DNA of 33,660 nucleotides from Candidatus Stahliibacteriota bacterium (GTDB lineage: Bacteria > Hydrothermota > Tepidihabitantia > SM23-42): positions 1-33,660 of the forward strand of contig JAUVZL010000030.1 in the NCBI GenBank assembly GCA_030602565.1. The letters run 5' to 3'. Shown one piece after another: positions 1 to 33,660 of this stretch. The notes under the pieces were generated by a model. It saw nothing but the letters and a program-made list of their open reading frames with translations, had not been told where the DNA came from and did no database searches. Position 1 is the first letter of the stretch. Each line of letters begins with the position of its first letter. Position numbers and translations under genes: made by a program.

Positions 1-200
1 ATGCATCTCGATAAACTCGATATCTTCGACTTGACATTTTGACAATTCCTCAAGTACCGCACCACGAACGAGTAGTCCATTGCCCAATATTCAGTCCAAT
101 TCACAAGAATTCCATAGTAGATTATGTCAAAACCGCTTTGCTCATTTCACATTTTAAAATCCGACTATAGGCCGTACTTGAGAAAAAAATGTTGAATGTT
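1..200. other. intergenic left edge, possible gene remnant
   Basis: No convincing gene. On the minus strand a frame is open from position 90 to the window edge (30 codons, ending ...EELSKCQVEDIEFIEMH), which looks protein-like, but it lies behind an in-frame TGA and has no start or Shine-Dalgarno. It could be the decayed 3' part of a gene extending left of the window. I cannot assign a family. Confidence 0.25.
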
Positions 201-324
201 GACAGGTTGACCGAGAATTAGGAGTAGGGCGTTTACGCCCGTGAAAATATGTCGAAATTTAATTACATTTAACGAGCCTGAAGGCTCTACTCCAAGAAAT
301 TTCGACATTCTCGGTCAGCCTGTT
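201..324. repeat. palindromic interspersed element, copy 1 (124 bp)
   Basis: Terminal inverted repeats of 18 bp (201-218 and 307-324, consensus AACAGGCTGACCGAGAAT, two mismatches) enclose a second inverted pair GGAGTAG/CTACTCC and two small perfect hairpins (GGGCG-TTTA-CGCCC and GAGCC-TGAA-GGCTC). A longer copy lies at 30171-30346 with the same ends and core. There is no coding capacity. The layout resembles MITE/REPIN-like elements that fold as branched single-stranded DNA or RNA. It abuts a 13-nt GAGATTTGACCCC (325-337), the terminus of another repeat family in this window. Confidence 0.8.
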
Positions 325-413
325 GAGATTTGACCCCAAATCCTTCCTTTTTGTTAGTATCATTTTTTTTGCCTCGTATTTCATCATATTGTCACAAAGT
401 CAACCCCCGTCCC

Positions 414-521
414 CTATTTTTTAGCTCGATCAATCCACGCAGGAGGGATGTTCCCACCTCGCTTTTTCAAAATGAAGTAACCTTCTGTTACACTACCTTC
501 TGCAGCTTCATACAATCCCAT
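414..521 (-). CDS. small basic protein, 35 aa, last gene of the defence operon
   Basis: A short ORF beginning MGLYEAAEGS and ending IDRAKK-TAG. The start ATG (519-521) is preceded on the minus strand by AAGGAGG at ideal spacing, and the ORF lies only 14 bases after the stop of the Res gene, so it should be co-transcribed with it. The product is charged, with no transmembrane segment or Cys motif, and has a KKRGG patch near the middle. I recognise no family. The strong ribosome binding site and the operon position argue for real translation; the small size leaves doubt. Possible roles are a modulator of the restriction system or an antitoxin-like partner, both purely inferred. Confidence 0.55.
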   Translation of the reverse strand: MGLYEAAEGSVTEGYFILKKRGGNIPPAWIDRAKK

Positions 522-535
522 TTTTCCTCCTTATT

Positions 536-3340
536 TCATAGATCAAGCTTTTTTTGTTTATTTAATAAAGAAAAGAATTCTTTGAAACTCCCTGATGGAA
601 ATTTCGTTAAATTACTTGTTAGTGCCATATAATCGGTATACTTAACTTTCAAATATTGCCATTTGACTCCAGTTAGTTTTGATGCATCTTTGCACCACTC
701 TGAAGCCCTGGCGTCTTTTAATAGAATATCAGCGTGTTCCCATCCCTTGGTTTCAATGAGCCACATTGTGATTGAGCCATCGATTTTTTTCTGTTCAGCA
801 ACAAAATCTGGATAGTAGTAGGCGATTGCGCCTTTGCTGTTCAAATATTCAATTGAAAATTTGGTATAGGTTTCAGCTAGTTTAGCAAACTTAGTAATAT
901 CATTTGCTTCATCTAAAAACTTGGCAAAGTGTTTTTCAAAATCATTAAAACACGGCGTTATATTGAAAACTGTTTTATCTAACTCAGTCCAATCCCGTCG
1001 CCAATAAAAACCGTCAATTTCTAATAAACATAAAGGTTCTGATTTCAATTTTGAAATAGTCTTAGTAATACTAAGCTTTCCTATTTTTTTCGTCAAGGTC
1101 GAAACAATTTCATTGACATTTCGGGCATCTGTAAGAAGACGGCGAATATTTTCGTGTTCCATATCTATCTTCTGACCAAAGAAAATCTCCCTAATATATT
1201 TTTTTACGAGAGGATAAACTACTGCAAACTGTCCATCAATCCGTGCTTCTTTACAAACACGAGTAGTTAGATGACTCAAAATTTCGTTTATTTCAGGCAA
1301 GCCGGTATTAATTGTTACTTGCTTCTGTGCAACTACTTTCTCTGTTACAGTTTCCACCAACGAAACCTCTTTTGTCTTTACAGTAATCAATTTGAGACCT
1401 CTTGGATTAGATTGTAGTCCTTTAAGGATTGATGTATCTAGAGCATTGAATTCACGGGTGTGAGTGGGTGTAAGAATGGGTATTTCAATATCGTATTTAG
1501 CTTTGATTTTCATTGGATAAATATGCACACCTAATGGTGGTGGTTCTTTTGTGACGCCAACGCCGACCCCCTCTACTTCAAGCCCTTTGACAAATTCTTC
1601 AAACTTTTTAGTGCCGATAATCTCGACTATCTGGGTATAGTCTGGACCAACATTCTTCATCAAGCGTAGACCACGGCCAACTGACTGTTCGGGTAATATA
1701 TTTGCTTTTGCGGTGAATGGTCTAAGTCCCAAAACCACAGATACATTTCGGACATCCCATCCTTCGCGAAGCATCAAGACACTGACTATCGCTCTAATTT
1801 TGTTGTTTGGTAAATCGATAGACCGTGCTGCTTCACGTGCTTTGTCTAAATGCTTCTCAGTTACTTCGCCGGTTTTCTTGGTATGAATCAGAAGTAAACG
1901 CTCTTCTCTTTTAAATTCTGCCTTTTGTTTTAATGAAGCATAGATGTCATCAGCATCCTTTGTGTTTTCCGCCATAATAAAGAGAACTGGCTTAGAGCCA
2001 ACTTTACTGTAGGCTGTATAATGTTCTTTCCATCGCGAAATTGCGATATTTATCCAGTCTGCATATGCCACACTTGCCCGAGAATATTTTTCAGGATCGG
2101 CTTTATCTGTCTGATGAACAATCAGTGGCGCTTTCACAATACGATCTTCAATTGCCTGTGCTAATGGGTAGTCGCATAGAATCCACGGAAAAAATGTGCC
2201 ATTCTGATCTTTGGGCGTAGCAGTAAAATCTAATTGTAGAGAAAGCCTACTACTATAGGTTTCTTTCAAATTTTTTTGAAGATTCAAGATAACCTTATAC
2301 CACTCTAACTCGGTATCGTGAACATGATGGGCTTCATCGTTAATTATAAATAGATCTTTGTGTTCCTTAATTCTACCCAACATATCTTCTTGCCACGAAC
2401 CCGTGGAATCTTTCGGTTTAGGTCCTAACAGGCGATTGACTGGGTCATTTTCTCCACTGCCCTCTCGCCCTTCATATAACTGATGAATGTTAGTCAAATA
2501 TAGTGTTCCTTCTGTAGAAGTTTTTCGTGATTCTCCACGCATTATAAATGTCATCTGCCAGTCATGTTTCCATTCATGTGGAATCAAATCCCAATCATGA
2601 AATACCTTGCCATTTTCAAAATCTTCTTTTAGTCTTTCAAAAACAATAATGTTGGGAGCAATTATTAAAAATGATTTACTTAAAGATGAGCCTTTTTCGA
2701 ATTTTTTATGGAAGTAAGACCAAACCACAGCCATTGCCATAACAAGTGTTTTCCCTGACCCGGTAGCCATTTTTATTGCATAGCGGTAATGGTCAGGTTG
2801 AGGAAGCTCCTGCTGAGCAACAAGACCTGTTTCCGGAACAACCCGTGTCAGGATACGCTTGTCTCGTGCTGTTTCTTCAATCTTCTTTCGCGTGGTGAAC
2901 AAATCATCTTTATATGCTTCTGGATCCATGAAACGGAAAACAAGGTCAGCCGCATTTTTAAGTTTCTTTACTTCATATAAGAAAATAACAGTCTCAATTG
3001 CTTCTCTCTGAGCGAAATAATATTTGAATTCAAGTCCATCTGCATAATGGTGTGTTTCGTCAAACCACCATTCTAGTAAACGTAAGGATGTGTCAGAGAT
3101 ACCCGTAGGCGTTTTGTAGCCGTTGTCACGCCATTTATCTACATCCTTTCGTATCTGATTCACTAATAGAGTCTTACTTGGTCGGCGGTAATTCTTTACA
3201 AAATATCCACCCTTTCCATCTTTGACTAGATGTTGTGTTGGTAATGAATAAGCATCACGATTTGGAACTTCTGGCAGTCTTTGCTCCAATACAATAATGG
3301 GCCGGGGTTTAGGATATTTTGCTTTGAATTTCTTTCTCAT
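536..3340 (-). CDS. res: type III restriction enzyme, Res subunit
   Basis: Restriction and translocation subunit of a type III restriction-modification complex; with Mod it hydrolyses ATP and cuts unmodified DNA. Superfamily 2 helicase motifs are visible: Walker A MATGSGKT (about residues 191-198), DEAH box NDEAHH (334-339), motif III DFTATPKD (371-378), and a conserved LREGWDVRNV stretch further on. The C-terminus has a PD-(D/E)XK nuclease site, YPDFVAEQ (D845) followed by LIETKGWE (E863, K865). At 934 aa it is of normal length and intact. Its ATG overlaps the mod stop by one base (TAATG), so translation is probably coupled. It is the fourth gene of the helicase-radC-mod-res operon and ends in TGA. 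Confidence 0.95.
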   Translation of the reverse strand: MRKKFKAKYPKPRPIIVLEQRLPEVPNRDAYSLPTQHLVKDGKGGYFVKNYRRPSKTLLVNQIRKDVDKWRDNGYKTPTGISDTSLRLLEWWFDETHHYADGLEFKYYFAQREAIETVIFLYEVKKLKNAADLVFRFMDPEAYKDDLFTTRKKIEETARDKRILTRVVPETGLVAQQELPQPDHYRYAIKMATGSGKTLVMAMAVVWSYFHKKFEKGSSLSKSFLIIAPNIIVFERLKEDFENGKVFHDWDLIPHEWKHDWQMTFIMRGESRKTSTEGTLYLTNIHQLYEGREGSGENDPVNRLLGPKPKDSTGSWQEDMLGRIKEHKDLFIINDEAHHVHDTELEWYKVILNLQKNLKETYSSRLSLQLDFTATPKDQNGTFFPWILCDYPLAQAIEDRIVKAPLIVHQTDKADPEKYSRASVAYADWINIAISRWKEHYTAYSKVGSKPVLFIMAENTKDADDIYASLKQKAEFKREERLLLIHTKKTGEVTEKHLDKAREAARSIDLPNNKIRAIVSVLMLREGWDVRNVSVVLGLRPFTAKANILPEQSVGRGLRLMKNVGPDYTQIVEIIGTKKFEEFVKGLEVEGVGVGVTKEPPPLGVHIYPMKIKAKYDIEIPILTPTHTREFNALDTSILKGLQSNPRGLKLITVKTKEVSLVETVTEKVVAQKQVTINTGLPEINEILSHLTTRVCKEARIDGQFAVVYPLVKKYIREIFFGQKIDMEHENIRRLLTDARNVNEIVSTLTKKIGKLSITKTISKLKSEPLCLLEIDGFYWRRDWTELDKTVFNITPCFNDFEKHFAKFLDEANDITKFAKLAETYTKFSIEYLNSKGAIAYYYPDFVAEQKKIDGSITMWLIETKGWEHADILLKDARASEWCKDASKLTGVKWQYLKVKYTDYMALTSNLTKFPSGSFKEFFSLLNKQKKLDL

Positions 3341-5229
3341 TATGACTTTATCTCCAATAGTTTTGTAGTATCATTACCAAATATATCGATCACTTTAATC
3401 ATAATGCGACGTTTTTCCTTTGATTCATACTTATGACCATCAGATTTTAACTCAAGTTTACGCTCTTTGCGAGTTCGATAAGACTGCCACATATTATGGA
3501 ACGTGTCTTCATGCCAGTTCCAATCCACTGCCCAGTAATCAATGTAATCAGACCATTTTTTGATTTTTGACCGCACTTCTTCCGGAATCAAATCAAGATT
3601 TGGAATAGCAAAGTCTGTCAATTTAACAACAAATTCGCTATATCTATTTATTTTTACCTCTGCTTCTAAATATGCCAATTCATAGAAGGTGATATCTCCC
3701 TTTTCCACTGCTCTTGGATCCATTACATCTCGCGGTATATTAAACAATCTCAATTTTACACCACTGGATTTTGCCTCTTTCTCAACAACATCATGTAATC
3801 CCATTTCCCATTCCCAACCAAGAATATCTAAGGCATTTTGGTTGGATTTTTTGACCTCGCTTATTGCATCTTGTATTTCAGATAAAGTTACAGGTGAATC
3901 TACAGCACCAACATGTACTAGACGTTTCCCCTTCTTGCCATGGATGTATAACATACCACTAATGGATTCAGCATTGTAGAGCTTTAATATAAATTTAATA
4001 TACTCGTAAACTGGCAGCTGTTCCACACCACGTTTCTTAAAGGCTACGTCCTGCCAGTATTGTCGTTCATATTTGCCCAAATTCTGCACGACAAATGGCT
4101 TGCATCCTGCAATGTCTAACAGTCTTTTGCGGGTTGTGTGTATAGCAAAGCGACTTAAATCAGCCACAATCCATCGTCGACCTAATTTCTCTGCAACAGC
4201 AGCAGTTGTACCTGAACCACAAAAGAAATCAACAATGAGATCATTCTTTTTGGAAGTACTCTTTATTATTCTCTCTAAAAGAACCTCAGGTTTTTGGGTA
4301 GGATACTTCAAGTTCTCATAACTTGACCTTTGGATGTATGGTATATCAACCCAAACATCACTCATTAACACACCTTTCTTATCGGATAGGTACTGCTTTA
4401 AATGCAGCTTACCTCTCTTGTCTTCGTAAATTCTACCTTCATGTTTTAACCGTTTAATTGTTTTTTCTGAATAATTACGCAAAATTTGCAATCTGAATTG
4501 TCCTTTTTCATCTTCATATTGATACATTTTTAAAGTATTTGCAGAATATGGCGTATACTCTGGATTGAAGATCCCTGTTTCTCCTTTCTTATAGCAAAGT
4601 ATAGTATCGTGTAATCTAGCGAATTGACGCATTCCACCTTCAACGCCAGTTATGCCATGAGATCTTTTCCAGACTATTTCATTGCGAAGGTTGTTGTATC
4701 CAAATATCTCATCTAATGCTATTTTAATGTAGTGAGCAACTCTATAGTCAAGATGAACAAAAATTGTCCCATTGTCTGCTAATAATTCTCTCATCAACAC
4801 TAACCTCTCATACATCATTTGTAAATATGAATCTAAACTTTCCCCCCAAGTGTCCCGATATGCTTTCTCTTCTATTGCTGAAGGTTCTTTTACCCATTTG
4901 ACATCACCCACTTCAATTTTTACACTAAAATTTGCTCCAGTGGCAAATGGCGGGTCGATATATATTAGATCAATTTTGCCGGCAAATTCTTCTAAAAGAG
5001 AAGCCATAATGTATTTGTTATCACCCCATACAAGTCGATTATACCATGTGGTTTCAGATTTTGTTCTTACATCTTTAAGAAGCGGCATACTTTTTTCTTT
5101 TTCTCGTGTCGCTCGGCTTTCATTAATCGTTTCTATTGTTTGGAAAGGCAGAACTGTTTTTTCCACTTCGGTTTTCTTATTCTTCCAATAAAGACCAGTT
5201 GGTAAATTTTCAAATTTTTCTTCGCTCAT
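3340..5229 (-). CDS. mod: type III site-specific DNA methyltransferase, Mod subunit
   Basis: DNA methyltransferase that recognises the target site of the type III system and protects it, most likely by N6-adenine methylation. The catalytic motif IV DPPF is at about residues 92-95 and the SAM-binding motif I DFFCGSGTT at about 335-342, with YPTQKPEVLLERI just before it. Catalytic motif before SAM motif is the beta-class order expected of Mod proteins. Residues between them (about 180-300) and the C-terminal 250 residues would hold target recognition and Res contacts. Length (629 aa) is normal. RadC ends 11 bases upstream and res starts at the mod stop codon, so all three are in one operon. DPPF rather than the commoner DPPY is a mild variant. 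Confidence 0.95.
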   Translation of the reverse strand: MSEEKFENLPTGLYWKNKKTEVEKTVLPFQTIETINESRATREKEKSMPLLKDVRTKSETTWYNRLVWGDNKYIMASLLEEFAGKIDLIYIDPPFATGANFSVKIEVGDVKWVKEPSAIEEKAYRDTWGESLDSYLQMMYERLVLMRELLADNGTIFVHLDYRVAHYIKIALDEIFGYNNLRNEIVWKRSHGITGVEGGMRQFARLHDTILCYKKGETGIFNPEYTPYSANTLKMYQYEDEKGQFRLQILRNYSEKTIKRLKHEGRIYEDKRGKLHLKQYLSDKKGVLMSDVWVDIPYIQRSSYENLKYPTQKPEVLLERIIKSTSKKNDLIVDFFCGSGTTAAVAEKLGRRWIVADLSRFAIHTTRKRLLDIAGCKPFVVQNLGKYERQYWQDVAFKKRGVEQLPVYEYIKFILKLYNAESISGMLYIHGKKGKRLVHVGAVDSPVTLSEIQDAISEVKKSNQNALDILGWEWEMGLHDVVEKEAKSSGVKLRLFNIPRDVMDPRAVEKGDITFYELAYLEAEVKINRYSEFVVKLTDFAIPNLDLIPEEVRSKIKKWSDYIDYWAVDWNWHEDTFHNMWQSYRTRKERKLELKSDGHKYESKEKRRIMIKVIDIFGNDTTKLLEIKS

Positions 5230-5240
5230 TCTATCTCTCC

Positions 5241-5939
5241 TTAGTCTAAAATTCCATTTTTCCGATAACTATAAAATCCTTCATCTGTGATAATTAAATG
5301 TTCTTGTAGATTGATATTCACAGTTTGCAAGGCACTCTTGATTTGCTGTGTTACAGCATTGTCTTTCGCTGACGGTTCAGGTGAACCTCCCGGATGATTG
5401 TGCGCTATAATTACAGTAGTAGCGTGATGTTTCAAGGCTCCTTCCACAATTTTACGTGGAAAAGCTACTGCTTCTGAGACTGTTCCTTCGCTCAAATTTT
5501 CTGATTGAATAAGCTTATTTTTGCTATTCAGGTAAAGTACGCGCACAACCTCATTTTTTTTGCCGCCAATTAATGCTTTGCAATAGTCTATCAAATCGTC
5601 TAACTTCGTAAACTGGATTTCTTCATTTTCTGCCTTTTGTTCAAAATAATATCCAATTGTTGCACGCAATACCTTTAGAAATTGAGATGATCTTTCTTTA
5701 ATGCCTATAGTTTTTTGCAATTCTCTTAAATCGGCATTCAATACGCCGTGTAGATTCTTGAATTCTCGAAGCAGATTTCTGGCAATCGGTTTAGTGTCCT
5801 TATAAGGCAGGACGAAAGAAAGAAGTAACTCAAGCACTTCATAGTCGTGAAATGCCTTAAGGCCAGAATTTTCAAATCGCTTTCGGAGCCGTTCTCTGTG
5901 ACCTTCGTAGTCCTTCTTTATTTTTTCTTTTTTGGACAT
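5241..5939 (-). CDS. radC: RadC-like JAB/MPN domain protein
   Basis: 232-aa protein of the RadC (UPF0758) family: an N-terminal helix-hairpin-helix-like region (about residues 15-80) and a C-terminal JAB/JAMM metalloprotease-like domain with the zinc-binding signature HNHPGGSPEPSAKD (H180, H182, S190, D193). The biochemical role of RadC is unsettled despite its old name; members are frequent in mobile and defence islands. Here it sits between a helicase-nuclease and type III mod. Its first 22 bases overlap the 3' end of the helicase gene, and it is followed after 11 bases by mod. This points to a role within the operon rather than housekeeping repair. The family assignment is firm, the function is not. 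Confidence 0.93.
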   Translation of the reverse strand: MSKKEKIKKDYEGHRERLRKRFENSGLKAFHDYEVLELLLSFVLPYKDTKPIARNLLREFKNLHGVLNADLRELQKTIGIKERSSQFLKVLRATIGYYFEQKAENEEIQFTKLDDLIDYCKALIGGKKNEVVRVLYLNSKNKLIQSENLSEGTVSEAVAFPRKIVEGALKHHATTVIIAHNHPGGSPEPSAKDNAVTQQIKSALQTVNINLQEHLIITDEGFYSYRKNGILD

Positions 5940-8689
5940 ATTTTATTCCAATCACAGCCATTGCAGATTTTAACATTCCTAGGATTTCGATTGAACCGAC
6001 GTGTAGTTATACCTTTAATGGCATCAGATATGGTCTGCATTGCCAAATCTAACTGTTTAGGAGTAGTTAGTATCTCTACACGCTGCTGTTTTTCTTCGTC
6101 TAAGAAATGAACATAAGCTTTCTCCACATTTAATTTTAGAGCATCCCGGGCAGCAATCGTGTAAAGTTGCACTTGGAGAGTCAATTCTTCATCAGCTTTT
6201 CTCTCGTTGCCGGTCTTAAAGTCAATTATCTCAAGAATGTTTTCTTTTGTATTCTTTCGTTTTAGTAAGTCAATAGTACCATTAACCAAGGCATTATCTA
6301 AATCCATTTCAAAGGAACGCTCTGATTTTACTGATAATGTAAAATCTTCCCTCCACATTTCAAGATAACGTAGTGTACTTCGTAATGCGCTTCTTTTCAG
6401 CGTTTTTTCCTGTTCTCTTGCCGCATATCGTAAATAAAAGTATTCTTTCAATATCTCGGCAGCTTCTTCCTCAGAAGGAACTCCACCTGTTTTTTGTGCA
6501 TTTTTATGCAACAGATTTAGAATATTATGGATCTGTTTGCCGTAACCAAGTGCTTGCACGATAATTGGGTTGAATCCATAAATGTAGCGCATTTTGTAAT
6601 CATATTCACAGCGGATATAATCGCTAAGTTCTGAGTAATTAGTGGGGAACCGATAATCTTCGACAGATGGTTGAGGTTTCTTTTTTCTGCGTTTTGTTGG
6701 ATCTGAAATTGGTTTTGTAATACAGTATTTGTCTTCCAGCTCATTGAAAAATTCGGATGGTGTCTTTTTTCTTTTATGTGGGCCCGGATCTATTGAAGTG
6801 GTCACAAACAGAAACTTCTTGGATCTGGTTAACCCTACATAGAATAGTCTTCGTTCATCTTCTGTACTACCTGCGTACCTTTCGAAATCAAATTTGTCTG
6901 GATCAAGAAAACCTGCGGTTGTTACCTGTGGACTCCGCTCTATACAGTATGGCATGAAAACAACAGGAAATCCCAAGCCTTTTGTAGCATGTAATGTCAT
7001 TACTTGAACTGCATTTATGACGCGGGTAGGATCTTCTCCAGCACCAGCATCGTAGGAACCCTGCGCATAATGGATTATAAACCAACAAAATCTCTTTATA
7101 TCTTTTGGTGTACAATAAGTTCTGATACCTTCATAGTCTGAAATTGCTTGACTCAGCCTACCCAAATTGTACATTTGAGTCTCGTGTTCAACATTATGGA
7201 ATGCTTCATGTGACAAACCCAACATTATAAGAATATCTGCATACAAAGATTGCAGAGAAATCCGCGTTTTCTTTTTGACGCTTGCCTTCATTTCTTTCAA
7301 AGCTCGGACAAACTGATTTTTAGTCGGCAAAAGAAAGTGATCCTTAGCGCTGTGATAAATAGTATTCTCATCAGGAAGACCGAAACTGCTGGCAGTTATC
7401 CATATCTTTTCAAAATCACCCAAGTATGCAAATATACTAAAAATTACATCAACTTCAGATGTTTCAAAAAGACCACCAACACCAGAAACAGCATACGGAA
7501 TTTTATCCTTATCTAATGCTTCTAAATAGGACTTGGCATCATATCTTACGGAACGGAAAAATATCGCAAAATCTGAATAGGCTAATCCACGGATACTACC
7601 ATTTCTTTCAACCCACGCTGTTCCAATTAGTTCCTTAATTTTATCTACAATAAATTCTATCTCATCCTTTCGATCCTGAAACTCAACTTTGTAAATATCC
7701 CCGGCGTCTATTTTCGCCCTTGATGGCTTCATTGATTTCTTTAGTCTGCGGTTATTTTGTATAATAAGATTATTGCTAAGATTAATTATGCCATCTGTTG
7801 AACGATAGTTAGTTGAAAGTGGATAGGGAAAAACATTTTTGTATCTTTTCTTAAAAGTTATTATGTTCTCAATCGTTGAACCACGCCACTGATAAATTGA
7901 TTGATCGTCATCACCGACAACACAGAGATTACTACTGTTACCAGCTATTAGTTTAATCAACTTTTCTTGAATAGGATTTATATCTTGATATTCATCGACA
8001 GTTATGTGAGTAAATTTTCTTTTAACCTCAGCACGTATGGCTCTGTTATTTTCGAGCTTATCAACAGCAAGCGACATCATACTGCTGAAATCCAAGAGGC
8101 GCTTTTCGTGAAGTTTCTTGTCATAAGCCTGCAATGCTTCAAAAAATCCCCGGCATGCTGATATTTCTGTTGGTGGTATCATTTCTTCTCGCACTATGTC
8201 AATTCCACGGATTAACGTATTTGTTATCCAACTTTGTTTGGTCATACCATATGGCTTTCGTCCTCTATGTTTTTCTAACCAATTCAGCAAGTAAGAAAAA
8301 TTCAATTCTTTACGGATAGAACTCATAAATGCGTATCGCTTACCTTCTTCAAGCACATCGTATCCTCGAAATCCAGGGACATATTCTTTTAATAATTCGA
8401 AACAAAAGCTATGAATAGTACCGACGTACATATCACCAATATCGGGTTGGTGACCAATCAATTCTCTGATTTTACTCCGGATGCGAAACTTCAGTTCTTC
8501 AGCCGCTTTCTCTGTGAAGGTGAACGCTAATATATTTTCTGGCTTTGCCAAATTTTCAGCCACAAGATAAGCAACACGGGTTGAGACAAACTCAGTTTTT
8601 CCCGATCCCGCACAAGCAATAATCTGTAAATTACCATTGGTTAAGCGGGAATTTGTTTCCAATTCCTTGATTAGTTTATTTTTCAACAT
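5918..8689 (-). CDS. UvrD/Rep-type helicase fused to Fe-S PD-(D/E)XK nuclease
   Basis: 923-aa superfamily 1 helicase with a C-terminal nuclease. Helicase motifs: ACAGSGKT (Walker A, residues 25-32), VDEYQD (231-236), GDDDQSIYQWRG (259-270), an STNYRS motif III/IV region, VMTLHATKGLGFPVVF, and RRLFYVGLTRSKK. The C-terminal 230 residues carry a Cas4/AddB/RecB-type nuclease: C694, H721, D807, D823-x-K825 (IIDFKTG), a QVQLY motif, and closing cysteines C909, C912, C918, which with C694 would bind a 4Fe-4S cluster. It resembles a single-chain AddAB-like DNA end processor. Motif V reads GLGF where GLEF/GLEW is usual. It is the first gene of the defence operon, with a promoter at 8731-8758 and AAGG 7 bases before ATG. 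A role in degrading invading or cleaved DNA is inferred. Confidence 0.93.
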   Translation of the reverse strand: MLKNKLIKELETNSRLTNGNLQIIACAGSGKTEFVSTRVAYLVAENLAKPENILAFTFTEKAAEELKFRIRSKIRELIGHQPDIGDMYVGTIHSFCFELLKEYVPGFRGYDVLEEGKRYAFMSSIRKELNFSYLLNWLEKHRGRKPYGMTKQSWITNTLIRGIDIVREEMIPPTEISACRGFFEALQAYDKKLHEKRLLDFSSMMSLAVDKLENNRAIRAEVKRKFTHITVDEYQDINPIQEKLIKLIAGNSSNLCVVGDDDQSIYQWRGSTIENIITFKKRYKNVFPYPLSTNYRSTDGIINLSNNLIIQNNRRLKKSMKPSRAKIDAGDIYKVEFQDRKDEIEFIVDKIKELIGTAWVERNGSIRGLAYSDFAIFFRSVRYDAKSYLEALDKDKIPYAVSGVGGLFETSEVDVIFSIFAYLGDFEKIWITASSFGLPDENTIYHSAKDHFLLPTKNQFVRALKEMKASVKKKTRISLQSLYADILIMLGLSHEAFHNVEHETQMYNLGRLSQAISDYEGIRTYCTPKDIKRFCWFIIHYAQGSYDAGAGEDPTRVINAVQVMTLHATKGLGFPVVFMPYCIERSPQVTTAGFLDPDKFDFERYAGSTEDERRLFYVGLTRSKKFLFVTTSIDPGPHKRKKTPSEFFNELEDKYCITKPISDPTKRRKKKPQPSVEDYRFPTNYSELSDYIRCEYDYKMRYIYGFNPIIVQALGYGKQIHNILNLLHKNAQKTGGVPSEEEAAEILKEYFYLRYAAREQEKTLKRSALRSTLRYLEMWREDFTLSVKSERSFEMDLDNALVNGTIDLLKRKNTKENILEIIDFKTGNERKADEELTLQVQLYTIAARDALKLNVEKAYVHFLDEEKQQRVEILTTPKQLDLAMQTISDAIKGITTRRFNRNPRNVKICNGCDWNKICPKKKK

Positions 8690-8730
8690 GCTTACCTTAC
8701 TTGCTTAAATCTCCTCAATGCAATCATATC

Positions 8731-8758
8731 ATTATGCCCCAAAATCCAGAAAAGTCAA
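8731..8758 (-). promoter_or_regulatory. promoter of helicase-radC-mod-res operon
   Basis: On the minus strand, -35 TTGACT (8753-8758), 16-bp spacer, -10 CATAAT (8731-8736). Predicted start near 8724 gives a leader of about 35 bases with GAGGAG and AAGG before the helicase ATG. The same architecture with a 16-bp spacer recurs at other genes in the window. Confidence 0.6.
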
Positions 8759-8776
8759 GAGATTCAATGGTTTCCT

Positions 8777-8801
8777 AAAATAAAAAGGCATAGAAGCCTT
8801 A
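8777..8801 (-). terminator. Rho-independent terminator-like hairpin
   Basis: Stem AAGGC/GCCTT (8785-8789 with 8796-8800), six-base loop, followed on the minus strand by TTTTTATTTT. The stem is short, so termination may be partial. It separates the SEC-C gene from the helicase operon. Confidence 0.5.
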
Positions 8802-8866
8802 GGAGGGCGCAGGGAATGTAAATACGCACAACCTCAGACCACCATACCTTCTCGATGTTTCGTTCC
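8777..8866 (-). ncRNA. candidate small RNA, about 90 nt
   Basis: Between the SEC-C gene and the helicase operon a consensus promoter (TTGACA at 8895-8900, N16, TATTAT at 8873-8878, minus strand) is followed about 65 bases downstream by a hairpin AAGGC-TTCTAT-GCCTT and a T-rich tail (TTTTTATTTT). The only ATG between them is followed at once by a stop (MVV*), so the transcript would be non-coding. It contains GCCCTCCTAAGG, complementary to a Shine-Dalgarno sequence, just before the hairpin. Alternatively the hairpin simply terminates the SEC-C transcript and the promoter is fortuitous. No known RNA family recognised. Confidence 0.4.
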
Positions 8867-8872
8867 TGGTGT

Positions 8873-8900
8873 ATAATAGCAATTTGAAGACTATTGTCAA
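8873..8900 (-). promoter_or_regulatory. promoter in gap between SEC-C gene and helicase operon
   Basis: Minus strand -35 TTGACA (8895-8900), 16-bp spacer, -10 TATTAT (8873-8878). Eleven of twelve consensus positions match. It would read either the candidate small RNA alone or, by read-through, the helicase operon. Confidence 0.5.
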
Positions 8901-8932
8901 TTAGTACTAAAGGTTGTAAAAATATTGAATAT

Positions 8933-11356
8933 CTATAGCTTTATACGTCCACAGCATTTTTTATATTTCAGTCCACTACCACAGGGGCAGGGATCATTTC
9001 TCCTAATCTTCTTTTTGTCTGTAGATGCTCTATTAGCTTTCATTTCTTGAAAGATGCGTAATTCTGTTTCCATAGTTGAATCATATTGCCATGGATCAGA
9101 ATTGTAGAGCCATCCATGGATAATGTCATCTGAATGATCTGTGACCGTAAGAAAACTACACCATTTGTCTGCTTTTAACTGGTATTTCTTGATTTTTGAA
9201 TAATATTGTAACCGCTTGATATATTTATCACAGATACTATCACGTACAACAAACCATGTGAATCCTGTTTTCCCGTTTCCGATTGTCATCGTAAAGTCAT
9301 GGATTCTATTATCTTTTTTGGCACTACAGCTAGCATTAGTATACATTTCAATGAATTGGTTTCTTGCCGTATCATTCATATCTAATAATGCTTGTATGAC
9401 CTCAGTATAATAATTACCACCTTTTTCTTCAAGTATTAAGATCAGTTGTTTGAATGCGGTTGGCATTTCCTGCCGAGGTTTCGGTGCGGGTGTTTTTCTC
9501 TGACCCGTTTGATAAAGATAAAAATCGTCTAATTCGGTAGTATAGGTAAGCAATTGGTAGGAGTTATCAACATGAGGTTTGTTTTCAAAATAAAGCCCTT
9601 CTGTAAGGTAGCACATAAACCAATCTAATTCATCATGAGCTTCAATGTTGCCTAGTTCATTAATGCGTAATCGCCGTTTTAAGTAATGCAGCAATTGAGT
9701 GGGAAACTCTACCAGTTCAGAGATGACTTTTAAATCCAAATAGGATACAGCCCATGGTAGATCATTGTCAGTAAGAAATCCTATATTTTTCAGTTGAGAG
9801 ATATTAGTGATAAACACATCTAAAGGTTCTAGGGTTACTGTAACGAGTATAAATTTATCAATATTCTTTTTGGGAAACTTCCATAATTCATGTCCTTGCT
9901 TGAATATTGGGCGTTGGTTATCCTTAATATAATTTTTTGCCTTCAAGGTTTGTTCATGAGCTTCCGTTATTAACGAGTCAACATCCCTCTTTATGCGGTC
10001 AAAAAAGCCTTTTTTAGAACGTGGTGTCAATTCTCCACCTTTAACTTCAATCAAAAGGCAAGTACGATCAAAAATAACAAGGCCATCTAATTCATTCTCT
10101 TTGTACTTCAGTTTTTGATAAATAGTTGCTTTCGAATGAAAAATGGTTTTAAATAATCTCAATGATTCTTGTAATAAAAAGTCATGTCTATGGTTCTCGT
10201 AGTTGTGCCAGAATTGTATATCTTGTTTCATTTTTTCTTCAATTCTCGGTTTTAGAGCCCAAAAAAGCAATTGTGGAGAAGGACATAAAAAACCTGTGGG
10301 ATGCTTTATTATGGATTTTCTTTGCATTAAATGTACAGGCTCAGGCATATAGAAGTTTCTATCTACTTCCCCAAAATTTATAGTGAATAAATCTAAAAAA
10401 CTACTAACATTTGTCGATTTGCATTTGCTAATTGAGGTTAATTCGTATCCTGTGAACGAAAAAGTCGCTCCAAGATTTTGAAAAAGAAGATATATAGAAT
10501 ATTTTTTTAATTCATCTTCTTGTTTATGCATTGGTAGAGTACTTAAATAACTCAACATTTCTTTACATTTATTAGTTTCTGTAACATTAGAAGAATTATA
10601 GTGCTTCAAGTTATTAGATATTTTCGTAATTTCTTCCTCAATCAATTCTTTCTTTTTTTGTATTTTGTTGTTCATCAAATCCATTATTGAATGAGTACAT
10701 TGGATAGCACATTCTATTGAAAATCCTATGTTTTTTTGCATCCATTCAGCAGTACTCTTAATCTGAAACAGATTCAATAGCAATTCTTCGAGATGGTGGA
10801 AATAGCCAGGGTAACGAACATTTAGAAATCTTGATATTGCTTCCCACCTAAGTTTTTCAAGCGCTGTAAGCGGTTGCGAGCTATTAAGATTAATGTACTC
10901 TGTTGCATAAAACCACAATGTGAATCGGAATATCTTATCCAAGTGCTGATGGATTTCATTTACTTCTTTTCCAGTAACCGGAACTTCTTTTCCTCTATGA
11001 TATGTTTTTTTTAAACATAATAAACTGATATATTCAACAAAGGCTTGTCGCCCTTCGAAAGAATACTCTTTATAGGTTTCAGGATCATAAAATAAATTAG
11101 TGATTATCATATTTGCAATTATGTCTAATGGGTTATATTTAGATATTATGTTTTCTACTTCTTTACCTGCTGCTTTGATATCTACTGGATATTTCCCATG
11201 TAAATTAGCAAGGTTTTTCATGAGTGCTTTATGTTCGTCCTTATTAAGAATGTTTTTTATGAAAAAACACCCGTCTTTTTCACCCATGAAAAAAGGACCG
11301 AATCTTTGACCTTTGATTCCTGAATTGTTTTGTTCTTTTTCCGGTTGCTTCTTCAT
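8933..11356 (-). CDS. large PD-(D/E)XK nuclease-like protein with SEC-C zinc motif
   Basis: 807-aa protein of no named family that I recognise. Two landmarks are clear. Near residues 420-441 the stretch NELDGLVIFDRTCLLIEVKG has the spacing of a PD-(D/E)XK nuclease core (D424, E437, K439), preceded by a possible helix glutamate at E397, as in NERD/Mrr-like nucleases. The last 25 residues are a SEC-C zinc motif, NDPCPCGSGLKYKKCC (C790, C792, C801, C802). The N-terminal 390 residues look largely helical with no membrane segment. The gene precedes the restriction operon on the same strand and is probably a stand-alone defence nuclease. It has no clear Shine-Dalgarno; a promoter lies at 11372-11400, giving a leader of about 9 bases. 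The domain calls are solid; the biological role is inferred. Confidence 0.8.
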   Translation of the reverse strand: MKKQPEKEQNNSGIKGQRFGPFFMGEKDGCFFIKNILNKDEHKALMKNLANLHGKYPVDIKAAGKEVENIISKYNPLDIIANMIITNLFYDPETYKEYSFEGRQAFVEYISLLCLKKTYHRGKEVPVTGKEVNEIHQHLDKIFRFTLWFYATEYINLNSSQPLTALEKLRWEAISRFLNVRYPGYFHHLEELLLNLFQIKSTAEWMQKNIGFSIECAIQCTHSIMDLMNNKIQKKKELIEEEITKISNNLKHYNSSNVTETNKCKEMLSYLSTLPMHKQEDELKKYSIYLLFQNLGATFSFTGYELTSISKCKSTNVSSFLDLFTINFGEVDRNFYMPEPVHLMQRKSIIKHPTGFLCPSPQLLFWALKPRIEEKMKQDIQFWHNYENHRHDFLLQESLRLFKTIFHSKATIYQKLKYKENELDGLVIFDRTCLLIEVKGGELTPRSKKGFFDRIKRDVDSLITEAHEQTLKAKNYIKDNQRPIFKQGHELWKFPKKNIDKFILVTVTLEPLDVFITNISQLKNIGFLTDNDLPWAVSYLDLKVISELVEFPTQLLHYLKRRLRINELGNIEAHDELDWFMCYLTEGLYFENKPHVDNSYQLLTYTTELDDFYLYQTGQRKTPAPKPRQEMPTAFKQLILILEEKGGNYYTEVIQALLDMNDTARNQFIEMYTNASCSAKKDNRIHDFTMTIGNGKTGFTWFVVRDSICDKYIKRLQYYSKIKKYQLKADKWCSFLTVTDHSDDIIHGWLYNSDPWQYDSTMETELRIFQEMKANRASTDKKKIRRNDPCPCGSGLKYKKCCGRIKL

Positions 11357-11371
11357 ATGACTAATAAATCT

Positions 11372-11400
11372 TTTATATACCTAGAGAAGAGTGGGGTCAA
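11372..11400 (-). promoter_or_regulatory. promoter of SEC-C gene, -35 inside a repeat terminus
   Basis: Minus strand -35 TTGACC (11395-11400), 17-bp spacer, -10 TATAAA (11372-11377). The -35 is part of the AGATTTGACCCC terminus of the adjacent transposon remnant, so the mobile element appears to supply part of the promoter. Confidence 0.45.
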
Positions 11401-11563
11401 ATCTCTACATGCTACATGCATTCATCACCTTTGCCTCAATTTCCTTGTATTTCTCACTCACCGCCTCATTCTCAGCCATCTTTTCCCTTAAACGCCGTCG
11501 TAACAGATATACCGCACCATAATCAATGCCGCCTAATATATTTCCTATCTGAATGGTGGAAAT
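11393..11563 (-). pseudogene. 3' remnant of REP-associated (Y1/RAYT-like) transposase
   Basis: The minus strand from 11562 to the TAG at 11405-11407 encodes a fragment containing IGNILGGIDYGAVYLLRRR and ending EIEAKVMNACSM. This resembles the C-terminal DNA-binding tail of REP-associated tyrosine transposases (typically IG..fGG..YsAVs...RR). The 5' part of the gene is absent: upstream sequence runs at once into the GGGGTCAAATCT end of the next element. The left terminus GGGGTCAAATCT starts at 11393, and the stop codon lies in that terminus. Confidence 0.65.
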
Positions 11564-11798
11564 GGGGTCAAATCTTTACATTGTACATGCTTGCTTGATG
11601 AGTGCTTCAATTGCATCATAGTTCCTTCCCACTTTTTCATTATCAAACATCGTCTCAGCAAAAATTTATCTTCGTTCAATACCGCGGCAGGCGATATAAT
11701 AGAATGCATCAGGAAAATGAATTTTTAAAGGCCTTACTATGCATCCCGTATACTCACTTTTTTTCAAATGCCAGTGTACAATGTAAAGATTTGACCCC
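11564..11798. mobile_element. deletion derivative of a RAYT-like element, 235 bp
   Basis: Perfect 24-bp terminal inverted repeats beginning GGGGTCAAATCTTTACAT (11564-11587 and 11775-11798). Inside, minus-strand 11734-11576 reads RPLKIHFPDAFYYIACRGIE..., matching the N-terminal signature of Y1/RAYT transposases (RPLRIEYPGAFYHVTSRGNE), then an in-frame TAA, then FAETMFDNEK...AIEALIKQACTM-stop, a C-terminal-like end. The catalytic middle is missing, so this is a non-autonomous internal-deletion copy. The transposase stop codon is embedded in the terminal repeat, as in the neighbouring remnant. Confidence 0.75.
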
Positions 11799-11821
11799 AA
11801 TTCACCCCTCGGGTTTGATTG

Positions 11822-12169
11822 CTACTGTTTATCTTGCTCCAGAATCTCTTTCATTTGCTGTTTCAACTTAGGGAGTTCCTTTTTTATAATATGCCATATA
11901 ATTGCCAAGCTTATACCAAAATACTCGTGCGTGATTCTATTTCTCAAACCAATGATTGCCTGCCAGTCTACATCCTTATATGCGCCTTTAATACTATCCG
12001 GAACATACTTAGATGCTTCACCAATAATCTCGAAGTTCCTTACTACGGCATCGATTGTCTTTCTATCCTTTTTAAAATCGTCAAAACTATAAACTGCGAT
12101 GTATTCTTGAATATATTTGATGCTCTCAAGGATATCTTCGATGAATAACTGCCAGTTCCGTCTAGACAT
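11822..12169 (-). CDS. hepT: HepT-like HEPN ribonuclease toxin (DUF86)
   Basis: 115-aa HEPN-domain toxin of the MntA/HepT system. The catalytic RX4HXY motif is present as RNRITHEY (R76, H81, Y83). In characterised pairs HepT is an RNase silenced when MntA adds AMP to the tyrosine of this motif. The conserved NFEIIGEASK and DWQAIIGLRN stretches are typical. The gene overlaps mntA by 8 bases and is second in the operon. It lies between the RAYT-derived element and mntA, in line with the many mobile and defence features here. Full length and apparently intact. Confidence 0.92.
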   Translation of the reverse strand: MSRRNWQLFIEDILESIKYIQEYIAVYSFDDFKKDRKTIDAVVRNFEIIGEASKYVPDSIKGAYKDVDWQAIIGLRNRITHEYFGISLAIIWHIIKKELPKLKQQMKEILEQDKQ

Positions 12170-12452
12170 TTATTAAATTTTCTTTAATGTATTCCAAACG
12201 ATTCGGTTTTATAGCATCTTCGGTTGTTAAATCAACTGGCATGCCAAGAATCTCCTCTAAAAAATCAGCCAAGTGGATGAATTCAAAACCAACTGGTTCA
12301 GCGAATTCAACCATCACATCTAAATCACTATTTACGCTGTAATCACCCCTAACATAGGAGCCAAATAATCTTATACTGCTGATTTTAAACCGCCTTCTTA
12401 ACTCTGATTTATGTTCAGCCAATATTTTCTTAATTTCTTCAAGGCTCTTCAT
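12162..12452 (-). CDS. mntA: MntA-like nucleotidyltransferase antitoxin
   Basis: 96-aa minimal nucleotidyltransferase. The GSX10DXD catalytic motif is complete: GSYVRGDYSVNSDLD (G31, S32, D43, D45). In this family the enzyme transfers AMP to the HEPN partner and neutralises it. It starts with ATG and has no Shine-Dalgarno; the predicted transcription start is about 2 bases upstream, so the message is probably leaderless. Its 3' end overlaps hepT by 8 bases, coupling antitoxin and toxin translation. A palindrome between -35 and -10 suggests autoregulation. Confidence 0.92.
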   Translation of the reverse strand: MKSLEEIKKILAEHKSELRRRFKISSIRLFGSYVRGDYSVNSDLDVMVEFAEPVGFEFIHLADFLEEILGMPVDLTTEDAIKPNRLEYIKENLINV

Positions 12453-12460
12453 AACAATTG

Positions 12461-12488
12461 ATTATAATTGAAAATGACACTGTGTCAA
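12461..12488 (-). promoter_or_regulatory. mntA-hepT promoter with embedded palindromic operator
   Basis: Minus strand -35 TTGACA (12483-12488), 16-bp spacer, -10 TATAAT (12461-12466), a perfect consensus. TGACACAGTGTCA (12475-12487), a 6+1+6 palindrome, overlaps the -35 and fills most of the spacer, the expected place for a repressor site. Confidence 0.7.
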
Positions 12489-12581
12489 GCAGCTTCATGT
12501 ATTATTAGATGGTCATCTATCCCATTATTTTACAAACTTCGGCTGCCAGAAATTCACCTCCTTATAGTAGAAGATATGGGG
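12489..12581. other. intergenic between mntA promoter and M6 peptidase gene
   Basis: On the minus strand there is a strong Shine-Dalgarno-like AAGGAGGTGA (about 12555-12564) followed only by a roughly ten-codon frame; no real gene seen. A small inverted repeat AGATG-GT-CATCT lies between it and mntA. Confidence 0.3.
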
Positions 12582-14213
12582 TCACTTCAATAGAATGAGT
12601 TTTCTTATTGCCTCGTAATCTCCTGCTCTTGCTTTTACTAAGTATATGCCATCAGGCAAAGGGCAACCAGCACCGTCATCACCTTGCCAAATGATGTGCG
12701 TAGGGCATAGAGGGTCAGATATAGAGCGCGTCAGATTCCTAACCAACTTACCCGAAATATCATATATACTTATTTCAATGTTTCTAACGCTGTTCTCAAC
12801 GACAAAATTAATGGTTGTCTGCTTTGTGAAAGGATTCGGTACTGCTTCGAACGTGTGAGTGAACATTGTACTAGTGTTTTCAGCCACTGAACTCGGGTCG
12901 ATGATTATATCGCACACGACAGTATCAGCAACAAGTGAGATATTTCGCACGGTCACATGCGTGGGATTCCCCCAGTTGTCATTGCTCGACGGATAGCTCA
13001 GCGAGTCAAAAACTGTGGTACTGCTGTCACCTGGGAAAGGATCACCTGAATCACCGAGTTCAGGATGGTAATAATGCGGGTTTGGACGATAGCCCCATCC
13101 ATCATCTAAATCATCGCAGCCATCCGCTTCTTCAAGATCAACGACATTGTGATAGACACCGTATCTTGGGTCAATGTGCCAGATCAAAAGCCCTTGACCT
13201 GGTAATGGCGTATCAAAACCCTTATTCTGACGATTCTCCAAGATGAAAAATGTGTCATTCACGACGCCATTACGCCAAACCCGATAGGCAACAGGATTAG
13301 TCTCAAGATCCACAATTTTCAAAGAATAGGTATTGCTTGTGATCGGTATTGGTGCGAGCCAGTTCACTTCCATTTTGCACCAGGCATCAGCGTGTGAAGG
13401 ACTCCATGATGTATTACCGCCGGCTCCCCATGCGCCATAGCCCATGAGGCTCCAGTAACCAACTCCCCAGGTATTCCTTGAGCCATCATAGAGATCAGGA
13501 AGCCCGACGATATGCCCGAGCTCATGACACATAACGCCTATGCAGCAAAGCGTTGTATCAAGACTTGGTGTAACCAGATTGACTTCAGGTACATTGGTTG
13601 CACCGTCAATGATAATACCGTCATTTGTTGTATAATAAAAGGACGGTATTGCATGAGACCAGCAGTGGTTTATATTACCAGTATCTTCAGCACCTGGTCC
13701 AGCATGCACGACAAAAACACCATCAATGTGACCGTTGTTATCCGCGTCGAACTGCTGAAAATCAACCAAATCATCAACCAGAATCACAGCATCGCGAGCC
13801 AATGCGTATCCTGTAGTCAGCATGTAATAACCATCATAATAATGACTATAGGTGTAGTTTGACAGATGCCAGGTGTTACCGCATATCCCGCCGCTGACAT
13901 CGGTCGCGTTGTATGAATTTTCAATGAAGAAATCATTGAGACTGCCAGCACGGTAAGTACCCTGGTAAATACCCGCTGAATAGAACATGCTGTCATAGCG
14001 CGCCGGCGTATTATTCAAAGTATCAGCCAGATTGTCGGCGAACTGTACCAGAATCACACATGTCTCAATGGTATAGTTCTGTAAATCCTTTGGTTCAGTC
14101 AGCGCCCTACCTACAATACAGGAATGCGGTGCTTTAACACTCAGACGAGGCGGCATCGCAAATCCTGAAGCAATAATGAGCACCAACAAAGCGCTGGATA
14201 ATAGCGTTTTCAT
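12582..14213 (-). CDS. secreted M6-family metalloprotease with C-terminal sorting domain
   Basis: 543-aa secreted zinc protease of the immune-inhibitor-A (M6) type. The N-terminus is a signal peptide (KTLLSSALLVLIIASGFA). The catalytic motif is HELGHIVGLPDLYD (H230, E231, H234, with D240), followed by a Met-turn-like WSLMGYG (254-260). The last 85 residues form an Ig-like C-terminal domain (VPNPFTKQTTINF ... YDISGKLVRN ... DGIYLVKA ... KLILLK) as used for surface sorting or secretion in FCB-type bacteria. It has a good Shine-Dalgarno (GGGGGA) and a promoter at 14233-14260. Probable role: extracellular protein degradation. It seems to be a single-gene transcription unit. Confidence 0.9.
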   Translation of the reverse strand: MKTLLSSALLVLIIASGFAMPPRLSVKAPHSCIVGRALTEPKDLQNYTIETCVILVQFADNLADTLNNTPARYDSMFYSAGIYQGTYRAGSLNDFFIENSYNATDVSGGICGNTWHLSNYTYSHYYDGYYMLTTGYALARDAVILVDDLVDFQQFDADNNGHIDGVFVVHAGPGAEDTGNINHCWSHAIPSFYYTTNDGIIIDGATNVPEVNLVTPSLDTTLCCIGVMCHELGHIVGLPDLYDGSRNTWGVGYWSLMGYGAWGAGGNTSWSPSHADAWCKMEVNWLAPIPITSNTYSLKIVDLETNPVAYRVWRNGVVNDTFFILENRQNKGFDTPLPGQGLLIWHIDPRYGVYHNVVDLEEADGCDDLDDGWGYRPNPHYYHPELGDSGDPFPGDSSTTVFDSLSYPSSNDNWGNPTHVTVRNISLVADTVVCDIIIDPSSVAENTSTMFTHTFEAVPNPFTKQTTINFVVENSVRNIEISIYDISGKLVRNLTRSISDPLCPTHIIWQGDDGAGCPLPDGIYLVKARAGDYEAIRKLILLK

Positions 14214-14232
14214 TTAGTCCCCCAATTGATGG

Positions 14233-14260
14233 ATTATAAAGCATCGGAAGTTAAAGTCAA
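14233..14260 (-). promoter_or_regulatory. promoter of M6 peptidase gene
   Basis: Minus strand -35 TTGACT (14255-14260), 16-bp spacer, -10 TATAAT (14233-14238), about 20 bases before the ATG with GGGGGA in the short leader. Confidence 0.65.
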
Positions 14261-14453
14261 TAGATAAACAACTGATACCAGGGGTTCACCTGTTCACCCA
14301 ATTGTCAATTGTTTGATTTTAAAAAGACCCGAAATTGCACGATCTTTCATGAAGAGTCTGTGGATGTCGGATTCGTGCTAAACCAATCAGCTAAGATCAA
14401 GTCTAAATAATAGAAATCAAAAAAGTAAGAAAAATCAGAGAAGGTTGATAATT

Positions 14454-14744
14454 ATGAAAAAGAAAAAAGAAAATAAATGCCGTCCTGGACCCACGATAAA
14501 TACAGGCTGCTGCACAGTCACTTCTATTGTGACTATCGATGAAAAAGGTCAGATGGTTCTACCAAAAGATGTAAGAAATGCCATGGGCATCAACGCTGGT
14601 GATAAATTAGCGGTAGTCTCTGTTGGGCATGAACAAGATGCCTGTTGTCTAATGTTGATGAAGGCGAATGCACTCAATGGCATGGTGAAGATAAAAATAG
14701 ATACAGCATTAAAAGAAAAGGATGCGAAAGATGAAGAAAGATGA
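14454..14744 (+). CDS. cysteine-rich AbrB/SpoVT-like protein next to arsM
   Basis: 96-aa protein with a SpoVT/AbrB-type fold: SIVTIDEKGQMVLPKDVRNAMGI...GDKLAVV matches the swapped-hairpin DNA-binding signature. Unlike ordinary AbrB antitoxins it carries cysteine pairs (GCC near residues 18-20 and ACC near 66-68) and C9, suited to bind a thiophilic metal or arsenite. Similar proteins are annotated in places as HgcAB-associated and often neighbour arsM. ATG 14454 is chosen because AGAGAAGG lies 9 bases upstream; a TTG at 14445 directly abuts that site. It overlaps arsM by 14 bases, so it is likely a metal-responsive regulator or partner of ArsM (inference). Confidence 0.75.
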   Translation: MKKKKENKCRPGPTINTGCCTVTSIVTIDEKGQMVLPKDVRNAMGINAGDKLAVVSVGHEQDACCLMLMKANALNGMVKIKIDTALKEKDAKDEER

Positions 14745-15543
14745 TATAAAAAAAGAAGTTAGAAAAAGCTATGCAAAAGCTGCAAAGCAAGGTTCGTCCT
14801 GCTGTGGACAAGAAGCGTCAACATGCTGCGGTCCAAGTTCACCTGAGACTATAAGCAAAGGCATGGGCTATACTGAGGAAGAGATGAAATCAGTACCCCA
14901 GGGTGCAAATTTAGGGCTTGGATGCGGCAACCCTGTTGCCATTGCTTCTCTCAAACCAGGTGAAACTGTGCTTGACCTGGGCGCCGGCGCAGGTTTTGAT
15001 TGTTTTCTTGCGGCCAGGAAAGTCGGTGAAAAAGGAAAGATAATAGGCGTTGACATGACCCCTGAGATGATCGATAAGGCAAGAGAGAATGCCGAAAGGG
15101 AGAACTATAAGAATGTTGAATTTAGATTGGGCGAAATCGAAAATCTACCTGCGGCTGATAATTCTGTGGATGTAGTTATCTCAAACTGCGTGATAAACCT
15201 CTCAACTGATAAGGAGAAAGTGCTAAGGGAAACATACCGGGTACTGCGCCCAGGCGGCAGGATCTCTATTTCAGACCTCGCACTTAAAAAAGAGCTGCCT
15301 GATGAAATACGTAAAAGTATATCGGCTTATGTAGGATGCATTGGCGGAGCAGTACTTCTTGAGAATTATAAAAAATTCGTAAAGAATGCGGGATTCAAAG
15401 ATATCAAGTTCTCGGTGAATACCGGCTGTGGCTGTGATAATAAAGAGATAGAAAATGCTGCTAAAAATGTTCTTCCCGAAGACGCAGATATCAAAAAGCT
15501 TGCTGACTATGTCGTAAGTGTCTATATTGAAGCAAAAAAGTAA
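14731..15543 (+). CDS. arsM: arsenite S-adenosylmethyltransferase
   Basis: 270-aa cytoplasmic enzyme that methylates As(III) using S-adenosylmethionine, giving methylated or volatile arsenicals. The SAM-binding motif is [20 protein letters not shown] (80-99). The three conserved arsenite-binding cysteines are visible: C65 in LGLGCGNP, C153 in SNCVINL, C203 in GCIGGA. Extra CC pairs near the N-terminus (SSCCGQ, STCCGP) and GCGC near 233-235 may assist metal binding. ATG 14731 fits best (AAAAGG 9 bases upstream); an ATG at 14722 is too close to it. Co-transcribed with the preceding AbrB-like gene. Full-length. Confidence 0.93.
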
Positions 15544-15701
15544 AAGGGTCGACTACTCGCCGTGATGTGCATCGCATTCACAAGGCAAAAGCCTTCTCTT
15601 GTCCCACTTTCTTTCACTGCTTTCTCAACCTTTGGTGTGATGTTTATGAACTCCATCCTGCTTTTTGTATGAAACCAAAGTTCTTTCTTGAAACTCTTCA
15701 T
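15522..15701 (-). pseudogene. truncated YjbQ/UPF0047 family gene
   Basis: The minus strand from ATG 15701 (AGGAG 8 bases upstream) reads [20 protein letters not shown] ... [13 protein letters not shown], the N-terminal third of the YjbQ (UPF0047) family, usually about 130-140 aa. Homology stops after ITAS (about 15555); the frame then runs into the 3' end of arsM and stops at 15522. The family's remaining residues, including the conserved metal-site histidines, are lost. The intact start region shows the gene was once functional and was cut by a rearrangement that brought in the arsM block. Confidence 0.7.
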
Positions 15702-15996
15702 GTCTTGATCTCCTGCGACTATTTTCTATTTTCTTAAAAAAATGTTACAGAATTGGATGAAAAACCATATGGCGACCGGCATGCCTAAACTGATGTCTAA
15801 AAACCTCAATGAATTTACTCATATCAGTTTTCTCTTTCCTGGGGTAATCTTAAGTGAAAAGCCGCAATGTGTCAAGGAAAAAATGTCCTTGTTCCTTTCT
15901 CCTTGTTTTTTCCACCAACTATATTACATTAATTAATAACCAAGATTTGTCAATTCGTTTATTATGAGATCACCTAACGCACTAAGTTGTCTGAAA
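15702..15996. other. intergenic, no gene seen
   Basis: A short plus-strand frame here (15742-15936) has no ribosome binding site and a low-complexity translation, so I do not call it. The region would hold the promoter of the truncated yjbQ. Confidence 0.3.
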
Positions 15997-16028
15997 AAAT
16001 AAGGGGAGCCTTTTAGCTCCCCTTATTT
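15997..16028 (-). terminator. Rho-independent terminator of FG-GAP gene
   Basis: Perfect 13-bp stem AAATAAGGGGAGC/GCTCCCCTTATTT (15997-16009 with 16016-16028), six-base loop, followed on the minus strand by a T run. It begins 14 bases after the stop codon of the FG-GAP gene. Confidence 0.85.
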
Positions 16029-16041
16029 GAGAAAGTGAGAT

Positions 16042-17235
16042 TTACAGAATTATCAATTTCTTTGTCATAATTGTCGTATTTACCTTGAGTTTCACAAAGT
16101 AAATACCTGAAGCAACGTGTCCAGTATTCCAGGCATGATTGTGAATACCCATATCTTCAGACTGATTGACAATTACATCAATCAATCTGCCGTCGGCTGA
16201 GTATATTTCCACATTCACGTCTGACCTCTCAGCAAGCGAATAACTGAGATTAGCTACATCTTTTGTTATATTAGGGGTAACGGCAAAGTTCGACACGATA
16301 GCCTGCTCCATCTCTTCCACACCCGGGAAGACCGTGTTCTGGTAGTATCTGACATAACCATAATAATCACTCGTTAAGATATCAATAGCACCGTCTTCAT
16401 TGTAGTCAACAAAATAGGGTCTCAATCCGTAATATTCAACGATCGGATTACCATTGGTTAATTCCAATGAATCGTAGCCATTAAAAACAGGACTTGCGTT
16501 AGTACCTACATTTCTATAGAAGAACACGTGGGCTGTATTTTCTCCAACCGTTAGATCTTTCTTGCCATCACCATCAAGGTCCCATACTCTTGGGTTGACG
16601 CGATACCAGTTGATCGAAACACCGCCTGATTGAATATTTGAATAGGTTGTGAAAACCGGATTGCTGTTCGTGCCCTGATTTAGATACAACCTGACATAAC
16701 CAGTCTCTTCACCTATCACTATATCTTTCTTTCCATCTTCGTTCCAGTCAACGACATCCGGGTTTGAGTTGTACGCCACCAGCACTTTCACACCATTTGC
16801 TCGCAAAGTATCCAGCAAAGTTAAACCACGACCGGTCTCCACAAAGATCATGGTATAACCGTTCCTGTCCCCGACAAGGATATCACGATATCCGTCTTCG
16901 TTCCAGTCGCACACGGCGACCGCTGCGCCCTGACATCAAGACGCATAGACAGATATGGGTGATCCGTCGGCATACAGGTACTGGAATGTGGTGTATGATG
17001 GATTGCTATTAGTCCCGTTATTTTTATAAAAGCGGACATAGCCATAAGAAAACTGGCCTACTAACAAATCCTTCACACCATCGCCATCCCAGTCATAATA
17101 AGCTGGAGATCCATAATAACCCACATCGATAATGCTCCCGTTTGCCAACACGTACTGACCAGGTTCAAAAACCGGCGTCTGTGCGTATACGGCAAACGGC
17201 AAACTGACTATTAGTATTGCACTTGCAAGTTTCAT
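16042..17235 (-). pseudogene. secreted FG-GAP/VCBS repeat protein with an in-frame TGA
   Basis: One continuous frame of 397 codons interrupted only by TGA at 16936-16938. The N-terminus is a signal peptide (MKLASAILIVSLPFAVYAQ). Several FG-GAP-like repeats follow (YYDWDGDGVKDLLVGQ, VCDWNEDGYRDILVGDRNGY, DWNEDGKKDIVIGE, DLDGDGKKDLTVGENT, DYNEDGAIDILTSDYYGY), each with a calcium-binding-like DxDxDG loop. The C-terminus is an Ig-like sorting domain (LSYSLAERSDVNVEIYSADGR ... SGIYFVKLK). It should be a cell-surface beta-propeller. The TGA falls in ...VYAS-TGA-CQGAAVAV; GGA (Gly) would suit this position and differs by one base. Either a nonsense mutation, a sequence error or read-through. It has a strong promoter, Shine-Dalgarno and terminator. 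Confidence 0.8.
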
Positions 17236-17259
17236 AGACTCTCCTCCTTTCTCTACAAT

Positions 17260-17287
17260 ATTATATACAAACAGTGAAAGTTGTCAA
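17260..17287 (-). promoter_or_regulatory. promoter of FG-GAP gene
   Basis: Minus strand -35 TTGACA (17282-17287), 16-bp spacer, -10 TATAAT (17260-17265), full consensus. AAAGGAGGAG follows 7 bases before ATG 17235. Confidence 0.75.
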
Positions 17288-17345
17288 GAGACTTAATTAT
17301 CCGCGCCACCACCACTTACCTTTATTTTCTACAGTCGCGGTCGAT

Positions 17346-17804
17346 TCATTCATTAATGGGAAATTTAAATTTCCCATGCTCCCAAATCAAGATTTTCCTC
17401 ATCCCCTCCTCAGTACGGTTGCAATAAATCATCCTTATATCATTTGTGTTCATATCAATCTCATGGATATTTTTGAGATAAGGGATGAAATCATTTACCA
17501 GAAGCTTACGTACCTGGTCAATCATATCTTTAGCGGCATCGATTCTGTCCTTAGTGCCGTAAACCTGAATGACAACTATGTCATCCGTTTGATCATAATA
17601 TGCATGAAATGGGGCGTCGTACTGCTCAATGATGTCCTGCCACTTGGACTGAGAATGAGCATTGAGTTGAATCGCAACCAGATCACCCTCGGATAACTCA
17701 TAAGTATCCGACAATGCGGCAGATGACAAATTGACTATAAAGAAAATAAAAATGCAGATCATCAATCCTCCTGGTTTAACACTTGCACGATTTATTTCTA
17801 TCAT
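17346..17804 (-). CDS. exported protein of unknown function
   Basis: 152-aa protein with an N-terminal signal sequence (hydrophobic core LMICIFIFFIVNLSSAALS, about residues 14-32), then a soluble acidic domain of about 120 residues with no recognised motif. Two Tyr/Asp-rich stretches (EQYDAPFHAYYDQTDD, YGTKDRIDAAKDMIDQVRK) suggest a small alpha/beta domain. ATG 17804 is well supported by AAAGGAGGTAACC just upstream. The 3' end contains a perfect 22-bp palindrome (17356-17377) encoding KFKF. A TTGACT -35 lies at 17862-17867 with only a weak -10 after it. Function not assignable. Confidence 0.7.
   Translation of the reverse strand: MIEINRASVKPGGLMICIFIFFIVNLSSAALSDTYELSEGDLVAIQLNAHSQSKWQDIIEQYDAPFHAYYDQTDDIVVIQVYGTKDRIDAAKDMIDQVRKLLVNDFIPYLKNIHEIDMNTNDIRMIYCNRTEEGMRKILIWEHGKFKFPINE
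17356..17377. repeat. perfect 22-bp palindrome inside the 3' end of a gene
   Basis: ATGGGAAATTT/AAATTTCCCAT, 10 codons before the stop of the exported protein. Could be a protein-binding site or chance. Confidence 0.5.
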
Positions 17805-17822
17805 AAGGTTACCTCCTTTGAC

Positions 17823-17836
17823 ATTGATATATCAAT
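17823..17836. promoter_or_regulatory. palindromic operator candidate upstream of exported protein
   Basis: Perfect 14-bp palindrome ATTGATATATCAAT ending 19 bases before ATG 17804, between the TTGACT -35-like box and the Shine-Dalgarno; suited to bind a dimeric regulator. Confidence 0.4.
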
Positions 17837-17967
17837 TTGATTATTTATGTTTTCCACTAAAAGTCAATAGTTTAGCGCTTGGTGCATGGCTTCACTTTGA
17901 TAGCCCTTGCTTGTGTCTATGGTAGTGTATATATGCATAATCTTATGATATTGACCCTTTTCTCGCA

Positions 17968-19110
17968 CTAACTCTCTGCCAGCAGCGCGTGTGCTTTTTC
18001 AAGGGTTTCGGCAATAAGTATTTTTTGCGGGCACTTTTCTTCACATTCACGACAAGCAATGCACTTATCTGCACGGTTTCCAGACTTGATGAAAACCGAA
18101 TACATCCACCGGGAGTTTTCCAATGCATCATACATATGGGCATCGTTAAATAACTCGAATATGAATGATATGGGTATCCCTTGCGCACAGGGCATACAGT
18201 ATCCGCACTGTGTGCAGTTGACCGCGGTTCTTGTCCGGTAGAACTTTTTCACTTTCTCATATATCGCTGATTCTTCTGGCGTAAGTGTCCCCATATGCTC
18301 CTTTGATGCAAATCTTATATTCGCCTTAACCTGCTCCAGTGTACTCATCCCGCTCAACACACAGCTCACTTCAGCACGGTTATAAAGCCAGCGCAGGGCA
18401 AACTCAGCCGGTGTTTGTACACGTCCGGTTTGACTGATGAGATTAACAACTCCATCGGGAACCTTATTCGCCAATTTACCACCCCTTAAGGGTTCCATGA
18501 TCATAACCGCCAAGCCTTTTTTATGAGCATACTCCAGACCTTTGATACCTGCTTGAAAATCATCGTCAACATAATTTAGGTGGATCAGGCAAAAAGCCCA
18601 TTTGTATGCATCTACTACTTCCTTAAAAAGTGGCAGTTCATCATGAAATGAGAACCCTGCAAAACGTATCTTGCCAGCTGCCTTAACTTCATCAAGGAAA
18701 GCCAGGACGTCGAATTCTTTTACTGTTTTCCAGGAAGTCTTACGCAATGCATGTAATAAATATAGATCAAATGTGTCGGTCTGGAGCCGTTTCAATTGGG
18801 TGTTGAAATACTTCCGGGGATCTTCTCTGCTCTTTATGAGCCACACCGGTAGCTTCGTCGACAAATACACTTTTTTTCGGTAGCCCCCTTTTAATGCTTT
18901 GCCCACGAATTTCTCGCTTGTCTCTCGATGATACGGCCAGGCGTTGTCCAAAAGGTTTATGCCGCTATCAATCGCATAATGGAGCATCTTTATTGCTTTT
19001 GGTTCGTCTATTTTCGTGGGGTCGTTCTCGCGGGTCAATGGAAACCGCATACACCCAAACCCTAGTTGGGGAACATTGATATCGGTTTTGCCAAATGATC
19101 GGTATATCAC
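17968..19110 (-). CDS. aldo/keto reductase with C-terminal double 4Fe-4S domain
   Basis: 380-aa cytoplasmic oxidoreductase. The N-terminal 280 residues are an aldo/keto reductase TIM barrel, with the catalytic tetrad D55 and Y60 (LLDNAWPYH), K86 (STKLP) and H120 (YLLHAL). The C-terminus adds a ferredoxin-like module with two cysteine groups: CTQCGYCMPC (C299, C302, C305, C308) and CIACRECEEKCP (C350, C353, C356, C360). Such fusions are common in anaerobes; the substrate is unknown. The start is GTG at 19110 (VIYRSFGKTD, the usual family start), with no good Shine-Dalgarno. It lies about 30 bases after the decayed HAMP gene on the same strand. Confidence 0.9.
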   Translation of the reverse strand: MIYRSFGKTDINVPQLGFGCMRFPLTRENDPTKIDEPKAIKMLHYAIDSGINLLDNAWPYHRETSEKFVGKALKGGYRKKVYLSTKLPVWLIKSREDPRKYFNTQLKRLQTDTFDLYLLHALRKTSWKTVKEFDVLAFLDEVKAAGKIRFAGFSFHDELPLFKEVVDAYKWAFCLIHLNYVDDDFQAGIKGLEYAHKKGLAVMIMEPLRGGKLANKVPDGVVNLISQTGRVQTPAEFALRWLYNRAEVSCVLSGMSTLEQVKANIRFASKEHMGTLTPEESAIYEKVKKFYRTRTAVNCTQCGYCMPCAQGIPISFIFELFNDAHMYDALENSRWMYSVFIKSGNRADKCIACRECEEKCPQKILIAETLEKAHALLAES

Positions 19111-19141
19111 TTAGTTTTATTGTATTCTGCGGTTGAGTTCT

Positions 19142-19329
19142 TCAGGCTTTTTCGCGCGCAGCATTTCTAAGTTCCGTAATCATAGTGTTGAAGCTCTTGG
19201 CAATGGCAGCAAATCAGCATTGTCGCCTGATAATTTGATTTTGGTGGAGAAATCACCGCTGGCTACTCTCGCCAGTCCATTAATAATCTCTTGTAGATCT
19301 TTGTTTTCCTTATCTCTTGCTTTATTCAT
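19142..19329 (-). pseudogene. small HAMP-domain protein, frameshifted
   Basis: From ATG 19329 the minus strand reads MNKARDKENKDLQEIINGLARVASGDFSTKIKLSGDNADLL. A one-base shift near 19205-19212 then restores AIAKSFNTMITELRNAAREKA-TGA. Together they form a complete HAMP linker (GDFS.KI...D.....LAKSFN.M) of about 62 residues with no kinase, receptor or membrane part. Either a decayed fragment of a chemoreceptor or sensor kinase or a stand-alone HAMP protein with a sequencing error. It has no Shine-Dalgarno. Confidence 0.55.
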
Positions 19330-19383
19330 GGTATATTTCGTACCATTATATGGTAAATACAAAAATTGTCAATTATAAGGTGA

Positions 19384-19539
19384 CTAAATCTGTGTTATTA
19401 AGAGTACCGCATCAGTAGGCAGTGACCAGATGAACTGGGTGCCAGTGCCTGTATCCTGATCATCTTCAGGATAATATCGGTAAGGGTGAAAGCCAAGATA
19501 GTCAATATAATCAATAAGTATTTTGGTTTCCCTGAAATA
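19384..19539 (-). other. 51-codon in-frame extension after lipoprotein stop
   Basis: Directly after the TGA of the lipoprotein gene the same frame stays open for 51 codons and reads protein-like (TKILIDYIDYLGFHPYRYYP ... TQFIWSLPTDAVLLI). There is no start codon or Shine-Dalgarno. It may be the end of a once longer protein, a decayed neighbour, or a read-through extension. No family recognised. Confidence 0.35.
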
Positions 19540-19887
19540 TCACTCGCCAATAACCTGGAACTCGATGATCTGCGAAGGTATTGTAGTCTTCTGGCTTAAC
19601 TCTTCCTCGTTGTCTATGAAAACCCGGAAATGTAACGTATCAACCATATTGCCTCCATCTTTATGAACCATACCGGTTATTTCATCACCCTTGTCCAACA
19701 CGAATTCATATTCACGGAGCGTAACACCGTTCATTGAAATACTATCGCCGGTCGCAACCTCAATATAATAACCGGTAAAAGATACAGAAAGATTCTGTGG
19801 ATTGCTAAGTCTTAATACAACATCTTTACTTTTACTGCAGGTTATAAAAACCAAACAGATGAATGCTAAAAGAATAAACCTCTTCAT
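19540..19887 (-). CDS. probable small lipoprotein of unknown function
   Basis: 115-aa protein with an N-terminal signal sequence, RFILLAFICLVFITCSK, whose cysteine is a likely lipidation site (FITC is a loose lipobox). The rest is beta-rich with no recognised domain, in the style of small periplasmic beta-sandwich lipoproteins. ATG 19887 is chosen over the upstream ATG at 19911 because GGGGGA lies 5 bases before it and the signal peptide begins there. It follows the 301-aa gene by about 40 bases and is probably co-transcribed. Confidence 0.65.
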   Translation of the reverse strand: MKRFILLAFICLVFITCSKSKDVVLRLSNPQNLSVSFTGYYIEVATGDSISMNGVTLREYEFVLDKGDEITGMVHKDGGNMVDTLHFRVFIDNEEELSQKTTIPSQIIEFQVIGE

Positions 19888-19926
19888 TTTTCCCCCTTTG
19901 ATGTTATTCAAAAAAACTCATGGTGG

Positions 19927-20832
19927 TCAGTTTGTAAGCACAGGAATATAGCGCTTGTCGCGGAATTGATAATAGAAGGAGACGATAAGATTGATAAGCT
20001 TTTTTAATTCTGGGTCTTTTTTTACGAATTCATCCTGCAAATAAATCAGCGAAGTAGCAACTATTATTTTATCTTTAAATGCATCACGCGATTCAATTGT
20101 ACCTTTTTTGCTCATTCTCATAAGGTTATCGATACTTGTGAGTACAATCTGAAACTGACTTTTTAGTTTATGAGAATATTCTTTTTTGATTGAAGCCTTT
20201 TTTATATCTCTGATAGCATCAGCTATTGCAGTTTCGAAAAATGGGTACTCACTATTAATCAATGCTGCATCATCTTTAGAAATGTTATATGGCTGCCAAT
20301 TAACATTGAACACACGGTTGGATACATACAACCCGTAGGTAGTTGCTATAAAAACTATATGCCCATGTAAATCCTCAGATAATTTGTCGTGCAGAAATCC
20401 CTGAAGCCATTTCAGTATCATTGCAATGCAAACACGACACATCACTTTTTCAATTGAAGATCTTTTATCTTCCTTTAATTTCTTGTATATCACAGTAACT
20501 TCTGCATTATTGAGCACAATATTATCACCTAACTTGTTTTCAAAATAGCCGTAGAGATTATTTGCTCTTGAATAACGTGTTCGATAGTCACACTTACTAT
20601 AGATACGGTTTACATAATTTTTTACCAGCTTGCGTTCAAGCCTAAAACCATTCTGGTATTGCGTAGATTCAGACAGGAATTTAAGATAGGCAATAAAATT
20701 CTCAACATCACGCTGGGTTATATGCTGTTCAATGGCAGATTTCGTGTTCTCATGTAGTGTATCAATCATCCTTTCGCCAGAAGTTTCTTTTAGAGTATAT
20801 TTGAGGATTCTTTCCAGATTTTTTAAGTGCAT
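19927..20832 (-). CDS. helical protein of unknown function, 301 aa
   Basis: A predominantly alpha-helical, lysine-rich soluble protein with no signal peptide or recognisable catalytic motif. It has heptad-like charged helices in the N-terminal half, a more hydrophobic central part (MCRVCIAMILKWLQGFL, about 130-146) and a helical C-terminus. A promoter (TTGACC-N16-TAGTAT) places transcription start about 4 bases before the ATG, so the message would be nearly leaderless; no Shine-Dalgarno. Function not assignable. Confidence 0.65.
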   Translation of the reverse strand: MHLKNLERILKYTLKETSGERMIDTLHENTKSAIEQHITQRDVENFIAYLKFLSESTQYQNGFRLERKLVKNYVNRIYSKCDYRTRYSRANNLYGYFENKLGDNIVLNNAEVTVIYKKLKEDKRSSIEKVMCRVCIAMILKWLQGFLHDKLSEDLHGHIVFIATTYGLYVSNRVFNVNWQPYNISKDDAALINSEYPFFETAIADAIRDIKKASIKKEYSHKLKSQFQIVLTSIDNLMRMSKKGTIESRDAFKDKIIVATSLIYLQDEFVKKDPELKKLINLIVSFYYQFRDKRYIPVLTN

Positions 20833-20842
20833 TGTTATTAAT

Positions 20843-20870
20843 ATACTACATAAAAAATCCTGGAGGTCAA
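20843..20870 (-). promoter_or_regulatory. promoter of 301-aa gene
   Basis: Minus strand -35 TTGACC (20865-20870), 16-bp spacer, -10 TAGTAT (20843-20848), 10 bases from the ATG. Confidence 0.45.
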
Positions 20871-20964
20871 GACCTTCTATATTTCACCGCAATCTGTGAA
20901 TTCATTTTCAATTTAATGGTTTCCTTAATGGCTCCAGGTAGAATAACTTCAATACTTAGAGAGC

Positions 20965-21207
20965 CTAGCGGAATTTGATTACCTTCTGCTTCAGCTTCTC
21001 GTTGATCTCGATGAAGTATATACCTGGCGTTAGCTGTACGACATCAACCTGACGTCCTGCGATGTCGTAAAATTTGCATGATATGTCCTCGGGTAATTGG
21101 ATAGCACCACTTATAATTGTTGGAAAAATTAGAGAGTAATTTGTCGTCCTGCGCACATATAATCGTAACCAAGAAAAAAAAACCGGAAAAAATCTCTTGC
21201 CGATCAC
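20965..21207 (-). pseudogene. orphan C-terminal sorting domain with a start site
   Basis: 80 codons starting with GTG 21207, well placed after AAGGAG (6-base spacing). The last 50 residues are an Ig-like sorting domain: ISGAIQLPEDISCKFYDIAG ... LTPGIYFIEI ... KVIKFR. The first part is not a proper signal peptide in this frame, but one extra T in a T9 tract (21174-21182) would give FFFLVTIICAQDD, a plausible signal peptide. No passenger domain lies between. It looks like the collapsed remains of a secreted protein gene. Confidence 0.5.
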
Positions 21208-21331
21208 CTGAAACTCCTTCTTAACAACTACTTAATCCTGAGAAATTATTTAAAAAAGCCAACTATTTTATTCGATCAAATTTAATCGGCTGTGGACTGA
21301 TGTTAAGGACTACTCTATTTTCCTATTAGAA

Positions 21332-22987
21332 TTATTGAATGTACTTGACTTCCAAATAGGGGATTAGGTTTCCTTCCTCAACAACTGTTTTCTTCTCCTC
21401 TTTCCCGATCTCAACCGTTGCTGAAACTCTCTGGTACTGCATGCTTGGCCAGTATGAAACCTCAACGAACACTGTATACTCACCTGATTTTACTTTTTTG
21501 CCTGACATATCTTTCAAATCCCAGATGTATATGTGATGTCCAAGGTCAATGCTGGCTGCGGTAACACCATCGATATCTACATATTCTGAAGAATGCGACC
21601 ACATAGGAAGGTTCACCTGCTTTTCTTTAGCATGACCGCTGAATCCGGATACGTAAATGGTCTTGACAAAGTTACCATCTTTATCTTCGATCCACACCGC
21701 AGTCTGCGGTGCTAACTCGTCGCGGAATCCAAGGATAAAATCGATTACTAGAATCGGCTTTTTGTACTCGGAAAGATCAACGCGTCCCACCTGGGGGATT
21801 ATTCTATTGAACACCATCTGAGCCGCATCAGAATTTGAGTATTTCGTCACGGTCTCTATCCAATAGGTCGTGGACTTTTTCTGATAAGCTACACCAAGCC
21901 AATACAAAGCTTCAGCCTTATCATCAGCAGGTATGCTACTCTGTATCACCATGTACAGGTCATCTATACCCTGCTCCAATCGACCTACAAAAAATGGCAT
22001 TTCCACACTGGCGATACCACGCCAGAGCCTCAATTCGATATCATCGGGTGCCAGGGCAACCGCCCTGTCCAGCACAAACATGAGCTCAAACGCAAGGTCA
22101 GTGCGGAAATCAGTATCCAGAGAGATTCTTGCATCATATTCTTCGCCGGCAAGATTCTGGAGAGACAAAGCAAGTAGCCTGTAGACATCAACATTTGCAG
22201 AATCGATCTGCGCGGCTTCTTGTAAATATATCACTGCCTCTTGATATTTTTCAGCATTCGCATAAGCTTGTCCCAATGCCAATAAGAATCCGGGGTTATC
22301 TGGTTCTTGTTCAAGTTTCTGTTTTAGTTGGAGGATTTGCGGGCTATCAGGCTGAGTCTTTTTGCCATGTTCTGCTTGCCATTGCTCAAATTGATTAATC
22401 CTGGTCAGGTTATCCTGTGCCTGTTTGGCAAATTCTGAACCAGGAGCAGCTTTAATCACCAGAGCGTAAAATTCTTTTGCCTTTTGTATTGCCATCAACT
22501 TTTGATAACCAATACCCAAATACTGATACGCTTGTATCAAATATTCCTGCAGCACAGGGTCTTTAGACTGTTCAATCACGATTGCAATGAATTCAAGGTC
22601 ATGGATCCCTTTTTCTGTCTGTCCAGCAAATTTCGGAACGGACACACCCCAGGCACCGCGGTAGAATCTTGCCTCGAAGTTGTTTGGATCAAGCAGAAGA
22701 GCCTTGTCCCACATCGCGAACGTTTTGGTGAACACTTGAAGAATCTTTGAAAAATCCTTCATGCCCTGGACCTGCTCACCATAGAGAAGACCCATTTGGG
22801 TATAAACTGTGGAGCTGTCAGGATATTCTTTGACTGCCTGTTCCATTGTAGTAATGGCTTTTTCTAAATTATTTAAATTCAAGTAGGCTTGAGCTTCGTC
22901 GATATACTCAGCAACGGTTTTGCCCAGACCAAAACAGACAAAACCCGCTAATAAAAATACAACCACATATAGTGAAAATTTTTTCAA
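21332..22987 (-). CDS. TPR-repeat periplasmic protein with DUF2271-like C-terminus
   Basis: 552-aa exported protein. TTG 22987 is the likely start: AGGAGG sits 5-6 bases upstream and a signal peptide follows at once (KKFSLYVVVFLLAGFVCFGLG). Residues of about 25-390 contain several tetratricopeptide repeats (AQAYLNLNNLEKAITTMEQA, LGQAYANAEKYQEAVIYLQE). The C-terminal 140 residues resemble the DUF2271/FlgD-Ig type: ILVIDFILGFRDELAPQTAV, then WIEDKDGNFVKTIYV, then GKKVKSGEYTVFVEVSYWP. Possible scaffold or adhesion role. It is probably monocistronic; a promoter lies at 23029-23056. Confidence 0.8.
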   Translation of the reverse strand: MKKFSLYVVVFLLAGFVCFGLGKTVAEYIDEAQAYLNLNNLEKAITTMEQAVKEYPDSSTVYTQMGLLYGEQVQGMKDFSKILQVFTKTFAMWDKALLLDPNNFEARFYRGAWGVSVPKFAGQTEKGIHDLEFIAIVIEQSKDPVLQEYLIQAYQYLGIGYQKLMAIQKAKEFYALVIKAAPGSEFAKQAQDNLTRINQFEQWQAEHGKKTQPDSPQILQLKQKLEQEPDNPGFLLALGQAYANAEKYQEAVIYLQEAAQIDSANVDVYRLLALSLQNLAGEEYDARISLDTDFRTDLAFELMFVLDRAVALAPDDIELRLWRGIASVEMPFFVGRLEQGIDDLYMVIQSSIPADDKAEALYWLGVAYQKKSTTYWIETVTKYSNSDAAQMVFNRIIPQVGRVDLSEYKKPILVIDFILGFRDELAPQTAVWIEDKDGNFVKTIYVSGFSGHAKEKQVNLPMWSHSSEYVDIDGVTAASIDLGHHIYIWDLKDMSGKKVKSGEYTVFVEVSYWPSMQYQRVSATVEIGKEEKKTVVEEGNLIPYLEVKYIQ

Positions 22988-23028
22988 TGTAACCTCCTGT
23001 TTTAATACAGCAACCCGCTGCATTTATG

Positions 23029-23072
23029 AGTATGCTTTGATTTTGCAGAAAGTCAAGGGAGCGTACGCTCCC
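23029..23072 (-). promoter_or_regulatory. promoter of TPR gene with adjacent palindrome
   Basis: Minus strand -35 TTGACT (23051-23056), 16-bp spacer, -10 CATACT (23029-23034). Immediately upstream of the -35 is a perfect 16-bp palindrome GGGAGCGTACGCTCCC (23057-23072), a possible activator or repressor site. Confidence 0.5.
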
Positions 23073-23184
23073 ATAATAGAACTGATGATTTGGGTATGGA
23101 CGCGAAACATCATTTCATCCTTTTGTTAATTGACAAAATGATAGAATGACAAGCCACGATGATAATGTGTGCTGATGTGCTGAT

Positions 23185-23285
23185 GGGGTCAAATCTCGAC
23201 ATTGGACATTGATACACGGAGAAAACCAGCTATGGCAATTCAGAAAGAGAAATAAAGGAAATGTCCAATGTCGAGATTTGACCCC
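23185..23285. mobile_element. 101-bp palindromic element, GGGGTCAAATCT family
   Basis: Perfect 26-bp terminal inverted repeats (23185-23210 and 23260-23285), beginning GGGGTCAAATCTCGACATTG, with 49 bp between. It shares its ends with the RAYT-derived elements at 11393-11798 but retains no transposase sequence that I can recognise. It is a minimal non-autonomous copy, able to form a long hairpin, 9 bp upstream of the tetR -35 box. Confidence 0.75.
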
Positions 23286-23294
23286 AATATCCCC

Positions 23295-23339
23295 TTGACA
23301 ATTTCCATGTTTTTATTATAATGACTGACTGGTCAGTCA
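23295..23339 (+). promoter_or_regulatory. tetR-efflux operon promoter and operator
   Basis: Consensus -35 TTGACA (23295-23300), 16-bp spacer, -10 TATAAT (23317-23322). The inverted repeat TGACTGAC-TG-GTCAGTCA (23322-23339) covers the end of the -10 and the transcription start, a classical TetR-family operator position. A second inverted pair TTTGAC/GTCAAA lies at 23350-23370. Confidence 0.75.
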
Positions 23340-23381
23340 GAATAAACCATTTGACTATAAACTGGTCAAAAGAATAAGAAA

Positions 23382-23972
23382 ATGAGAACAAAAAATAAGC
23401 ATACAAAAGAAAAAATCATTGAGAACGCTCTGAGAATCTTTGCTCAAGAGGGTTTTTTCAAGACTACAGTTGATGACATTGCTCAGGCAGCGGGCATTGC
23501 CAAGGGCACCCTTTATCTTTATTTCAAAGACAAGGCGTCGCTTTACGTGAGCGTGATAGAAGAACACTTCAAGGTCGGCATCAAGTATCTTAATGAGGTT
23601 CAGAAAGAAAAGATGACAAACACAGCAAAGCTGCAGAAGATTGCGGATAATTGGATCGATTATATGATTCGACTTAAGAGCTCATTTTTCATGTTCTCAA
23701 TGGAGAATGTCAATCTGTCGAGCAAAATCATGAAGGCTGTTAAGCCAATAATGAACGTATATCTCAAGAAGATGATCGACATTATTGCCCGGATAATTGG
23801 ACAAGGGATCAAGACACGGGAATTTCGGAAAATTGAGCCGCGTATCGCAGCCGTACATTTTCTCAACACCATACGCACGGGTTTTTTCGTCACTTTCATT
23901 ACTCCCGAAAGGTTTGTCGACAAAAAAATATTGCTTGATTTGTTTTTTAAAGGACTAAAACAAAGGAGGTAG
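23382..23972 (+). CDS. TetR/AcrR-family transcriptional regulator
   Basis: 196-aa repressor with the N-terminal TetR helix-turn-helix: ENALRIFAQEGFFKTTVDDI then AQAAGIAKGTLYLYFKDKAS. The C-terminal ligand domain is divergent, as usual. It is the first gene of the efflux operon, directly downstream of a TGACTGAC/GTCAGTCA operator, so it probably represses itself and the pump genes until a toxic ligand binds. The next ORF starts one base after its stop. Confidence 0.9.
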   Translation: MRTKNKHTKEKIIENALRIFAQEGFFKTTVDDIAQAAGIAKGTLYLYFKDKASLYVSVIEEHFKVGIKYLNEVQKEKMTNTAKLQKIADNWIDYMIRLKSSFFMFSMENVNLSSKIMKAVKPIMNVYLKKMIDIIARIIGQGIKTREFRKIEPRIAAVHFLNTIRTGFFVTFITPERFVDKKILLDLFFKGLKQRR

Positions 23973-23973
23973 A

Positions 23974-24567
23974 ATGCTGCACTCTTTGTTGATTAGTTTG
24001 CTTATACTCACCTATCCTGTTGGAGAAAATAAAAAAGTAGAGTATTCTATTGGAGCAAGTTATTCACACTTCTACCTGTATCAAGACATAGAGGATCCAA
24101 GAGGGAAATTGGGGTTCACAGGTGAAATCGGCATAACGAATTTCATACCGAATATCGGGTTGAAAATAAGAGGAAGCAGAGTAAGATATGAGGGCGCTTC
24201 TGAAACAAATCCTTATGAATATGAGTATATCCCTTTAACGTTATGCACCAGCTTCAATCTTCTACCCTTCATGGAGTCAGGATGGTTGAGTCTATCAATG
24301 GAAACAGGGTTTGGCCTATACTTGTGGCGGGGCTTGGACAATGATAAAGTGGTTGTGTTGCCGAATGGTGGCACGATGCAAGAAAAAAACATCGGTTTTG
24401 TCGGCGGTTTGTCTCTGCAGGTCAGACCTTACAGATTGATCGCCTTAGAAATAGCAAGCCGCTTTAACTATATTGCGAGTTCAGACCTTGAGAAATACGG
24501 ATATTTTGACAAAGATGAAAAACTATGGGAAAATGGGGTTGGTCTAAAAATAATCATACCTTGGTGA
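23974..24567 (+). CDS. probable outer-membrane beta-barrel protein
   Basis: 197-aa protein with a short signal peptide (LLISLLILTYPV) followed by alternating aromatic/hydrophobic strands (SIGASYSHFYLY, FNLLPFMESGWLSLSMETGF, ALEIASRFNYI) and a C-terminal GVGLKIIIPW, typical of small OmpA/OmpW-like barrels. It sits between the TetR gene and the TolC-like gene in the efflux operon, with an AAAGGAGG ribosome binding site that spans the tetR stop. Its part in the pump is unknown; no homologous family is recognised with confidence. Confidence 0.6.
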   Translation: MLHSLLISLLILTYPVGENKKVEYSIGASYSHFYLYQDIEDPRGKLGFTGEIGITNFIPNIGLKIRGSRVRYEGASETNPYEYEYIPLTLCTSFNLLPFMESGWLSLSMETGFGLYLWRGLDNDKVVVLPNGGTMQEKNIGFVGGLSLQVRPYRLIALEIASRFNYIASSDLEKYGYFDKDEKLWENGVGLKIIIPW

Positions 24568-24583
24568 ATCTATTGGAGGTAAA

Positions 24584-25855
24584 ATGTTAATAGTGTTAAT
24601 TTTTCTCATGAACATAAGCCTTGGTGATACGCTCAATATCACCCTTGAACAAGCCATCGAATATGCTCTTGAAAACAACCCGGAGATCGTACAATTAACC
24701 CTGGATTTCAAAACCTCACAGGCAAAAGTTGATGAGGCACGGTCCGTGTTCTACCCCAATATTTCAGCCAGTGGATATTATGCTTATCTGAGTGATGTCG
24801 CTGTCTTTGAGTTAGACAGTATGATTATACCGATGGGACAGCATGAAAACTACAACTACCAGGTTTCTCTGCAACAGATTCTTTTCACCTGGGGCAAAAT
24901 CTACAATGCATATAAGATTGCTGGTCTTGGCAATGATATTGCGCAACTCAATATGATACGGAAGAAACAGAAAGTACGTTATTCAGTAACGGATGCATTT
25001 TATGGTCTTTTGATACTAAAAGAAATGGTGAACCTTTCACACGAGAGTCTGCTTCAGCTCGAAAGGCACGCCAGGGCAGTTGAAAAAAGGTATAAGGCTG
25101 GTCTGGTACCTCAATTTGATTTGCTCCGCGCCCAGGTCCAGGTTGCCAACCTCAAACCCCAGGTGATCGAGGCAGAAAATGGTCTGAAACTTGCTCAGGA
25201 GGGATTCAAAATGCTCCTGGGATTACCCCTGCAACAGGAATTCAAGCTCACCGGTGAACTGCAAATGGTTGACGAGGAATTCGATATCGATGACCTAACC
25301 ACCGCAGCACTTGAAAATCGCATTGAATTGAAGAACCTCAACAAATTCACTGACATTGCAAAATACAGCAAGGCGATTGCGCGCCGCGCAAACCTGCCGA
25401 GCTTAGTCGCTGGTGCAACGTATGCACGCACAAAGCCATTTGGTTTTGGCGGCAATGATTGGGGTTCAAATATCACATTTAATGTCGGTTTTGAATTTCC
25501 CATATTCACCGGTTTCAAGAATCTCGCTCAATACAAACAGGCAGCCCTGCAACTGAAAGGAACCAGGCTTGCATTCGAGAATTTGGAAAAAGGCATCACG
25601 CTTGAAGTAAAACAGGCTTTTTATAATTTCCAAGCCGCCAAGCAAAGCATTACCGCAGCACAAGAGAATGTCACTCAGGCTGAAAAAACCTATGAGATTA
25701 TCAACACAAGATATAGAAGTGGTCTGGCAACAAACCTTGAGTTTATGGATGTGCAACTTGCCGCAATGCAGGCAAGAACTAATTATCTCTCAGCGCTGAA
25801 GCGGTATTATACATCCAGAGCTGAGATTCAAAAAGCAATTGGTAAGGAGGAATAG
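24584..25855 (+). CDS. TolC-family outer-membrane efflux protein
   Basis: 423-aa outer-membrane channel with a signal peptide (LIVLIFLMNISLGDT), then the family's duplicated architecture: LEQAIEYALENNPEI near the N-terminus and long coiled-coil helices (residues 150-220 and 330-400, including AAKQSITAAQENVTQAEKTY and YRSGLATNLEFMDVQ). It is expected to be a trimer forming the exit duct for the RND pump encoded downstream. Shine-Dalgarno TTGGAGG precedes the ATG. Third gene of the operon; the fusion protein gene begins at the base after its stop. Confidence 0.9.
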   Translation: MLIVLIFLMNISLGDTLNITLEQAIEYALENNPEIVQLTLDFKTSQAKVDEARSVFYPNISASGYYAYLSDVAVFELDSMIIPMGQHENYNYQVSLQQILFTWGKIYNAYKIAGLGNDIAQLNMIRKKQKVRYSVTDAFYGLLILKEMVNLSHESLLQLERHARAVEKRYKAGLVPQFDLLRAQVQVANLKPQVIEAENGLKLAQEGFKMLLGLPLQQEFKLTGELQMVDEEFDIDDLTTAALENRIELKNLNKFTDIAKYSKAIARRANLPSLVAGATYARTKPFGFGGNDWGSNITFNVGFEFPIFTGFKNLAQYKQAALQLKGTRLAFENLEKGITLEVKQAFYNFQAAKQSITAAQENVTQAEKTYEIINTRYRSGLATNLEFMDVQLAAMQARTNYLSALKRYYTSRAEIQKAIGKEE

Positions 25856-26773
25856 ATGCGTAAGCTTTTGATTATTTTGGTAATTGTTATTGTTTTAGGT
25901 ATCGCAGTTACAGTAAGAATTATGGTTTCTAAGAAACCCGCTGAACAGAAGGAAACCGAAAGAATAGTACCCGTTGAAGTTATTCCGGTTACCCGTGGAA
26001 ATGTGGAAAGCACGTGCGAGCTGATTGGTACAATTGGAGCAAATAAAACCGCCCATGTTTTCCCAGAAACAATGGGGCGCATTACGAAAATAATGGTGAA
26101 AGAAGGGGCATACGTTAATAAAAACAGTCGGCTTATGGCACTACGCAACGAAACTATTGGCTTTGAATATGAAGAAGGTTACATTATGGCGCCGATTAGC
26201 GGCAATATGGCAAACATCATGGTAAATATTGGCTCAATGGTCACGCCGCAGACAAATGTAGCCACGGTAGTTGAGTTCTCAAAAGTTAAGGTTACTTTCA
26301 ATATGTCTGAAAATACCGTGGGTTGTATTAAAAAAGGTGGTAAGGTTCGCGTCATAGTCGATGCCATACCGGACAAATCATTTCAAGGCACAGTATCAGA
26401 AGTGAGCCCGGTTATTGATCCCTATACTCGAACTATTGCAATAAAAGCCATAATCAACAACCCAAAAAAACTACTCAAACCTGGAATGACCGCACGGGTA
26501 ATCCTGAGTCTTGGCTCAAAGAACGACGTTCTTGCGATTCCAAGAGATGCCCTACTTAACAGCTATTTGTTTGTTGTTAAAGACAGTATTGCTGAACGTC
26601 GCGATGTTGAAGTTGGGTTGATCGGCGATAGATACGTGGAAATACTGAGCGGAGTCGAACAAGCTGAGCAGATTGTGCTTATTGGACAGCACAGGCTTGC
26701 CGGCGGAGAAAAAGTCAACCCCGTTAAACAAGATCAGTATAACGGGGTCAGCCCAGTTCCCGGGAGTGAATAA
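25856..26773 (+). CDS. RND efflux periplasmic adaptor (membrane fusion protein)
   Basis: 305-aa HlyD/AcrA-type adaptor linking the inner-membrane RND pump to the TolC channel. It has an N-terminal membrane anchor (LLIILVIVIVLGIAVTVRIM), a split biotinyl-lipoyl domain (GRITKIMVKEGAYVNKNSRL ... APISGNMANIMVNIGSMVTP) with almost no helical hairpin between, a beta-barrel (VEFSKVKVTFNMSE ... DPYTRTIAIKAIINNPKKLL) and a membrane-proximal domain. There is no lipobox. The compact size suggests a short-hairpin adaptor. The stop and the next ATG overlap (TAATG), so translation is coupled. Confidence 0.9.
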   Translation: MRKLLIILVIVIVLGIAVTVRIMVSKKPAEQKETERIVPVEVIPVTRGNVESTCELIGTIGANKTAHVFPETMGRITKIMVKEGAYVNKNSRLMALRNETIGFEYEEGYIMAPISGNMANIMVNIGSMVTPQTNVATVVEFSKVKVTFNMSENTVGCIKKGGKVRVIVDAIPDKSFQGTVSEVSPVIDPYTRTIAIKAIINNPKKLLKPGMTARVILSLGSKNDVLAIPRDALLNSYLFVVKDSIAERRDVEVGLIGDRYVEILSGVEQAEQIVLIGQHRLAGGEKVNPVKQDQYNGVSPVPGSE

Positions 26774-29700
26774 TGAACCTCACTGAGATATCTATTAGAA
26801 GACCCCTAACAGTATTGATGATTTTTCTTGGGATCATAATGTTTGGTTTCATCTCGGTCGCAAACCTTCCAGTCAATCTTTTTCCAGACGTTACATTTCC
26901 TATGATGTTTATTATGACCAATTACCCTGGTGCAGGTCCAGTGGAAATCGAAACCCAGATCACTGATCCGCTTGAGAAAAGTCTTGGTACGGTGAATAAC
27001 CTGGACAAGATAACGTCAACTACTTCAGAAAATCTTTCTATGATTTTCATGCAATTTAGCTGGGGTGCAGATATCGATGCAGCGTCGAATGATGTACGAG
27101 ATGTTTTAGGCTACCTGACTCCATATTTGCCTGATGATGCATCCTACCCCATGATTTTCAAATTGGATATATCACAGCAACCAGTTGTAATGTACACGAT
27201 TGGTGGTGACATTAATCCGCTTGAACTGGATGAAATTGCTGAGGATATTGCTGATCGTTTGCAACGGGTAGGTGGTGTTGCCGCTTCGTCTGCAATGAGT
27301 GAAGCATTACGTGAAGTACAAATAGTCCTCGATCCCCTTAAACTGAAAGGTACGGGCATCACGCCCGATCAGATTATGGGTGCTTTACAGGCACAGAATA
27401 TCAATTATCCACTTGGCAACATAGAAGCCGGCAATAAAATATATATAGTGCGTACAATTGGCGAATATGCAAACCTTGATGAGATCAGGAATACAGTCGT
27501 TGGAAGTAATAATGGTGTGCCGATTCTGCTTTCTCACTTAGCTGAGGTACGTTCGGCTGCGGCTGAGCAGACTTCTATATCACGTACCAATGGTGTTCGG
27601 TCAATATGGGGGATGGTCCAAAAGCGTACCGACGCCAATACTGTAACCGTAGCAACCGCGGTTGTTAAAGAACTTGATAAAATCAAGCAAGATCTGCCGC
27701 CTGGAGTACAAGTTGACCTTATTTTCGATCAGGCAGATTTTATTATGCGTTCTGTGAAGAGTACAGCCAATACCTTAATCCTGGGAGCAATACTTGCGGT
27801 CATTATTCTCTTCCTGTTCATCGGCAGTTTCCGCTCGACTCTGTATATGGCAGTTGCCATACCGATTACCGTCTTCTTCGCCCTGTTTTTTATGTTTCTT
27901 TTCAAAATGAGTCTTAATATCATCTCACTCGGTGGCTTGACCGTTGCAATTGGTATGGTACTTGATAATGCGATTGTTGTATTCGAAGCAATCTTCCGAC
28001 ACAAGGAAAAGAGTGAAGAACCTAAAAAGGCAGCGGGTAAAGGTGCCAAGGAAGTAAGCGCGGCCATTACTGCTTCAACCCTAACCACGGTAGCAGTCTT
28101 CTTGCCACTTCTCTTAGTCAGTGGATTGGCTTCAGTATTCTTCAAACCCTTGGCACTTACCGTGACCTTTGCTCTTATATCATCACTTGTCGTCGCATTG
28201 ACTATCATCCCAATGCTTTCAACAAAGTTTGGAACAGTGAAGCGTGAAGAAAAGGGAAAAGGATTCGGCGCCAGGTTGGGTAGATTCTATGAAAAAGTAG
28301 AGGGTGTTTACACACGCATGATTCAATGGGCGCTTAAACACAGGTTAGCAGTAGTTTTGATAACCGTAGGTATATTCCTCGTCAGTCTGGTCGGACTGCT
28401 TGGGCTAGGGTTAATAGGTACTGAGTTGAGCCCTGAAATTGACCAGGGTGAAATAATAATCAATGCAGAGATGCCTGTAGGTACGAATATGTGGGTCACT
28501 GATTCTGCCGTTCAAAAACTTGAACAGATCATCCTTGAAGAGGTCCCTGAAATCGATATAATGTCTACGTCTATTGGCAGTGGCTCAGGCGGAATGATGA
28601 GCCTGTTCATGAGTACGACAGGTCCACATGCTGCTCAAATCTGGATCGAGCTTCCTCACCGTGAGAAACGAACACGGTCAGTGTTTGATATTCAGAAAGA
28701 CCTACGTTCTAAGATAATTGATGTTATCCCTGGACTTAAGGTGACCCTTGGACAAGATGAATTCCAGATGTTTGGTGGTGGTGCGGCGATTGAAGTTAAA
28801 ATAATCGGCTATAGTCGTGAAAAAGCACAGAGAATTTCCGATGAACTCATGGAAAAAATGAATGAAGTTGAAGGACTCGTTGACTTAGAATCCAGTTTTG
28901 GCGAAGGTAAACCAGAATACCAATTGATTATCGACCGTCGCAAAGCTGCGAACTTTGGTCTCACACCATATCAAATCGGTTCTGTATTACGTTCACGTCT
29001 TGAAGGAGTTGTAGCCAGTCAATTCCGTGAACAAGGAAGTGAATACGATATCAAACTCATGATCGATAAGAAGTATCGAGACGACCTCAAGAAACTTACT
29101 TCAATGACAATCACCACACTATTTGGAGATATCCCCATTCTTAATTTCATTAAAGATACCATTGCCATTGGTCCGGTATCAATCGACCATGAAAACAACA
29201 AAAGGATTGTTACGATCACTGGTAGCGCTGAAGGACGCGATATGGGAAGTGTAGCAGCAGATGTTCAAGTGATAATCAATGAAATTCAAAAACCGGCAGA
29301 CTTTGTGATTGATATGGGTGGTGGTTTTGAAGAACAAATGAATATGTTTAAAGACTTGGGTTTTGTTATTTTACTTGCGCTTGTGCTCGTCTATATGATT
29401 ATGGTCGGGCAATTCGAATCATTCAAAGAGCCTTTCATCATTATGTTCACGATACCACTGGCAATTATCGGGGTTCTGTGGATGTTGTTCTTTACTGGCA
29501 CGACCATTAATATGCAGAGTTTAATGGGTGTGCTCCTGCTCGGTGGTATTGTCGTTAACAATGCGATTGTCTACGTAACTTACACCAATCAGCTGCGCCG
29601 TGATAAAGGCATGTCCTTGTTCGATTCTGTAGTTGAGGCAGGAAGAGTGCGTCTCAGACCGATTCTAATGACCGCTTTGACTACGAGCTTCGGCTTGGTC

Positions 29701-29865
29701 CCGATGGCACTCGGCATCGGTGCCGGGAATGAAATACGGGCACCAATGGCACGTTCAGTCATCGGTGGATTGTTACTTTCAACATTCTTGACACTCGTGT
29801 TCATCCCTGTGCTCTACACGTTATTCGAACGAAGGAAGAAAAAAGAAGCAAAAGGTAATAGGTAA
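26773..29865 (+). CDS. RND-family efflux permease (AcrB/HAE1-like)
   Basis: 1030-aa proton-driven inner-membrane transporter. It starts with the typical NLTEISIRRPLTVLMIFLGI helix and shows two six-helix bundles and two large periplasmic loops. The TM4 proton-relay motif reads GMVLDNAIVVFE (D398, N399), so only one of the two aspartates of AcrB is kept, as in many HAE-type pumps of FCB-like bacteria and Firmicutes. TM10 and later carry GGIVVNNAIVYV and RLRPILMTALTTSFGLVPMA. The operon (regulator, barrel protein, TolC, adaptor, pump) implies efflux of drugs or toxic organics. Length and motifs show an intact gene. Confidence 0.95.
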   Translation: MNLTEISIRRPLTVLMIFLGIIMFGFISVANLPVNLFPDVTFPMMFIMTNYPGAGPVEIETQITDPLEKSLGTVNNLDKITSTTSENLSMIFMQFSWGADIDAASNDVRDVLGYLTPYLPDDASYPMIFKLDISQQPVVMYTIGGDINPLELDEIAEDIADRLQRVGGVAASSAMSEALREVQIVLDPLKLKGTGITPDQIMGALQAQNINYPLGNIEAGNKIYIVRTIGEYANLDEIRNTVVGSNNGVPILLSHLAEVRSAAAEQTSISRTNGVRSIWGMVQKRTDANTVTVATAVVKELDKIKQDLPPGVQVDLIFDQADFIMRSVKSTANTLILGAILAVIILFLFIGSFRSTLYMAVAIPITVFFALFFMFLFKMSLNIISLGGLTVAIGMVLDNAIVVFEAIFRHKEKSEEPKKAAGKGAKEVSAAITASTLTTVAVFLPLLLVSGLASVFFKPLALTVTFALISSLVVALTIIPMLSTKFGTVKREEKGKGFGARLGRFYEKVEGVYTRMIQWALKHRLAVVLITVGIFLVSLVGLLGLGLIGTELSPEIDQGEIIINAEMPVGTNMWVTDSAVQKLEQIILEEVPEIDIMSTSIGSGSGGMMSLFMSTTGPHAAQIWIELPHREKRTRSVFDIQKDLRSKIIDVIPGLKVTLGQDEFQMFGGGAAIEVKIIGYSREKAQRISDELMEKMNEVEGLVDLESSFGEGKPEYQLIIDRRKAANFGLTPYQIGSVLRSRLEGVVASQFREQGSEYDIKLMIDKKYRDDLKKLTSMTITTLFGDIPILNFIKDTIAIGPVSIDHENNKRIVTITGSAEGRDMGSVAADVQVIINEIQKPADFVIDMGGGFEEQMNMFKDLGFVILLALVLVYMIMVGQFESFKEPFIIMFTIPLAIIGVLWMLFFTGTTINMQSLMGVLLLGGIVVNNAIVYVTYTNQLRRDKGMSLFDSVVEAGRVRLRPILMTALTTSFGLVPMALGIGAGNEIRAPMARSVIGGLLLSTFLTLVFIPVLYTLFERRKKKEAKGNR

Positions 29866-29931
29866 GCTATTCTAAAAAATGGTAAAAACAGTAAGGCCAA
29901 ATTGCCAGAAATGGTATAAAATAATGTAGTT

Positions 29932-30015
29932 GCCCAATTTACCCCGTTAGATACATGGTGGTTTTAATAGTGCGGAGTTTCGACGGAGACAGTTATCTAA
30001 CGGGGTGAATTGGGC
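29932..30015. repeat. long inverted repeat, possible non-autonomous element
   Basis: 21-bp arms GCCCAATTTACCCCGTTAGAT (29932-29952) and 29995-30015 with one mismatch, enclosing a 42-bp loop. Downstream of the efflux pump gene. No ORF. It may act as a transcription terminator hairpin (no T run) or be a REP-like mobile palindrome. A separate perfect 15-bp palindrome, GCCTCAGGCTGAGGC, lies at 30037-30051. Confidence 0.65.
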
Positions 30016-30140
30016 TGCCTGATAAATCACCTGTCTGCCTCAGGCTGAGGCTACTACAATTTTAGGATAGCTAAACTGTTACAGCAAAAGAGGTCTTAAG
30101 ACCAAAAACATAATTAGAACAGGAACTTCAGATTAAGTAT

Positions 30141-30170
30141 AAAAAAAGGTCGGGCAAATAGCCCGACCTT
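30141..30170 (-). terminator. Rho-independent terminator for kinase-hsp20 unit
   Basis: Perfect 10-bp stem AAGGTCGGGC/GCCCGACCTT (30146-30155 with 30161-30170), five-base loop, followed on the minus strand by seven T. It lies 200 bases beyond hsp20, with the palindromic element copy 2 between gene and terminator. Confidence 0.8.
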
Positions 30171-30346
30171 AACAGGCTGACTGAGAATTAGGAGTAGGGC
30201 GTTTACGCCCGTATTTGGGGAGTGCAATGTCTCCTGACATTGCATGCAACGAGAGGTCTCGTTGCACTCCACATTTAACGAGCCTAAAGGCCTGCACGCA
30301 GACAGGCTCTACTCCTATAAATTTCGGAATTCTCGGTCAGCCTGTT
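30171..30346. repeat. palindromic interspersed element, copy 2 (176 bp)
   Basis: Same family as 201-324: 18-bp terminal inverted repeats (30171-30188 and 30329-30346; outer TT/AA extends them), the GGAGTAG/CTACTCC inner pair and the GGGCG-TTTA-CGCCC hairpin. It has an extra segment of two back-to-back hairpins (GCAATGTC/GACATTGC and TGCAACGAGA/TCTCGTTGCA) and a longer loop in the GAGCCT/AGGCTC hairpin (insert CTGCACGCAGACAGG). Non-coding. Confidence 0.8.
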
Positions 30347-30371
30347 AACGCTTGAACTCTTCAGACCCTGT

Positions 30372-30818
30372 TTACGTAATTTCCACGTCAATCTGCTTTA
30401 GCTTCCCAGTTTCGGGTTTGGATAATTTTATCTTGAGTATACCGTCTTTGTACGAAGCCTTCACCTTATCTGTATCGACATCAACCGGTAAGGTAATGGT
30501 GCGGCTGAATTTCCCATAAGCACGCTCGATACGATGGAAGGTTTTATTTTTTGTCTCACCTTCCTGCTTACGCTCACCAGTAATTGAGAGCATGTTACCG
30601 TGCACCGCAACCTTGATATCCTCTTTTTTCATACCTGGTATCTCAGCTTCTACTATTATACTGTCGCGGTCCTCTTCAATATCAATAACCGGTGCCCAAA
30701 ATCCTTCTCTTTCCTCTATAAACCCACCAAAAAAACTACTGAAGACCTTATCCATATCAGCCCTCAAATTGAGCATATCTCTAAATGGTTCCCAGCGGCC
30801 TAAATATTTATCTGCCAT
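30372..30818 (-). CDS. small heat-shock protein, Hsp20/alpha-crystallin family
   Basis: 148-aa cytoplasmic ATP-independent holdase chaperone. The alpha-crystallin domain runs from FWAPVIDIEEDRDSIIVEAE through GMKKEDIKVAVHGNMLSITG to ASYKDGILKIKLSK, with a C-terminal QIDVEIT tail giving an I-x-V-like contact. ATG 30818 is chosen: AAAGGAGG lies 5 bases before it, whereas the longer frame start has none. That ribosome binding site is formed by the final Lys-Gly-Gly codons of the upstream kinase gene, whose stop is 1 base away, so the two are an operon. A terminator lies about 200 bases downstream. Confidence 0.93.
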   Translation of the reverse strand: MADKYLGRWEPFRDMLNLRADMDKVFSSFFGGFIEEREGFWAPVIDIEEDRDSIIVEAEIPGMKKEDIKVAVHGNMLSITGERKQEGETKNKTFHRIERAYGKFSRTITLPVDVDTDKVKASYKDGILKIKLSKPETGKLKQIDVEIT

Positions 30819-30819
30819 A

Positions 30820-32697
30820 TTAACCTCCTTTCTTGCTATCTTTAACAATACCAGCGCCAAAATATAAAGCGCCAATTCTCTTCTCCCCTATCTTAATACT
30901 AAACCCACCTTCACAATGTCCATCTTTCTCTCTAACTGCACTCTCCCCTGTTTCAATAATATCGCTGACAAATACTCTGCCAAGAACCCCGGGCTCACTC
31001 GATGCGATTATGAAATCCTGATCATCGGTAAAGTGCACAAAAGATATCTCTGGTACCGAACTGCGTAGCTCGCTGATAACATCATCGAGGTTTATCTTTT
31101 CATCCATAATCAGTATGTCTTCAACATATGCAGAATGAGCAATTACATTACCGATGCTGGTATATCTATTAATCAACAATTCAGCCTGGGTTTGCGCTTG
31201 GTCCAATTCTTTAGTCAGTCCACCAAAGTATAGCGCACCGAACCTCTTCTCTTCAACCGTGATACTGAAACCGCATTCATAGAATCGGTCTCTCTGACGG
31301 ACCGTGTTAGTACCTGAATCAAGGATATTTGAGTTGTACACTGCACCCATGATTGTTGGATCGCTCGAAGCGATAACCGTGTTTTGGTCATCCGTGAAAT
31401 GGACATAAGTGATTTCTTCTTCATCTTGCCGGAGCTGAACAATTATCTCATCAAGCTTTGTTTCATCACACAAAACGAATGCGTTCTTAACGTACGAAGA
31501 GTTCGCAATTAAATTACCGATATTAGAAAACTTACGCGCTGGTGATTCAATCACCGCCTGCTCGCTGGCCGACGCAGAAAGCCCAGGTATCAAAGGTTCA
31601 ATGCGCTCTTTATGGCGCGGGTAATAGACGGCAAAGTAATATAACAAAGCAAGGATAGTGCAGGTAAAGAGAAGCCCCAGACCGATGTAAAAAACGGCAT
31701 GGAAACTCTTCGGCTTCTTCTTTTTGACCGCGGCTCTTTTCTTTTCCTGCACTGCCTGTGCCGGCTCAGTTTTTTCTGTTGGTTCGGCTTCAGTTTTACA
31801 AGGGGACGTCGGCAAATCAGTGACGATTTTCATCTTTAGGATCTTCGATATCTCCTGGCAACTCTGCGGTCGTTGTGCTGGTTCTTTTGACAGACATCTC
31901 AAGATCAAACGGTCCCAGACTTTTGTAATGTGCGGGTTCAATTGAGTTGGCGGCTTCGGCGCTTCATCTTCCTGCTTGCGCATTATTTCATAATCAGTAT
32001 CACCATTGAAAGGTACTTGCCCGGTTAGCGCCTCATATATTGTTATGCCCAGCGAGTAAATATCACTCCGGGTATCCAACTCTTTGCCCCTCACTTGTTC
32101 AGGTGACATGTATTTGGGCGTACCAACTGCAGTACCGGTTCTGGTTATTTTCTGGTCGCCGACAATCTGGGCGATGCCAAAATCAACAAGCTTAGCAACC
32201 CCTTTTTCTGAAAACATGATGTTTGAGGGCTTAATATCGCGGTGGACTATACCCTGGTCATGGGCAAAGCCCAGACCCGATAAAATCCCCTCCAGAACAC
32301 GAGAAAAACCTTCGGTATCAAATGCACCAAGGCTTTTAATATGTTGCCTAAGAGTACGGATCTTTTTGTCCTTGACACCGATGCCATCGATATATTCCAT
32401 GACAAAAATGTACATCCCATTATCTTCAAAGAAATTATGGATGGTAACAATATTCGGATGACCGGTCAGCTGTGCAGTCGCCTGTGCCTCACGCAAAAAA
32501 CGTTCACAGAATTGACGGTCAGAGGTCAAAGCAGGTTTCATTATTTTAATGGCAACGATCTGATTTATTAAAGTATGGCGGGCCTTATAAACGGTCGCCA
32601 TGCCTCCACTACCGATCTTTCCAATGATTTCGTATTCCCGGATTTTATCACCGGATTCAGGCGTTAATAACGGCAAAGTGCGGTCATCATAGTACAT
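30820..32697 (-). CDS. membrane Ser/Thr protein kinase with duplicated extracytoplasmic sensor
   Basis: 625-aa PknB-type kinase. The N-terminal kinase domain (about residues 20-290) has the glycine loop GSGGMATVYK, lysine in AIKIMK, HRDIKPSN catalytic loop, DFGIAQ and SPEQVRG. A Pro/Lys-rich linker precedes one transmembrane helix (AVFYIGLGLLFTCTILALLYYFAV, about 335-358). Outside are two tandem copies of a roughly 105-residue Cache/PAS-like domain, each with ANSSYV/AHSAYV, VHFTDDQ, IASS(D/E)P and GALYFG. The start is ATG 32697 with no Shine-Dalgarno; the predicted transcription start coincides with it. Coupled to hsp20. Confidence 0.9.
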   Translation of the reverse strand: MYYDDRTLPLLTPESGDKIREYEIIGKIGSGGMATVYKARHTLINQIVAIKIMKPALTSDRQFCERFLREAQATAQLTGHPNIVTIHNFFEDNGMYIFVMEYIDGIGVKDKKIRTLRQHIKSLGAFDTEGFSRVLEGILSGLGFAHDQGIVHRDIKPSNIMFSEKGVAKLVDFGIAQIVGDQKITRTGTAVGTPKYMSPEQVRGKELDTRSDIYSLGITIYEALTGQVPFNGDTDYEIMRKQEDEAPKPPTQLNPHITKVWDRLILRCLSKEPAQRPQSCQEISKILKMKIVTDLPTSPCKTEAEPTEKTEPAQAVQEKKRAAVKKKKPKSFHAVFYIGLGLLFTCTILALLYYFAVYYPRHKERIEPLIPGLSASASEQAVIESPARKFSNIGNLIANSSYVKNAFVLCDETKLDEIIVQLRQDEEEITYVHFTDDQNTVIASSDPTIMGAVYNSNILDSGTNTVRQRDRFYECGFSITVEEKRFGALYFGGLTKELDQAQTQAELLINRYTSIGNVIAHSAYVEDILIMDEKINLDDVISELRSSVPEISFVHFTDDQDFIIASSEPGVLGRVFVSDIIETGESAVREKDGHCEGGFSIKIGEKRIGALYFGAGIVKDSKKGG

Positions 32698-32702
32698 AGT
32701 CA

Positions 32703-32730
32703 ATTATAGCAAAATCGGCAACTTTGTAAA
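32703..32730 (-). promoter_or_regulatory. kinase promoter, leaderless
   Basis: Minus strand -35 TTTACA (32725-32730), 16-bp spacer, -10 TATAAT (32703-32708). The ATG is 5 bases beyond the -10, so the transcript should begin at the start codon. Confidence 0.65.
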
Positions 32731-32756
32731 GATAATCTTAGGGTGTTGAGATTAAT

Positions 32757-32790
32757 AAAAATGGGGGCTCTTTTCAGAGCCCCCATTTTT
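32757..32790. terminator. strong bidirectional terminator
   Basis: Perfect 14-bp stem AAAAATGGGGGCTC/GAGCCCCCATTTTT (32757-32770 with 32777-32790) with U-rich ends on both strands; it closes the leftward gene ending at 32803. Confidence 0.85.
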
Positions 32791-32802
32791 CACAACTGCA
32801 CA

Positions 32803-33118
32803 TTACCTTACTAGTATCAGTTTTCTAATCATTGTTTCCTGCTCGGTTGCGAGCATGAAGAAGTAGACGCCTGGACCAAGATGTCCTGGCTCAACCTTTC
32901 TTCCCGAGATATCAAATACACGGCAATTAACATTAAATGGCAAATGCAGCGAACCGCTGATTACTGTAGCGCCGAGAAATTCATGATCTTGCCAAGCCCC
33001 AGGTGTTTGCTCCACGCCAAGTTTCTGATATCACGCTTGGCTGAAACTGATACTCTTCGTGTCCACATATCGCAAAATCACTGTTTATGAGCATCAAACA
33101 TATATTGAGCACAAGCAT
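32803..33118 (-). pseudogene. secreted protein remnant with sorting domain, frameshifted
   Basis: From ATG 33118 (AGGA a few bases upstream) the minus strand gives a signal-peptide-like MLVLNICLMLINSDFAICGH. A one-base shift in the 33020-33060 region leads to GVEQTPGAWQDHEFLGATVI and an Ig-like sorting domain (CRVFDISGRKVEPG ... GPGVYFFML ... RKLILVR). No passenger domain lies between. The same plan (start, signal-like part, sorting domain) is seen at 20965-21207. It ends just before a strong terminator. Confidence 0.5.
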
Positions 33119-33189
33119 ATTATCCTCGATTCATTTACCGTCTTGTCAGGAAGGTTACAGTGATAAAATGGACTATTTCTTATACTGTT

Positions 33190-33660
33190 TTATCGCAACT
33201 TCACTATCTTTTTTGTAACAGTATACTTGTCAGTTTCTAAACGACAGAAATAGACACCAGCAGGGACTTTTTTACCAAGATCATCAATGCCATCCCAGGT
33301 TACTTGGTTGAATAGTAATTGGTGATTTGTTAAATGGTTAAATGACTTCACCAGACATCCAGTTACGTCATAGATTTTTAGCACAATATTCATTATATCT
33401 CGATCCATAAAATAACTGATAACTGTTTTATTATGGAATGGATTTGGGTGTATTTGAAGGAATTTATACGTTATTGCATGGGATGGTATTAAATCCTCTT
33501 GAACTCCCATATCAGGATTAATGCTTATTACTGTAAAATCACCACCTGTAATACTATCAGTGGTCTGTCCTGCTACGTAAATAATACTATCAGTACCATA
33601 ACAGATAGCGTGAGCAATATCATACTCCCTGGACCTATCATAACTATATACCCAGCGCTC
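33190..33660 (-). CDS. secreted beta-propeller protein with sorting domain, 3' part
   Basis: Frame open from the right edge to the stop at 33190; the 5' end lies outside the window. The part seen begins with a beta-propeller-like repeat (AHAICYGTDSIIYVAGQTTD then DFTVISINPDMG), as in SBBP/delta-60 type propellers. It ends in an Ig-like C-terminal domain: HPNPFHNKTVISYF ... LKIYDVTGCLVKS ... PAGVYFCRLET ... TKKIVKLR. Likely a surface-exposed or exported protein processed by the same system as the M6 peptidase and FG-GAP protein. No recognisable promoter in view. Confidence 0.8.
   Translation of the reverse strand, partial: ERWVYSYDRSREYDIAHAICYGTDSIIYVAGQTTDSITGGDFTVISINPDMGVQEDLIPSHAITYKFLQIHPNPFHNKTVISYFMDRDIMNIVLKIYDVTGCLVKSFNHLTNHQLLFNQVTWDGIDDLGKKVPAGVYFCRLETDKYTVTKKIVKLR

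Follow-up and report, generated by a model that had tools for sequence, protein, structure and literature searches.

A type III restriction-modification locus with associated helicase-nuclease and RadC genes in a Candidatus Stahliibacteriota bacterium

Fusions of a UvrD helicase to a Cas4 nuclease (UvrD-Cas4) have type III mod and res genes as their most common neighbourhood, sometimes together with genes for Schlafen-like ATPase-HTH proteins, and for these fusions an ancillary role in defence has been proposed and a single origin inferred (Hudaiberdiev et al. 2017, PMC5704561). The word RadC appears nowhere in that paper. In an m4C group of type III systems, a gene for an SF2-type helicase-like ATPase is located upstream of mod, and was found to be dispensable for methylation and for cleavage in vitro (PMC8259958).

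The locus described here lies in a window of 33660 nucleotides (the whole stretch of DNA that was analysed; contig JAUVZL010000030.1, positions 1 to 33660, of GenBank assembly GCA_030602565.1). The host genome is a 2.74-Mb bin of 104 contigs that is 96% complete, and the host phylum also includes bins labelled 'candidate division WOR-3' (for example that with locus L078, the same locus as in genome G106).

Gene content of the block

A sequence-only reading had described five same-strand ORFs packed as one operon, and their coordinates and junctions match to the base (Table 1). HelNuc and RadC overlap by 22 bp, RadC and Mod are separated by 11 bp, Mod and Res overlap by 1 bp, and a gap of 14 bp separates Res from the micro-ORF. 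The HelNuc, RadC, Mod and Res genes form a single packed block on the minus strand, and the domains assigned to their products were upheld by Pfam and PADLOC models. The promoter-like sequence ahead of HelNuc is defined by consensus matches only.

Table 1. Location of the genes and upstream features in the window
Feature	Coordinates	Strand	Details
HelNuc	5918-8689	minus	923 aa
RadC	5241-5939	minus	232 aa
Mod	3340-5229	minus	629 aa
Res	536-3340	minus	934 aa
micro-ORF	414-521	minus	35 aa; AGGAGG ahead of ATG
Region 5' of HelNuc	8690-8932	minus	terminator-like hairpin 8800-8785, then promoter-like TTGACT-16-CATAAT 8758-8731

The micro-ORF, located 413 bp from the edge of the window, is a real ORF with a ribosome-binding-site-like sequence but is not conserved. 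As no relative was found in L056 or L089, whose Res belong to the same subclade, or elsewhere in the host genus, it was ruled out as a conserved subunit, and it probably lies outside the system. A gene for a SEC-C/NERD protein (coordinates 8933-11356) was likewise rejected as a fifth member, as it is absent beside L089 and has no full-length relative in the genus.

HelNuc is a UvrD/PcrA-type SF1 helicase fused to a RecB/Cas4-type PD-(D/E)XK nuclease with a four-cysteine (Fe-S) motif (Pfam matches UvrD-helicase, 2e-61; PDDEXK_1, 6e-26; Cas_Cas4, 1e-7). The helicase motif residues (K31, D232-E233, R622), the nuclease residues (D807, D823, K825, Q839, Y843) and the cysteines (C694, C909, C912, C918) are identical in all 27 HelNucs of the system. 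Fe-S cysteines of this kind are typical of AddB and Cas4. However, HelNuc scored only 35.9 bits with the curated Cas4 model TIGR00372, under the cut-off of 65, and was therefore not taken to be a CRISPR Cas4. The AlphaFold model of HelNuc was poor (pLDDT 60) and was set aside.

RadC consists of a helix-hairpin-helix N-terminus and a JAMM metalloprotease-like domain with conserved H180, H182, D193 and E130 (Pfam match, 7e-40; TIGR00608, 154.6 bits, above the cut-off of 133.85). It thus fits the UPF0758/RadC JAMM family, and the His-His-Asp residues of the motif HxHx...S/TxxD are kept in 20 of 21 aligned sequences, with only that of L086 deviating. Foldseek matched the AlphaFold model of RadC (pLDDT 86) to RadC 2QLC (E 2e-11), and its helix-hairpin-helix part to that of Hef (1X2I) with a probability of 0.98 but an E value of 0.26.

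Mod is a beta-class type III DNA methyltransferase (Pfam N6_N4_Mtase, 2e-46; best PADLOC model MTase_III, 1.7e-123) that also matches the EcoP15I Mod (4ZCF; E 4e-19). It includes the motifs DPPF (residues 92-95) and FCGSGT (336-341), and DPPF and the glycines of motif I are kept in 29 of 29 sequences. Conservation is mostly 0.7-0.93 outside, and 0.03-0.6 within, residues 151-330, with a minimum at 241-270, and a drop from about 0.8 to 0.03-0.4 is confined to the predicted target-recognition region (approximately residues 181-330). This diversity, observed directly, is the pattern of exchangeable target recognition.

Res is an SF2 ATPase, with Walker A K197 and DEAH at 335-338, that ends in a PD...ETK nuclease motif (D845, E863, K865). 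It is matched by Pfam ResIII (1e-20) and weakly by RE_endonuc (0.026), while REase_III is the best PADLOC model (3.8e-18) and NF046055 gave 5e-82, which falls below the cut-off of that model. Walker A, DEAH, QxxGRGxR and PD...ETK are kept in 39 of 39 clade members, with K865 present in 38 and replaced by R in one. No match to Res was found among PDB sequences. Mod and Res thus have what identifies type III restriction-modification (R-M) genes: adjacency, a beta-class Mod, and a Res with an SF2 motor and a C-terminal PD-(D/E)XK nuclease. Judged from the alignments, the catalytic residues are intact across HelNuc, RadC, Mod and Res. Further type III-like loci that include mod lie elsewhere in the host genome.

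Association of HelNuc and RadC with one Res clade

A first query of 147 genomes from the phylum, made with HelNuc, identified the gene orders RadC-HelNuc-Mod-Res (L040 in G106), RadC-HelNuc-X-Mod-Res (L041 in G116) and RadC-HelNuc-X followed by a contig end (L042 in G115). A total of 84980 species genomes were then searched with the Res alignment only, such that the neighbours were not selected for, and the 80 best loci were taken. Those with at least 5 kb present upstream of Res were counted. Res that scored 1100 tblastn bits or more against the representatives, and shared 63-100% identity with the nearest one, made up group A; this cut was set after a gap between 1161 and 846 bits had been seen. 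Group B consisted mostly of BPTD_3080-like Res (33-39% identity).

In group A, HelNuc was present in 26 of 29 loci, RadC in 22, both in 20 and at least one in 28, whereas neither was found in any of the 28 loci of group B (28/29 versus 0/28, Fisher 2e-15). Two of the group A loci (L070 and L078) had already been found via HelNuc, as the seed loci L041 and L040, and several that lack RadC have a contig end where RadC would lie. L058, which has neither gene, falls inside clade A in the Res tree but was assigned to group B, its score being below the bit cut, and loci from the same phylum do not count as independent samples. The contrast between the groups is unchanged by any of these points or by the choice of cut.

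Members of clade A span about 15 phyla (Armatimonadota, Myxococcota, Spirochaetota, Latescibacterota, Gemmatimonadota, Actinomycetota, Chloroflexota, Acidobacteriota, Pseudomonadota, Planctomycetota, Caldisericota, Nitrospirota, Bipolaricaulota, Neomarinimicrobiota and WOR-3), and the complete gene set was also found in two IMG/VR contigs (L188/L267 and L194). Among plasmids there was no clade-A Res, the best match being 33%. In the phylum of the window, 4 of 147 genomes carry a clade-A Res, and HelNuc and RadC are present in all four (in G115, on another contig end).

The commonest gene order is RadC-HelNuc-X-Mod-Res, where X is a HATPase slot that is sometimes empty. RadC and HelNuc overlap by 4 bp in 15 loci, and such an overlap is found in most type-A loci. 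The order in the window, HelNuc-RadC-Mod-Res without X, was found exactly in L089 (Neomarinimicrobiota), where a 4-bp overlap joins the HelNuc TGA to the RadC ATG at 7452. The slot encodes either a sacsin-domain and NOV_C protein or an AlbA/DUF4062, HATPase_c_4 and wHTH protein, and DUF1016/YhcG nuclease, TIR-TPR or PIN-like proteins are encoded at single loci or a few. As such proteins are typical regulatory or effector modules, and RadC has a JAMM site, HelNuc, RadC and the slot proteins could represent a second layer of sensors or effectors, triggered for example by phage DNA ends or proteins, that shares the operon and the self-marking with the R-M core. However, no slot protein is present in the window or in about a third of loci, and HelNuc resembles end-processing enzymes, making a second layer rather improbable.

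In the RadC tree, 24 system RadCs, including that of the window, lie on one side of a 100/97 branch when compared with 25 other RadCs of the phylum, among them the two other copies of the host. The tree indicates that the system RadCs share a single origin separate from both other host RadCs, and as the latter belong to different clades, the window RadC was rejected as a housekeeping copy. The sister RadC clade consists mostly of isolated genes in the loci inspected, and a wider association with R-M is not supported.

The HelNucs have a different history. Those of the window and L089 branch apart from the type-A HelNucs in the helicase tree, and a tree constrained to unite the two groups is 292 log-likelihood units worse (AU p 6.6e-25, quick tree), rejecting a single clade. 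The system HelNucs therefore belong to two separate, non-orthologous clades. As the window Res groups with those of L089 and L056 inside clade A, RadC, Mod and Res remained together through a replacement or a separate recruitment of the helicase-nuclease, and either event is evidence for a functional need.

These findings bear out the earlier suggestion that HelNuc and RadC belong with mod-res: the association seen with the Res-only query, the single origin of the system RadCs and the recurrent 4-bp overlaps indicate that it is not accidental. RadC and UvrD are common, defence genes cluster, and the host has the other mod-bearing loci as well as a RadC-Mod operon elsewhere in its genome, all of which would suit functionally unlinked neighbours in a defence island. 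However, chance neighbourhood is rejected by the counts for the two sister Res clades, and with the order conserved across phyla and HelNuc replaced by a non-orthologue within the same operon, it is very improbable that these genes are merely neighbours.

A candidate role in processing cleaved DNA

The reading that we favour, and hold to be fairly probable, is that the block encodes a type III R-M system with its own dedicated DNA-end processor. By analogy with the type III family, Mod (with Res) would methylate an asymmetric site to mark self, and on unmodified invading DNA, ATP would switch on the Mod-Res complex and Res would cut. The domains and synteny of HelNuc suggest that its UvrD 3'-5' helicase and RecB/Cas4-type nuclease would load on the cut end, unwind it and degrade it, such that the break would be neither religated nor used for recombination. 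Degradation of cleaved DNA by the helicase-nuclease, proposed in the sequence-only reading, is thus plausible. RadC, with its helix-hairpin-helix DNA-binding part and intact JAMM site, may act in the same step, and if so would most likely remove or process proteins bound at the ends of the DNA, or control HelNuc or Res.

In cultured bacteria, plasmid-borne relatives of both HelNuc clades are encoded next to pairs of a methyltransferase and an SF2 helicase, or next to type II R-M genes (MspI- and MvaI/BcnI-type). Such company with unrelated R-M types would be expected of a generic attack helper, and the strict conservation of the nuclease centre and Fe-S cysteines is as expected of a degrading enzyme. 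Both points argue against HelNuc and RadC being a safety module that protects the host by repairing or limiting the damage done when Res cleaves host DNA that is under-methylated. Protection would be consistent with the historical naming of RadC as a DNA repair protein, its helix-hairpin-helix part, the function of UvrD/AddA-family helicases in repair and the loss of both genes at some loci with intact mod-res, which fits a dispensable helper, but overall it is unlikely.

Several observations count against the end-processor reading. A full HelNuc is missing beside mod-res in L065 (which has a 112-aa remnant), L088 (which still has RadC) and L080 (where RadC has also been lost), indicating that HelNuc is accessory and not obligatory, and L058 has neither gene. 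The related three-gene plasmid systems inspected have no RadC. The host carries another UvrD-PDDEXK protein (L008) that could degrade restricted DNA, and the ATPase encoded upstream of mod in the m4C group was dispensable (PMC8259958).

The loci that lost HelNuc provide ready-made natural controls for the end-processor reading, and the natural swap of the helicase-nuclease in one operon suggests that the defence genuinely includes end processing. RadC occurs very widely among bacteria, and we know of no function for it. Both synteny and phylogeny connect it with a single lineage of restriction enzymes across about 15 phyla, which links it to defence against foreign DNA. It is conceivable, though somewhat doubtful, that the loci represent a distinct and widespread restriction class with an obligate RadC, in which a DNA-structure-binding JAMM protease and a helicase-nuclease, its slot filled by two non-orthologous enzymes, are joined to a sequence-specific type III core. 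If true, this would give the RadC family its first defined function.

Comparison with known systems

No named system with this gene set was found, in keeping with the sequence-only reading, but the presence of UvrD-Cas4 beside type III mod-res had already been reported (PMC5704561). The literature searched, which was mostly without subscription journals, contained no mention of RadC as a constant partner, of the sacsin/NOV slot or of the helicase swap; prior naming elsewhere is possible. Literature naming both RadC and type III restriction was incidental, judging by titles and counts, with none on such an operon.

Gabija includes GajB, a UvrD-like helicase in phage defence that accounts for most of the best PADLOC matches. 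However, GajB has no fused nuclease, and Gabija was ruled out as no GajA was found among the locus proteins in the PADLOC scan. DISARM, Druantia and ARMADA, which are marked by a YprA-family DUF1998 helicase, were also ruled out, as no locus protein had a Pfam match to DUF1998. AddAB/RecBCD and AdnAB likewise combine an SF1 helicase with a RecB-family nuclease, whereas HelNuc is a single polypeptide encoded in an R-M operon, with no partner helicase subunit.

The block shares with EcoP15I and related type III R-M systems a beta-class Mod with a variable target region and a Res with an SF2 motor and a PD-(D/E)XK motif, but has two extra conserved core genes and a Res from a divergent clade without a PDB match. 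The BPTD_3080-family-like systems of clade B (Mod 34-47% and Res 33-39% identity) have no HelNuc or RadC in 28 of 28 loci examined. The m4C type III systems are only distantly comparable, as their helicase-like ATPase is SF2-type and not homologous to HelNuc (PMC8259958).

Plasmid trios in Enterococcus, Nitrosomonas, Phaeobacter and Blastomonas, which encode a helicase-nuclease, a methyltransferase and a TnsA-N or DEAD helicase protein, share the HelNuc-Mod-Res order and packing, and their HelNuc is sister to the type-A HelNucs. However, their Res has a TnsA-like nuclease domain and there is no RadC in the annotated neighbourhood.

The 2017 UvrD-Cas4 family likewise has UvrD fused to a Cas4-like pfam12705 nuclease and encoded with Mod and Res (PMC5704561). 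Here, unlike in the description of that family, RadC is the constant partner of one Res clade, and sacsin-NOV proteins occupy the slot of the Schlafen-like ones. The window HelNuc also does not group with the other RadC-system HelNucs, whereas a single origin of the fusion was inferred in the 2017 paper. As UvrD-Cas4 with mod-res was reported earlier, the finding here is the known trio plus a lineage-specific RadC.

A second RadC-bearing operon and a kinase-helicase fusion in the host genome

Another packed operon was found on contig C51 of the host genome, most of its junctions being 4-bp overlaps. Its first gene encodes a different RadC, and the genes behind it encode a Mod that is type III-like, proteins of SMC/AAA and AlbA-HATPase type, and a ResIII helicase. 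This is possibly a RadC-Mod pairing independent of that in the window. Contig C53 encodes a Ser/Thr protein kinase domain fused to a UvrD helicase; in relatives, frames of ~840-930 aa match at the level of the UvrD helicase, and the kinase domain is identified for the C53 ORF.

Features described (L-numbers, loci compared with the window)
Feature	Location	Remarks
Second packed operon	L045 (C51): 7206-16430
Kinase-UvrD ORF, 898 aa	L007 (C53): 460-3156
Small PIN-like ORFs	L086: 12850-13260; L087: 12844-13251; L093: 12808-13266	Immediately 3' of res
Repeat, ~146 bp	Window: 185-330; 30169-30346	Complementary ends, GACAGGTTGACCGAGAAT / ATTCTCGGTCAGCCTGTT
807-aa protein	Window: 8933-11356	Minus strand, as HelNuc; upstream of HelNuc
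Nucleotidyltransferase and adjoining 115-aa ORF	Window: 11822-12452	Upstream of operon; 115-aa ORF HEPN-like by eye

Small ORFs near res

Directly behind res, several type-A loci (those with a Res of the window's clade) carry small PIN-like ORFs that are VapC-like by eye, and in L075 and L084 a 111-aa nucleotidyltransferase-like ORF sits between mod and res.

Surroundings of the HelNuc-RadC-Mod-Res operon

A search of the host genome with the ~146-bp repeat returned 58 matches, ~10 of them almost full length; the repeat is MITE-like. One copy lies immediately downstream of the operon.

The 807-aa protein has a C-terminal SEC-C motif and a weak match to the NERD nuclease-related domain, and no full-length relative was found in the genus. 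The nucleotidyltransferase matches PADLOC PDC-S09, and together with the adjoining ORF it is likely, as predicted from sequence, to form an MNT-HEPN toxin-antitoxin pair.
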